A stretch of 64,000 bases of DNA from Metridium senile (Eukaryota > Cnidaria > Anthozoa > Actiniaria > Metridiidae), in contig OX459096.1 of the NCBI GenBank assembly GCA_949775045.1, positions 32,163,223-32,227,222 on the forward strand, written 5' to 3'. The position numbers and the translations under genes are program-made. Below the pieces are notes generated by a model. It was not told the origin of the DNA. It worked only from the letters and a program-made list of their open reading frames with translations, and made no database searches. How positions within the stretch are numbered: position 1 is the stretch's first letter; every line of letters starts with the position of its first letter. Shown piece by piece: positions 1 through 64,000 of this stretch.

Positions 1-604
1 AATTTAAGACAAATTAGGCTAAGTGGTATACCCTATTCAAGACGCCAAGGCAAAAAAACATACCCTATTTGGCGGAACGTCCCCGTATAATAAATATAAG
101 GGAGTACATCCCCCCCGGATACCTCCCCCCCGGATTCGAACATGCGCAGGGCATTTATCACTCGTGTCGGTAAGAATGCATCAATACACGAGAAATATTG
201 GCAGTTTTGCAATCATTCTTAACAAGAACATGGAAGGTTTAATTTGTTAGAATATTTAGTGTTACCTAATCATTGATCTCATCATTGTTTTTAATGCAAT
301 TCCTTTCTGTATTGGAATGACCTGACGCTTTGGACAACATTTTTGTACTAAATGTATGTTTAAAATTCCATTCTGTCTTGGAATGACCTAACGCTTTGGA
401 CAACCTTTTTGTACTAGATGTATGTCTATAATTCCTTTCTGTCTTAGAATGACAGCCATGAACAACCTTTTTGTACTAGATGTATGTCTATAATTCCATT
501 CTGTACTTCTTGGAATGACAGCCATGTACAACCTTTTTTAATGAGTATGCATGAGTATTATCATCAGAATGATTTATATTAATGTTATTGAAACATTCTT
601 GCAG
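1..604. other. Intronic or upstream sequence, no exon seen
   Basis: Apart from the tandem repeat at 298-540 I find no supported exon. An open frame at 23-250 runs through C-rich repeat sequence (cccccccgg twice) and has no protein-like pattern. Confidence 0.5.
298..540. repeat. Tandem repeat, about four copies of a 62-66 bp unit
   Basis: The start of the unit (aattcc, then cttctgt-like) recurs at 298, 364, 430 and 492; each unit carries ggaatgac and ttttgtacta. It lies just upstream of the MAM exon. Confidence 0.8.
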
Positions 605-719
605 ATAATTTTTGAAGCAATTGTTGGAGATGATGGCTCTATAGCTGTAGATGATGTCAAGTTGTCTGTAAACCCAAAGTGCTCGTTTCTGCCTTCATTT
701 TCCTGGAATACTCGTCAAG
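605..719 (+). CDS. MAM domain, C-terminal end (exon 1 of the visible chain)
   Basis: The acceptor is ttgcag at 604 and the donor is caag|gtaatg after 719; phase 0 in, phase 1 out. The peptide begins IIFEAIVGDDGSIAVDDVKL and has a Cys (NPKC) soon after, which is the classic end of a MAM domain (hydrophobic-F-E-hydrophobic, then G-x-I-A-hydrophobic-DD-hydrophobic). The remaining MAM exons and the signal peptide must lie upstream of position 1. Confidence 0.75.
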
Positions 720-3700
720 GTAATGTGTATTCGCCTTTCCGGAATTGAGAAAGGGACTGGGAACGAGGTTCGAAATATTAATCTTATAATCTATTAGATT
801 TATTAGATATATTAATTTTTAGATTTTATCTATCTAATAAATAGCGCAATTAGCGCCACTTTCAACTAGTTAATAATTACTAACTCTTGATAAATTACAG
901 GAGAATAGCACAATCCCCTTAAAATGTAAGAAATATATATTAATAGCGAGGCTTATCGAGTTTTGTTTGCTTATTTCTGCTGTGTATTACTGTAAATCTC
1001 TTTAGCAACCCAGGCCAAACCTATAGATTCCTTCTTTGAAAATTAAGGCATTTTAACAACTCAAGTTGCTGGGTCAACGTTCAATAGACATCTTTACCTT
1101 ACTTGTTTGTTGTCCCATTTCAGATCACGTGATGCTACCCTTGGGAATTGTTTCTTTCACATGTAAATGATATAACACGTTCATCATAAAAGAACAATTC
1201 TCAAGGGAATGACACGTGGTCTGAAATGGGCAATTTGCATACGGAGGTAAAGAGGTCTATTAGCATTAGGCCTGAGAAATTCTGTTAGTTTACATATTAA
1301 TTTTTAGTTGACGTTCGTTCTTTGTTTTAGCCAAACAGTGATTACAATAGAGCTTAATTACAAGCTATGGTATTTTTTATCGAGATATTCACATATTTGC
1401 GAATTCCTTTGTTTTTTTACTAACAAATATGGATGATTAGACTATTTATGAAAGAGCGTACGAACGACAACTTTATATAGGAGAAACTTTGATAGATGAG
1501 CGTAGTGTTTACAAATGTTGGTATTGTAATGCTTATCTGCCAACCATTTTAACAACTGATTTTTTAATTTATTTGGTTCTGATAACAATGGTTGGTTAGC
1601 AAAACCGTCACAAACAGTACGTCACTGTACGTCCACCTATAAGGCTTTGAATTACCAGACACGAAGCAATGTACACTATTAATTATTTTTGTCATAGGTG
1701 TGAAGACAAATATGATTGGACATATTCCGGCCTACCAGGACTGGTTACTTCAAGCAATATCGTCACCCCTTGGTATCTGGAACAAATACTGGCAGCCCTG
1801 TTTTCATGCTTTAAAAGATGGTTGGAATGCTGAGGCGTTGTTGAGCAACTGCAGTAACAAAGGCCCACTCGTCTTTCTCGTTCGGAAAGGATCCCATGTT
1901 TTTGGAGGCTTTACAGATGTGAATCATTTAAATGGTGAGTAGAGTGATTTTGATAATAATAATAATAATAATAATAAAAAACGTATTTATGGCGCTCAAT
2001 GCGCTTACAATTTGTATATACGTTAAGAAATGAAACAATAGGGAAATTACATATATTTACAATATTAAAAAAGGAAAATATATATATATAATAATAATAA
2101 TAATATATAAAATATATATATATATATATATAGCTGGCTGCAATAACGTTGTCCACCTCAGAAATACATATATAAACATATAACTGACACGTGACTAATC
2201 GTATGTAGCCTTTTTCTTATCGCAAATGTGCTCAAAATATTCGTTGGATAATCCTACACTCTATTAAAGCAAAGTGCTACAACAAAAATGAGTATTGGTT
2301 GTATATATTGGAGCTAAAAGCCCATTCAGTATACCCAGTCACGTGACAGTTATATTTCTGAGGTGGACAACGTTATTGCAAACAGCTATATATACACCTA
2401 ATCCAAAAAACGTTGTCTGGTCCGCCGCACAGTCCTCGCGCCAAGACCGTGAAAGATATTGGTTATATCTAATCAGTAATTAATTTATTTGCATGTTCAC
2501 ACTCTAGTGTGGTACTTTTTTCAACGAAATAATGTTGTGCCTACTTTTATTTTCTTGTTTTATCACTCTCATCAAAATATTCACTGTGTTTTCCTTCACG
2601 GTCTTGGCGCGAGGACTGTGCGGCGGACCCGACAACGTTTTTTGGATTAGGTGTATATATACACCTACTTGCAATAAGGTTGTCATACAAAAATATACAT
2701 TTGTTATAAAGAAAATATAGAACATTAGGATTTAGTACGATAGGAATTGATTAAAAGACAAAAGAAGATCACTCAAGCTGAACTCTCTCTTTTGTCTTTT
2801 AATTAATTCCTTTCGCACTAAATCACAAATGTTCTATTTTCTTTGTGACAAATGTTCTATTTTGTATGACAACCTTACTGCAAGTAGGTGTATATATATA
2901 TATTTATATATATATAAGCTAAAATAAATTGTTAAGATTAATTGTCTATTGTTGACAATAGAGTAAATGTAAAAATTGTAATGTTAAATCATGTAAAATA
3001 GTTTTTAAACATAAATGTCTTCAGTCTCGATTTAAAAGTAGCTGTTGTTTCTGCCTTTTTAATGTTCTCTGGTAGAGAGTTCCACAGTTGTGCTGCTGAG
3101 ATAGAAAAAGCACGACCACCATAAGTTTTAGTTTTCACTGTCGGTACCCGCAGCAGAGAGTGAGATGATGATCTTAGAGTACGCGATGGATGGTATTCTT
3201 GAATTGTTGATGTAAGGTAGTCTGCTGATTGTTCATTTAAGATCTTATATGTTGTTAATGGGATTTTGAAATTGATTCTAGCCTCTATAGGGAGCCAATG
3301 TAGTTCCTTAAGAATTGGTGTTATGTGGTCAGTCCTGCGTGCACCTGCTATCATTCGAGCCGCTACATTCTGTACTCTTTGTAACTCGTCTTTCTGATAT
3401 TTTCTGATTATTTTAATCAAAATTTAATTTGTTATCAAAGTTACAAATTGGGAAAAGGACAATTCTGGAAGCAAAGAAAGAAAAACGAATAAAAGAACCA
3501 ACGCGTTTTCCCGATCGAGCGAACTTTATTGTAAGGAACTGGGGGTAAACGTTTTTCTACAACGATTTTTTACTCCTAAGAGATACAGTGGAGCCCCGCC
3601 TTACGGCCACCCGCTTAATACGGCCACCCCGTTAATACGGCCACTTTGGGCTGTCCCTTCTTCAGTGGCCGGATTAACGGGGTTCAACTGTACCACACAT

Positions 3701-6387
3701 GCAACTAATGAAAACGAGAAAAGCGCTGAAAACTATACCGATACCGTAAAAAAACTCGAAATATGTCGAAATTCGATAATTTTAATTTTCTTTATAAGAC
3801 TGAATGCCAATTGGCTACAAAAATAAAAACCTAATCTTAAAAATAAGCACCACCACCAGAAAGTGCAAGCTGAGGAATATGTATTTTTAGAAAGTTTTAT
3901 TGCTATAAATAAAATTCATGTGAAGCTATTTGGAATCAAAATTACAGAGATTTGTATGGGTTGTTCAATGAACTGTTTCATTGCTAGTCTCGTTGTGGTG
4001 TTTTTCACACTATTAAAGTTTTTTTTATTGTATGACATACAGTGTTTTATAGGGACTGTTTCGCACACTGATAAAAATCGTATCACACATTAGCTATAGT
4101 GTCCGGTGAATATTCCTGTTTATTATATAGCAAAGATATAACGCACGATCTTATTGGTCAATAAGCGGGCCGTCCTTTTTCCGTACGGACCGGTTTTTTT
4201 GATTATTTTACTAGTTCTTTCGCAATATGTTTGCCTTTTTATTTTCTTATTTGAAGGATTAATTTTTGATGACAATGAGAAAATTACGTTCGCATGAAAA
4301 TACGGAGAAGGACAGGTCGTAATATTATGTTTCCTATTTATTCTTTATTATAAATTTTTCCCCTAAAATTGCTATATATTTATTATAAATGTTTCCCTAA
4401 AATTGCTATATAATAAATATATTATTAACCTCGCTTGCTCGGGCCGTACTGGAAGTTATGGAACCTCGTTTTTTTCACACTTTTTTTTTTTTAAGTCAGT
4501 GGAAAAAACTCGGTCCATCACTTCCCGTACGGCCCTCACGCTCGGTTAATAAGATATTATTATCACACGCATACGTGTCTATGTTTTTAACTTTTTGAAA
4601 TAATTTATTAATTTAAAACACTGTATATTGTATAATAAACAAATAAAAACATGGGCGCTTGGAGAAATGAAATTACAGTGGAACCCCGCCTTATGGCCAC
4701 CCGCTTAATACGGCCACCCCGTTATTGCGGCAAGTTTTTTATGTCCCGACGAAATGCATGCCCATACATTTTCTATAAAATTTACCCGCTTAATACGGCC
4801 ACCCCGTTAATACGGCCACTTTGGGCTGTAACTTCGGATTAACGGGGTTCCACTGTAATCTTTTTGTGTCAAGGCTCGATATCAAGTTGAACACTAAATT
4901 TGAAATCCCCTCGCGCCCATGTATTTATATCTAGATAACTTCTCAATAATTTAATACTTTTGTCTCAAACCTTTTATCTTTCTGGATGTCATTCTAATCT
5001 ATAATTTCGATGTATTTGAAAATATATGATAACGAAGTGGCGGCCATATTGGCATCTGGTTTAAAAGATATCAAAACTCTGATTTTTACCCCTCAAAGAT
5101 ACGACCAGAATACCCGCTACTGTCACGATGCTAAGCTTTTTAATGTTTGTCAATATAGAGAAATGAATGTCGATAAATGAAAATGAATGTATTTTCACGC
5201 AAATGAAAGGACAATTCGGGTCAATGAAAGTGATATATTTTCTGGTAATGAACTAGTAAAAGGTGTAATATATGTATTTTTACCACATTTGATAATTTTT
5301 TTCGCTTTCTGATTGGTCGAGAGCCGTGGTAAATGAGAGTACATTCCACGCGAGCAGTAAAAATATTTTTAATGTGGTAAAAAACAAATTCACGATAGTT
5401 GTGGTATGTCCTCTTATTTACCACGGTTGGCGCCATCTCATCGTCTAAATTGATATGGATCCACTCGGCTTCGTCTCGTGGATCCACAATAATTCAAAAC
5501 TATCGTAATTTAATTAGAAGTCGTTTCTTCCGAAGAATTACATTCAATTTAACGTGGAAGAAACGACTTCTAATTAATTATGATTCCCACGTACAAGGAA
5601 ATATAGGATATCGTAAATTTGTTAAGTGTATAGGCCCGTTAGAAATAGCAATTTTGTCGCGTGACAAGAGCCGCGATTTCAATGGCGATTTTATCACTGT
5701 TGAGATTTAGGTGAAATCGCAGCGAGTTGCACTAAATTTCGAGCATGTCCAAAGTTGCGGTGACAAAGCTGCGATAAAAATTAAATCGCTATTGAAATCG
5801 CCTCTCTTGTCGCGCGACAAAATTAATTGCTATATAGTGTAAACGGGCCTTATAGTTTCAAAAATGTACTAGAAATCAACTACTCAATAACTCTATATTT
5901 TGTCAGGTAATTTAGGAACAGTCAAAGAATGTGCATTCAAAAGACCAACCTTTGCCTCCTCGATAAAAGGAAAAGATTATCCATCAAACGCTGTGGACGG
6001 TGATTTATCGACTTTTAGCAGTACGAATGATTGGGAAGACAATCGTTGGTGGCGGGTCCTGATGGAACGTGCAATTTTCGTATCAAAAGTACACATTAAT
6101 TGTGGGAAAAGTCCATGTAGACTGCACGATTTTCAGATTCAAATCAGCTCTGAGTTTAGTGTTGGGCTGTGCGGTGGTAATCAATCAAGGGACATAAAGG
6201 ACGGTGATAAAGAAGGCTGGATTTATTGCCATCCTCTCCTCTATGGGAATAACGTTACTATTGTGGTTTCTTCTAGATTGTATAGTATACGTATTGCAGA
6301 AATCAAGGTTTATGGTAGGTTCTATTCAAAGTATTAGTATTATGGCGTGAGTGTTATTGTTGTTGAATTGAAGAGCAAATGATTACC

Positions 6388-6428
<41 letters not shown>

Positions 6429-9400
6429 CATCAATCAATCAGTCAATCAGTCAATAGTCTGCCTGCGCCATCTTGAAAGGTAGCCGAGCCTTGTTGAATG
6501 TAACTTCGATAGTGTTTGACTACACAAGACACAAAATGAGGGCTTGCTATTTGCACATGAAAGAACAAATACAAATTAGTAAGGATTGAAAGTTTGAACA
6601 AATTTGTTTAAATTGCAACGAAATTATGGTATCTTAATTTTTTTTCGAAAATACAAAGAATGTATAGTTTGGAAGGACGTTTTGGAAGGACACCATACAT
6701 TTCTCTGTAATTTTGGCAGAATTTGGATGCTCATATTTTTTTCTATTTAGCCAAACGTTCTAAAACTTGGTCAATAAGCTTATATCTGGTTACTCTCCAA
6801 TGAGACGGGGTTATTTGTTCTGGAACCATAATCAAATTAGTTTTTCACACTCGTACCCAGTCCCTGGCTCGATATGAAAAAAGGGAATTAAAACCCCTCT
6901 TTACCCGCTCATCAAATTCGGATAATATCGAGCATGCTTTTCGGAATAACGGAAGTCCTATCAAAAGGGCTCGGCAAGGACGATTTTAACCCCTAAAGAG
7001 ATACCGCAAAAGAATGATTGATCCATAAGTGGAAGGAACAATTATTATTCAGACTACCATCCACACTTACAACCATATTTTGGTTAGATCATTCTTTTTA
7101 AACTTTCAACAGGTTACCAAGCAGTTCCTTCGACAAAAGCTTTTTTGTTTAAGCTTAACCAAGAAAGTTCTAGCTCCAAGTTGTCCTTACTACCTGACAA
7201 ATCTCACACTAGCGTATTTTTTACGGAAAATGGCGTTATATTCGGTAAAGGTGACCTTTCAATCAATATAACCTCAAGAAGTATTACCAACAAACCTGGT
7301 ATGTCATACCAAGACTCTCAGTTAATCACAGAATCACCTATTCAGCCAGATGATATTGAAGTCTTGACGCTTGGAGGTAAGACACTCTTGATACTAGAAT
7401 ATTAGATATCATATGGCACAGCCCGTGGAGAGGCAGGGCAAGTATCAACAAGTAAACTGATGCCACAGGCTTCTTGTATACACCTAGTTCAATAATCGTT
7501 GTCGCAGCCGAAGCCACGGTCTACACTCTGAAGCCTGCAAAGGATGTCGGTTATATGGACTTAATTTGTGATTTATTGCACGTTTTTAAAAGAAATATCT
7601 ATATTTATATCTACCACAACAACAACTTGTTATGGTAATATAGCACAAACGCGTACAATCAAAATATGCTATGAATAAATCGATAACAAGAGAAGAAATA
7701 CCGACATTCTTTGCAGGCTTCAGAGTATGGACTGTGGCTTTGTTTGCGACAACTAACGATTTTTGAAATAGATGTATAAGGATACCTACACTGCAAAACG
7801 GCTGAGTAGATACAACTCAGTATATTGAGTTAATCATGCATTCAGGATGACACTTTATAGTGAGTACACCCAACTCTTTAAAACTCTTTTAAAAGTGAGG
7901 TTAAACTCAAATATATTGAGTACATTGTACTCAATGGCACATCTACATTTATGTTTACTCTAATAATGAGTTGGGTTTACTCACTATAAAGTGTCATCCT
8001 GAATGCATGATCAACTCAATACACTGTGTTGTATCTGCTCAGCCGTTTTGCAGTGTACAATAATTAGTGTCTGTAGTGTAAGGCTAGGAATGCCAAACCC
8101 TAAACCACAGAATTGGATCGGAGGCTTAGGAATACTGATCTTGAAGCTATGTATATAACTCAGAATGAAAATTCCGGGAGTTTTTTTTTTTAATTAATTA
8201 ATTAATTTTTTATTGGGGGAGGGGGGCTGGGAGGAGGCATCGTGTTGAAATGGTAGGGGTGAAAATTATCCCTAAATATATCTTTGTAAATTTCGACCCC
8301 GAAAAGGTACAGCTGTGAGATGTTCTTAGTTTCGTTTTAGTAACAAGGGCAATTAAAATGACCCTTGATATATAGTACGGAATCATGTTACATAATTGAC
8401 ATTTGAGCCACAGCCCCCATATATCATATCATATATCATATATCATTGATCGTTTATTTAATCGCTTAGATTTTCTCCAACACCTGCCCTGTCTGGAGGG
8501 GGAGATATTCGACAAGATTGTCAAACAATGCAAGTGTGATTTTGGTCGCCGTGACCACGAGATCTGTTTACAGAGACGAGGTAAGAATAACTATCCTAGT
8601 AAATTTACATACTAATAATATCTCATGATTGAGAGCTGCACGGCTACCAATGGCGCCTTAATATGCATCCCGTCATAAAGTAAAGCGCACTGAGACTACA
8701 TATAGTGCGCTATATAAGCGCCTTCCATTAGTATTATTATAACAGTGGAACCCCGTTCATCCGGCCACCGAAGGGACAGCTCAAAGTGGCCGTATTAACG
8801 GGGTGGCCGTATTAAGCGGGTAAATTTTATAGAAAATGTATGGGCATGCATTTCGTCGGGACCTAAACACCTGGCCGCAATAACGGGGTGGCCGTGAGGC
8901 GGGGTTTAATGCACTGTAATCCTGAGCATAAGCCCACTGAGCTAAAAACTAAGCACAAGAATACTTCAGAAACTAAAACAGCCCTTTTAAAAGGCCCGGG
9001 CAAACGGTTTCAACATTTGCTTCAACATCCGTTCGATTTTGTTGAATGGCAACGTTTAAACGCTTTTAAACTCTTTCAACATCAATTCCACATCAATTCA
9101 AGACGTTTCAACAATGTTGAAAGAGTTTAAAAGCGTTTAAACATTGCCATTCAACAAAATCGAACGGATGTTGAAGCAAATGTTGAAACCGTTTTCCCGG
9201 ACTTTTAGTCGTCCGAAGAAACTTAGTGTGCCGGTGTATGTTACTATTTTTTATATGTTTATCTAAAAGTTATTTTCAATGCATTGTTAAGAAAATCAAA
9301 TATAGAACTGGAAGAGTTTAAGATGGAGAAAGGGCAAGATAATCTTAATTATTTTTAACTTATTTAGATTTGATTAGTACACTGCAAAAACGGCTGAGTA

Positions 9401-12400
9401 GGTACAACACAATATATACACAGCATTCAGGATAACACTTTATAGTGAGTAAGCCCAACTCATTTTTGAGAGTAAACATAGATGAAGACGAACCATTGAG
9501 TACAATGTACTCAATATATTGATCTTAACCTCACTTTTACTCAATAATGAGTTGGGTTTACTCACAATAGAGTTGGGTTTACTCACTATAAAGTGTTATC
9601 CTGAATGCATGGTTAACGCAATATACTGTGTTGTACCTACTCAGCCGTTTTTGCAGTGTAGAAATTGATTGTGTTTAAAACCCACGCTCTCCGTTTTTCA
9701 GTTTCACTTTCACTTGGGAATAATAAAGAGTTTTTATTTCTTCCAGAGCTTCAAACCAAACGAGATAAACATTGCAATAGATTTAAAGTCAGCATGACGC
9801 ATTATGCCCGGTACAATGAGAAAAATGGAGTGTGGACCTGCTTCAGTGATGAATCACTCACAGGGGACTGGGAACGATACAATCTCACCAAACCGTCCAA
9901 ATCGTTCTTTGTGAATAACACGAGTTTAATACGGATTCGTAGCCGAAGTATGTGTGTGTTCTTACTATTATTTTCGTTTAGTTTTCAATATTTTAATTTG
10001 CAATTCAAGAAGTAAATAATTTGAAGGACTGAATTTTGCATCCTTGAATGATGCATTATGATCGAAGTAAATGAATAAATAAAAACTGAACTAATCCTCA
10101 GGTTATATTAACTTGTTAATGTTCAATTATTCTAGCCATTAATCACTTTGAGCTTGGAGAGCAATATGTAGTATTAACAAACTTTATTGTTTGTATTCAG
10201 ATTTTCCTAAACTGGTAACCGATGATATATTGAAATCAGCTCTTCTCTACTGGCCAATGGATGACAAGAATGATTTAAAATGCGTTACGTCACATCTATG
10301 GACCAATGCGAACGATTCGGAGAACACACAAGGAGTTTTAAACGGTGCTTTATCCTTTAACGGGGAGGGTAATATCGTCAGGCTACCCACTACGCTCGCT
10401 AACACAAATTGCCTTTTTAATCCGAATAAATGCCACGGTAGTGGTCGCAAAGGTATTTGCGTGTCTATGTGGATTAAATTCCACTACAAAACATCTCGTA
10501 GAAAACAAGTTTTCTGGACTTCTCAAGCTACGCCATCATCTACAGGGTTTACGGTATTTCAGCCCGAAGCATCCTCTAATATTTCAGTCAGTGCTGCTCT
10601 TACTGACGTTGTATCTACAGCTAGTGTGTCAGCTCCAGTCGGCATTTGGTTTCATTTGATATTTCGTTACAGACATAAAATACATGTTAACCCAAGAATT
10701 TACATTAACGGAGAAAGACAAAGTAAAGCAGAGAACAGTCTTTCAAATAAAAATCACTCAGTTGCTGATGTCAACTATATGAGCATTGGACAGGATGGCA
10801 TGGGTTTACCAAATGCGTCCTTTGATGAGATCATTGTGTTCAAAGTACTGAACGCATTTCATGATCAAGAAACCGAAAACATGTATGGCTATTACAAAGG
10901 TAACAATGATACAAACTAGAAAGATCAGATTTCCCACGTTTCTCCGTTTTCACTAAGGTGAAGTTACACGCGATGATTTTCGTTATTTATTTTTTTTCGC
11001 GATATGGCTGGTCAATAAAGCTGTTGCACGAATCAACTTTTTAAACATTCGTCGTTCTGCGTTGCGAGTTTTTGAAGCTTAATCAATAACTGGCTACGTG
11101 TTGCCAGAAGCAAAAATCGTTGATGAAAATCGGTGCGTGTACAAACACAAGAAACTTGAACGTGAACGCACATATATACATATAGTAAAGATAGTTTGCT
11201 TTTGTATACTGCATATAGCGAAGTTGCAAAATATTATAATTTGATAATTGTATTTGTTTTCGGGTCTGTGACGCGATTACAGTCATTTCCCAAAGTTTAA
11301 CTCACTAAGTTTTGTACAATTACAGGAGATGCAAACCTATATATTAATACAAGCATCGAAACAAAAATAGGTTGGAACTCTGATCTCGAAAACAAAGACA
11401 GTGAATTATTTAAAAATGAATCTACCGAAGCCAAGACAATGGTATGTTTTGATGGGTCTTGAAATCGCCATTATAAATAAAACAAAAATACAAACAACAA
11501 CAACAAAACAAACAACAAACAAACAACAAACAAACAACAAACAAAGACAGACAGACAACAAACAACAAACAAACAAACAGACCAACAAACAAACAACAAC
11601 AAACAAACAACAAACAAACAGGCCAACAAACAAACAACAAACAAACAAACAGACCAACAAACAAACAACAAACAAACAAACAAAGTAAATAAAAGACAGA
11701 CAGACAGACAACAAACAACAAACAAAGACAAACAAACAACCAACAAACAACAAACAAATAGACCAACAAACAAACAACAAACAAAGACAAACAACAAACA
11801 AAGACAAACAACAAACAAACAGACCAACAAGCAAACAACGAACAAAGACATACAACAAACAAACAAACAAACAGACCAACAAACAAAGACAAACAACAAA
11901 CAAACAGACCAACAAACAAACAACCAACAAAGACAAACAACAAACAAACAAGCAATAAAGACAAACAAACAGACAACAACCAAACAACAAACAAAGACAA
12001 GCAACAAACAAACAACAACCAAACAAGCAATAAAGGCAAACAAACAGACAACAACCAAACAACAAACATAGACAAACAACAAACAAACAACAGACAAACA
12101 ACAACAAAACAGACCAACAAACAAACAAAGACAAACAACAAACAAACAAGCAATAAAGGCAAACAAACAGACAACAACTTGACCAAACAACAAACAAAGA
12201 CAAACAACAAACAAACAACAACTAAACAACAGACAAAGACAAACAACAAACAAACAAAGACAAACAACAAACAAACAAACAAACAAGCAATAAAGGCAAA
12301 CAGACAACAAACAAACAAGCAATAAAGGCAAACAAACAGACAACAAACAAACAACAAACGAGTAAATAAATAAAGAAACAGAATATATGTAATTTTATTC

Positions 12401-15400
12401 ATGAACTAGTAATTAATGAAAAATAAATTGATGTGATGTGATGTTGAAAACGTATTGTTAACATCATGCATTGATCAGCATATTGTTTTTTCTATCCTAG
12501 ATCCGATCTGCCGATGTAGCCAATACCACCAAGAGTATTGAGATCAAATTCAGGTATTACAATAACATCAAATATTTCTATATATTTTTATTCTGTTATT
12601 GGTATACACGCATCGCTGTATTCCATTTTTACTTTTATTAAGCCTCCTCCAAATACATGCTTCTCAGAATCCAGCTCATGTACCGACTCGATTTTGCGCC
12701 ACCAGCGCCAGAACAACAACTATCATGGAATATTTGACAGCGCTTTGGTGATTTTTACCCATACTCTCTTTCGGTACAGTCACCAAGACCTGTTACTCGT
12801 CGATGACAACATTTTCTCAATTGACTATATTCCACATGCATGCAGTATATACACCTATTTCAATTAACGTTGTCCATCTGCAATGGTGGATCTGAGACCG
12901 ACAGGAATTGTGGGTGTTCATTAAATTTCAAATACATTGTTTTAATCACACTTGAATGGTGCTGAATTACAGATAACAGTATTTCAGAAGTAAACATTAA
13001 TATTCAAGCGTGATTATAATAGTGCATTTGCAGTTTAACGAGCTCCCACAATTCCTATCGGTCTCAGATCAACCATTCCAGATGGACAACGTTAATTGAA
13101 ATAGGTGTATGCACTTAAAACCATTATATAACTAAGTATGTACATCAACGAGTGCAAACAACAAATCCGTGAAACTCAAAAGTAAATAGTACAAAACAGT
13201 GCTTTATTAAACGAAAGTTAGCGCCCGTATTACTCTAGAAAGGTACAGCACCTAAAATCAGTTGACTGAAAGAAATGGTGGAACCATATTAAGCAGATCA
13301 CTGGAGACAATAGGACACCCACTACTATCAGTATTGCTAAAGAAGGTACAACATTTACAGAATGTAAATATCTGCATGAGTTACCATCTGCTCGTGGAAA
13401 TGCCCGCTATGGTCGCTAAAGGCCCGGACAAACGCACGCAACATTGTTGGCCAACATTGTTGCGATACGGTTTGTTGAACACGATAACAAAAGAAATGTT
13501 GGATGAGTTTCATCAAACATCATCCAACAGGGTGTTTAAACGGGCCCAACATGTTGGAGCAACCATGTTGGTCCAACAATGTTGCGTGCGTTTGCACGGG
13601 CCTTAACTTCGCAACAATGACAAACTAACATTACCCAAGTATAAAACGCAAAGATATAAAAACTCGTTTATCATGTGCTACAAACAGTAATTTTAGATTT
13701 AGATATTGTATATACTATAGTCATTGTCGCAGCCGAAGCTACAGTCCACACTCTGAAGCCTTTAAAGGATGTCGATAATATGAACTGAATGTGTGATTTA
13801 TTACACGTTTTTTAAGAAATATTTGTTTCGTGATCTACCACTGCAACAATTTTTTATGTTCATGTTACACAAACACGTACAATCAAAATATGTTATGAAT
13901 AAATCGATAACAAGAGTAGAAATACCGACATTCTTTGCAGGTTTCAGAGTGTGGACTGCTGCTTTGATTACGACAACGATTATTGAAATAGATGTATATA
14001 AAAAATGAAAAATGAAAACAACTCGTATGTTATAATAATAAAACTTGTCTCACAAGTCTTTGTTTTATCCTAGGAACAACGGTAACGGTATTGCATTATG
14101 CGATATCTCCATACGTTTTCATGGAGAAGGATTTGTACAAATGGAAGATCTATTACTACAACTCGGAAAAAAGGGTTTACAACTGACTAACATCATAAGC
14201 AATGATGGTAACTATTCCATAAAGACAAGAACTGTTACAATTAAAACAACACACACACTGTGACAAGTGCACATGATATGCGTAAAACTTCATATCGCCA
14301 ACCTTCTTAAATTATATACACCTATTTCAATAATCGTTGTCACGATCAGTCGACGGTCCACACTATGAAGCATGCAAAGGATGACGGTATTTCTTCTCTT
14401 GTTATAGATCCATTCATAACATATTTTAGTTGAACGTGTTTGTGTTATATGACCATAACCAAGTTGTGGCAGTGGTAGATGGTAAAACAAATTTTTCTTT
14501 AAAAAAACGTGAAATAAATCAGAAATTATGTTCATATTACCGACATCCTTTGCAAGCTTTAGAGGGTGGACTGTAGCTTCGGCTGCGACAACATTTTTTG
14601 AAATAGGTGTATATTAAACCTTTATAGACTCTGTGTTTTCTCCAAGAGCTGGGCTCATCGTAGGAGATTACACAAAAGAGCACATGATTTTTAATGGCAG
14701 CCAAAAGCAGATGAGATTATTTGAAGGAATAATTAACCAGAGTCTTTGATTGTCTTTTATTTATGCTTTTTGCGGCTCGTGAGTTCAAATGTAACTTCGA
14801 TAGTGTTTGACTACACAAGACACAAAACGAGGGCTTGCTATTTGCACTATAGGTACTGCCTGCACGTTAGACAGCTGTTGGTTCTGAATAAATAATAATC
14901 TCCAATAGTCGCCTTCACAGTTCCCTGCGCCATCTTAAAAGGTAACGTTAAGCTTGCAATGATAGAGACCTTTTAACACCTTGCCGGGTAATTATTCACG
15001 TGTCTTTATCATTGCAAGCTCAACGTTCATCTCGCTTCGATGCAAAGGCCTGGCAACCTTTCAAGATGGCGCAGGGAACTGTGATGGGGACTATTTATCG
15101 AGCAAAACTGGATAATATCGAGTGGGATCGATGGGTAGTAGAGTGAATATACTTTAAAGCTCAGACACTATATCGTACAGAAAGTATGAAATGTCAGAAG
15201 TAGCTCAACTTGTTGACGCATATTGTATGTTCTAATAATTCCTTGTTTCTACTAAAGGCATAAGCTACTCATTGTAATCAGTTCAGTGTTCCGATGTAGC
15301 TTGATACTCAGTAAAACACTTTTCCCTTCACCCCAAATCAAAAACAGGCCGAGCAAAGATGGAAGTAGTCTAACACACTAACACACGTTTATATGATTTT

Positions 15401-18400
15401 TGTTTCAGTTTACGTTAACCCTTTGAATATCGTTCCAACCGTTGAAAGCAACATAATAATGTTGAATATTGAATGGACTAGCAAGCGTGATCTAAGCCAT
15501 GGTATATTTCGACGATATACGGTAAAGTACGTGAACATCGACGACGAGCCTCCAAACGTTACGTATGAATATATACGGTATGATGAACCCGGTAATACCG
15601 TAGCCTACAATCTATCCGTGAACTATTATACTAATTATAACCTATCCGTACGGGCTGATACTCATGAGGGGGACGGAAGGTTTTCTGACGTGGTTCAAGT
15701 CAAAACACAAGCTGCAGGTGAGTTGGCTTAGAGTATAAACACCCTTTTCCAGATACTCTGTCACTTGCGTATCAAAGATATGCCTATTGTTCTGATGCAA
15801 TCTCAACCTGTTAAAAAAAGAAAAAATCTCGCGCGCTAATCAAAGTCTTTTGTTAATTCTCACCTACAATACCATATATGGTTATGGGATTGTTTTCAAG
15901 ATTGCATACGGTATTTCTGATACGGTGAAGTGAGAGCTAGTGTCGTAAAGGATCATGGATCAGTTTTGAATTGTTTAGTTTTTTGTTGTCATTATACCAA
16001 TAGGCACTACTATAGGTTTTGGATATTTCACAGGTGACAGTGATTCTTCGAAAAGGGTGTAATTCTTACCGGCTTATAATTCTGAATAAATGAAAAAAGA
16101 AATGAATATAGATAGTGTTAGTGTATTTAAAAAACAATAACGCAAAAATGCATGAATGAATAGATAAATGAATGAATGAATGAAAAAAAGAATGAGTGGA
16201 AGATTGGAAAAAAACGAATGAATAAATGGAAGAAATGAGTGAATAAATATAAAAAGAATGGATGAATGAATAAATCAAGAAATAATAATATAAGCGAGAG
16301 TCGACGCATCAAGCGTCATTTTCAAGACAGAAAAATAATTATTGATATTGTCGTTCATCTTTTCACTAATAGATCTTTTGTTAATCTACAGCTCCTCTCA
16401 TCGCCCCTCAAGAAGTCAATGGTGTCAATATGTCATCAACATCTATCTCTGTATCATGGAGTGCAATACCAGCGGAGTATTTGCGTGGACCTATCAGTTA
16501 CCTTATCAAATATCGCGTACAAGGGACAGTCAAAACAGAAAGCAAGTCAGTTAATACATCTACAGCCCGCAGGCTGCTACTTGATAGTCTCCAGAAATAC
16601 TCTGAGTATTCCATAAGCATTTGCGGCGTTTCCATTGAAGATCATGTCGGACCGTGTCGGAATATCTCAGTGTGGACTGATGAGGATGGTAAGTACACGA
16701 CTGTATGTGAATCTATCTATCTTGGTTAGCCAGCAATGGTTACTATAGGTAGCCTGTACTTTCTCTTCTGTCAAATAACAAAAATTGCAAATTATATATA
16801 TGTATCTGAGATACTGAATAAACTTTTGGCAATGTCATTTTGTCATTGAATTAAACCCAGCGAGTCTCCCTTTGTCCCATTGGTTGGGCAGATCGGCGCT
16901 CCATTTATGGTAGAGTATATTTACTTTGCTCACATTTTAGAATTCTGGCTCAAAAGAATTACAATCACTACGTATTTGTAAGGATTTTTACTTGGCTTTA
17001 TTACTAAAAATGAGCTAATTACCTGCCAAGAACATTGCTCAATCGTACCTTTTAGGGTTTCAATAGTTTCTTTAATCTGTGCGTTCCGTTTTATGGTTTA
17101 TTGTCAGCATAGACCGCCAATCACCCTTGCCACTTGGACAAAGGGAGTACACCCCCTCCTTATGGTTTATTGTCAGCATAGACCGCCGATCACCCTTGCC
17201 ACTTGGACAAAGGGAGTACACCCCCTCCCTATGGTTTATTGTCAGCATAGACCGCCGATCACCCTTGCCACTTGGACAAAGGGAGTACACCCCCTCCCTA
17301 TGGTTTATTGTCAGCATAGACCGCCGATCACCCTTGCCACTTGGACAAAGGGAGTACACCCCCTCCTTATGGTTTATTGTCAGCATAGACCGCCGATCAC
17401 CCTTGCCACTTGGACAAAGGGAGTACACCCCCTCCTTATGGTTTATTGTCAGCATAGACCGCCGATCACCCCTGCCACTTGGACAAAGGGATGGTTTATT
17501 GTCAGCATAGAAAAATCACCCTTAGGGCGAAAGTATGTTTGGGTGATCGGAGGGGGAGTGCGTTTTGTAAAACCACCCTTAGGGCGAAAGTATGTTTGGG
17601 TGATCGGAGGGGGAGTGCGTTTTGTAAAACCACCCTTAGAGCGAAAGTATGTTTGGGTGATCGGAGGGGGAGTGCGTTTTGTAAAACCACCCTTAGGGCG
17701 AAAGTATGTTTGGGTGATCGGAGGGGGAGTGCGTTTTGTAAAACCACCCTTAGGGCGAAAGTATGTTTGGGTGATCGGAGGGGGAGTGCGTTTTGTAAAA
17801 CCACCCTTAGGTGGAATTTAATGTCGCAAAGTGCAAGGTATTAAATATGTCCAAAAAAGGAGGTAGATCTATTCTTTTAAATCGATATAACCTTGGTAAT
17901 GAAGATCTTCATCAAGTTACGCACACTAAAGATCTTGGCGTCAAAGTCACAAGTGACCTAACTTGGACAAAACATATAGAGGAGACATGCGCAAAAGCCA
18001 ACCGATCACTTGGCCTTATAAAAAGAATATGCGGCAGGGTCATCACTGACCAGAAACCTAGGGGCCATTTATACTCCACACTAGTAAGACCACAACTAAA
18101 GTACGCTTCAAGTGTATGGTCACCAAATGTTGCAAAACATCGAAGTCTTATAGAGAACATCCAACGCAGAGCTACAAACTTCACCCTCAACTATCCTGAA
18201 GAACTGACATACACTGAAAGACTCTTTATTCTTGAGATGCAGCCTTTGGAATACAGACGACAGATGGCTGATCTAGTTCTACTGTACAAAAATTCGAAAT
18301 AACCTTATACAAACTGACCTAAAACAACATCTTCTTCCTTCTACTAATCCAAACTTTAACTCTCGCAGCTTTGATGGAAACAACTACACTGTCTTGAACA

Positions 18401-21400
18401 CTCTAAACAAAACTACTTCCAACATTCATTTTTACCAAGAACTGTAAAGCTTTGGAATAGTCTTCCAGGACATTTTAAAACAACAAATTTAACATTATCC
18501 AAATTCAAGAAACTTATTTTAGGTTATTTTAATGAAAAATTATCAACTTATTTGCCTCCATAATAATATATATATATATCATTAGCAAATATAATATTAA
18601 TAGTTTTAAACCTTTTCAATAGTGTATTTTTACAGTAATTCTTGTTAAGCCTAGTATTCAGTTTGTTACATTCGTTAGTATTTTTTGCAATTTATATTTC
18701 ATATTTATAATTTTATTATATATATTTTTACGTAGGAGTAGGATATTCAATTGGGGCGTAAGCTCTGTTTCCTACTCCCGTCACATCTATATATCCTTTT
18801 TTTTTGTATTAATAGCATTCTTATTGTAATTGTAGTAGTGTGACAAATAAACTAAACTAAAGTATGTTTGGGTGATGGGAGGGGAAGTGTGTTTTGTAAA
18901 ACCACCCTTAGGGTGAAAGTATGTTTGGGTGATCGGAGGGGGAGTGCGTTTTGTAAAACCACCCTTAGAGCGAAAGTATGTTTGGGTGATCGGAGGGGGA
19001 GTGCGTTTTGTAAAACCACCCTTAGGGTGAAAGTATGTTTGGGTGATCGGAGGGGGAGTGCGTTTTGTAAAACCAAGCACCCTTAGGGAGAAAGTATGTT
19101 TGGGTGATCGAAGGGGGAGTGCGTTTTGTAAAATCACCCTTAGGGTGAAAGTATGTTTGGGTGATCGGAGGGGGAGTGCGTTTAGTAAATCCATCCTTAG
19201 GGCAAAAACGCACTCTCCCTCCGATCACCCAAACATACTTTCTCCCTGAATATCTTGAATAACTCGATAAAAAAATACAATAGCTTGTAATTAACCTCTA
19301 TTATCTATATCTTTCGTTTTTCAAAGTACCAACATCACCACCTGTGAACATATCAGTGAAGGCATTCAACATGACAAGTCTTATCATATTATGGTCTGAA
19401 ATACCAAAAGAAATGCGGTTCGGTATGATTATTATTTGTTCTGTTAAATGGCAACAAGTCCAAGTCGCTTCTGGAGTAAGCAGTGTAAAGCGATTGTCCA
19501 AGATTCCGGACACCCAAACAGTATCAATGATCAGTATTCCCAGTGAGCCAATGAGATATTATATAACAGGCCTAAAGCTATTCACATCTTATGAGTTCAG
19601 ATTAGCATGTGGAACGAGCAAGGGTCTTGGACAATATAATAAAAAGCCTGTTACTGGCGCCACTGGCGAGGGAGGTAAGTTGGTTTATTGTATCTGAATA
19701 GAACTTATTTTCTTTTGTAGAGAAAAACAGGAGCGTTATTACTATGTTTGTGCAACATTATCTCCATCACCATCACCACCGTCAATATGATTAAAATCAT
19801 CATATAATCAAAATCATCATCATCAACATTGTCATCATTATCAAAAATCTGTGGCGTCCTGGACTGCTTAACACTGCTTAACACTAATTAATAAACTTTA
19901 AAAAATGAAAAGAGAGTACATTACGGAATGTACTTAGTAAATCATATAATAATAATAATAATAATAATAATTTAATGTGTTTATATGGCGCATTTCTAGT
20001 CTCAATGCGCCTTACATGTATAAATTAAATAAAAAAAAAATAAATAAAAAAAAAATAAAAATAAAAAAATAAAATAAAATGAAAAATATATATATATACA
20101 GTAGAAAACAAAGGACTACCATAGCAACAACAACAACAACAACAAAACAAAGAAGAAAACCTTTCTTTACATATAGTACTCTTTCGTGTCTAGCTACACC
20201 ATCATTATCATCATAATATGAAAACCTTTATTACCTCCACAATCACCATATGATGCAATTTGTAAAGTCCATTCTCATCATCGCCATCATAATCATGCGT
20301 ATCACCATCACTCTGCCATCATCATCATTACAACCAACCGATTCATTCCTTGTTGTTTGTGTTCTCAGTCCCTGTTCAAGCACCTAACATTACAGCCTCA
20401 TATAACACTAGCTCAACTAGTGTGTTCATACAGTGGTCGCCAGTACCTCCTGAATATCTATATGGAAAACTACAAGGCTACCTAATAGTCTATAATCACA
20501 CTAAGACTACCAGAAGTCGGATCTATGTGTGTAATAGTACACTCAACACTACTTTAAACGGATTGAAAAAATATGAGAAATACTCAATCAAGATGGCGGC
20601 CTTTACTGCCGTGGGGTCTGGAGGTTTTGGTAATCCAGTCGAGGTGTTTACAGACGAAGATAGTAAGTTTTATATTACATGCTACCCTAGAAACTAGAGG
20701 GTTTCTTGTTCTATTATTCGTATTTATCATTTGTACGTCTGCGTTCGTTTTTTTTCAAGAGAAACCCTCTAGCCAAATGAGCCTATTCTTTTGAATTCGC
20801 CGAGCCAATCAGAAGCGAGGGATCGCTGCGTGACCCCGGCCTTCTGATTGGTTTAAGTCTATGAAGACCTTTGATTGGATGAAAGCGGACAGCAAGATGT
20901 CAACAGGTTAAAACCGGTTTCTAGTAATCCCGAATATACAGTGCAATTCAGAAAACCGGTTTTGCCAAGTTTCCAAATATGGCTATAATTGGCGGTGTCA
21001 ATCAAAACAGCATGGAAGTGAGATTCTAAGCTCATTTGGCCAGGGGTTAGTTTCGTTGAATCACAAACCATAAACAAACCGTCAAATTTACAAACGCTAA
21101 AGCGAACGATAAAGCAAGGAGAAAATAACCCCTGGTACCCAGGGTAATTACATGCATGATACTTGCATAAATTAATACTTATTCACCGAAGGCGATGTGA
21201 ATAGAAAGGAATCATAACCAGCCTGTGGAGAGTAATTGTTTAATATAAATACACAGGGATTTTATTTATTTTATTATAGAAATAACAATGTTTTACAGGG
21301 ATTTTTGGCACTGAGAAATATCGTATTTGAACATACACATGTAAAAAACCGATAATTTTACATTTGAAAATATCATTTTTATTATTTTTTATCAATGTGT

Positions 21401-24400
21401 GTATATATTATAAACAGAACTAGACGCACTTAGTGTGTTTACTTAGGCTACATCATAGAGTAGTTGTGGTTTACCTGTAGCATTACGTCATAATCGCGAC
21501 ACATTGATAGACCCATAGATAGAAAAGGTAAACCAAGACTCGGGCTAAAAATGGCAAAATTGTCCGAAATATTGCACAAATTTCATTCCTTCAAACGCGT
21601 GACAAGTGTTGCGTGACTTAAATTACTTCACCGATATCTCTTGAATTAAAGGCAGTAAATCGATAAAATTTGGTACGGAGACTCACGCTCATGGGGACTG
21701 TAAACGATATCGAATGTACAACTTCATGGAGCCCATAGTTTAAAAGTTAGTATTTCGATGACGTCACGTGCTACCCAAGATTATGCTGCCATATAGTTAT
21801 TGTTATCAATTACCGATATTTTTGTTCGTCTATAGTTCCAGAAAGCGGTCCAGAAAATTTAACAACTGTAGGCGTCCAGTCAAATGGGCTAGTGCTATCC
21901 TTAAAACCACCATCTGCAGAAGACGCTAATGGAAATGTTCTTGGTTATGTTATAACATTGTATGACAGGTTAGTTGTAAGAATTATATTTATTAAGCTAA
22001 ACATATTATGGACAACATTAGTTGAAATATCTCTAAACTGTACATGTGTGCTACATTTTACGCCCAGATTGCACTAGCAACATAAGCACAAGTGCATGTG
22101 TATGTAACTATATTAGTTCAAGAATTTTTTGTTAATTTTGTCCGGCTGCGTATCCAGCGTGGTTTGTCCTTGTGATGTAGTGGTTAACACATGTACCGAA
22201 AATATCTGCTAAATGAACAGTACACAAATTAGTTTTGCACCTATACCTAGTTGCAAGAAAGTTGTCTTTACTTTTATAATTTACTGCGAAAGGAATTCAT
22301 TAAAGACAAAAGAAGATCACTGAAGCTCAAGGAATAACAAAAGAAAGAGTTTAGCTTGAGTGATTTTCTTTTGGCTTTTAATTAATTCCTTTCCCACTAA
22401 ATTACAAAAGTCAGGACAACGTTCTTGCAATAAGGTGCATCTGATGCTGCTAGTAAACCGTACTTTAATTATAATTTTTGAGCCTATGTAAAAGTAGATA
22501 TGCAGAAATTGACAAAAAGCTAATTAACGTTTTAATTATACGGTTTAATTAATAGCCCCCTTAAAAGCTCTCTGTGGCATCTTGAAAGGTAGCTGGCCTT
22601 TGATGAGGCGAACATTGAGCTTGCAATGATAGAGACACGTGAATAGTTTTCTGACAAGGTGTTAAAAGGTCTCTATCATTGCAAGCTCTACGTTCTTCTC
22701 GCTTCGATGCAAAGGCCTGGCTACCTTTTAACAGAAAACCGTGAAGAGTACCACTATTGTCAAATAAATCTATCATTTTAATCGCGAATCTTTAGATATA
22801 GCTCTGCCACAGACCCTAACATTGTTGAAACTAAAAACAACAAAAATTAAAAGTACGTCGTATCAGAAATACCGTATGCAATCTTGAAAACAATGTCATT
22901 GCCATATATGGTATTGTAGGTTAGAAGTAACAAAATAAGGCCTCGGCTACACGAATCCGATCCGGCTGAAACCGCATAGAAATATTTGCGTCCACACGAA
23001 TCCGCGTATCCGGAGGATTCAAGTAAAAGTATGCGAATTTTTTTTCTTTTTTTTAACAGGTTGAGATTGCAACAGAGCAATAGGCATATCTTTGATACGG
23101 TTTTTGTTCTGTTTTCAGATTTAGAAACAAAAAAACAAGCATAAAAGTAAATGCAACTAAACAAATCACTATAGATAGTATGAAACCATATACAGACTAT
23201 ACTGTAAGTGTTAGTGCATTTAATGCTAAAGGTCAGGGGAAACCTACCAACATTACTATTAAGACACAAGAAGCAGGTAAGAACAAACTACTTATTATTC
23301 ATATCATTTTTTCCGTCGAGGGAGCGGCAACTCAGGCTACTAATAATTTATTTATTTATATTTATACTATACGTGCTTACTATGCGCATTTTAAAACTCA
23401 ATGCGCTTCAATAATAGTCTGCTAATGCTCATTAATGCTACTTCAATAAACTTGGCTCGCTTCGATTTCGTCGTTTTGATTTATTATTATCATTTGTGCG
23501 TCTTGCCTCTTCAAAGATTGCAAAAAATGCTAGCCTGCCAAAAACAAGAAAAGCACCATCTGTGGACGTTTTTAAAAAGAAATTAAAAACTTAATTATTT
23601 GAACAATGTTTATGAACAATGTCTTAAATTTTTTTTGGCTGTTATTGATATTTGTAAGAGCATTGAGATATTATGGAATGCGCTGAAGAAATAAATTATT
23701 ATTATTATTATAATTATTAACCTTAATCTATCTATGTATCCAACCAATAGCACCAAGTGCGCCTCCATCCAAAGTGGTCGCAACATCTTTACCTGGAGCC
23801 TCTATTACTGTCTCATGGGATCCTGTAGATATCTTCTATGTCAATGGAATAGTCAGATCGTATGTGATTATCTACCATAAACTATCTACTCCTGATAAGA
23901 AGCGTAATATTACCATACGGTAAGCCATGTTTTATGTATAGTTTAATAAATGAGCAGGAGTGTTTTATCAGGATTTAACGCTCGTCACGGTTACGATTTC
24001 TTTTGTCAATTTCTCATGAATTATTAATGAGTTTTTGAAATACAGTAGCCCCGAGGAGAGGGAACCAAAAGGGGCGAGGCTGCTCATCGTACCTTTTAGA
24101 GGCTAAAATCGGCGATTTGGGTATCAGAAGTCTAAGCTTATCGCCTAAAAAACCTTAAAGGTGTTCGAATATGAAGGTGAATATCGTTCCCGAGTTTGGA
24201 GTATGACATATAAAAAATCATAACAAATATCTTTTAGGGGTAAAAATAAGTTGTTGACACTCCCACAGGATCATGGATCATCTGAGCAATATGTGAAGAA
24301 TTTACAAGAGGCAGAGTTGCATTATGGATCGTGGAAATACGCATAAGATATAAATAATAATATAACATGCTATTATTTCAGTGTACAAGCTTCCAGAAGA

Positions 24401-24937
24401 AGAAGAAGAGCAATTGACAAGCCATTTTCCATTACGGACCTTGATCCCTATACCCCATATGGTGTACAGATATTAGCGGTAACTGTTGCTAATGGAGTAC
24501 CAAGTTTACAGTTTAATGTCACCTCAGGAGAAGCTGGTATGCATAGTTCTACCTATTCACTATCTGTATGATTGTTTACCTCCTCACATTCTGTACCCCA
24601 TGTATGCTATTCTCATACGTAACATCTGCTTTATTGTTATATTTACTTCTATCCCCGTTCCACTCCTACTTGACTGGTTGATTGATTAATTGATTGATTA
24701 ACTGACTGGTTGATTGATTGACTGACTGACTGACTGACTGGTTGATTGATTGATTGATTGACTGGTTGATTGATTGACTGATTGATTGACTGGTTTACAG
24801 AATGACTGGTTGATTAATGGGTTGATTGATTGACTGACTGGTTAATTGATTGACTGATTGACTGACTGACTGACTGGTTGATTGACGGACTGACTGGTTG
24901 ATTGACTGGTTTGATAGTTGATTAATTGAATGAATGG

Positions 24938-24978
<41 letters not shown>

Positions 24979-27900
24979 CAATTGATTGACTATAATCTCA
25001 ATGATTAGCTCCTAGCTTCTACCCGCTAAATCTCCTCGTCTACAACACAAGTTCTACGTCTCTGATGGTAAGCTGGGACGAAGTACCAGACAAACATAAA
25101 AACGGCATTATAATCGGCTACACTATTAAGTACAAGAACGAATATGAGAAAGACTTTCAGCGCAAGGAAATAGACAATAGCTATCAAATGTCAGAGTTGA
25201 CAGGTCTCGAGAAGTATGAACTGTATGAAGTCTACATATGTGCATCCACAAGTTATGCTGCAGGAAATTTCTCTGAAGCAGTTACTGCAAGGACAGCAGA
25301 GGATGGTAAGAACCCGTATATATATATAGCGGAAATACACTAATTGACTCCAGGTGATTTCATGCGCGCACTTCCGGTTAGTACAAGCCAATCAGAAGCA
25401 TTTCTGTAGCATCGCCAACAGTTCCAAAATGGCGTCGTAATTCGAGAGAGTTTTTTCCCTTTTCCCAACCTTAAAATAACTTAACGATAAAACGTTCTAT
25501 GATACTTGGACAATAAATGTTCACTGCGATAAAAATGAATAAAAACAAAACGCAAATGCCTAAAAGTAACCGAAATTGTTTTTGTCTCGAGGCGCCATTT
25601 TGGAACTATTCGTTTTGACAAACAATCCTTTGCGCGCTTCGAAGCGAGATCACCTGGCTGGGACCACAAAACAAACTGCTTTCCCGAGGTCCCAGTCGAT
25701 AACTGTTTTGTTAATGAACTTTTACATGCAAAAGAAAACAATAACAATGATACAATTAAATGTGATGTATATTATTTTCCTCCATATTTTGTCTTTCTGT
25801 TCAACGATTTTGTAATGAGCGCGCTGCGCTGGGGTTTTCCGGGAAATAACATATTGCTGCTCAGAGCCGTTGCCACGGAAACATCAAACTTTTTCACGTT
25901 CACGTGATACCTTCTCGCCCAATCAGAATACAAGAAATATGAACATTGACAGTTGGTATATAACAATATACTATATTGTGGAATATAGCGCATAAACTTT
26001 ATCAATAAAATATAATGAAATTGTTACTGTGGAATAGAGCGCAAATGTTATATCCATGAAATAAAATCAAATTGCTACTGTGGAATAGAGCGCAAATGCT
26101 ATATACATGAAATAAAATGAAATTGCTACTGTGGAATAGAGCTCAAATACTATATCCATGAAATAAAATCAAATTGCTACTGTGGAATAGAGCGCAAATG
26201 CTATATACATGAAATCAAATCAAATTGCTACTGTGGAATAGATCGAGCTCAAATGCTTCATCCATGAAATCAGTAAAATCAAATTGCTACTGTAGAATAG
26301 AGTGCAAATGCTATATCCATGAAATAAAATAAAATTCCTACTGTGGAATAGAGCGCAAATGCTATATCCATGAAATAAAATAAAATTGCTACTGTGGAAT
26401 AGAGCGCAAATGCTATATACATGAAATCAAATCAAATTGCTACTGTGGAATAGATCGAGCTCAAATGCTTCATCCATGAAATCAGTAAAATCAAATTGCT
26501 ACTGTGGAATAGAGCGCAAATGCTATATCCATGAAACATGACCATTAAAAAATTCAAAACAGATTATTTTATATAAGGGGGATAATGTTACTAACAGAGT
26601 GGTAAGAACAATTATTGAAGTTTAGTCAAAGTAAAATAGTTGTAGTAAATCACTATGGTTATATAAATTTGTCTCCACTATTTTAGTTCCAGATAGTTAT
26701 CCTGTGAATATAACAACTACATCTACTCTGACCACCTTCACTGTCAAATTTGATACGATGGCGAAGAGACAACAAAACGGTATTATACTTGGATATATAG
26801 TGGATGCCTATACAATGGAAGATTTACACGAATCCAGCACAACAGTATATGATAAAACTACTGCTGTTATAACTGGTCTTGAAATATGGACAAACTATAC
26901 TGTACAAATACAAGCCTTTACTAGTGTTGGAAATGGACCACGGAGTCCTAAACAACGGTTTGACACTGATGAACAAGGTATATTGCCCTTGCCCTTGCCC
27001 TTGCCCTTGCCCTTGCCCTTGCCCTTGCCCTTGCCCTTGCCCTTGCCCTTGCCCTTGCCCTTGCCCTTGCCCTTGCCCTTGTTCTTGCCCTTGTTCTTGT
27101 TCTCTCATCTTCTTGTTCTCTTATCTTCTTGTTCTCTTATCTTCTTGTTCTCTCATCTTCTTGTTCTCTCATCTTCTTGTTCTCTCATCTTCTTGTTCTC
27201 TCATCTTCTTGTTCTCCCATCTCCTTGTTCTCTCATCTTCTTGTTCTCTCATCTTCTTGATCTCTCATTTTCATTTTCTTGTTTTTCATTTCTTCTTACT
27301 CTTTTCTAGCTAACTATACTTGTGAGCATTAGTTGTACCACCATGACAAACAGTAATACCACATTGTCGATACAACATTGGCGCAAAAAAAATCAACATC
27401 GACGATAACACTATATGACACTACATTACACTACACTACACTACACTACACTACACTACACTACACTACACTACACTACACTACACTACACTACACTACA
27501 CTACACTACACTACACTACATTACACTGAGTAAAATAGTAGTAATGTATTGTACTGTTCACTGCACTATAGAGTGATATTCCTTCGTCTGTGAAAGAATA
27601 ATCAACGTAATACATAGTAGTACACACCACTCCAATTGTTATATTTTGTTTTATTTCGACTATTACTCACTAACTAGTCTACTTTGTTGCACGGACGAAG
27701 GAAAATCACCCTACCACACCACACTACACTTCACTACACCACTACACTAAGCTACATACACTACATACACTACATATATATACTAGTTTACTCGCTAGTT
27801 TCCATTTACATACACTACAGTAAATTCAATAGTATTGATCATTAAATAATACCGTAAAGTAATATCATGAGTTTTCTAATATAATTTTTACTTTTGTCTC

Positions 27901-30900
27901 AGCTCCTCAAGACACTCCTCAAAACGTCGCAGCGCATTTCACCAGCTCAACATCTATACGAGTAGAATGGAGTCCAATCGACCCTTCATTAACCAGGGGA
28001 ATTGCACGAGGTTATAACGTTTATTATCGCGCTTTAAATACTCCATTCCCGAAACCATTATTGGTATCTAAAGTGGGCGTGGACTCTAGTCACGTGCTTT
28101 TGTCTAAACTTCACAAGTACGTAGAGTACGATATTTACATCACAGCTGTTACAAACAAAGACGGTAACGCTAGCCAAGTGGTGAGAACATCCACGGATCA
28201 AGACAGTAAGTATCAACCGGTTACCTGTGGATCAACTCATCCAATTGAATCGAGTCGAATCGAGTCGAATTGAGCTCATTTCAATTGCATCGAATTGAAT
28301 TGGCTAGTATTTGGATCGAGTTCGAATAGACCCATTCAGCTTCAATGTTTATTTACCCACTTCAAACCACGTGTGCATTCCCTTTGGATTTAATCATTTG
28401 TTATGCATAAATATGTTCATACTTGACATAAAAGAACAACTCTCTAGGGAATGTCATGTGGTCTGAAATGTGCAATTTGCATACAGAACTAAAAGGGTCT
28501 ATTGAATTAATTTCAATCGAATCGAATTGAATTGACTTGGATTGAATCAAGCTGACTTGAGTCGGATGGAGTTGAATTGTCTTGGATCGAGTCGAATTGC
28601 GTTGACTTGGAGTTGGTCTAATCGAGTTTACTTGAATCGAATTGAATTGACTTAGATCGAGTCGAATTGAGTTGTGTCGAGTTGAATTAATTGACTTAGA
28701 TCTAATTTAGTTGACTTTTATCGAATCTAATCGAATTGAATTGACTTAGATCGAGTCGAACTGAGTTGTGTCGAATTTAATTAATTGTCTTGGATCGAAT
28801 TTAGTTGACTTGGATAGAATCTAATTGAATCGAATTGAATTGACTTAGATCGAGTCGAATTGAGTTGTGTCGAATTGAATTAATTGACTTGGATCGAATC
28901 TAATTGAATCGAATTAGATAGGAATCGAATTTCATCCACCTGAAGCGAATCAGGCGTATTTATATGAGTCGAATACGATTGTACTGAGTATTTTGAATAA
29001 TAGAAGGTATGATAAACAGACGTTTCGATCCATGGACCTTTCGATCCAACTTTGGAACTTTTCCAGCCACATTGAATAATATGAATATATATATGTTCTA
29101 TTATAGAACCAGACAAGCCTCCATCAAAAATGAAATATCTCCTACCAAGCCCAACTAGCATCTGGTTAGGCTGGCATGAAGTACCTGATGGATATAAGAA
29201 TGGTGTTATCATGGGATATAGAATAACATTGAAAGATACGCGCAATGAAGATCCACCAACTACCATTACCTATAGTCCTAATGTATTCTCGGCGAATTTG
29301 GATGGGCTGCCTAGTTTTGTGGATTTCAAAATCACTCTTCTTGCTTTTACTATTAAAGGGGATGGGCCAGGGTTGACACACATAATCACAACAGACGAGA
29401 GTGGTAAGTTGTTGTTGTTGCTGTTTAATACCATACTCGAGTTTCGTGCTCTTCCCAGGTTAAGCCTTGATAGCACGTGGTTTCTTATTTTATATGGACC
29501 CACAGTAATTGGCCATGCTGTTTTGGGCTCCTGTCTTCGGACGAAATAAAAAAATATATTTACAGAACAACTCGTGGTAAAACAAGGACAAACATTAAAA
29601 AACAATAGAAATATCCCGTGTTTTAACCCTACTCTTTGTCTAATATAATCGACTACCCACTAAGCAATCGGAGAACTCGAAATTTGTCTATTGTATGTTA
29701 TTAATAACAATATACACTTAATGACTGGTCCCGAGGGAAACGGTTAGTTTTGTTTCCCGAGAATCTCAATGTTTCCCGAGGTCCGCCGAGGGAAACATTG
29801 AGATTCGAGGGAAACAAAAACTAACCGTTTCCCGAGGAAAACAGTCATTAAGTATTTTGTTATATTGGTAAATTATGTGAATAAAAAAACAAGCATCAAA
29901 ACACATTGAAGATGATTTCCAATAATACTTTATTGTAAATATAATATTGACCGTCGACAAAATAGCAAGGTGTTAAGCGTTTAAATTACATTGTGCTTGA
30001 AAATGAAAATAATATAAATATACAAATGCCGAAAAACTAGCAAAACTTTATGAATGAAACAGTCAATGAGTTCCTGAATAGAAATGTAACGTGACATTTG
30101 CACCGGAGAAAGATCCTGCGTGAAAGTGAACAGTTTCTTGACTTTGTTGTGACGCGAAACTCTGCATCATGTTTACGGGTGAGCTTGGAGTGTTACGGCT
30201 TGAATATTCTTCAATTTGGTTGCTTGTAGAAGCAGCAGAACTCAAGGTATTAGAGATTTCTCTTTGTTTGTCTTCGGTAAGGCTTCTTGAATATGAACGA
30301 ATACTGAGAATCCCGCCTTTACACAACTTTCACTCAACGCGAGCCGCCCTTTTCCCGCCAAGCGGTCAACAATCGCCAAACTGTTGACCAATCAGTCAAC
30401 AGTTGATTTTAGCTCCGGACACGTGACACCGAATCGTCCAATAAGAGAGCGAGAAAGCAGTGAAAATAATTTACCAATATAACAATATACACTTAATGAC
30501 TGGTCCCGAGGGAAACAGTTAGTTTTGTTTCCCGTGAATCTCAATGTTTCCCGAGGCTCCGGCCGAGGGAAACATTGAGATTCGAGGGAAACAAAACTAA
30601 CTGGTTTCCCGAGGGATCAGTCATTAAGCGTTTTGTTATATAGCTAATCATTTTAGACAAGTAAATTAAGTAAATTTGAATTTTTATTCAATGCGCTGGG
30701 CACTTGTATCCCGGTCGGGATACAGTTAGATTTAACTAGTATCACGTGAGCATCTATCAACCAATGAGAATGCTCGTTATATAGTCAAAATGATTAGCTA
30801 TATAACAATTGAGCTTAGCCTAGCCTATTAATGTGATGTTATTTCAATGTAATGTGATCGAATGTAATGTAACGTCATGTAGTATGATGTGATGTGGTGA

Positions 30901-33900
30901 AATGTGATGTGAGGAGATGTAGTATGATGTGATGTGATGTGTTGGAATGTAATGCAATGTGATGTGTTGGAATGTGATTTGAGGAGACCTAATTCCCAAA
31001 ACTCAAATCTATTATATCTGTTCCTCACTTTCAATAGTGCCAGAGCTTAATCCTCAAAATCTACGAGCCGAAAACCATACTTCTATCGATACCCTCCCAA
31101 TTGCATGGAAAGAAATCCCCCGTGGTGGGTTACCGGGCATTTTACTTGGATACCGGCTATTGTATACACCGGTATCTACCGGAGATGTTGAGATAGAGGA
31201 AGGTGAGACTAAAGAGATCTTTATTCCCCCTGATCAAACAAGTGTTGTATTAAAGAATCTGGAGATCTTTACCAAATATCAGGTATCAATATCTGGACAC
31301 ACTACCAAGGGAGATGGGCCTTTTACTATTACATTTGGAGGTTAGTTTAATCCTTAGAAGAACATAAACTATATCCATATATATACACCTACTTGCAAGA
31401 ACGTTGTCATTAACATTTGAACATTTGTAATTTAGTGGATTAGGAATAAATTAAAAGTACAAAAGAAAGAGTTCTGCTTCAATGATCTTCTTATCTTCTT
31501 TTGTACTTTTAATTTATTCCTAATCCACTAAATTACAAATGTTCAAATGTTGTATGACAACGTTCTTGCAAGTAGGTGTATAAGGTTATTTCTATCTACT
31601 TTACACCATAAGTACATAACAACTTTGATAAAAATGTTGGTTAAAAAAAACTCTTGTATACTTTGGATTACAGTAAACACCCGCAAGTAAGAACCTGCAA
31701 ATTAAGAACCTGTTAGCCTCAAATTTGTCATTTCTATATTATTATATTTAGCATGTCATTTAGCATTGACCTAAATTCTTACCCATTCGTATATATTTAT
31801 TTTTTTATTTACATACAGGTCAATGCATTTGCACATGACTATTTTTCTACATAAAAACATTGTTTTAAATCTTGTTATTTGAATCCACTTTATTGTTTCT
31901 ATTTCTATTCTAATTAATAACGATTTTGTTCTACTTTTTAAAATAAAGATTAACGCAAGCATGGTACGGTGTGGTATTTCTATTCTATTTTTTATTCGTC
32001 CGATCCCCAGGAAGTCATTGACTAGGCATCCCTCCTGTCCACTCACACGTTTCGCTATATGTTGTGTTGACACGTTCAACACTCAGATAAAATATCGCTT
32101 TTTGATAAAAGGGAGGAAGGCCTAAGTGACAATGGATTGAATACATCAGGCAGAATGGCTATTGTTTGATGGACATGGCTACTTAACTCAATTAACACCT
32201 TTAGTTCGAGAAGGAAATTTCTGCATGAACGATCAAGTGATATGATTGGTTCGTACATGTCACTCTAGGGAATAAACCTGACGTCATTCATTGCCACATC
32301 AAATAAACTCATATGTGATCAATTACGAGACCGTACTCCAGCGTGGAACACAGCGGTCAGAGGCTAGAGGCATAACGCTGGACCGTGCATGCCACCCCTT
32401 CAATGAAAACGAACCAATAGTCCCCTTCACAGTTCCCTGCGCCTTGTTGAATGGTAGCCGGGCCTTTGCATTGAAGCGAGATGAACGTTGAGCTTGCAAT
32501 GATAGAGGCAAGTGAATAATTGTTTCGTAAGGTGTTATTATCTTTCATTGCAAGCTCGACGTTCGTCTCTCTTCGATGTACTGAAGGGGACTATTCTATC
32601 TAACTTGACTACCAAAATATTTTAGTCAACGTGTTTTGAACTAGTTTTAAATCTCATTTCAGAGACATGCAAATGCAAGAAGCGTTTATCATCCAGTTGG
32701 ATGGAGCTTCCTCCATACGTGAACATTACTAGCGGCAATGTTATGGGCATAATGCCTTCAGTCGTTCAAGACATGATAGTATCTTGCTGTCAACATTGCA
32801 AAGCCCATGGATTGTCAGTCCTTGATCTAAGCCTCGATGGCTATAACAAACCTGCTCGTAAATACTCCAAGTCGGAACTGAGTATTATGATCGATGGCAT
32901 GACTGATATTATCTTTCCTATCCCTGGCGCTGTTTCACAAAAAAACTATAAAACAACTTACGGTTTTCAAAAACTGGTCGAGACACCTGGCGTAGCGTTT
33001 CTCATCTCATCACGGTCGTCTGAAGGCATCCTGGCAATGCAGATAATTGTATCGATATGGCAAAGTTGGCCTTTATTTCTGATCTCTTTTCTTTTGGCAT
33101 TTGTTGTTGGATGCTTTGTTTGGGCTTTTGTAAGTATATTTGAAACAATTGTAATTGTTAATTTATTGCTTAAATGTCGTAAAGCGTGGTGTGTTTGATT
33201 TACAAATAGATCCGATTAATATTTGTCATTAAACTTTAGGAATGTAGTGGCAACTACAACGAGTTTCCCCAGTCATACATCAGAGGCTCTTGGGAAGGGT
33301 TTTGGTTTACCTTTGTCTCAATGACCACTGTGGGGTAAGGCTAGTGTAGTGTAGTGTAGTGTAGTGTAGTGTAGTGTAGTGTAGTGTAGTGTAGTGTAGT
33401 GTAGTGTAGTGTAGTGTAGTGTAGTGTAGTTATGTGGTGTGGTGTAATGTGTTGTGGTGTGGTACGTGTGGTGTGTACTAGTGTAATGGTGTGATGTAGT
33501 AGTGTAATGTGGTGTGTTGTACTAGTGTAATGTGGTGTGGTGTAGTAGTGTAATGTGGTGTGGTGTGGTACGTGTGGTGTGTACTAGTGTAATGGTGTGA
33601 TGTAGTAGTGTAATGTGGTGTGTTGTACTAGTGTAATGTAGTATGGTGTAGTAGTGTAATGTGGTGTGTACTAGTGTAATGGTGTGATGTAGTAGTGTAA
33701 TGTGGTGTGTTGTACTAGTGTAATGTGGTGTGGTGTAGTAGTGTAATGTGTTGTGGTGTGGTACGTGTGGTGTGTACTAGTGTAATGGTGTGATGTAGTA
33801 GTGTAATGTGGTGTGTTACGTGTGGTGTGGTGTACTAGTGTATCAATATCAATAACGATATGTAGTGTATCAATATCTAACGGTACGCCTTATTGTTCAT

Positions 33901-36650
33901 TAGCTATGGCGATAGATGTCCGTCTTCTGTACCTGCTCGAATCCTGGCTATGTTTTGGACACTTTTTGGTATTGTTCTGGTTGGTATGATTATAGGAAAC
34001 ATTGCTGTTGCCATGACAACTGTTGCCGTGACACAATCGACTAATTTATATGGCATGAAGGTACATATGATTTCAGTGACTATTATTCCTGGTGATGTGC
34101 TAAACTGAGGAAGAGTTCCAGTTTTAGTATTTCACCATGTGGTGTTCCAAAGTTTTTGATAGGGAACCTCTCCGACAATGACTTTATAAGCTCGCGACAT
34201 TATTGTTAGGAAAAAACAGAGATCGTGATACATATGTTCGTCTTAATGTGACTTCAACAAAATCTGAATCCGTCTCAAATTCACAGCAAACGACAGGTCC
34301 GTCATAAGATGATTTGTCCGTCTGTTTGTGTAGCACGTCTAATAATAACTAAAACTAACCAACTTTGTTTTGATTGCACTTCTATTGTTCATAGGTTGGC
34401 GCCATAAAGAGCTCGTTTGCATATCGCTTTGGTATTCGAAGGAATGCAAAAATGAATACAGGTACAGTCAAAAACTCAAAGTTATAATATACCTATTTCT
34501 GAAAAGGTTTTATTTGAATTGCTTTTGCATATAGCTAATTCAATTAACTTTGTCGCTGATTTATAATGCCTAAAGCCTAATCGTCAGACCGAAAGGGATC
34601 GTGGGATCTTTTATCGAGGCGAATGAGGCGTGCAAAGCGTGTAAAACATTCAACGTGTATTTGCAAGTGTTCCTCAGTGGAAACAAAAACACAAATTACG
34701 GTTTAGGAATCTTGAAAACTCATGCAATTTTAAAATCCCATGACCACTTTCGCTCTCAAGATTAGGCTTTTTTCTTGTTTCAGCGACGAAGTTAATTGAA
34801 TTAGCTATATATTAAAATGCTTAAACATATGACAAACATTTGTTGTACAGATTTCCTTCGGCGTACTGAAGTGTAGTTTTAATGGTGTAATTTGCTTGTT
34901 TTACAGAGCGTGAGTATGAAACATACGACCAAATCTACGAAGACATCGAAAAAGGGCTGATACAGGGTGCTTTACTCGACTCTTTTGCCATGGGAAGCAG
35001 GAAAAAGCTCTTTGACAAGCCATTTATTCGCATCAAGAAAATCTACGATGTTAGTTTTGTACATGGTATTGTATCTGCAGGTAATGCTTCTCTCATAAAC
35101 AGATGTCTTGGACGATATACAAGAAGTAAAGCCGTACAGATATCAGAAACTATTAAAGACAATGTTAAAGCTGTAGAGGTTTGTGCATTTTGACTGACTT
35201 TTTCATTTCTGTTCAGTGCTGAAATTCTTGATTGTTAATTATTTAAAATTGGATTAACTTATATCATATTTTCATATGCATATTCAATTATATAATATTT
35301 TGTATGTTTGTTCGTTTGTTTGTCCATTTCTTAATTTGATCGTTTGTTTATTTGTGTTTACTTGTATGTTTGTTATTTGTTTGTTTGTTTGCTTGTTCGT
35401 TTGCATGTTTTGTTTATTTTGTTTGTTTGTTTGCTTGTTCGTTTGCATTTTTTGCTTATTTGTTTGCATGTTTGTTTGTTTGTTTGTTTGTTTGTTTGCT
35501 TGCTTGTTCGTTTGCATGTTTTGCTTGTTTTTTTTTTGTATGTTTGTTAGTGATCACCATGTATTTGTCTCCTTTGCCGTTCCCTAGACAATGATGACGA
35601 AGGTGGCCTTCTGAAGCTTACAAAGCTCATACAAAAGTTCTCTAGACCATAATGATATTTGTTTCTGTTTAAGGTGGTAAATACGCCATTAGCAAGCGAG
35701 ATGTCGTCTGGTGTTTTTGATGCGGGTAGTACTGTGTTTTTAGACTTCGTAAAGATGACAAGTGGAGCGCTTGTATTCTTGATTGTACTGGGATTAATAT
35801 GGCATGTAATCTACTCCATCAAGAAGACTCGTCCCCTCACTCTAGGTAGGACTCAGCACATATAATTAAAATGAACCCCCTCCCTCTGGAACAGCACTAT
35901 CCACATGGGTTAAGCCACAGACAGGATAACTGTATCTGATCTGAGGCCGGTAGTACAAAGCTGGGCTCAATAGCCCGGGAGGGGTGGGGACTCACTTTAA
36001 ATTTGTCCAAGTGGTAGGGGTGATCGGCGGTCGGCTTTAAAAATGACATTATGACAATTTATCTGATTGACAGGCCATAGCTGCCAGTCTTCTTCATAGT
36101 TCCCTACGCCATCTTGAAAGGTAGCCGGGCCTTTGCATTGAAGCGAGACGAACGTTGAGCGTTGGACACCTTGCGGGACAATTATTGACGTGTCTATCAT
36201 TGCAAGCTCAACGTTCGTCTCGCTTGGATGCAAAGGCCAGGCTACCTTTTAAGATGGCGTAGGAAACTGTTAAGGGGACTATTAGTTGTTTAAGCTATTA
36301 CAAGAAGCTGTGCCCAGTAAATATTTTATTTTTGTAAACTGCAATGACAAGTTCAACTATAGTTCCTTTATTTTATAGCCGAAACAAGACGAAGAGAAAT
36401 GAAGAGAAGGATTGACCTATTTTACAAGCGTTTCTCTAAGCTTGCAACAACCTTAAAAGAAAAGCACAAGCAACAAAGACTGCAGTTTCTAAAGCTAAGC
36501 CAGGACAGAAACAGGACAGAAACAAGTGGGAAACAGAAGAGCAACAAGAAGAATAAACGCAAAAAGACTTGGTTCTCTTTCGATAACAATGAAACTGTTG
36601 TTAAATACATATACGACAGCGACGAATCTACACCAAATGACCTCACCTGA
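605..36650 (+). CDS. Giant multidomain receptor with a potassium-filter glutamate-receptor-like channel at its C-terminus (5' partial)
   Basis: Thirty exons chain with consistent phases: 605-719, 1698-1934, 5907-6314, 7113-7376, 8470-8580, 9747-9947, 10201-10899, 11326-11441, 12501-12553, 14074-14207, 15409-15717, 16392-16688, 19327-19674, 20369-20662, 21836-21968, 23119-23276, 23751-23919, 24382-24536, 25009-25305, 26687-26977, 27903-28205, 29107-29403, 31038-31340, 32663-33129, 33240-33334, 33904-34060, 34395-34461, 34907-35178, 35674-35845, 36379-36650. They sum to 7194 bases, a multiple of three, and end in TGA. All acceptors are AG and all donors GT, and the ectodomain is mostly phase 1-1 exons, as in shuffled extracellular modules. 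The predicted product is a plasma-membrane protein with an adhesive or lectin-like ectodomain and a ligand-gated potassium-channel-like core. The start codon and signal peptide lie upstream of the window. Function is inferred from domains only; one transcript across all exons has not been shown. Confidence 0.8.
1083..1261. repeat. Inverted-repeat element with AATAGAC / GTCTATT ends
   Basis: The left arm (tttacct ... cccatttcag at 1114) is mirrored by the right arm (ctgaaatggg to 1230, then aggtaaag and tctatt). A second copy lies at 28325-28503. Non-autonomous DNA element inside an intron. Confidence 0.65.
1698..1934 (+). CDS. TLDc domain, N-terminal half
   Basis: Phase 1-1 exon of 79 codons, acceptor cataG|GT and donor AATG|GTGAGT. 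The peptide contains FHALKDGWNAEALLSNCSNK and then GPLVFLVRKGSHVFGGFTD. This matches the animal TLDc pattern of an aromatic-rich 'CYxASxDGW' segment followed by 'CxxKGPTVTLVxxxxxxFGGFTD'. The C-terminal half of the fold is in the exon at 7113, not in the next exon. Confidence 0.8.
2131..2895. mobile_element. Cluster of three adjoining hairpin MITEs
   Basis: Three long palindromes abut: 2131-2389 (arms with ctgcaataacgttgtccacc), 2388-2661 (arms with tccaaaaaacgttgtctggt) and 2652-2895 (arms with tacttgcaataaggttgtca). The second and third share the palindromic junction aggtgtatatatacacct. The ends of the second and third conform to the TATATACACCTA family described in the findings. Confidence 0.8.
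2989..3424 (-). pseudogene. LINE (CR1/L2/RTE-like) reverse transcriptase C-terminus, fragment
   Basis: An open frame of 143 codons with LQRVQNVAARMIAGARRTDH, then HWLPIEARINFKI and LWNSLPENIKK. This is the region after the RT domain in common animal LINE ORF2 proteins. No catalytic motif is included, so it is a dead fragment in an intron of the large gene, opposite in strand. Confidence 0.8.
3586..3690. mobile_element. Pogo/Tigger-like MITE, copy 1
   Basis: A 105-bp element bounded by TA on both sides, starting CAGTGGAGCCCCGCC and ending GGGGTTCAACTG. The interior contains taatacggccacc repeats. CAGTnnAACCCC-type ends with TA target sites are typical of pogo/Tigger relatives. Confidence 0.75.
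4676..4855. mobile_element. Pogo/Tigger-like MITE, copy 2
   Basis: Same family as 3586-3690, starting CAGTGGAACCCCGCC and ending GGGGTTCCACTG with TA flanks; 180 bp, longer than copy 1. Confidence 0.8.
5630..5852. mobile_element. Hairpin MITE with TAGGCCCGTT ends
   Basis: The left arm (taggcccgtt, then tttgtcgcgtgacaagag) is mirrored by the right arm (ctcttgtcgcgcgacaaaat, then aaacgggcctta). It ends about 55 bp before the acceptor of the F5/8C exon. Confidence 0.7.
5907..6314 (+). CDS. F5/8 type C (discoidin/fucolectin-like) lectin domain
   Basis: A single phase 1-1 exon of 136 codons, acceptor gtcag|GT and donor TATG|GTAGGT. Visible hallmarks are SNAVDGDLSTFSSTNDWEDN (the NAVDG motif that follows the first strand), RWWRV, the 'hydrophobic-x-V-x-I' strand, and a C-terminal SIRIAEIKVYG strand. 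Cysteines resemble fucolectin-type galactose-binding folds. It lies between the two halves of the TLDc domain. Confidence 0.8.
6387..6447. repeat. (TCAA)n microsatellite
   Basis: About a dozen TCAA units with minor interruptions, just downstream of the F5/8C exon. Confidence 0.9.
7113..7376 (+). CDS. TLDc domain, C-terminal half
   Basis: Phase 1-1 exon of 88 codons, acceptor caacag and donor GGAG|GTAAGA. The peptide starts YQAVPSTKAFLFKLNQ, which matches the 'xxSxxAFLFSL' strand that follows FGGFTD in TLDc. It goes on with VIFGKGDLSINI (the 'FGxGxDLxI' motif) and ends QPDDIEVLTLGG (the 'x-DEIEVFxL' end). If the F5/8C exon is skipped, this joins 1698-1934 in frame to give a continuous TLDc fold. 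Confidence 0.8.
7475..7779. mobile_element. TATATACACCTA-family hairpin MITE (GTTGTCGCAGCC type), copy 1
   Basis: The left arm (tgtatacacctagttcaata, then cgttgtcgcagccgaagc) is mirrored by the right arm (gctttgtttgcgacaac..., gaaatagatgtata). Copies of the same interior lie at 13708 and 14313. Confidence 0.8.
7789..8055. mobile_element. TA-flanked hairpin MITE, CACTGCAAAACGG ends, copy 1
   Basis: Starts CACTGCAAAACGGCTGAGTA and ends with its complement (tcagccgttttgcagtg), flanked by TA on both sides. The inner arms share tcaggatgacactttatagt. A second copy is at 9380-9658. Confidence 0.85.
8470..8580 (+). CDS. Small Cys-containing linker exon
   Basis: Phase 1-1 exon of 37 codons (acceptor cgcttag, donor CGAG|GTAAGA) containing LPCLEGEIFDKIVKQCKCDF and a later EIC. 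Four cysteines are visible. I do not recognise a domain; it may be a small disulfide knot or part of one with the next exon. The exon call rests on phase agreement and splice sites. Confidence 0.5.
8743..8916. mobile_element. Pogo/Tigger-like MITE, copy 3
   Basis: Starts CAGTGGAACCCCGTTCATCC and ends GGGGTTTAATGCACTG. The interior shares tggccgtattaacggggtgg with copies 1 and 2, in reverse orientation. Confidence 0.75.
8989..9206. mobile_element. Hairpin MITE with AAAAGGCCCGGGCAAACGG ends
   Basis: Near-complete palindrome: cggtttcaacatttgcttca and caacatccgttcgattttgt on the left recur inverted at 9125-9200. It resembles the element at 13417-13605 at its ends. Confidence 0.8.
9380..9658. mobile_element. 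TA-flanked hairpin MITE, CACTGCAAAAACGG ends, copy 2
   Basis: Same family as 7789-8055: TA, CACTGCAAAAACGGCTGAGT at the left and its complement, then TA, at the right. It ends about 90 bp before the acceptor of the exon at 9747. Confidence 0.85.
9747..9947 (+). CDS. Exon of unrecognised extracellular domain
   Basis: Phase 1-1 exon of 67 codons (acceptor cttccag, donor CGAA|GTATGT). The peptide includes RFKVSMTHYARYNEKNGVWT, a single CFSDES segment and SFFVNNTSLIRIRSRS. The pattern suggests a short beta-rich module (K-V-S-hydrophobic-x-H-Y-A-R). I cannot assign a family. Confidence 0.55.
10201..10899 (+). CDS. LamG-like / concanavalin-A-like lectin domain
   Basis: A single large phase 1-1 exon of 233 codons (acceptor tattcag, donor AAAG|GTAACA). 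It begins LLYWPMDD and has GVLNGALSFNGEGNIVRLP, CVSMWIKF, IWFHLIFRYR and a final ASFDEIIVFKVLNA. This is the LamG/pentraxin-like order: W-P-hydrophobic-D start, G-x-A-L-x-F-x-G strand, 'S-x-W-hydrophobic' strand, and 'DEIxVF' end. A carbohydrate- or protein-binding role is inferred from the fold. Confidence 0.8.
11326..11441 (+). CDS. SEA domain, part 1
   Basis: Phase 1 in, phase 0 out (acceptor attacag, donor CAATG|GTATGT). The peptide LYINTSIETKIGWNSDLENK continues with a short acidic helix. SEA domains begin with such a strand followed by a helix. It chains in frame with the small exon at 12501. The donor lies just before an AAAC-rich microsatellite of about 0.9 kb. Confidence 0.55.
11487..12372. 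repeat. AAAC/AAC/GACA-rich microsatellite, about 0.9 kb
   Basis: Irregular iteration of aaacaaacaac and aaacagacc words fills the intron between SEA exons 1 and 2. It keeps reading frames open on the minus strand, giving Cys/Leu/Val-rich pseudo-proteins that are not genes. Confidence 0.95.
12501..12553 (+). CDS. SEA domain, part 2 (micro-exon)
   Basis: A 53-base exon (acceptor atcctag, donor TTCAG|GTATTA), phase 0 in and phase 2 out, encoding IRSADVANTTKSIEIKF. The phases match the exons on either side, and the alternating hydrophobic strand at its end suits a SEA fold. Confidence 0.5.
12844..13112. mobile_element. TATATACACCTA-family hairpin MITE (GTTGTCCATCTG type), copy 1
   Basis: The left arm (tatacacctatttcaattaa, then cgttgtccatctg and gatctgagaccgacaggaat) is mirrored at 13050-13112 (cctatcggtctcagatcaac, then ttaattgaaataggtgtat). 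Sister copies lie at 45946-46212 and 37998-38541. Confidence 0.85.
13417..13605. mobile_element. Hairpin MITE with AGGCCCG ends and TAA flanks
   Basis: Left TAA, then aggcccggacaaacgcacgc and aacattgttgg; right ccaacaatgttgcgtgcgtt, then tgcacgggcct and TAA. The 3-bp TAA flanks suggest a PIF/Harbinger-like mover. Confidence 0.8.
13708..14000. mobile_element. TATATACACCTA-family hairpin MITE (GTTGTCGCAGCC type), copy 2
   Basis: Arms: tcattgtcgcagccgaagct at the left; ttctttgcaggtttcagagt and gaaatagatgtatata at the right. The left end is worn (tatatactatag). Confidence 0.75.
14074..14207 (+). CDS. SEA domain, part 3
   Basis: Acceptor atcctag and donor GATG|GTAACT, chosen because it is the donor in this frame that gives the phase 1 needed by the next FN3 exon; reading past it meets a stop at 14261. 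The peptide contains NGNGIALCDISIRFHGEGFV, where SEA domains have 'G-x-hydrophobic-hydrophobic-V-x-Y-x-hydrophobic-x-F', followed by a helix. No canonical GSVVV autoproteolysis site is present. Confidence 0.6.
14313..14615. mobile_element. TATATACACCTA-family hairpin MITE (GTTGTCGCAGCC type), copy 3
   Basis: Left tatatacacctatttcaata, then atcgttgtc; right cttcggctgcgacaacattt, then tttgaaataggtgtatat. It lies about 105 bp downstream of the last SEA exon. Confidence 0.85.
14904..15095. mobile_element. AATAGTC...GACTATT hairpin MITE, copy 1
   Basis: Left: cacagttccctgcgccatct, then taaaaggtaac. Right: aagatggcgcagggaactgt, then gggactatt. The interior arms share cttgcaatgatagag. Other copies: 22551, 32416, 36075 and a fragment near 6457. 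Confidence 0.8.
15409..15717 (+). CDS. Fibronectin type III domain 1
   Basis: Phase 1-1 exon of 103 codons (acceptor gtttcag, donor GCAG|GTGAGT). The B-strand Trp is in LNIEWTSK, the C strand is FRRYTVKYVN, and the F-strand signature is TNYNLSVRADTHEGDG. First of eleven FN3 units. Confidence 0.8.
15770..15955. repeat. Dispersed repeat, inverted partner of 22855-23105
   Basis: Contains tatgcctattgttctgatgc, aacctgttaaaaaaag, accatatatggttatgg and caagattgcatacggtattt. Each recurs in reverse complement in the FN3-5 intron at 22855-23105. Confidence 0.75.
16083..16290. repeat. (GAAT)n-like tetranucleotide tract
   Basis: Degenerate gaatgaatgaat / gaataaat iteration in the intron before FN3-2. 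Confidence 0.9.
16392..16688 (+). CDS. Fibronectin type III domain 2
   Basis: Phase 1-1 exon of 99 codons (acceptor ctacag, donor GATG|GTAAGT). FN3 hallmarks: VSWSAIPAEYLRGPISYLI and LQKYSEYSISICG, ending with the linker WTDEDG that recurs in several units of this gene. Confidence 0.9.
17093..17510. repeat. 69-bp minisatellite, six copies
   Basis: The word atggtttattgtcagcatag starts at 17093, 17162, 17231, 17300, 17369 and 17438, exactly 69 bp apart. Because 69 is a multiple of three, long repetitive open frames appear on both strands; they are artefacts of the repeat. Confidence 0.97.
17511..17814. repeat. 57-bp minisatellite, left block (about five copies)
   Basis: The word tatgtttgggtgatcggagg recurs every 57 bp (atg at 17535, 17592, 17649, 17706, 17763). 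The block continues at 18862 after a LINE insertion. Confidence 0.95.
17815..18861 (+). pseudogene. 5'-truncated LINE (CR1/jockey-like) RT C-terminus and 3' tail, inserted in the minisatellite
   Basis: The frame at 17811-18302 has NVAKCKVLNMSKKG, DLGVKVTSDLTWTKHI, KANRSLGLIKRI and LVRPQLKYASSVWSP, the conserved RT tail of jockey/CR1-type ORF2. After a stop at 18302, broken frames still show VKLWNSLPGHF near 18450. The 3' end is AT-rich and finishes in a short ctaaa-type iteration (aataaactaaactaa), followed at once by the next minisatellite unit. Catalytic domains are absent, so it is immobile. Confidence 0.85.
18862..19247. repeat. 57-bp minisatellite, right block, ending with an inverted partial unit
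   Basis: About six units of the same 57-bp repeat (tatgtttgggtgatcggagg-like words) with more divergence than the left block. The last piece (about 19206-19247) is an inverted copy (cgatcacccaaacatacttt). Confidence 0.9.
19327..19674 (+). CDS. Fibronectin type III domain 3
   Basis: Phase 1-1 exon of 116 codons, longer than its sister units because of an extended C'-E loop (about 20 extra residues before the ITGLKLF segment). Trp is in IILWSEIPKEM and the F strand is TSYEFRLACGTSKGLG. It follows the minisatellite and LINE tract. Confidence 0.85.
19944..20150. repeat. Low-complexity AAT/AAAAT/AAC tract
   Basis: Consecutive (aat)n, (aaaat)n and (caa)n runs in the intron before FN3-4. Confidence 0.85.
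20369..20662 (+). CDS. Fibronectin type III domain 4
   Basis: Phase 1-1 exon of 98 codons (acceptor ttctcag, donor GATA|GTAAGT). FIQWSPVPPEYLYGKLQGY, then LNGLKKYEKYSIKMAAFTA and the linker FTDEDS. Several N-x-S/T sequons are visible. Confidence 0.9.
20690..21140. repeat. Foldback-rich intronic tract
   Basis: Several inverted pairs: aactagagggtttcttg with agaaaccctctag, ccaatcagaag with cttctgattgg, and aaaccggttt repeated. Element borders are unclear. Confidence 0.4.
21421..21545. repeat. Dispersed repeat, inverted partner of 38551-38707
   Basis: tagacgcacttagtg, ggtttacctgtagcattacg and agacccatagatagaaaagg recur in reverse complement at 38551-38707, outside the gene. Confidence 0.8.
21836..21968 (+). 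CDS. Fibronectin type III domain 5, N-terminal part
   Basis: Exon with phase 1 in and phase 2 out (acceptor ctatag, donor ACAG|GTTAGT) encoding VPESGPENLTTVGVQSNGLV and the GNVLGYVITLYDR C strand. The usual B-strand Trp is Leu here (LVLSLKPP). It joins the exon at 23119. Confidence 0.8.
22236..22440. mobile_element. TATATACACCTA-family hairpin MITE (CTTGCAA type), degraded copy
   Basis: Left: tgcacctatacctagttgca, then agaaagttgtc. Right: gacaacgttcttgcaataag, then gtgca. The interior arms (attaaagacaaaagaagatc) match the copies at 2652 and 37208. Confidence 0.75.
22551..22745. mobile_element. AATAGTC hairpin MITE, copy 2
   Basis: Starts aatagcccccttaaaagctc; the arms share atcttgaaaggtagctggcc and cttgcaatgatagag with the other copies. 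The right end is worn. Confidence 0.75.
22855..23105. repeat. Dispersed repeat interrupted by a Harbinger-like end fragment
   Basis: Inverted counterpart of 15770-15955. It is interrupted at about 22938-23038 by ggcctcggctacacgaatcc and following bases, the left part of the element seen complete at 37427-37612. Confidence 0.7.
23119..23276 (+). CDS. Fibronectin type III domain 5, C-terminal part
   Basis: Exon with phase 2 in and phase 1 out (acceptor ttttcag, donor GCAG|GTAAGA). It supplies the second half: DSMKPYTDYTVSVSAFNAKG, then QGKPTNITIKTQEAG. Confidence 0.85.
23751..23919 (+). CDS. Fibronectin type III domain 6, N-terminal part
   Basis: Exon with phase 1 in and phase 2 out (acceptor accaatag, donor TACG|GTAAGC). 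APSAPPSKVVATSLPGASIT, then VSWDPVDIFYVNGIVRSYVI. It splits after the C' strand at the same place as domain 5, suggesting the two split units arose by duplication. Confidence 0.85.
24382..24536 (+). CDS. Fibronectin type III domain 6, C-terminal part, with a polyarginine run
   Basis: Exon with phase 2 in and phase 1 out (acceptor atttcag, donor GCTG|GTATGC). The peptide starts VQASRRRRRAIDKPFSITDL and continues DPYTPYGVQILAVTVANG. Five consecutive Arg codons (24395-24409) lie in the loop before the E strand. Confidence 0.85.
24675..24988. repeat. (TTGA)/(CTGA) tetranucleotide tract
   Basis: About 300 bp of ttgattgactgactgg-type iteration ending about 20 bp before the FN3-7 acceptor. Confidence 0.95.
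25009..25305 (+). CDS. Fibronectin type III domain 7
   Basis: Phase 1-1 exon of 99 codons (acceptor gattag, donor GATG|GTAAGA). MVSWDEVPDKHKNGIIIGY, then LEKYELYEVYICASTSYAAG and the linker AEDG. The acceptor lies directly after a TTGA/CTGA tetranucleotide tract. Confidence 0.9.
25975..26537. repeat. 51-bp tandem repeat, about eleven copies
   Basis: The word tgctactgtggaatagagcg recurs about every 51 bp (tggaatagag at 26030, 26081, 26132 and so on). Some units carry a small insertion (gatcgagctc), giving a higher-order pattern. Confidence 0.9.
26687..26977 (+). CDS. Fibronectin type III domain 8
   Basis: Phase 1-1 exon of 97 codons (acceptor ttttag, donor CAAG|GTATAT). The F strand is LEIWTNYTVQIQAFTSVGNG. 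The B-strand Trp is missing (FTVKFDTM). The donor is followed within a few bases by a (CCCTTG)n array. Confidence 0.85.
26982..27290. repeat. (CCCTTG)n array followed by an 18-bp CT-rich array
   Basis: Sixteen or so cccttg units to about 27080, then about eleven units of ctcatcttcttgttctct. It starts five bases inside the intron after FN3-8. Confidence 0.95.
27409..27525. repeat. (ACACT)n pentanucleotide tract
   Basis: More than 20 units of cactacactacacta. Confidence 0.95.
27903..28205 (+). CDS. Fibronectin type III domain 9
   Basis: Phase 1-1 exon of 101 codons (acceptor gtctcag, donor GACA|GTAAGT). IRVEWSPIDPSLTRGIARGY, then LHKYVEYDIYITAVTNKDGN and the linker TDQDS. Confidence 0.9.
28325..28503. 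repeat. Second copy of the AATAGAC inverted-repeat element
   Basis: Starts aatagacccattcag; contains caaaccacgtgtgcattccc and aatgtcatgtggtctgaaat as inverted arms; ends aaaagggtctatt. Matches 1083-1261. Confidence 0.65.
28504..28925. repeat. Degenerate GAATTGACTTGGATCGA repeat
   Basis: Iterated gaattgaattgacttagatc / gagtcgaattgagttg words; the tract starts about 28240 and resumes after the element at 28325-28503. Confidence 0.85.
29107..29403 (+). CDS. Fibronectin type III domain 10
   Basis: Phase 1-1 exon of 99 codons (acceptor attatag, donor AGTG|GTAAGT). LGWHEVPDGYKNGVIMGY, then LPSFVDFKITLLAFTIKGDG and the linker TTDESG. Confidence 0.9.
29707..30643. mobile_element. Composite: two palindromic units flanking a segment with a minus-strand open frame
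   Basis: Hairpins 29707-29867 and 30481-30643 share aacaatatacacttaatgac, tggtcccgagggaaac and an inverted second arm. The inner segment starts ttatattggtaaatta and ends taatttaccaatataa, an inverted pair. On the minus strand it holds an open frame to 30063 with a conserved-looking end and a CAATAAAG signal near 29930. Confidence 0.7.
30829..30985. repeat. ATGTGATG-type short tandem tract
   Basis: Degenerate repetition of atgtgatgtgatgtag-like words in the intron before FN3-11. Confidence 0.85.
31038..31340 (+). CDS. Fibronectin type III domain 11
   Basis: Phase 1-1 exon of 101 codons (acceptor caatag, donor GGAG|GTTAGT). IAWKEIPRGGLPGILLGYRL, then LEIFTKYQVSISGHTTKGDG. It is the last adhesive module; the next exon opens the channel core. 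Confidence 0.9.
31377..31582. mobile_element. TATATACACCTA-family hairpin MITE (CTTGCAA type), near-intact copy
   Basis: Left: tatatacacctacttgcaag, then aacgttgtca. Right: tgacaacgttcttgcaagta, then ggtgtata. Arms with ttagtggattaggaataaat are almost perfectly mirrored, so the whole element folds as one hairpin. Confidence 0.9.
32416..32595. mobile_element. AATAGTC hairpin MITE, copy 3
   Basis: Starts aatagtccccttcacagttc and ends aaggggactatt; contains cttgcaatgatagag. It ends about 65 bp before the channel-core acceptor. Confidence 0.8.
32663..33129 (+). CDS. Channel core: S1-like ligand-binding lobe and first transmembrane helix (M1)
   Basis: Phase 1 in, phase 0 out. After a short TCKCKKR stretch the peptide has ELPPYVN, GNVMGIMPSVVQDMIVSC, MIDGMTDIIFPIPG and LVETPGVAFLISS. 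These match in order the iGluR S1 landmarks 'PPFV', 'GxCxDLLxxIA', 'LxxGxADIAVxPL' and 'PYxxxGLxxLV'. No Arg occurs where iGluRs place the glutamate-carboxylate Arg; the stretch reads AVSQKNYK. M1 is WPLFLISFLLAFVVGCFVWA (33067 to about 33126). There is no separate amino-terminal domain as in animal AMPA or NMDA receptors; FN3 domain 11 precedes directly. Confidence 0.8.
33240..33334 (+). CDS. Channel core: pore helix and first half of the potassium filter
   Basis: Exon with phase 0 in and phase 2 out (acceptor ctttag, donor GG|GTAAGG). It encodes ECSGNYNEFPQSYIRGSWEG followed by FWFTFVSMTTVG. The 'FPxxYxxGxxxGFWFxFVxMTTVG' pattern is that of bacterial GluR0-type and two-TM potassium channels. 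The intron cuts the first Gly codon of GYG. Confidence 0.85.
33336..33845. repeat. (TAGTG)n and derived GTGTAATGTGGTG array in the filter intron
   Basis: About 20 perfect gtagt units, then degenerate longer units (gtactagtgtaatggtgtga). It fills the intron that splits the GYG filter codon. Confidence 0.95.
33904..34060 (+). CDS. Channel core: second half of the potassium filter and M3 helix
   Basis: Exon with phase 2 in and phase 0 out (acceptor cattag, donor AAG|GTACAT). It completes the filter as TTVGYGDRCP and continues with a hydrophobic helix, ILAMFWTLFGIVLVGMIIGN, then IAVAMTTVAV (about 33940-34030). The GNIAVAMTT segment lies where iGluR M3 has SYTANLAAFLT. The exon ends at the start of S2 (NLYGMK). 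Confidence 0.85.
34395..34461 (+). CDS. Channel core: start of S2 lobe
   Basis: A 67-base exon (acceptor cатag-type AG at 34393-34394, donor ACAG|GTACAG) encoding VGAIKSSFAYRFGIRRNAKM. With the preceding GMK it matches the iGluR S2 opening 'KVGxxxGSxAxxxF' where S2 binds the ligand. Confidence 0.75.
34529..34810. mobile_element. Hairpin-ended MITE, ATATAGCTAATTCAATTAAC ends
   Basis: Left atatagctaattcaattaac, then tttgtcgctga; right tcagcgacgaagttaattga, then attagctatat. Lies between two S2 exons. Confidence 0.85.
34907..35178 (+). CDS. Channel core: S2 ligand-binding lobe
   Basis: Exon with phase 1 in and phase 0 out (acceptor tttacag, donor GAG|GTTTGT). YDQIYEDIEKGLIQGALLDS matches the S2 pattern 'xxexxxxxlxxGxxdaxxxDs', keeping the acidic residue of the S2 lobe. 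It continues RIKKIYDVSFVHGIVSAGN, where iGluRs read 'xxxxxxxxGxxxxKgS', and a helix (SLINRCLGRY...). Confidence 0.75.
35298..35545. repeat. (TTTG)n tract
   Basis: Irregular gtttgtttgtttgcttgttc words in the intron before the M4 exon. Confidence 0.9.
35674..35845 (+). CDS. Channel core: end of S2 and M4 helix
   Basis: Exon with phase 0 in and phase 1 out (acceptor tttaag, donor TAG|GTAGGA). After SGVFDAGSTVFLDFVKMTSG comes a clear membrane helix ALVFLIVLGLIWHVIYSI (about 35767-35820), the M4 seen in eukaryotic iGluRs and absent from bacterial GluR0. It is followed by basic KKTR, as expected on the cytoplasmic side. Confidence 0.8.
36075..36283. mobile_element. AATAGTC hairpin MITE, copy 4
   Basis: Arms: gccatcttgaaaggtagccg with ggctaccttttaagatggcg, and cgagacgaacgttgagc with gctcaacgttcgtctcgc. 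Ends aaggggactatt, about 95 bp before the terminal exon. Confidence 0.8.
36379..36650 (+). CDS. Cytoplasmic tail and stop of the receptor-channel
   Basis: Terminal exon (acceptor tttatag, phase 1) of about 90 residues ending in TGA at 36648-36650. The tail is very basic and helical (ETRRREMKRRIDLFYKRF), has a lysine cluster KQKSNKKNKRKK, and ends acidic (YIYDSDESTPNDLT). No known domain. Confidence 0.75.
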
Positions 36651-36796
36651 ACTTCTGGTCTTTCTCCTCGTCCTTTTTCAACCAACTTATAATCAATTGA
36701 TTGATTTGTTATGATGGAGTATTCACGTTAATTCTGCTTTAACAGTGAACACGAAATCAGATGGAATCGTTCACCGTGTTGCGTTGATTTCAGTTC

Positions 36797-37046
36797 TTAG
36801 CCCCTCCCAGAGGGGTGAATGTTCCCATGTTCCCTTGCCGATTTTTGGCATTTTCTCCCTTGTTCCCCACAAATACAATAACTGTTTCCCTTTCCTTTTA
36901 CCTTGTTCCCATGATACCCCAAAACTATTGTTTTATCATATTTTGTTCCTTCCCTTACTCCCTGAAAATAATTTGACAATATCCCTTGTTCCCTTAAAAT
37001 GCACTTGTTTCCTTGTTCCCTAAAACCCCTAGCCTGGGAGGGCTCA
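36797..37046. mobile_element. TIR element with GTTCCC-rich interior
   Basis: Ends agcccctcccag and ctgggagggct. The interior is a degenerate iteration of gttccctt words (gttcccatgttcccttgccg, ttgttcccttaaaa). Compare 39027-39236 and 43861-44276. Confidence 0.6.
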
Positions 37047-37207
37047 GTTCTGATGTAGTTCCATGCATTTCCATATAACTTTATCACGAATATAAGCTAA
37101 AATCGTGATTCATGCACTCTTCTTATAATCCACTCTTTTACTCCGACGAAGGGCGAAAGCTCGAAACGTCAGTCAAGTTAACATATTTACGATGTTACTA
37201 ATTTCAG

Positions 37208-37634
37208 TGTACACCTACTTACAGTAAGGTTGTCATACAAAAATATACATTTGTTATAAAGAAAATAGAACATCTGTGATTTAGTACGATAGGAATTGAT
37301 TAAAAGACAAAAGAAGATCACTCAAGGTGAACTCTCTCTTTTGTCTTTTAATTAATTCCTTTCGCAATAAATCACAAATGTTCTATTTTGTTTGTGACAA
37401 ATGTTCTATTTTGTATGACAACCTTAGGCCTCGTCTACACGAATCCGATCCGGCTGAAACCGCATAGAAATATTTGCGTCCACACGAATCCGCGTATCCG
37501 GAGGCTTCAAGTAAAAGTATGCGGTTTCGCACTGGATTCGTGTGGACGATAGGCCGATTCGCATCAAAAAGTATGCGGTTTCAAAAGTATCCGGATCCGT
37601 GTAGTCGGGGTCTTACTGCAAGTAGATGTATATA
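37208..37634. mobile_element. TATATACACCTA-family hairpin MITE (CTTGCAA type) carrying a nested insertion
   Basis: Left: tgtacacctacttacagtaa, then ggttgtcata. Right: cttactgcaagtagatgtat. Arms match 2652-2895 almost base for base. The right arm is interrupted by the element at 37427-37612. Confidence 0.85.
37427..37612. mobile_element. Harbinger-like MITE with TTA target duplication
   Basis: Bounded by TTA (37424-37426 and 37613-37615). Starts GGCCTCGTCTACACGAATCC and ends ggatccgtgtagtcggggtc. The uninterrupted site (acaaccttactgcaagtagg) is present in the sister MITE near 2870-2890. A partial copy lies at 22938-23038. Confidence 0.85.
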
Positions 37635-37997
37635 TCGTTTATATAAAACACAGACTCATGCAGTCTATACTAGTTTATTTGCTACTTTCCATTTATAATT
37701 CATATTAAGTTACTTCAGTCCTCAACTTCTTTGCTTTAATCATGTGTAGAATACGCGGTAAAATAATTCAAAACACGCTTGAAAAAAGGAAGGAAGGAAT
37801 CAAGGTAATAAAAGGGGAACGAAGCAAAACGAAGGACGAAAAATACCGAGAAAAAGTAGGAAGAAAGTTGTAGGGTCCGGCCAAACAAAACCTACATCTG
37901 ATGTAGAACTCTTTCGTTTCTTTTCTAATCGTTTTTAAATTAAGTTATACAAAAAATAAGCTACACCATATATGTAAGCTACATATACGCTACATAG

Positions 37998-38541
37998 TAT
38001 GCACCTATTTCAAATAAATTGTCGATTTGAGACCGATAGGAATGCTGGGAGATTATTAAGTTGAAAAAGCATTACAGTAAAACCCCGCATGTCTAGATTT
38101 TTCTAAGTCAGCCACATATAAATGGTGCTAAACTTGAAATCAGGCTATTTTATTTACATACAGGTCAATGCTTTTGCACATGACTCTTTTTTTACAAAAA
38201 AAAAAATTAAAATTTCAGCCTGACAGTTTCTTAAATTTTAGGTTCTTGCGGGGTTTTACTGTATTGTAGTCCCGGTTGAATATTAATCCTTACTTCCAAA
38301 GTACTGCATAATATTTGCAATTCAGCACCATTCAAGCGTGATTAAAAACACTAGAAGACATAAGAAAATATCAGTATAGATGATTTCTACACAAAGCCAC
38401 AAGAAAGAGTACAAAATATGGTCTTATAGACTACTCGAAATCTGCTTATGCGGATGGATTTAAGCTCATATATTTGAAATATAATATAAAGCTCCAACAA
38501 TTCCCATCGGTCTCAGATCAACCATTTTAAGATGATCAACG
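37998..38541. mobile_element. TATATACACCTA-family MITE (GTTGTCCATCTG type), degraded, with nested pogo-like insertion
   Basis: Left: gtatgcacctatttcaaata, then gagaccgataggaatgctgg. Right: caattcccatcggtctcaga, then tcaaccattttaagatgatc. Matches 12844-13112, split by the element at 38075-38261. Confidence 0.75.
38075..38261. mobile_element. Pogo/Tigger-like MITE (CAGTAAAACCCCGC ends)
   Basis: Starts CAGTAAAACCCCGCATGTCT and ends cttgcggggttttactg, with TTA at the left and TA at the right. A related end (cagtaaacacccgcaag) occurs near 31671. Confidence 0.8.
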
Positions 38542-38550
38542 TTCATTACT

Positions 38551-38707
38551 CAGGCTACCCCGCAGGGGAGCCCCAGTCTAGGTTTACCTTTTCTATCTAT
38601 GGGTCTATCGTTGTGTCGAGATTACACATGACGTAATGCCACAGGTAAACCACCTATCAATTACTACTCTACGACGTAGCCTGAGTAAACGCACTAAGTG
38701 CGTCTAG
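38551..38707. repeat. Dispersed repeat, inverted partner of 21421-21545
   Basis: Contains ccttttctatctatgggtct, atgacgtaatgcc and cgcactaagtgcgtcta, the complement of the intronic copy. Confidence 0.8.
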
Positions 38708-39026
38708 TTGAATTAGCAGTATGTATAATATTGTCGCATATATACCCGATTAAAAATGCACTTTATTCAGTTATAGAGGATACAACGACGAGTGAAGCAT
38801 AGATTTCCCAACTCGGTGCTCTCATTTTGATGATAGATATAATATAATGAAATTTGTAACACCGCAAAAAATGTTAACTTAACTTTACTGACGTTTCGAG
38901 TTTTAGTACAAAGTTAAGTTAATATTTTTTACGGTGTTATAAATTTCATTCTATTACCTATCGTTTATATCAAATACCGACGCAGCCTATACTAGTTTAC
39001 TCGCTAGTTTCCCTTCTTGTTTTTAA

Positions 39027-39236
39027 GAGGGACCCATTTCCTGGTTTATATTTGGACCAAATCCCAGTCAAAAATCACATACTCCCATTGGTTTTGCTCA
39101 GGTTTTCAATCCGTGGCCATTCCAATTTTCTATTGTTCTTTTATTTGTAATTCCCAGTGCATCCAATCCCATTTTCCCAGTCAAAAATAAGGCCAATCCC
39201 AGCTCCCATTTTACCCCTTCAGGACCCTCTTTTAAG
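39027..39236. mobile_element. TIR element with CCCA-rich interior
   Basis: Ends ttaagagggaccc and ggaccctcttttaa. The interior repeats atcccagtcaaaaat and tcccattt words. Confidence 0.6.
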
Positions 39237-41455
39237 ACCCGGCACCAAATTAAATGTCTAAATTGTAATGGTACCAGAGATTATTTCTAACTGCTTTGTC
39301 GTTTGTAAATCTCACGGTTTCAAGCAACAGGCAGAAATAGAAAAACTCAATCAAGAACATGAATCCCTATGGTTTCGAAAAGAAGTTCCCGAGTAAAATA
39401 AATAGTTATAACCATGCACATGTATATGCTATCAACACCAACCAATAAAAGTCTCATGCAATATATAAGAACGTGTTATCATGCAATGTTGATTAATAAT
39501 GTACTGATAAATGATGGGAATATTTCAGCAAGCTTTTTTACAAAAAACAACTGCAAAGAACATCGCCCTGTCAAATCTTTCAGGGGATAAATTCAACAAG
39601 GCTGTAACAGTTATATTATAATTGATGCGTGACTTTTAGGGATCGTTTTCAAAATCGACTGCAGATCACCCTTACCACATCAATGGACTAAAACGTTGAC
39701 GCTACACTGAGTTGAGAAATTTCTTCTGAATGAAAGAAAAACGTTTCACCATCTTAATTTATTGATCCTCAACAATATTCCTGGCATATATTTCTAAATT
39801 GTTTAAAAGTTAACAAGGAAGCAGCATATAATTTTAAGTTTTTAATCAATTCTTAAAAGTCTTAAAATACTTGTTTTTTTCAGTTTACTTCGAATGTTTT
39901 ACTGAATACTTTTAGTTGTTTGTACTCCAGTTGTTCTTAAAATAATTCACCCCTTCGGTCTTCGTGTTTTTTCAGTCCTGAATGTTAATTTTTTAATTCG
40001 AAAGAAACCTTACATGTACAGATGTAAAACGAGGCTCGCACAAAAACTAATAACAGTACAGCATTTTGTCTTCGTTTTATCACCTGTACTTCTCATTCAA
40101 TACAAAGATATCACCTTTTAATTAATGAACCTTTAATTGGCCGATAGTAAACCACAACTCAAACCACAGCATATTATTTCTTTTTTTTAGTATTAAAGCT
40201 CTTTGGTAACTAAGGAAACGCACTACTCATTCAGTTTGCAAAGTTTCAGTTGAAAGAGCGAATCTCTTCTCTAGTTAGTTTGTTGCAGGACATTTTCAGC
40301 ATTCTCCGTGTTTCTGATACTGAACAGAGGCTTCATTCCTGAGAACTAGTAATATAGCTTGAAAGAGGTAGGAGTTATGAATGCTAAACAGTCTCATTCA
40401 CTAGATCTAAACACATTTAATTGTTTATTCATCACATCCATAACTGTGTACTTAATATATTTTACAATTCTTTTTCCATGTTTTCGTGGAGTTAGGAATT
40501 GCATTTCGTGTGTTCAAATGAATGAAATCAAGTCTTAAAAAATCTGCATAGATCACGAACTCTCAATTCATAATTTGATACTTTTTTTGATCATCGGGTT
40601 TTTTTTATCGAAATTAAAAAGCTTGACAGCGTTTGATTGTAGAGAATTTGAATTTTCAAAGTTTGAAATACTGAGATTTCCATTGTAGAACAATTTTATT
40701 TTAATTTTTGTTGAAATGAATATGAGCCTCCCAGACCGTGGGTGACTCGGCGAAATTAAAGACTCGCGAAAATTAATACGAATTAATGAGGTATCATTCA
40801 AAATCCTTTCAATATAGTAGTTCAGGTTATTGCACATAATCAGATGGTAAGTTCTTTTAACCTCATCCCAGTTATTGTAGTAAAGAAATGGCCGATAAAC
40901 GCTAAATCATTAAATTTTTGAGGATATATTGTAATTGTGTAATTGTTCTTATTCAGTGACTATTAGTAACTATATATCAAAGACAACTAAATTTGTAATG
41001 AGGTATTGCTTCCTTTTGTATTTGATGTTTCTGGTTGAGTGATAATAACTAAATATATATATATATATATAGTCACTGAATAGAAACTATTAGTTAGTAT
41101 AACTAATTTCTATTTCGTGGTTTTTGTGTTTTCGCTCTAATCTCACTTTGTCTTTTCCATTCCTAACGTCTTACCCAAACCCTTGTAACCTTTAGATATT
41201 TTCAGACACAAGACGCTAATCATAACCCCTTATCCTTGGAGCGTAAGCGTGCTATAGCGGGTCAGGGTAAGGGTTACCACGCCCAGTAGGACAAGACTCG
41301 CGTACTTTTAAGACAGCATGTTATCGTGTATGAGCCCGGCACTACCCTAACTCTCCCTTTCTTCAGAGATACAATAAATCGAAAACGTCAATCAAATTAT
41401 GTGTTTTAAACCGTTTTAAACATTTTATTCCATGATCAATATAGAACCCGTTACC
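39237..41455. other. Intergenic, nothing recognised
   Basis: AT-rich sequence without a supported exon, RNA gene or clear repeat on either strand; the short open frame at 40568-40837 (minus) has no recognisable pattern. The roadblock promoter presumably lies in the last few hundred bases. Confidence 0.5.
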
Positions 41456-41773
41456 ATGGCATCTACAGTAGAGGAAACGCTTAAACGTATCGAGGCCAGC
41501 CCTAGTGTTATTGGTATAATCGTGGTTGATGACCATGGTAAAATCATGCGCACGACAATGGACCGTCAAACTGCACTTCAGTACGCCAAAGACTTCTGTC
41601 ACCTGTCCGAGTTTGCTTATCACGTGGTACGTGACCTTGACCCTCAGAATCGCCTTCAAGTTCTAAGAGTTAAAACGCATGATCACGAAGTATTGGTCGC
41701 TCCGGACAAAGGCTATACGTTGTTGGTTGTACAAGCTAACACATCAACACACGATTCACCGGGTTACGCTTAG
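41456..41773 (+). CDS. DYNLRB: Dynein light chain roadblock-type
   Basis: Intronless CDS of 105 residues. The start chosen is the ATG in ACCATGG (a strong initiation context), eight codons into a longer open frame. The protein reads ASTVEETLKRIEASPSVIGI, VVDDHGKIMRTTMD, YAKDFCHLSEFAYHVVRDLD and LRVKTHDHEVLVAPDKGYTL, which is the roadblock/LC7 fold through to the end. It links cytoplasmic dynein intermediate chains to cargo. The family is usually about 96 residues; the excess is a polar C-terminal tail after the conserved VVQ. AATAAA occurs at 42083. It could be a retrocopy, because many animal paralogues contain introns. Confidence 0.95.
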   Translation: MASTVEETLKRIEASPSVIGIIVVDDHGKIMRTTMDRQTALQYAKDFCHLSEFAYHVVRDLDPQNRLQVLRVKTHDHEVLVAPDKGYTLLVVQANTSTHDSPGYA

Positions 41774-42362
41774 CCTGATTTTCAGAGCGGGCCTGGGTCC
41801 TACGCTATTACTTTCTCCCCAAGTGATCAGGCTAGGTTACGCTAGCTGTTCAATTAGTGCTTATCCGGATTAATTGTTATCCGTTCAGTGTTCATGAGTT
41901 AGTGCTAACCGGACTTTGAACAAACAACCCAACTAGCTAGAAAGAATGTATATATTCTGAATTAAACGGAGTATGTAATATAAAAGATAGACTGTTATTG
42001 GGATTATTTTAATTGCTTTCCTTACTAACTCTTAATAAGGAGCTTCTTAGAAACTGGAACTAAACTATAAACAATGAAAAACAATAAAATAAATGATGCA
42101 ATTCCTCCAAAACATTCAATAAACATGATAAAGCAGGATCATCGAATCGGCTTACGTAAAGAAGGTTTCGGCTCAATAGCCGAAGTTCTTTTATAGCGCA
42201 CTATACATATGTCTCAGTGTGCTTATGTTAACATGATAGTCATAAAATCAATGTGCGTAAATATACAATGAAAATTTAAAATACTTCAGAGTCACTAAGA
42301 AATAAATGCATGTGTTTTCAATAAAGTTTTAAAACGATCAAGTGATGGGGCACTTTTTATAG

Positions 42363-42690
42363 ATTCAGGTAAATTGATGAATAATTTGATGAATTCATGA
42401 ATGAATTTATGAAGGAAGGATTAATGCATTAAGGATTAATGAATGAATAAATAAATGAACAAAAGATGAATGAATGAATACATGGATGGGTAAATGATTG
42501 TATGGATTGATGAATAAATCGATGGAGTGGTGGATGAATGAATGAAGGAAGGAAGGATGAATGAATGAAGGATTAATTAATGAACAAATAAATGAATTAA
42601 GGCTGAATGAATAGATGAATGGGTAAATGATTGTATGGATTGATTGATTAATAAATTGATGGAGTGGTGGATTAATGAATAGATGGATTG
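42363..42690. repeat. (GAAT)n-like degenerate tract
   Basis: Iterated gaatgaatgaatg, ggatggattgatgaat words downstream of the roadblock gene. Confidence 0.85.
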
Positions 42691-42780
42691 ATTGAGTTCA
42701 AGTAACTGGTAGCGGAAGGAAGTCACGACGGAATTCAATATAAATTGAATGGGAGGATATAGACTGATCAGATACATATA

Positions 42781-43393
42781 TCAATACTTACAAAGATTGC
42801 AGGATTTACGACACGTCTTGGCATATTCACCAATTTTACACCCGTTTGTCATCACCGTCTCTTGACATATATCTTTAGTTTCTTCATCTTTACAATCTTC
42901 ATCTGAATAAAAAAACATTTTCCTTTTCTAATGCAATTGCTTAAATTTCTCAAGTAATTATTGTAAATCTAAGCAAGCAGGCAAGCAGGCAAGCAGGCAA
43001 GCAGGCAAGCAGGCAAGCAGGCAAGCAGGCAAGCAGGCAAGCAGGCAAGCAGGCAAGCAGGCAAGCAGGCAAGCAATTCAAGTGATTCAATATATTCATG
43101 ACAAAATTAAAATATTTCACACATGCAATTCCACTCTGTGTTGACGGACAACATTTTACTGAGAATTTGATGCTCCTCCTCTGTGTACGTACCGGACACA
43201 ATCTATGTAATTCAATAGAACAACAAATTTAAAAGACTACTACAAGTATAGTAATAGAACGAAGCTAACAAAGAATTAAATTGGTTTCCAGGAGCCGCTT
43301 TAGAAATAGTTACATGGCGCTACCTCTGGTGGGTTTTGCTATAGCACTCAGCAAGACTACAGCTCCCAAACATACAACAAGAAGGCTTTTCAT
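42781..43393 (-). CDS. Small secreted ShKT-domain peptide (two exons)
   Basis: Exon 1 runs from the ATG at 43393 to 43324 and encodes a signal peptide of about 19 residues (hydrophobic core LLVVCLGAVVLLSA) plus a few residues; donor AGAG|GTAGCG. Exon 2 runs from 42902 (acceptor ttattcag) to a TGA at 42783-42781. Phases match (1 to 1). Exon 2 encodes one full ShKT domain with six cysteines, including the terminal C-x3-C-x2-C and an acidic residue two after the first Cys. The protein is about 63 residues. ShKT peptides are secreted potassium-channel blockers or protease-associated modules; the role here is unknown. A GTAAGT overlaps the last Cys codon, so a further exon is possible. No break is visible. 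Confidence 0.7.
42972..43076. repeat. (GCAAGCAG)n octanucleotide array
   Basis: About 13 units of gcaggcaa, within the intron of the ShKT gene. Confidence 0.95.
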
Positions 43394-43860
43394 GGTTTTA
43401 CCGCTTCAATCTGCTAAGACAAACAAAATTAAAACAATAGTTGGATATAATGAAGAGATTAGTTTATCCACTCGCTATATAAAATTCCTGGTATGAAATG
43501 GCTAACTCTTTTGATTGAGAGTCCCCAGAGAAAAGAAAACAATAAGAGTTAGCCCTACACCTAGGGTAACCCTATCTCATGAAAACGGCCCCTAAACGAC
43601 TTTTACCCCGCAGTTTTTAGGTTAAATTGAATAATTAGATGAGTGATTTGATATGGTTTGAGCAATTATACCTACACAATCGTTATTGTAGTAATTAAGC
43701 AACTGTGGGTACATCAATTTACTCAGTTACTTTTAGTAATTAACTCAACTGTGGATATGCATATAGATTTTCTCAGTTGCTCAGTTGAGTTACAGCTAGT
43801 TACTACATACTCAGTGTTTTTTTTGTAGTGAGTTATTGTTGATGCATCGAACTTACTCAT

Positions 43861-44276
43861 GGAGGGCCCACAATAGGGTTCTCGTATCCCGGAATCCCGC
43901 TCATTTTTGCGTGAAATCCCGCCATCCCGGCATTTTTTATGGCACAATCCCGATCCCGATAAATCCTTGCTAGGATTTACTATTCCTTACTCATAACGAT
44001 GTTTATATTAGATAGAAATCAATACAACGGGCAAATAAAAGTCAAACACGTGTTTCTAGATACGTTAGACATGTTCTGGATTCAAAACGAACTTAGTAAT
44101 CCAAAATCCGGCTGCCAATGCTATTAATTTCCCGAATCCCGACACCTAAAAAAGGTGAAATACCGATCCCGCTCGATATAAGGTCCCGCATCCCGCTCTG
44201 ATTTTTGTTAAAATCCCGTATCCCGCCCTTAAAAAAGGCTTATCCCGCATCCCGCCAAACCTATTGTGGACCCTCC
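43861..44276. mobile_element. TIR element with ATCCCG-rich interior
   Basis: Ends ggagggcccacaatagg and cctattgtggaccctcc. The interior near both ends iterates atcccg / atcccgc words, with unique sequence between. Third member of the word-iteration group. Confidence 0.75.
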
Positions 44277-44439
44277 TCATGCAAAATAAATCATTGCTTT
44301 CAGTTAGTCATTCCCGAAGCTCCCTAGCCAGTGGCTAACTTAAATATTTTAGTGTTTTTAAGTGGCTTATGTTTTTGAATACTTTTCACTACCCCTACAT
44401 TAAATATTTTAGCAATCATCGCTGTACTTCTCACATGTT

Positions 44440-44600
44440 GATTTTTGTGGAGGGATGAAACTCTTGTGGCATGAGAGAGAACACTAGCTGAACACATCAA
44501 ACAAACTCGATCTGTTCACTTGTCGCCCGAGCAGGGAATCGAACCAAGGTCACAGTGGTGAATGGCCAGCGCTCTCACCGCTACGCACCACCCAGTTATT
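44440..44600 (-). mobile_element. tRNA-derived SINE-like repeat
   Basis: On the minus strand, box A-like GTAGCGGTGAGAGCGC and box B GGTTCGATTCC are correctly spaced, but no clean cloverleaf with a usable anticodon stem forms. The following segment (agtgaacagatcgag, then tctcatgccacaag) looks like a SINE body. Confidence 0.6.
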
Positions 44601-44919
44601 TTTGTAGTGAGCTGAACTGTAGATGCATCGATTTACTCAGTTATTTGAGTAACCATTCCTCATTGACAGTCGTTTTTGCATTGAATAACTGTGCATGTGG
44701 ATTCTTTGATTCGCCTAGCTATTTGAGTTACTAAAATACGCAACGGTATTACATTACTATCTTTCGGCTAGTGAGTAACTGTGAATGCATCGGATCAGTA
44801 TTCAATTGGTTGCATCGATTTGCACAGTTCAGTATTAAGCAAACATGTTACGGTTATATAAAATAGAATAACCTACCTACTATATGATGACCTCGATACC
44901 TCTGAAGATGGGAAGTGCA

Positions 44920-45472
44920 ACTAATCAGTCCAATTTCTAACTCGGCTGCGTTTTGAGATATTTAAGTATTATCTTATTTCCCTCTGGACATTGCTATAAT
45001 CTAGATTGAATAGTTAACAAAGACATGTGCATTAATATAAACCTTTCTTAACTGATCATTAGACCTTAACTAATCTATACTAATAAAGATTCTACCTGGA
45101 ATTGAATGAAGTATCTGGTATCCTCGTCGGGAAGTTGCACAAAAAATCCCTAAACGGAGTACCGGGAGTGTGGGAGCGTTGCACACAAAACGTAAAAAGC
45201 GCGAAAAGCGATGGGATTTCTGATGGGCAGCCAATCAGTCCAACTTCTAATTAAAAAATAACCCCGATGCATTTTGAGGTATCAAAGGATTAATAATGGC
45301 TTTTATTTTGACACGATAAGATTACAGCGTTGCTGATGTAGTCGTGGATTATCTTATTTCCCTCTGGACATTGCTATAATCTATAGATTGAATAATTAAA
45401 ATAGACATGTGCATTAATATAAACCTTTCTTAACTGATCATTAGACACTAACTGATCTATACTAATTTAATT
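44920..45472. repeat. Pair of diverged direct repeats of about 115-170 bp
   Basis: The segment 44972-45087 (ttatttccctctggacattg, then tgcattaatataaaccttt) recurs at 45352-45470 in the same orientation. A preceding piece (aatcagtccaatttctaa) recurs at 45233. Confidence 0.8.
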
Positions 45473-45635
45473 TTTGGTTTATCCCGGGCGCTTGTCGTTC
45501 ATTAGGACCGCTGACACCGTATCCCGGAAGGGGTTCGTCAAGCGCCAGGCATAAATTGACGGCGGACCTCGGAAGCCATTTTGCAGGTTAGCAAAAGTGA
45601 ACATTTTAGGTCTTAACAAACCTTGAGTTTTCATG

Positions 45636-45950
45636 TATATACACCTAATTTAAGAAAGGTTGACGGGGCGAACGGTGATTGGCGATTGGCGATTGCACGA
45701 CCGAAAGGAACTATGGGTAATACGGATTCCTTCTTATTCGTTTCAAAATTACCCAAACAATACCTTCACCGTTCAGCGAAACCTACGAGTCACCCATCTA
45801 AGGTTATCGCTGAACGGTGTTTGGGTAATTTAGAATGGAATAAGAACAAATTGGTATTACCCATGCACAGTCCCTTTCGGTCGTGCAATCGCCAATCACT
45901 AATTGCCAGTCTCCGTTCTTCCCGTCAACCATTTTTGAATTAGATGTATA
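45636..45950. mobile_element. TATATACACCTA-family hairpin MITE (GGTTGACGGGGCG type)
   Basis: Left: tatatacacctaatttaaga, then aaggttgacgggg. Right: cccgtcaaccatttttgaat, then tagatgtata. Arms include gattgcacgaccgaaagg and its complement. Abuts the next MITE. Confidence 0.85.
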
Positions 45951-46212
45951 CACCTATTTCAATCAACGTTGTCCATCTGGGATAGTTGATCTGAGACCGA
46001 CAGGAATTGTGGGAGTACATCAAATACCAAATACATTGTTTTAATCACACTTGAATGGTGCTGAATTATGGATAACAGTATTTCAGAAGTAAACATTAAT
46101 ATTCGAGCGTGATTATAATAGTGTATTTGCAGTTTAACGAGCTCCCACAATTCCTATCGGTCTCAGATCGACCATTCCAGATAGACAACGTTAATTGAAA
46201 TAGGTGTATACA
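45946..46212. mobile_element. TATATACACCTA-family hairpin MITE (GTTGTCCATCTG type), copy 2
   Basis: Left tatacacctatttcaatcaa, then cgttgtccatctgg; right cagatagacaacgttaattg, then aaataggtgtata. Closely similar to 12844-13112 over its length. Confidence 0.9.
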
Positions 46213-46319
46213 CTGAAGAAAAAAGAAATATGAAAAGGAAGAAAAAAAAATCAGCACCGTTTTGGACGTTTTATAATATTTCGTTAGACTGCAAAAAAAA
46301 GTACCTACTTTTACGCGAG

Positions 46320-46905
46320 AACTCCGATGGAAACGAGTAGAAGTTTGTTCGAGTGAAATTCTGGTACTTTTCGCGTCTCTCCCCTCTCCTCTCGTCACAC
46401 TCGTCCGTTAACTGGCCTAGCTCCCCTCGATCTCGAGCTCATTCTGTCGCGGCCACAATTTCACTCGATCGAACTTCAACTCGTTTCGATTCCTCAAAGG
46501 CATCCCAACTAGTCCATCGGATGACTTTTTTTTAATAAGAATGAAATTATTTTTTTTCCGTGCATCTGATGTTTTACCGGTTCTTTGAGCGCGTGGTTGG
46601 GATTCCTGTGTGGATTGGTTTGGCGTGCGGAATCGTACATGACTTTCGCACGCATGATCAAAATCGTTGTATCCATGGCTTGTGTCAAAATTCTACCCTC
46701 ATCAACAATCGCTGACTTCGAGTTACAGTGCGCGAAAATTAATTTGTCACGTGACCGAGTTTCACACCTTGTCAAAGTTCTACCCTCGTCGACACCGCGC
46801 GGCTTTTCGAGAAAATCGCGTGCGAAAAGCCACAGGAATCCCCATCTGTGCGCATTCAAACATATACACGACAGGAACTCCACTCGAGTGCTCAAAGAAT
46901 GACTA
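46320..46905. repeat. Two consecutive foldback repeats
   Basis: First, 46320-46495: gaaacgagtagaagtttgtt with its diverged complement aacttcaactcgtttc. Second, about 46550-46905: gggattcctgtgtggatt and gcgtgcggaa against gcgtgcgaaaag and ccacaggaatcccc. Open frames across them are fortuitous. Confidence 0.55.
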
Positions 46906-47031
46906 AAAACAACTTTTTTCCGAACTTTTTTTGAAAAATGATATTATTCGCTTTTAAAAATTATCATATCCAGACTAGTTGGACTGCCTGTGGTTTCCTC
47001 GTAAGTGCAGTTTAATATTTCGTGAGCAGAG

Positions 47032-48061
47032 TAAAGCCTGGTTTTCACTTACATGCGACGCAACGCAACAGGCAAACGCAAACACAAGGGTTAATTCCAT
47101 AGTGAAAACGAGACGTGAATAAGCGCAAGCGCAAACACTATTTAAGGTGGCTCGACTGAGTATTTTTGAAGGGCCACCGTCGCTGTTTGATCGCAAAGTA
47201 CGTCGCGCGTAAGAAAAAAATTCATCAAGGAAATTTTAAGTTTTGAAATATTTTGTAAAAATGTGTGCAATATTAGTATATATTATAGACAAAAGAAGAA
47301 AAAGCGCAGTTATATCTCACCAAACGAAAAATCATGTATGTCCTAATAGCCTGAAGTGATTTCGTTCATGTTCGCCAGACGGATAACTAAGACATTTGTT
47401 GACCAAATGAGACCAAAAGCAACTTTTTCTGAGCTTTTGTAGTGATTTTTTTGATCAAGTGAAATGGATGCTTGATTAATTTAATTTATTTGTTGTGTAA
47501 ATGTTTAAAAGCGTTTTATTCAAAAATGCCTCCATATAAATCTTTTATTTTCAGCAACAACGAAGACCTTGATCTGAAGTTTGTTACAACCAATGCGATT
47601 TTATAGAAAACTCTATTTCGCCTAAAATTGTCGTATTTGTCAAAACTACTTTTCTATCATAAAAAATTATTGCTAGTTCCGATTGCAATATTTGAAACAT
47701 CAGAACAAACTTCAGTCTATGCCTGAACTCGCTATGGAAATAAATTTGAAATTATTTTTCTACGCGCGACGTACTTTGCGATCAAACAGCGACGGTGGCC
47801 CTTCAAAAATACTCAGTCGAGCCACCTTAGCTAGTTTTCACTAGCGACGCAACGCAAGCCGCAAGCGCAAACACAAGGGTTAATTTTAGAGTGAAAACGA
47901 GACGTGACAAACAAACTATTCACTAGTGCTACCCGCAAGCACAACCGCAAGAAACATTTTTGATATCTAGCGCTTGCGTTATCACTGCGCCAAACGGTTT
48001 TCACGACGAAATAAGGTCTCTTGCGCTTGCGCGGTTTGCGTCGCTAGTAAAAACCAGGCTT
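47032..48061. mobile_element. AGCCTGGTTTTCACT-ended element, interrupted by a second TIR element
   Basis: Left end taaagcctggttttcactt; right end agtaaaaaccaggctta, with TAA outside both ends, suggesting a Harbinger-like mover. The interior contains several copies of gcgacgcaacgcaa and cacaagggttaatt words. The 47143-47829 element sits inside. Confidence 0.7.
47143..47829. mobile_element. Non-autonomous transposon with TIRs of about 70 bp, TTA ends
   Basis: Left: ttaaggtggctcgactgagt, then atttttgaagggccaccg and the cgtcgcgcgt end of the arm. Right: the same in reverse complement ending gagccacctta. TTA lies at both borders. The interior has no transposase frame. Confidence 0.85.
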
Positions 48062-49149
48062 AATCGAATGAAACCACAAACTAAAACAAACACAGGTCGT
48101 GATAAATCTAAAATCTTTTACTTGATCTATTCGGTACATAAATATTTCATCTTGAATTCATCAACACTAATAGTAGTTTTTACTTTGATCTTTTTGGGTC
48201 ATTTCAGAATATTGAATACAATTAATTACACAGTATTTTGACAGTTTTGGTTGTTTCGGCTAGTAATTGAAGTGTTCATGAATATGCGAGGAGCTGATTA
48301 TCTGGTCCAGCAACCAACTGTAAACGGCATATTTTTAGAACAGAGAGCAAAATATAGAAGAAAAACAATAGAAGCGTACAAAACCCATCACTAATAACAA
48401 CATTTAGTACTACTTGTAAATTCTTTCTCTTTTTGCTTCTTATTGCATGGGTTTGGAGAAATAAATACAATTTTTGCTTTTTTAATGTACTTGTTTTGGA
48501 TGTTTCTTCTTGTAAAAATTATTTATCCAATAAACATTTTATAAAAAAAAAACCCCGAAGTTGTGATTTTCTCAGTGATTTCTCCTCTCCACACAAACAC
48601 TTGATTCAGAATTTGTAATTCTTAAAAGCATAACCAATCAATAACATCTATTGATGACAAATCGATACCTTGCAAGCAGAGGGATTTTGATCTCTGTCGC
48701 AATGGTAAACAGGAAAAAAATCCATTTTTAGGAGAGGGTTTAAAATCCCTCTGCTTGAATGGTAAAAAAATCGCAAGAACAATTAATTAAATATGTAGTA
48801 AAATTTTTGGTTTATCTGATGTGTGAAATATATATCAATAATGACTTAAACGCAAACAAAATGACCACATGAATTTAATTAAATAACTTTGTATCTGATA
48901 AACAATATTAATAAAGGATATTTTAGATCGCAAAAGATAAAAACCACATGTATATAATATGACCTTATAATATTATAAACAGCAGTCTGTAGCCTTGAGC
49001 ATAAACAATAAACTCCAAAACACAATGTTATTCAAATCTGATAATGGGTTATAATTTCAGTCAAAATTTGGTTCTTTTTTACTTTTTATTATTTACAAAA
49101 AGTTTTCAGAATAAAATGATGTTTTTTTAGCTTTATATTATTATAAAAT
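48062..49149. other. AT-rich intergenic sequence, nothing recognised
   Basis: No supported exon or RNA gene. It lies downstream of FKRP; short weak foldbacks occur near 48690-48780. Confidence 0.5.
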
Positions 49150-49155
49150 TTTATT
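49150..49155 (-). terminator. Poly(A) signal of the FKRP gene
   Basis: TTTATT on the plus strand (AATAAA on the minus strand) lies about 37 bp past the stop codon; another lies near 49086. Confidence 0.5.
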
Positions 49156-49191
49156 CCATTTAAAATTATTTAATTTGTCCTTCAGTAACAT

Positions 49192-50805
49192 CTATAATGC
49201 ATTTCTCTTTTCATGCTTCTCAACTGTTGGCTTTTTTTTGATTTTTGAAGGATCTGGATACTGTGGATTTTCAATCACTCCTTTTCCAAATTTATACTCT
49301 AAAAAATCTCTGATATGGTTGGGTGCAGATGCCTGTACTCCAATAAATTCAATTTTCGTTAAAGGCTTTAAAAACTTTGCAGGAAATTCAGTATCTTGTT
49401 TGTGAGTTTTAAACCAGGTGTTTTTAGTCATTATACCATTTCTCTCATAGAATGGAAAGATATCAACGTGCATATGGTTAAATTGACTAAATTGAACTCG
49501 AAAAAACTCCCCCTCCTGCGACTTCTCCCACACAAACCCCTGGTCATCTACAAATTTTGAACCGCTTCGACCCATCTCTTCAGCTTTAGCAAGAAATTCA
49601 CATTTGTTGATCTCATGCCTGTATATGCCAATATCGACATCATAATCCCATGGGATGATGTCACCATTTCTTGCAGCACCAAGAAGTGATCCTCCTTCTA
49701 GCCAATATCTTACTTTAAATTTGTCTAAAATCTTGAACACATATTTTGCAGTCTCTCTTACGTTCTTCAAACAGCAAGGCGGAGTCCACCGGTTCTCATA
49801 GAGAAATTCAGGCATGTCATTAACTATAGTACCAAAGCAACGTTTAGTATTCTTGCTACATCCATGCCATTTCTCTTGGCCTGTCGATAACTCTACTTTC
49901 TTAATCCCAAATCTTTTGTACATGTTTTGGAGTCGTTTATTCACAGCTTGCGCATGTTTCCATTGGTTGTGTGGGTTTGTAAAAAGTTCAGAGCCATGAG
50001 AGAATGACTGTTTATATAACAAAGTAGTGTGGATGTAATGAATGGAAGCTTGTATAAACAGACTATCTGGAAATGGTTGAATGTATGGAGAACTCAAACT
50101 ATGAAGAAAAGCTGATTTAAGAATAACAACAGGATTATGGGAAACAGAATCACACTTCATAAAGTCACCAGTTGTATTACTTGACATAGAATACTGTAAA
50201 GTCCATCTTTTTAAATCGACTTTTAAATTCTGACACTGCAGGGGAGTTCTACTTTCAACAGGAACAGCAACTATCTTGTTGTTTTGAGATGACATTTTCA
50301 AAGTCTCTAGCATAAGCAGTGGTAGCTTTGCTGAGTCAATTCGTGCACCATCAGGCATTACAAGTATGTAGGGCGTAGTAATGTAGTTCTCTGGTCTTCC
50401 TGTAGATTGCTTTTGATCTGGTGAGACTTTTTGGATAACAAGCTTGACATTGTCATTGAGTAAGTCCAGAGGAGGATATGGACGGTGATTAGATATTATA
50501 ACAATAGAAATCTTTGGAAAAACGTCTATGATTGACTGAATATTTCTTGGGATATCATTCTCGAAATCTTCAAACTCCATAATGACAACGGTAACCTCAG
50601 ATTCAAATGTTTTGACATGATGAAAATAATTCGAATCTTTCTTGGTCGCCGTTTCGTCGCGATTCTGTACTGTTTTCTGCTGAGTTAACTTTGAATCGTC
50701 ATTTAGATCTTCACTAGAGAGCTGAATATGCGAGAAATAGAACAACACGGCACAGTTACAGAGTATAGCACACACCAGAAGTAATTGGAATTTGGTTATC
50801 GGCAT
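49192..50805 (-). CDS. FKRP: Fukutin-related protein (ribitol-phosphate transferase, LicD family)
   Basis: Intronless CDS of 537 residues (human FKRP also has a single coding exon). A type II Golgi topology is visible: a short N-terminus, then a membrane anchor LLLVCAILCNCAVLFYF at about residues 8-25 and a stem. The LicD nucleotidyltransferase-like core at about 364-400 reads RYWLEGGSLLGAARNGDIIP then WDYDVDIGIY, with the paired acidic DxD residues. FVWEKSQEGEFFRVQF, HVDIFPFY, NGIMTKNTW and FGKGVIENPQYPDP follow as in vertebrate FKRP. The enzyme adds ribitol-5-phosphate to alpha-dystroglycan O-mannose glycans. All expected motifs are intact. It is divergently paired with NUSAP1. Confidence 0.97.
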   Translation of the reverse strand: MPITKFQLLLVCAILCNCAVLFYFSHIQLSSEDLNDDSKLTQQKTVQNRDETATKKDSNYFHHVKTFESEVTVVIMEFEDFENDIPRNIQSIIDVFPKISIVIISNHRPYPPLDLLNDNVKLVIQKVSPDQKQSTGRPENYITTPYILVMPDGARIDSAKLPLLMLETLKMSSQNNKIVAVPVESRTPLQCQNLKVDLKRWTLQYSMSSNTTGDFMKCDSVSHNPVVILKSAFLHSLSSPYIQPFPDSLFIQASIHYIHTTLLYKQSFSHGSELFTNPHNQWKHAQAVNKRLQNMYKRFGIKKVELSTGQEKWHGCSKNTKRCFGTIVNDMPEFLYENRWTPPCCLKNVRETAKYVFKILDKFKVRYWLEGGSLLGAARNGDIIPWDYDVDIGIYRHEINKCEFLAKAEEMGRSGSKFVDDQGFVWEKSQEGEFFRVQFSQFNHMHVDIFPFYERNGIMTKNTWFKTHKQDTEFPAKFLKPLTKIEFIGVQASAPNHIRDFLEYKFGKGVIENPQYPDPSKIKKKPTVEKHEKRNAL

Positions 50806-51312
50806 TGAGGAAAGTCAGCTTGTCAGATATACTATATATCCACCAATTTGTAATCTCATAATCGCTCGATTTTCAAAAAATTGCCAGAAATCTCTAAGCG
50901 AGAAGTTAATAAAACTAATCTTGACATATTATGATTCATTACTTTGTCCTTTTCGGTTCAACAGTCTTTCGACAAGCCACTTATTACACAGACGAATATT
51001 TATGGTTTTGTAAATAAATAAATGCTGGCTGACATCATCAACCAGGCGTTACTGTCTCTCTTGGCCGCGAGGGACTAAAACTAGACTCAGTCTGACTCAG
51101 TCTACTATGAGTATAACGAGAGAAGACCGGGAACTACTTTTTGACCAATCAGAAACGAGGAAACAAATTCAAATCGAAGTGGTCAAACGATCGAACGATT
51201 GATCAAACGCGCGAACACATGAGAATTTACAAATTTTATCGCTGATATTTACAGATTTGTATCATTTACACGCTTAGTCTGATCAAGAAAAGGTGTTTTT
51301 ACATATATCAAC
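50806..51312. promoter_or_regulatory. Shared intergenic promoter region of FKRP and NUSAP1
   Basis: Only 507 bp separate the two start codons, which face away from each other. No TATA box or CpG-dense core is obvious by eye. Co-regulation is an inference from spacing. Confidence 0.45.
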
Positions 51313-54300
51313 ATGGAGGACGTTAGTTTTGATGTCGATAAACTCGAAGAGATGAAGCGACCACAGTTGCAGAAGTTGTGCAAAAAGCATGGCATAAAAG
51401 CCAACAGCAAGGTACATGTAATAAAACTTGTTTGAAAATAATGACACAGTTTTGATTAATCACATGTAATGTTGTAATTAGTTTGTTAGTTCCTAAACAA
51501 TTATTGTCGGTATTTAACTAGTTTGTTATTTTTCTCTCCATAGACAAGCCAACTAATCAGCGATTTGAAAGAGCTCGCGAAAACCTCGACTGTATCTCAA
51601 CACAAAACCAAGACGTAAGCAGAAAAACAATGTTTTAATGCCACTAATTAAAGAATAGTCTTTTTGTTAAAAAAGAATATAAGTTATTTGAAATGACTTT
51701 TATTCATTTATATCTTTGTTGTTTGAATCTACTTTTCGTTTGTGATTTGCAGTAAATGTAAAACGCCAGAACCGAAGACCCCAGAGAATGTCATTACAAA
51801 CAAACCAACGATTCCACTTGATTATGAGATGAAAGATCAACCAACAGACAAGGACGCCGAAAAATCGTACAAGGAACAAATCATGAAACAGTTAGAGAAA
51901 AAAGTTCAGGAAACTTGTGAGTTGAAATACTTCATTTTCCTTTTTTAATAGTGTACACTTCGTGGTGGACTGGAGCTATACTTTTTATAGACTCCATATA
52001 TTCTGACGTGTTACACCCTCCACTAGTAAATTTAGCTTATCTTTGTATTTGTGTGAATTTTGTATGTATATATATTAAAAATAACCTTTGACATCTATCT
52101 TCTTGTTATTCAGTAAAAGAGAGTAAAATCCCAATATTAGCTGGCAGAAATGTTACGTTTACTGTTGGAACAGGTGAGAATAATATTTTAAAACTAGTAT
52201 ATAGGTCTATCTATCCTTTCTCTAATAGCTTGGCTATTTTGTATACAGTTTGTGGTATGCTGTATGTAAGGGAATAAGTTTAAAACTGATAATCTTCTTT
52301 CAGAATCAGCACAGAGAAGAAGTCTTTCAAAGAATAAAGAACATCAAGCCTTTAAAAAGTAACTATTAATCCAACAGCTTCAATTATTCAAATAATTATC
52401 TAATTCTGTAGTTTAATTCGGTACAAAATTGGTAAATGTTTTTGTCCCTCCACAGGATGGATTCAATTGATGTTTACTTGGCAAAGAAAAGAAAACGAAC
52501 TCAATCTATGTATGCCAATATCAAAAAGGCAAAGGTATATACCCCTTTACAGCGCAACGCGTAAAAGTATGGCCACTGATAATGTATTCGCATACTTCTG
52601 TCTCGCAATCGATCCAATCAGCGACAAGATAACACAATCCTACAACGCTGATTGGATCGATGGCGAGACAGAAGTATGCGAATACATTATCAGTGACCAT
52701 ACTTTTACGCGTTGCGCTGTAAATATTTATTGATATAATTAGTTACTAATTAAGATAAATATGATTGTGACATTAGTGTTTAGGCTCAATCTTCAGCAGT
52801 GGTGACTTTTGGGCACACATTTCAATTTTACACTTAAAGTGTTGCAGTGTGATGCACATTACCATGGCTGAAAACATGCTTCCCAGGATGTTTAAATTTG
52901 AATAGATGTAGCAAATAATTTGAAAAAAGAAACTTTTGAACGCTAAGCTAACTTAGGTGTGTTATGCTGTAAGAGTTAACACAACTGCTAGCAACACTTA
53001 CTCCATGCATCATGCACATATGAAGATTGTACATTTTCTAATACAATTGCATAGTTTACTGTGAAAATCATAATTTCTTAACTGTTGTAATGTTTTTATT
53101 GTCTTATTATTCCTGACTATGAAATTATGTGATTGTGATTTCTATAGGGTGTTGCTAATACTGCAAGAACTATTATTGCTGATATGAAAGCATCCCATAA
53201 TACACCAGCCAATATGGTAGGTAACTAATATTAATCTATTAAATGCATGTATCTTGTATTTTGTTATTATAATTATCATCAACATGCATCATCATCATCA
53301 TATAGAGCAGTTCGTTAGTCGTCCATGTTTCCCCTGTTAAAACTGAGAACAGACATGCACAAATATTTAAAAAATTCAGTTCATGCATGTCTTCCTTGCT
53401 TGGGGAATGAAGACCAATCTTTTATATCGTCATTCATGATTGTAATTTTATCAAATGAATAACATGTATTGCCCATAGCTCTTTGTTGTCGTTGTTGTTG
53501 TTATTGTTGTTACCATGATATTCTCTACATTCACAATGACCACAATGGGGGGAGGGGGGGGGGGGGGGTAGCTATTTAATTCAAATCAACAAAAATTGTG
53601 ATTTGAATTACAATATTACAGAATGCATTATGGTTATATGAAAATAGAGAATAATCATTGTCATCTTCTTTATTGATCACAGTATAATTATGATAAATAA
53701 TACAATGATTTTTACATTACTTTCAGTCACCAAAGAAAAAGAGAAGAAGTACCTATAGCATCAAGAAGGAAGATGTCAAAATACCATCATCATTTTCATT
53801 TGGTCATCTTAAATCACCCAAGGTCACCAAGCCTGGGTTTGTTACAGAGAAGCCAAAGACACCTGCATCAAGAAAGACTATGTTTGCAATCAATAAAGCC
53901 AAGGAAAATAGAACTCATGCTTTTGAATCCAGGAAGTCAATCGCAGTTACACCATTCAGGTGTGTACAGTACATTCATGAACACAACATGTGAATTACAT
54001 TTACATTATCATACTATAGTATAACTGCTATTTAAACAAACTAGGTTAATATTATTTTCATAACTCAGTATATATATAAGTCATAGATTATGGATAAATA
54101 GAAGCTTTGAAAAATACAGAAAGCTACAATATAGTCAATGTTAGTTATACTTTAGAGATTGTACTTCAGAAATTTATATCCCGTCTACCATTTTATGATC
54201 TACATTTATTTTTTGAAGATGACAACATTTTTTCAAGACTATTACAATGTGCTTTGACCAAAACTAACAGTGAATATCAAATTTCCGATGTTTTGAGTGT

Positions 54301-55336
54301 GGTTTCAATGACTCTTCACTGCTTTGCTTTTTTTTTAGTATCTGCTAGAAAAATTAAATTTACAAAAAGCTGCTTTTTAATCCAGAATAAAAAGATTTTA
54401 CTACAATAAACAATCTAAGATTCAAATAATTGAAACACTTTAAATTAATATCCCATGAGCTGCATGCTGTCAAGGAATATTGTTCATTAATTATGCATTT
54501 ATAATCAAGGTTAAGATTGAACATCCATCAGGAACCTTGAAATTACGCTATTGAAAAACTACATGCAATACATATTTTTTTTACAGGTGCAATAAAGGTC
54601 CACTGGATACTACCTCTAATTCCTCACTACCTGCTAAAAAGAAGTTTGACTTACAAAGTAGTCTATCAAAACCCTTGCCATACAAGCCACATACAGGAAA
54701 GATAATGAAGTTCCCATATTTAAGCCAAGAGTCTAAAATACCTGTCAGGGTCGCCAAGAAACCTTTAGTTGACCATAAAAAGGATGTTAAAAGTGTCAAA
54801 GTTACCTCAAGGTGAGAAAGCAGTTAGATAAGAATAGAGGGGTGTATGATTGGTAAATCTAAGACAAGACTGATTGTAAGCCTGAAGGTGAAATGAAAAA
54901 TTTAAGACAGGAATCTGAGACCAAGTATCCAGAAGCAACACTCCATTTTTGCACTCAAAATATTATCCTAAATTCTCCTATTTTTTTTGCCAATATTTTG
55001 AGAGCAAAAAATTGAGTCTGCACAATACACTACGAGATTCTCAGAATAATAGTTTATCCCGATAAACTTTACATTTGTCATCCCTTCTAAGTCCTCCTTT
55101 TCAACTGATATTTTGATTCAGTGTGTGAGATGCTAATCAATCCAGAACAATGATTATTGAATTGGAACTCCAATTTGGAATTGGTGTTCAAGAGTCATGA
55201 GAACAATTGCTTTTTTTTATTTATCATCCATTTTTTCCTTATTGTTTTCAGGGCTGATAGGAGACAAATCAACAGAAACAATAGAGCTAACAAGAGACAA
55301 AGTGCAATGCTTGCACGAAGAGGTCTTGCAAATTAA
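51313..55336 (+). CDS. NUSAP1: Nucleolar and spindle-associated protein
   Basis: Ten exons with matching phases: 51313-51411, 51544-51614, 51753-51916, 52114-52173, 52304-52358, 52456-52534, 53148-53216, 53727-53959, 54587-54811, 55252-55336; 1140 coding bases, 379 residues. The N-terminal SAP-like helix pair (VDKLEEMKRPQLQKLCKKHG) suits DNA binding. Basic middle exons include MDSIDVYLAKKRKR. The signature KKFDLQSSLSKPLPYKPHTG in exon 9 matches the NUSAP1 microtubule-binding region, and the C-terminus (RQSAMLARRGLAN) matches the conserved RRGL end. NUSAP1 bundles spindle microtubules around chromosomes. AATAAA occurs at about 56021 and 56036. The protein is somewhat shorter than the human one (about 441). 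Confidence 0.95.
52550..52719. mobile_element. Hairpin MITE (CAGCGCAACGCG ends) 15 bp after the NUSAP1 exon 6 donor
   Basis: Starts cagcgcaacgcgtaaaagta and ends tacttttacgcgttgcgctg. Arms of more than 70 bp are almost perfectly complementary (gcatacttctgtctcgc and complement). Flanking bases are TA-rich. Confidence 0.9.
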
Positions 55337-56480
55337 GAAGGGGTTGAACTGTTTAGCTTATTGTAAATATTATTCATAATCTAGTGTTAGTGGAAAAACT
55401 ATTAGACGGTACACATAGTTAATACATGCAATACCTTCAAAAACCATTCATGTTTGTTTTAGTTTACTTACAAAACTCAATGTTATAATTATTGGTACAT
55501 ATGTTTTGTTTCCTATTTTTAAAAATATATTGGAAACAGTTTTACTCTATGTTTTATATGAGAAACGATTATCATTTTATTAGACAGTGTTATAAAATCA
55601 AATACATATATTTTTATTGAAATGGTACGTAGTATGTGCATTAATCAAATGTCAGTATTATTTGAACTGATGTGATGAAAGCTTTTAATACTTTTAATAT
55701 TAAAATGTGATGGTCCAAAATGATGGTAAGGATGATATTGCTGATATTTCCTTGGAAATGCTGATTTACCATGTACAATCTAGCTAATTACTATGATTAT
55801 CATAACTGCTGTAACTTTCTTTATTCACATTCTTATTTTATAGAAATGCAGGATGTCAACTGTCTATGATTTAGGTATTTTTATTTACATTTTGAAAAGG
55901 TATAATCTATATTTAGTAGTAGTATGTATGTTGTAAATATTTGAGGTAGTTTCAAAAAAGCAATCAATATATTAAACAATCTTCAAAACTTGGTTTGTTT
56001 CATGTATTTTAATTCTTTAATAAATATATGGACTCAATAAATATTAGGTATGGACAAAGACAATTACAACTTTTAGCATCCAGTTGTAGCATACAGATCT
56101 TAATTATGGCCATCATGCAACAATTATTTTACCACAACGATGGAGGCTACAAAAACCACATGCTTTTAAAGTGTGACCTGAGTATAAATTATTAGTAAAG
56201 GCTGTATTGGTTTCGCTGTATTAGTGTCTATATAATATAAACAGTAGGCAATAAAATTAAATTGGTAACTGTAAAAAATGAAACTTAACTTAATTGATGT
56301 TTCAAGCTTTAGCCGGCCTTCCTCAGAGTGCTTTCATTCCGAGCAAAGGGCTAAAGCTCTACTAAACTTCATTAAAGTTTCATTTTTAAAGAAGATGTTA
56401 CAAATTTCATTTGTTTTGCCTACTGTTTTTAAATAGACAATCTTCATTTCTCTTAATAATGATGTCAAAGCGATCTAAAT
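55337..56480. other. Convergent 3' region of NUSAP1 and PP2D1
   Basis: AT-rich untranslated or intergenic sequence. A small foldback at about 56271-56408 (gtaaaaaatgaaacttaact with agtttcatttttaaag, and gggctaaagctc) resembles the elements at 38860-38950 and 37140-37200. No further exon seen. Confidence 0.5.
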
Positions 56481-58040
56481 TCACATGTTATGGATAGATG
56501 GCAGTAGAAACATTTGCAAGGGACAACCTTTTAGCAGAATCACTGCCGCAGTCACATTTTCTTTTGAGCCTGCTAGTAAAGCACTTTCCACAAGTCTTTC
56601 AGCTAGAGTTTTAACCAACTGGACAGCTTTTTCTTCCTTGTTTACAAAAGAAATAGCTCTGTTGCTTACTGTTCTGTGCGGGGTCATATCAGAGCTAGTT
56701 TGACCTGATTGTTCCAGGACTGGTAGCTGCACGTTATTGTTTTCATTCTTTATTTCATTTTCACTTTGTGCTGTGGTCATAGTTTTACTACTCATTCTAC
56801 GGACAACATCTTTGACGTCAAACTCTGGCATAATATCATCTAATAGCAGTAAAGCCTCTGATTCATTAAACACATCCCATACACCGTTTGATGCGAGGAC
56901 AAGAAACTGGTCTCCATCATCCAATGAAACACAAGTAACATCAGGTTGATAAATCACTGCTGATTTCAATACTGGATCACCATGGTTACCTAAACCACGG
57001 GTACTAGTGATTAAACCATTCACTAAGGCAGTTCTTTCAGATCTAGAAACATCAGTTGCCTTTTTTACTCTACTTCTCTCTTTCTTATTCCATGGGCTGT
57101 GATCATGTGAAAGAGTAACTAGTGAGCCATCTCCTTTGCATAGAATAGCTTTCGCATTACCAGCATTAGCTACATATAGAGCATTACCACGAAGCAAGCA
57201 AGTTAATGCTGAACAACCACTCCAGCGATTACGAGAATTTTCATTGACTCCCCATAGTAAATGCCTATCCATTTCTTCATATGAATCTTTAAATGCAATA
57301 ATAACTTGCTCTTCTACTTGTTGATGAGTCATATCTGATTTGTAGACGTTATCAATTTTATCTGAAAGTATTTCATGGAAATAACGCGCACATTTCTCAG
57401 CCGCAATGGGTCCATTGTACCCATCGAATATAGCAAAAAACCCACTTTGGGGATCATTACAAAAATAGTCTTTAAAGCTGTATCTATCTTCCATAGCTGG
57501 ACGCCAACGTTCGTTTCTCTCCTCGCAGACTCCAAAGGCTAGTGCACAGCTCAGTCGCGTGCTATAACCATGAACAAACGGCTGGAGATCATTTGCTAGT
57601 CCGCGTGTTTTTGTACCCGCTCCTTCAACATGGGACTTCAAAAGTTCGTAGGCAAGGTTTAATTTGTTGACCTTCTTAACAGATACTGGATCATCAGAAG
57701 TAGCATTTTCGTTTAGGCGTTTTATCAACGCTCTTCTGCGTTTTAAAATTTGCTTTAATGTAGTTGGTTTGGTCTCCATTGTGTAGCGAAATAAGCTAAT
57801 TGCTTGGTGTAGTTCACGGTGACTTTGTAATTGCCTCACACTCACTTCCTCTTCGCATTTCATACACAATATTTTAATATCCTGCTTTGGTAGAGCTTTC
57901 AAAGAGTCTTTCTTGACAATAGGAGGCAAATGGATTCTGCTGTAGCTAGACTTGGGTGATATTTGCTTAGTTGTTCCTTCGTCTGGACCAGATTCTGTCT
58001 CTTTGAAAACAGTTTTTCTATCTTCAAGCGTCGAAAACAT
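56481..58040 (-). CDS. PP2D1: PP2C-like domain-containing protein 1 (probable pseudophosphatase)
   Basis: Intronless CDS of 519 residues. A C2H2-like C-x2-C-x11-H-x3-H cluster lies at residues 59-78 (CMKCEEEVSVRQLQSHRELH), then a basic helix, then a PP2C domain from about 165 to 505. The order of PP2C motifs is kept: RWRPAMEDRY (178-187), FFAIFDGYNG (201-210, canonical DGHGG), ANAGNAKA (291-298, canonical ANxGDSRA), STRGLGNHG (346-354), ASNGVWDV (383-390, canonical SDGLWDV) and a GSKENVT near the end (canonical GSxDNxT). Several metal-binding Asp are changed (D to N twice, D to E), as expected for PP2D1-type pseudophosphatases. The symbol rests on this architecture; another PPM relative is possible. 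Confidence 0.85.
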   Translation of the reverse strand: MFSTLEDRKTVFKETESGPDEGTTKQISPKSSYSRIHLPPIVKKDSLKALPKQDIKILCMKCEEEVSVRQLQSHRELHQAISLFRYTMETKPTTLKQILKRRRALIKRLNENATSDDPVSVKKVNKLNLAYELLKSHVEGAGTKTRGLANDLQPFVHGYSTRLSCALAFGVCEERNERWRPAMEDRYSFKDYFCNDPQSGFFAIFDGYNGPIAAEKCARYFHEILSDKIDNVYKSDMTHQQVEEQVIIAFKDSYEEMDRHLLWGVNENSRNRWSGCSALTCLLRGNALYVANAGNAKAILCKGDGSLVTLSHDHSPWNKKERSRVKKATDVSRSERTALVNGLITSTRGLGNHGDPVLKSAVIYQPDVTCVSLDDGDQFLVLASNGVWDVFNESEALLLLDDIMPEFDVKDVVRRMSSKTMTTAQSENEIKNENNNVQLPVLEQSGQTSSDMTPHRTVSNRAISFVNKEEKAVQLVKTLAERLVESALLAGSKENVTAAVILLKGCPLQMFLLPSIHNM

Positions 58041-58702
58041 GTCTTTTTGAGTTATTCAGTTAGCGTGTATACCAAACCATTTCAAGCAATAAAAGTTTGA
58101 TTGATACCACCTCTTTCACACGATTCAATAAATTGATTAGCTTAAAATGATTCAACAATGGAAAAACAAAGAGAGCGAGGATTAATTCCAGACATGACGT
58201 TACTATGGTAACAAATCCCTGGTCGTCAAGGGTCCGTAAAAAATTAATGAATAACCTAATATCGTGGATATTAAAAACATCAAACCATAGAAAACCACGA
58301 ATAAAATATCTGACACACACAAATAAAAATTAACTAGTAAGGCGGCGATTCTAAGTGTTTCCACAGGAAGCCCACATTTCAAAAAAAACTAATATTCTTT
58401 TATTTTTTATTTAAAAGATATGCAAAATAAATTATAATGTTTCCAAAATACCTTAAAAAGAGTAATATAAAGGGTCTCAACGCAAATGTATTGTTCTACG
58501 AAGAGAAACAAACAAACAAAAACAAAATCCAAGTTGTAACTTTGCTTCCGTATCTTCAAACACTAACATCCAGCGGATTCCCCCATTAGTATTAGAAGCC
58601 GCCATTTTGAAGAGGACTTTATTTTTGTGTTCAAGTCTCGAGCGTCTTTTCAAGTTGGTTCGATCGCACAAAATCTAATCCCGAGAATTCCTGCCTTAAA
58701 AC
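58041..58702. promoter_or_regulatory. Bidirectional intergenic promoter of PP2D1 and XRN2, with a YY1-like site
   Basis: The two start codons are divergent and 662 bp apart. At 58598-58609 gccgccattttg is the complement of CAAAATGGCGGC, a consensus YY1 site, about 95 bp before the XRN2 ATG. No TATA box is evident. Confidence 0.5.
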
Positions 58703-61234
58703 ATGGGGGTACCAGCATTCTTTCGATGGCTTTCCAAGAAATATCCATCGATCGTTGTTCATTGTGTGGAAGAGAAGGTAATGTTTTTCATAAACTAGTT
58801 TAATACTCACGTGTTCCTAACAAACCGGTCAAATTTTTTATACATCGCTTACAAAAGCTAGAAATATGACTCGGTGATATGTAATATTACTAAGTTTCAT
58901 CGAGAATATATATTTGAGTAGACATAAAAAGGTTGTATTTTATAGCTTTAACAAATGAAAGCGTTTGACATTTAGCATTTTGTTGCAGTGTATTCACATT
59001 TATAAGCTTTTTTTCGATACCAAAGTATTCAAGTTGTAATCATGTATCTCCATCAAAGTTTATATCTTTGTACCCCTAGTTTCAGCATCTTGTAGGGAAG
59101 TTCTTGTCAATGTAGAAACCTTGAAATCCTCTTGTGAACCATAACTGTTATCCAAAATCAATCAATAAGTTGATATCAATCAATGAGATTTAGTTAACTG
59201 ATATCAATTAGCATTAGTCAATCGATGATCAATGGATGATAATGCAAAGTTTGTCCATTAATTACACCAATAGCATTGGTTAACATCAATTTCATCCATT
59301 TGTACATGCCAACCTTGAGCAAGTTCAAATTAGAATGGGAAAATCTGTTGAAAGTACATGTAGGGCTCGCAACAGCCAAACATCAGAAGTATCGTGATTT
59401 CTACCATTTAGTTTTGCTCTATGAAACACCCAAACAAAAAAAGCAATCCCAGGTCAATCTTCAGCCTTCAACAACCTTTACATAAGTGAGATTCACTGTT
59501 TTAACGTCTGAAACCATGATATTTTGGCCTTTACCTTCCAAAACCGGGATATTTCCAGTATAAACTGGGAGACCAGAATATTATTTCCAGAATCTTGAGA
59601 TAGTAATGGCATGTACATGTATGTCTGTTGATGTCGTTTTTACTTTTATTGATTTGTTATCCAGTTATAAAATCACAGCTTGGTCGGTCATAGATTGATA
59701 TGATCATTAATTTCTAGTACAAATTTATTGATTGATATTGATTAATATTGATTGGCATCGATTATTAATTTCATCCATTAAGTAAGCTAGCTGGGACACT
59801 AACTCTTAGGATGGGTTATACATAAGGTTGATACATATGTGGGTCTGATCCACGGTTATATGATGTATCATACACACATCATATACAGAGCTTTCAATAA
59901 AAGGCGGCAACCGGCGGTTTATCGCCGGATATTTCACCTTAAAATGCCGGCTATTTTGACTAAAAATTAATTCATTACCAAATAAAGTTATAAACAAACA
60001 TCACTGGATTCAGTAGCCTTCGTAAACATCTTTACTTTTGTTTGTTTCGATGCCACGATCGCGAACAGCGTCAAAACGAACGCCATATTGATTTTGGAGC
60101 GAAAAGAGCTCTGGGTAATAAAACGGGCTTCCTGTGGTGGCTATGACAAGCGGCTTCCCACGTGAAAAAAATGGCGGCCAAGCGTGACATCCGCAATTTT
60201 TTTTCGCCATCAAAACCCCAGCCTTCCGTTCCTGATAAGTAATCTTTATTATAAAGTTTAAAAACATTAAAAAAAGACTTGATTTTATCTTGTTGTTGTC
60301 GATTTTTGCCTATTTGTTACATGTTTTGAGTCATTAACAGTTTTGGAAATTGGCCTTGTTTTGCTTTAAGATTTAACTCACTTACGATTTATTTTCATGT
60401 AATGATATTACATTTGCCACAACATAATATTTGAATAAAGAAGAGTTAATTGTTGACAGTAATTAAAGATATTAAAATTTGTTTTCCATCTTAGTTCACC
60501 TTGACTTGATGCATAACAATAAACTATCTAAGACAAAGAGTTATCAAGGCTATTTGTACATTATGTAACTGTTCCAATTCAGTAAAAATTGATGCCCAGA
60601 TTTATGGAAAATGCATTTCCGAGCTTCTAAATTTCAAAATTTTCTGGGGGGGCATGCCCCCAGACCCTCCTAGAAAAAGGGGCCTTTCGGCCCCTTATGG
60701 GACACAGACTCCTACTTTTTAAGATTCACCTCCTACTTCAAAAATTACTGAAAGCTCTGCATATAACCGCGGATCAGACCCACATACGTATCTACATATC
60801 TCACTGTGTGGTTTATTGAACTCAGCAAAATGACCTCCCACCAACATATGTGGCTTCATAGCTCAGTTGGTAGAGCATTGCACCGGTACTGCAAAGGTCA
60901 TGGGTTCAAATCCCATTGAAGTCCCAAATTTTGTTTCTGGCTTCTATAGTTGCAATTGCATAAATTGCTTATTTCTCCGCGACGATCATAATCATACACA
61001 CATACCGGTACATAAGGTTATATGCTTTGTAAAACATTTAAGACAGTCAGTGATACAGATCATGGAGGGTGCACTAATTTGTAGTATTTTTATCATGGTT
61101 ATACAGGCAAATGAAGTAGATGGTGTGAAAATCCCATCAGACACTAGTGGACCCAATCCAAATGACTATGAGTTTGACAATCTGTACCTGGATATGAATG
61201 GTATCATCCATCCATGTTGCCATCCAGAACATAA
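58703..61234 (+). CDS. XRN2: 5'-3' exoribonuclease 2, first two coding exons (3' partial)
   Basis: Exon 1, 58703-58777, begins with the [20 protein letters not shown] terminus characteristic of Xrn2/Rat1; donor AAG|GTAATG, phase 0. Exon 2, 61107-61234 (acceptor atacag, donor ATAA|GTAAGT), continues with [20 protein letters not shown] and [32 protein letters not shown] is the first catalytic acidic motif of the XRN nuclease. XRN2 degrades RNA in the nucleus and drives torpedo termination. I could not place exon 3 within the rest of the window, so the gene presumably continues past 64000. Confidence 0.95.
59820..60800. mobile_element. Palindromic MITE split by an hAT-like insertion
   Basis: Outer arms gtgggtctgatccacggtta (about 59836) and taaccgcggatcagacccac (about 60764-60783) belong to one short palindrome. 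It is interrupted by 59886-60759. Confidence 0.75.
59886..60759 (+). mobile_element. hAT-like deletion derivative keeping a first transposase exon
   Basis: Terminal inverted repeats CAGAGCTTTCAATAA and ttactgaaagctctg; CATATA borders both sides. At 60171-60242 an ATGGCGGCC start opens a 23-codon frame, [19 protein letters not shown] and so on, with a GTAATC donor-like site at its end. K-x-x-I-x-x-F-F N-termini are common in hAT/ZMYM-like transposase genes. The right part has a G/C-rich stretch (gcatgcccccagaccctcct) often seen in such elements. Confidence 0.65.
60852..61000 (+). mobile_element. tRNA-derived SINE with a tRNA-Thr(GGU)-like head
   Basis: Bases 60852-60923 fold as a tRNA: acceptor GGCTTCA with TGAAGTC, D arm GCTC/GAGC, anticodon stem TTGCA/TGCAA with loop CCGGTAC (GGT in the anticodon position, C instead of T at position 33), and T arm ATGGG-TTCAAAT-CCCAT. 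The following tail (tttctggcttctatagttgc, then tccgcgacgatcat) looks like a SINE body common in anthozoan sequences. C33 argues against a working tRNA. Confidence 0.65.
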
Positions 61235-61285
61235 GTAAGTATATAGATCTATCAATCACACAAAACAAAATAGCTTTTCTCTGGT

Positions 61286-62261
61286 AGACTGCGAACAGTC
61301 CCTTCTTTTCCCTCCAGATTCCGAGGAAAACGAGAGAAAAATGAGCATTTAAATAAAACACGGACGAGCGGGGATTGGGGGCGAAAAGGGGGAGGAGCGA
61401 TGGGAGAGGAAAAGTAGGGACTGCAGAAAACACTGTAAAGGTTGAATTCACCGTTGGCTACACAACGGAAAATTCCCATTGGTCAGAATTAACGATCACT
61501 CATCTTCCTGTCAATCAGAACTATCAAGGCCCAAACACTTCGGTTGGCTTATCGGGACTGGTCACAGTATGAAAACATAGCCGAAGGTCCATTGAAGTTT
61601 AATAGTTTAGTGAATTTTCTAAACGTGAGATATATTTAGAGACGGAGCAGAGAACTACGGTTGAAAGTCTCCTGAAAAGCCAGGAGTCTTCTGTTCGATA
61701 GAATAGCCAAATAAACAGGAATATAAGAGGGAGATTGCCTACACCAGATCTTCCTGGAACGTTAAATATATTCTCTGTTGAAATCATTGTACTCTTGGCA
61801 AACTCACCGTAGAAGAACTTCTTAAATGAATAACTGCAAACCCTACAGAAATCGTTTACAGTTGAAAGACTGGCCTTCCGACCTCTCTTGTTAGGGAATT
61901 TTTGTCTTAGGCGTCTCCATGCATCATTCTTATTCGCGAAGTTTTATACTAGAAGTTTATGTAGAGAGTTGACCTTGCCAGTGACCCAGAAAACATGCTT
62001 TAATTATACTTTTTTACTGATTTCTAATTGGATAGTTTTAATTGGATCTGATTTCATGCAGTCGATAATGACGAGCCGATGATAGTTTTGACAAGCTGCG
62101 AAAAATGGGCGGTAATTCAACCTTTACAGTGTTGTCTGCAGTCCCTAATTTTCCTCTCCCCTCCTCCCCTCCCCAACTCGTCCCCAATCCCCGCTCGCTC
62201 GTTTTATTAAAGTTAAAATTTTCTGAATTCGGAGGGAAAAGTAGGGACTGCTCGCAGTCTA
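61286..62261. mobile_element. Long-TIR foldback element with 9-bp target duplication (Mutator-like)
   Basis: Left end agactgcgaacagtccctt, right end agggactgctcgcagtcta. Arms of about 150-200 bp match in reverse complement (ggggattgggg, then gggactgcagaaaacactgt with acagtgttgtctgcagtccc). The 9-bp ttctctggt occurs immediately outside both ends (61277-61285 and 62262-62270). No transposase frame. Confidence 0.8.
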
Positions 62262-62920
62262 TTCTCTGGTGTTGACACACAAGAGAAAGTATAAAGAATT
62301 ATTATTAAACATATAAGAGTGGCTTGAGGTGTAGCAGAGTCTGACTCTAACTTGCTAAGAGCTTTTTATGTTTTATAAGGTGCGTCTATAATGCGATGTG
62401 TGAGCCACTTTGTGTTATCTAATTGATTTCCTGCTATGAGAAAAGAGAAACCGCAAAGCATAATATTTATTAGTAATCATGTTTGTCCATTTGTCTCTGA
62501 CATCATCCATTTGATAGTTTAGAAAAGAAGTTTGGTCAGCCCATTGAAAAATTAGTTTATAGGTTTTTAACCAGTCAGACCACATGCTATCAGGGGCGTA
62601 GCATGCTCATTTTGACAATTACGCACAGATATGGATTTTTGACTTTTGAATACAAAAATATATAAAACGATTAAAACATTTGAAATTTCCTGCCTCAAGT
62701 ATGCACATGCATATTAGTGTAATAGATGCTATGCCCCTGGCTATATTTGTGCTATGTATGAGACCAAAATGTCTTAATTTGCTTCTTTAATTTTCATAAT
62801 TGAGTCGATTTTAAATAATTAAATAATATACAAAATGTACAAGAAATGCTCAAAAATGTATTTGTGCATGCAAAATTATATTTTGAAATCTTCAGACTAT
62901 CAATAGGATGCAAGCGATTT

Positions 62921-64000
62921 TTTTTTTTTTTTAATACTTTTATTAGAAACACATATACTTTTTACAATAACAACCAACTAAGATTTAATTAAATTTACAA
63001 TTAATGAGTAACATACTAGGTGTGTTACCCGAGATTATGTTTTGGAACTAAGATTTAATTATTTACAATTAATGAGTAACACACTAGGTGTGTTACACTA
63101 GATGATGTTTTTACAAATATTATTACAAATGTCAACATAAAAAAAAAAAAAAAAATTACAATAAATCAATAACATGGCTTAGTCTGATATGATTAATTAA
63201 TTTGAATTGCTGTTATTAGTTTTTCCCATTTTTTATTATGGCTATCTATTTTATTCTTATTTGCAGCCACTCTTCGTTCTATTTTTTCATATTGTTTTAA
63301 TAAGTTTTTAAAACAATCTAAAAACGGTGGTTTTTGTTTTTCTCTTTGTTTGTAAATTGAATATTTATATAATAATATGATAAAGTTGTCAGTTATATCA
63401 TCTACTCCCAATATTATATTCTCTTTATTTGAGCTTGGTAGTGCAATATCATATTGTTCAAGCCAAGAGCGTATTTCAAAATAATAATTTTTTGCTTCGA
63501 TGCATTCCACAAATAGATGGTCTATTGTTTCTAGATTCGTATGGCAAAGAGAACAAGTAGGATCTTCACTTATTTTAAAACGGTGTAAGTCTCGATTTAA
63601 ATAGAGGATATTGTTGAGTATCTTGTATTGGAACATTCTAAGATATGAATCTATAGTAGTTGTATATATTCTTCTATAGATTTTAACCCAATCGAATTGT
63701 CCATTAGTATTAGTAATTCGCTTTTTTATATTCTTTTGCGATGTAGGGATTTTGAATTTATCCTGTACAATATCATCATATATTTGTTTGGTTGTAACTT
63801 TGTCAATTTTTCTGTCCAAATTTAAGGTGAATGTTTTCACTTAGATTTTGTTGTATCTCCGAATTATGAAGCTTAATAGTATTTTTTCATTCTTTTGGAA
63901 TAGCATGTATTATCCCAGCCCATTTAAGGTACTCGCTATCTTCTAAACCTTTACTTTTGACATGTTCCCATACAAAATTCCCTCTTTTGTCACACAGATC
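62921..64000 (-). pseudogene. L1/Tx1-type LINE ORF2 C-terminal fragment
   Basis: The minus-strand frame 63840-63193 (215 codons) includes YLRMFQYKILNNILYLNRDL and then CSLCHTNLETIDHLFVEC, the RT-terminal zinc-knuckle (C-x2-C...H-x4-C) typical of L1-clade LINEs. Upstream (63841-64000) coding similarity continues in another frame (GNFVWEHVKSKGL, YLKWAGIIHAIPK) with a stop, so it is broken. The plus-strand T-run at 62921-62934 is the poly(A) tail of the insertion. Confidence 0.85.

Follow-up and report, generated by a model that had tools for sequence, protein, structure and literature searches.

We found that a giant modular gene of Metridium senile probably encodes an iGluR-like channel with a K+ filter, in which an ectodomain would precede a shortened and derived S1/S2 module, a GluR0-type M1-pore-M3 and an M4. 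The gene lies in the window (the whole 64,000-nucleotide stretch of DNA that we analyzed), and among the database rows that we saw it belongs to a large family found in cnidarians.

The channel core consists of seven exons on the + strand (32663-36653) that splice in phase to give an open frame of 500 residues without a stop (Table 1). AG/GT dinucleotides are found at the borders of all seven exons, and a stop codon closes the last. The initial annotation had read these exons as an S1-M1-pore-M3-S2-M4 series with an intact TTVGYGD filter, and the splice borders, exon phases, hydrophobicity and relatives all bear this reading out. The filter itself is split, with TTVG running up to 33334 and YGD beginning at 33905, and a 569-base intron interrupts the first Gly codon. 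Hydrophobicity marks four segments in the core, namely two that overlap at M1 and one each at M3 and M4; the tail after M4 is basic. A further 19 exons upstream (8470-31340) are in phase with the core, bringing the model to 26 exons and 2,056 residues. The gene start originally placed at 32663 is thus too late, as the gene reaches at least to 8470, and the seven exons are no stand-alone gene; they form the 3' end of a giant modular receptor, with 26 exons in phase and relatives aligned along them. The gene very probably extends as far upstream as 1698, and perhaps to 605 or outside the window; the possible exon at 605-719 resembles the end of a MAM domain. Pfam recognizes fn3 in the upstream exons with an E-value of 1.3e-98, reporting nine stretches above threshold against the 11 FN3 units delimited by exon structure. 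With seven family proteins as queries, no second copy of the core was found in the window above 40-45 bits.

Table 1. Exons and related features of the giant receptor gene, in window coordinates
Feature	Coordinates	Strand	Basis
Possible upstream exon	605..719	+	Phase alone; no MAM domain found in the exon by Pfam
Probable upstream exon, TLDc domain fragment	1698..1934	+	Phase; TLD E 6.6e-09; P0002 tblastn match 1691-1915
Probable upstream exon, galactose-binding (F5/8-type C-like)	5907..6314	+	Phase; F5_F8_type_C_2 E 2.9e-07
Probable upstream exon, phase 1-1	7113..7376	+	P0002 tblastn match at 7112-7372
Two exons without Pfam domain (8470-8580, 9747-9947)	8470..9947	+	Phase; aligned to P0001 and P0002
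Exon, laminin-G-like domain	10201..10899	+	Laminin_G_3 E 4.4e-07; tblastn, alignment
Three exons without Pfam domain (11326-11441, 12501-12553, 14074-14207)	11326..14207	+	Phase; low-identity alignment
Thirteen exons, 11 FN3 units	15409..31340	+	In-phase joins; aligned to P0001 and P0002
Exon, S1 lobe and M1 of channel core	32663..33129	+	AG/GT; phase 1 in, 0 out
Exon, pore helix and TTVG half of filter	33240..33334	+	AG/GT, alignment to relatives
Intron between filter halves, mostly GTGTA-type tandem repeats	33335..33903	+	Tandem repeat at 33342-33842
Exon, YGD half of filter, M3 and S2 start	33904..34060	+	AG/GT, tblastn, alignment
Exon, S2	34395..34461	+	AG/GT, alignment
Exon, S2 including conserved acidic residue (GALLDS)	34907..35178	+	AG/GT, tblastn, alignment
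Exon, S2 linker end and M4	35674..35845	+	Hydrophobicity; aligned to P0002
Final exon, cytoplasmic tail and stop	36379..36653	+	AG/GT, alignment

Support for the full-length model comes from two anthozoan proteins. In a three-way alignment, Nematostella vectensis LOC5510390 (P0002) covers every one of the 26 modelled exons. An incomplete Actinia tenebrosa protein, annotated as "sidekick-2-like, partial" (P0001), covers 24 of them, although one of these is matched over only 9 of its 55 residues. P0001 has no match to the last two exons because it stops before M4. The exon order obtained by tblastn of the relatives on the window agrees wherever matches exist. Because the core is 58% identical to the annotated Actinia protein and 44% identical to the annotated Nematostella protein, it is not a chance product. 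We also considered whether the FN3 part and the core are two separate genes, which is ruled out by P0001 and P0002 each spanning both.

In single-sequence searches, the window core resembles a K+ channel. The best Pfam match is Ion_trans_2 (45 bits), with Lig_chan at 26.8 bits, under its cut-off of 30.8, and the best PDB chains are TOK1 and KCND2, with NMDA NR1 lower (E 7.1e-05). Lig_chan was matched in 13 of 14 aligned members (E up to 0.1). In the family core, a pore loop with M1 and M3 flanks lies between two lobes, in the order S1-M1-pore-M3-S2, and in the comparison with GluR0 described below 288 columns align in order across S1, pore and S2. When an S2-only profile of 11 members was compared with all PDB chains, 34 sequences had E-values of 10 or below. 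The 19 top-ranked of them are either bacterial GluR-type binding domains or substrate-binding proteins, most of which bind amino acids. These 19 include AncQR (E 3.1e-04), Slr1257 (E 4.7e-03), which we take to be Synechocystis GluR0, and an "ionotropic glutamate receptor bacterial homologue" (E 0.046); no eukaryotic iGluR is among the 34. We also searched a control set of four GluR0-like proteins and 87 other search matches, mostly K+ channels, 4 of which carry a precomputed Lig_chan label. Here the S2 profile gave E-values of 7.5e-09, 1.5e-05, 0.013 and 8.1 for the GluR0-like four, thus missing one of them, and 0.64 for the best of the 87 others. The S1 profile alone is not significant in this set (E 0.52-1.5, with some K+ channels scoring equally) and matched no PDB chain, and Pfam on S2 alone found no Lig_chan or binding-protein family in any of the 11 members. 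Judged by its profile matches, S2 resembles a lobe with the fold of substrate-binding proteins.

To compare the family with its bacterial counterparts, we used the best 80 of 438 confirmed bacterial GluR0 candidates, fetched from GTDB genomes; all 80 have a TTVGYGD filter, although the genome scan and the choice of open reading frames both leaned on the pore. In profile-profile comparisons, whose E-values apply to single pairs, S1 matched GluR0 S1 at 88.8% with 82 family rows and at 71.8% with a separately made 21-row alignment, and S2 matched GluR0 S2 at 96.9% with 82 rows and at 94.6% with an 11-row alignment. The pore matched the GluR0 pore at 100%, as did the whole core over its 288 columns. 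The alignment behind the 82-row profiles had held three bacterial rows, which were removed first but may help these scores a little. Mismatched pairs reached 0.2-1.3%, with the exception of S2 against GluR0 S1 (34.2%, or 52.7% with the 11-row alignment), a cross-match between lobes. Against the single bacterial protein P0046, S1 reached just 0.2%.

The likeness is strongest in the pore and holds outside the filter. With the filter masked, the family pore profile scored the 80 GluR0s at a median of 64.0 bits (49.5-76.9), compared with 25.0 for GluA2, 22.8 for GluN1 and a median of 19.0 for the 87 K+-channel-like decoys, among which P0049 reaches 64.3 and the next 46.8. In the reverse test, the masked GluR0 pore profile scored the 148 cnidarian sequences, window included, at a median of 60.8 (31.7-79.0); the window itself scored 48.5 versus 42.8 for GluA2 and 34.0 for GluN1, a smaller gap than in the forward test. 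These filter and pore profiles support the proposal of the initial annotation that an animal genome encodes an iGluR-type core in which a GluR0-like pore carries a strict K+ filter. The binding lobes behave differently: the GluR0 S2 profile scored GluN1 at 37.3 and GluA2 at 20.6, whereas the window reached 5.7 and the family a median of 2.1, and the whole-core GluR0 profile, again with the filter masked, scored GluN1 (97.2) and GluA2 (86.7) above the family median (84.3) and the window (69.4). These scores indicate a pore that has changed fairly little and a binding core that is strongly derived, and a plain statement of descent is unwarranted.

An M4 is present by topology: a segment of 38-55 residues could be cut at the M4 place from 81 of 82 family rows, and it is hydrophobic in the three proteins checked (window, P0016 and P0002). 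In 23 rows a G is invariant and an F and an E are nearly so. By eye, the family M4 resembles that of iGluRs, but an M4 profile matched five PDB chains, none of them an iGluR, so that the eukaryotic M4 of the initial annotation is at most a candidate assignment.

The core is no single oddity and belongs with the 147 relatives that we inspected. This family set comprises P0001-P0014, P0016-P0044 and P0136-P0239, with the weaker P0015 and P0045-P0135 left out, and was drawn from the matches listed in three protein searches (the best 120 of 298 in one and the best 120 of 131 in another). A K+-type filter is found in all 147 of these listed proteins, as TTVGYGD in 145, STVGYGD in one and TTVGFGD in one; members with an altered filter may be missed because the search requires shared five-letter words, some of which probably derive from the filter. 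The organisms named among the listed rows are Nematostella, Actinia, Actinostola, Oculina, Pocillopora, Stylophora, Porites, Montipora, Acropora, Xenia, Dendronephthya, Paramuricea, Hydra, Hydractinia, Clytia and Rhopilema, 16 genera that are all cnidarian. Ten Nematostella rows contain at least eight distinct pore sequences. Three of the 147 proteins are shorter than 350 aa, 106 have 350-599, 24 have 600-999 and 14 are longer. Among 14 long relatives from the first search, 11 have fn3 (PF00041) and the other 3 have EGF-type domains instead, and other members among the matches listed have ectodomains with CUB (PF00431) and Ig domains. Family members are easily overlooked because their public labels are Kv subfamily, cubilin, sidekick-2-like, NMDA receptor subunit 1-like or uncharacterised. 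The NMDA label, for instance, is attached to P0225 of the jellyfish Rhopilema despite its K+ filter.

In a 68-row tree (short search, SH-aLRT support only, midpoint root), 42 cnidarian rows stand apart, with support of 100, from 24 bacterial rows together with GluA2 and GluN1. The window groups with P0001 and P0002 (support 99). Ten of the 12 giant rows form one set with six CUB/Ig rows (94), and the remaining two giants, which are of the EGF type, fall with P0177, an EGF member, and with P0236, a short one (93). Because GluA2 and GluN1 are its two eukaryotic iGluRs, its root is a midpoint and AvGluR1 is left out, the tree is silent on whether the family reflects early-eukaryote retention or bacterial transfer.

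We then considered what the binding module might recognize. The absence of the canonical carboxylate-binding Arg from S1, noted in the initial annotation, holds in the window, where no Arg occurs between the conserved Pro and 16 residues on (PIPGAVSQKNYKTTYGF), but it does not hold as a family-wide rule, since the Arg is mostly and not always absent. At the GluR0-arginine column, 77 of 82 short and medium members have no Arg (one of these is a gap), and nine have an Arg within four columns. We made a second count by distance from the conserved Pro because the region is gappy and the Arg falls exactly at that column in only one of three bacterial rows; by this measure, 3 of 82 members have an Arg at the GluR0 offset, and 12 of 82 have one no more than two residues away from it. 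P0009, one of the 14 long relatives, has an Arg at the GluR0 offset, and several others have one nearby. The S2 acidic column, which we take to correspond to GluA2 E705 and GluN1 D732, is acidic in 81 of 82 members (79 D, 2 E and 1 N) and is D in the window; S1 contains cysteines that are invariant or nearly so. Since the window and most relatives have no carboxylate-binding Arg while the acidic residue of S2 is kept, the natural stimulus is probably not glutamate. Possible candidates are an amine without an alpha-carboxylate, or no small ligand whatever.

Based on these observations, and by analogy with GluR0 and AvGluR1, we propose a working model of the channel. Its ectodomain (TLDc, F5/8C, laminin-G and 11 FN3) would face outward and join a two-lobed S1/S2 module, shortened and derived from an amino-acid-binding fold; outward lobes, a tetrameric pore and opening at M3 are the most likely arrangement on that analogy. 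Four subunits would assemble around a K+-selective pore. M3 would open when the S1/S2 clamshell closes, or when pull or binding at the ectodomain is relayed through the clamshell, and the resulting K+ efflux would hyperpolarize and quiet the cell. It is conceivable, though we advance it as a tentative and rather doubtful extension, that the family is an unrecognised cnidarian class of inhibitory receptors, K+-selective and iGluR-like with a GluR0-type pore, in which the site for amino acids was dismantled and some branches came to use exchangeable adhesive ectodomains as the sensor. If this were true, contact with matrix, cells or prey would directly hyperpolarize the cell through FN3/laminin-G/TLDc/F5-8C, CUB/Ig or EGF ectodomains.

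Other readings assign these parts different roles. One, which we regard as possible but somewhat unlikely, is that S1/S2 is a vestigial coupler and the K+ pore is gated by the ectodomain, in response to matrix, a neighbouring cell, a prey surface or mechanical tension. The long, branch-specific ectodomains of the window and its relatives (FN3/laminin-G, CUB/Ig and EGF), the short S1 and the missing Arg of the window would fit such gating, whereas the 106 members of 350-599 aa argue against it, as the ones that were aligned retain S1, S2 and the acidic residue although they have no added ectodomain. Retention of the acidic residue in S2, the GluR0 order of lobes and pore, and the members with an Arg at or near the GluR0 offset in a gappy alignment would suit a K+ channel gated by glutamate or another amino acid and working like GluR0 and AvGluR1. 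We consider this improbable, given the Arg-free stretch of the window and an S2 far more derived than that of GluN1 or GluA2. A silent or regulatory subunit, functional only when co-assembled with other members, seems to us comparably improbable: at least eight distinct Nematostella sequences coexist, and the T-A that is nearly invariant in the M3 of an 85-row alignment is replaced by G-N or G-S in the window, P0001 and P0002, but the pore helix and filter are intact and conserved.

A simple fusion of adhesion domains to a two-TM or Kv-type K+ pore lacking binding-protein lobes would account for TOK and Kv channels being the best single-sequence PDB matches and for Ion_trans_2 being the best Pfam match. 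A plain two-TM K+ channel without S1/S2, which the initial annotation had named as the counter-case, is contradicted by sequence profiles: the S2 profile matches binding proteins and GluR0 and not channels, S1 and S2 match the GluR0 lobes, and Lig_chan is found in nearly all aligned members. We therefore reject this reading on the S1/S2 profiles as very improbable. A pseudogene or assembly artefact is hardly credible and is likewise rejected, as 26 exons join in phase without a stop and the cores of the anthozoan relatives are 44-58% identical.

The iGluR-like channel with a K+ filter thus shares features with several known systems. Bacterial GluR0-type receptors resemble the family in their S1-M1-pore-M3-S2 order and TTVGYGD filter and provide its best pore match outside the filter. 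However, those compared end after S2, with neither the M4 of the family nor a giant ectodomain, their lobes score as ordinary binding-protein lobes, and all three aligned keep the Arg. GluA2 and GluN1, the animal iGluRs compared, have the same S1-M1-pore-M3-S2-M4 order but no K+ filter. Kv-type and TOK channels share the filter and pore helix, but the S1/S2 profiles find no lobes in the 87 decoys. In Kv and TOK channels, the opposite membrane orientation is expected. AvGluR1, compared by description alone, has in common with the window a K+ filter in an animal iGluR-like protein. We take its layout to include an amino-terminal (ANF) domain; in the part of the window searched, Pfam found fn3, Laminin_G_3, TLD and F5/8C-type domains and no ANF-type domain, and the 5' end of the gene may lie outside the window.

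In the literature that we covered, K+-filter glutamate receptors are described from bacteria and one rotifer. AvGluR1 of the rotifer Adineta vaga is presented as a highly atypical receptor, closer to the bacterial iGluRs and with selectivity for K+ over Na+ (PMC12226733). It is described as an animal iGluR with a K+ filter and a eukaryotic layout, which opens in response to glutamate, alanine and other amino acids (PMC12226733, PMC12332018). Among the matches listed in an open-access library that lacks most subscription journals, we found no account of K+-filter iGluR-like channels in cnidarians, though trees in supplements may already hold such sequences. A paper on taurine and settlement (PMC12225738) has no bearing on the family. 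A large cnidarian family would make the GluR0-type pore widespread in one animal phylum and would add possible fast K+-based inhibition to cnidarian physiology. Its natural series of short, CUB/Ig, EGF and giant FN3 members would also serve the study of how a binding clamshell is re-purposed.

The window contains several other features. Within an intron of the giant gene, a LINE reverse transcriptase-like end was seen by eye at 17836-18430 (+ strand), and a MITE-like inverted-repeat element around GCCGGGCCTTTGCATTGAAGCGAGACGAACGTTGAGC was likewise seen in several introns (14900-15090, 22560-22740, 32400-32600 and 36090-36280). Elsewhere, a frame of the dynein light chain roadblock/LC7 family lies at 41420-41770 on the + strand (E 1.4e-12), and a predicted tRNA-Thr (GGT) at 60852-60925 (+ strand) overlaps the frame 60834-61238. 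On the - strand, a zf-RVT match at 63196-63840 (E 2.1e-10) is probably a piece of a retrotransposon, and a 524-residue frame at 56484-58055 has a PP2C phosphatase domain (E 1.4e-38). A 540-residue single frame at 49195-50814, also on the - strand, combines an FKRP stem domain (E 2.1e-75) with LicD and is a fukutin-related protein gene.
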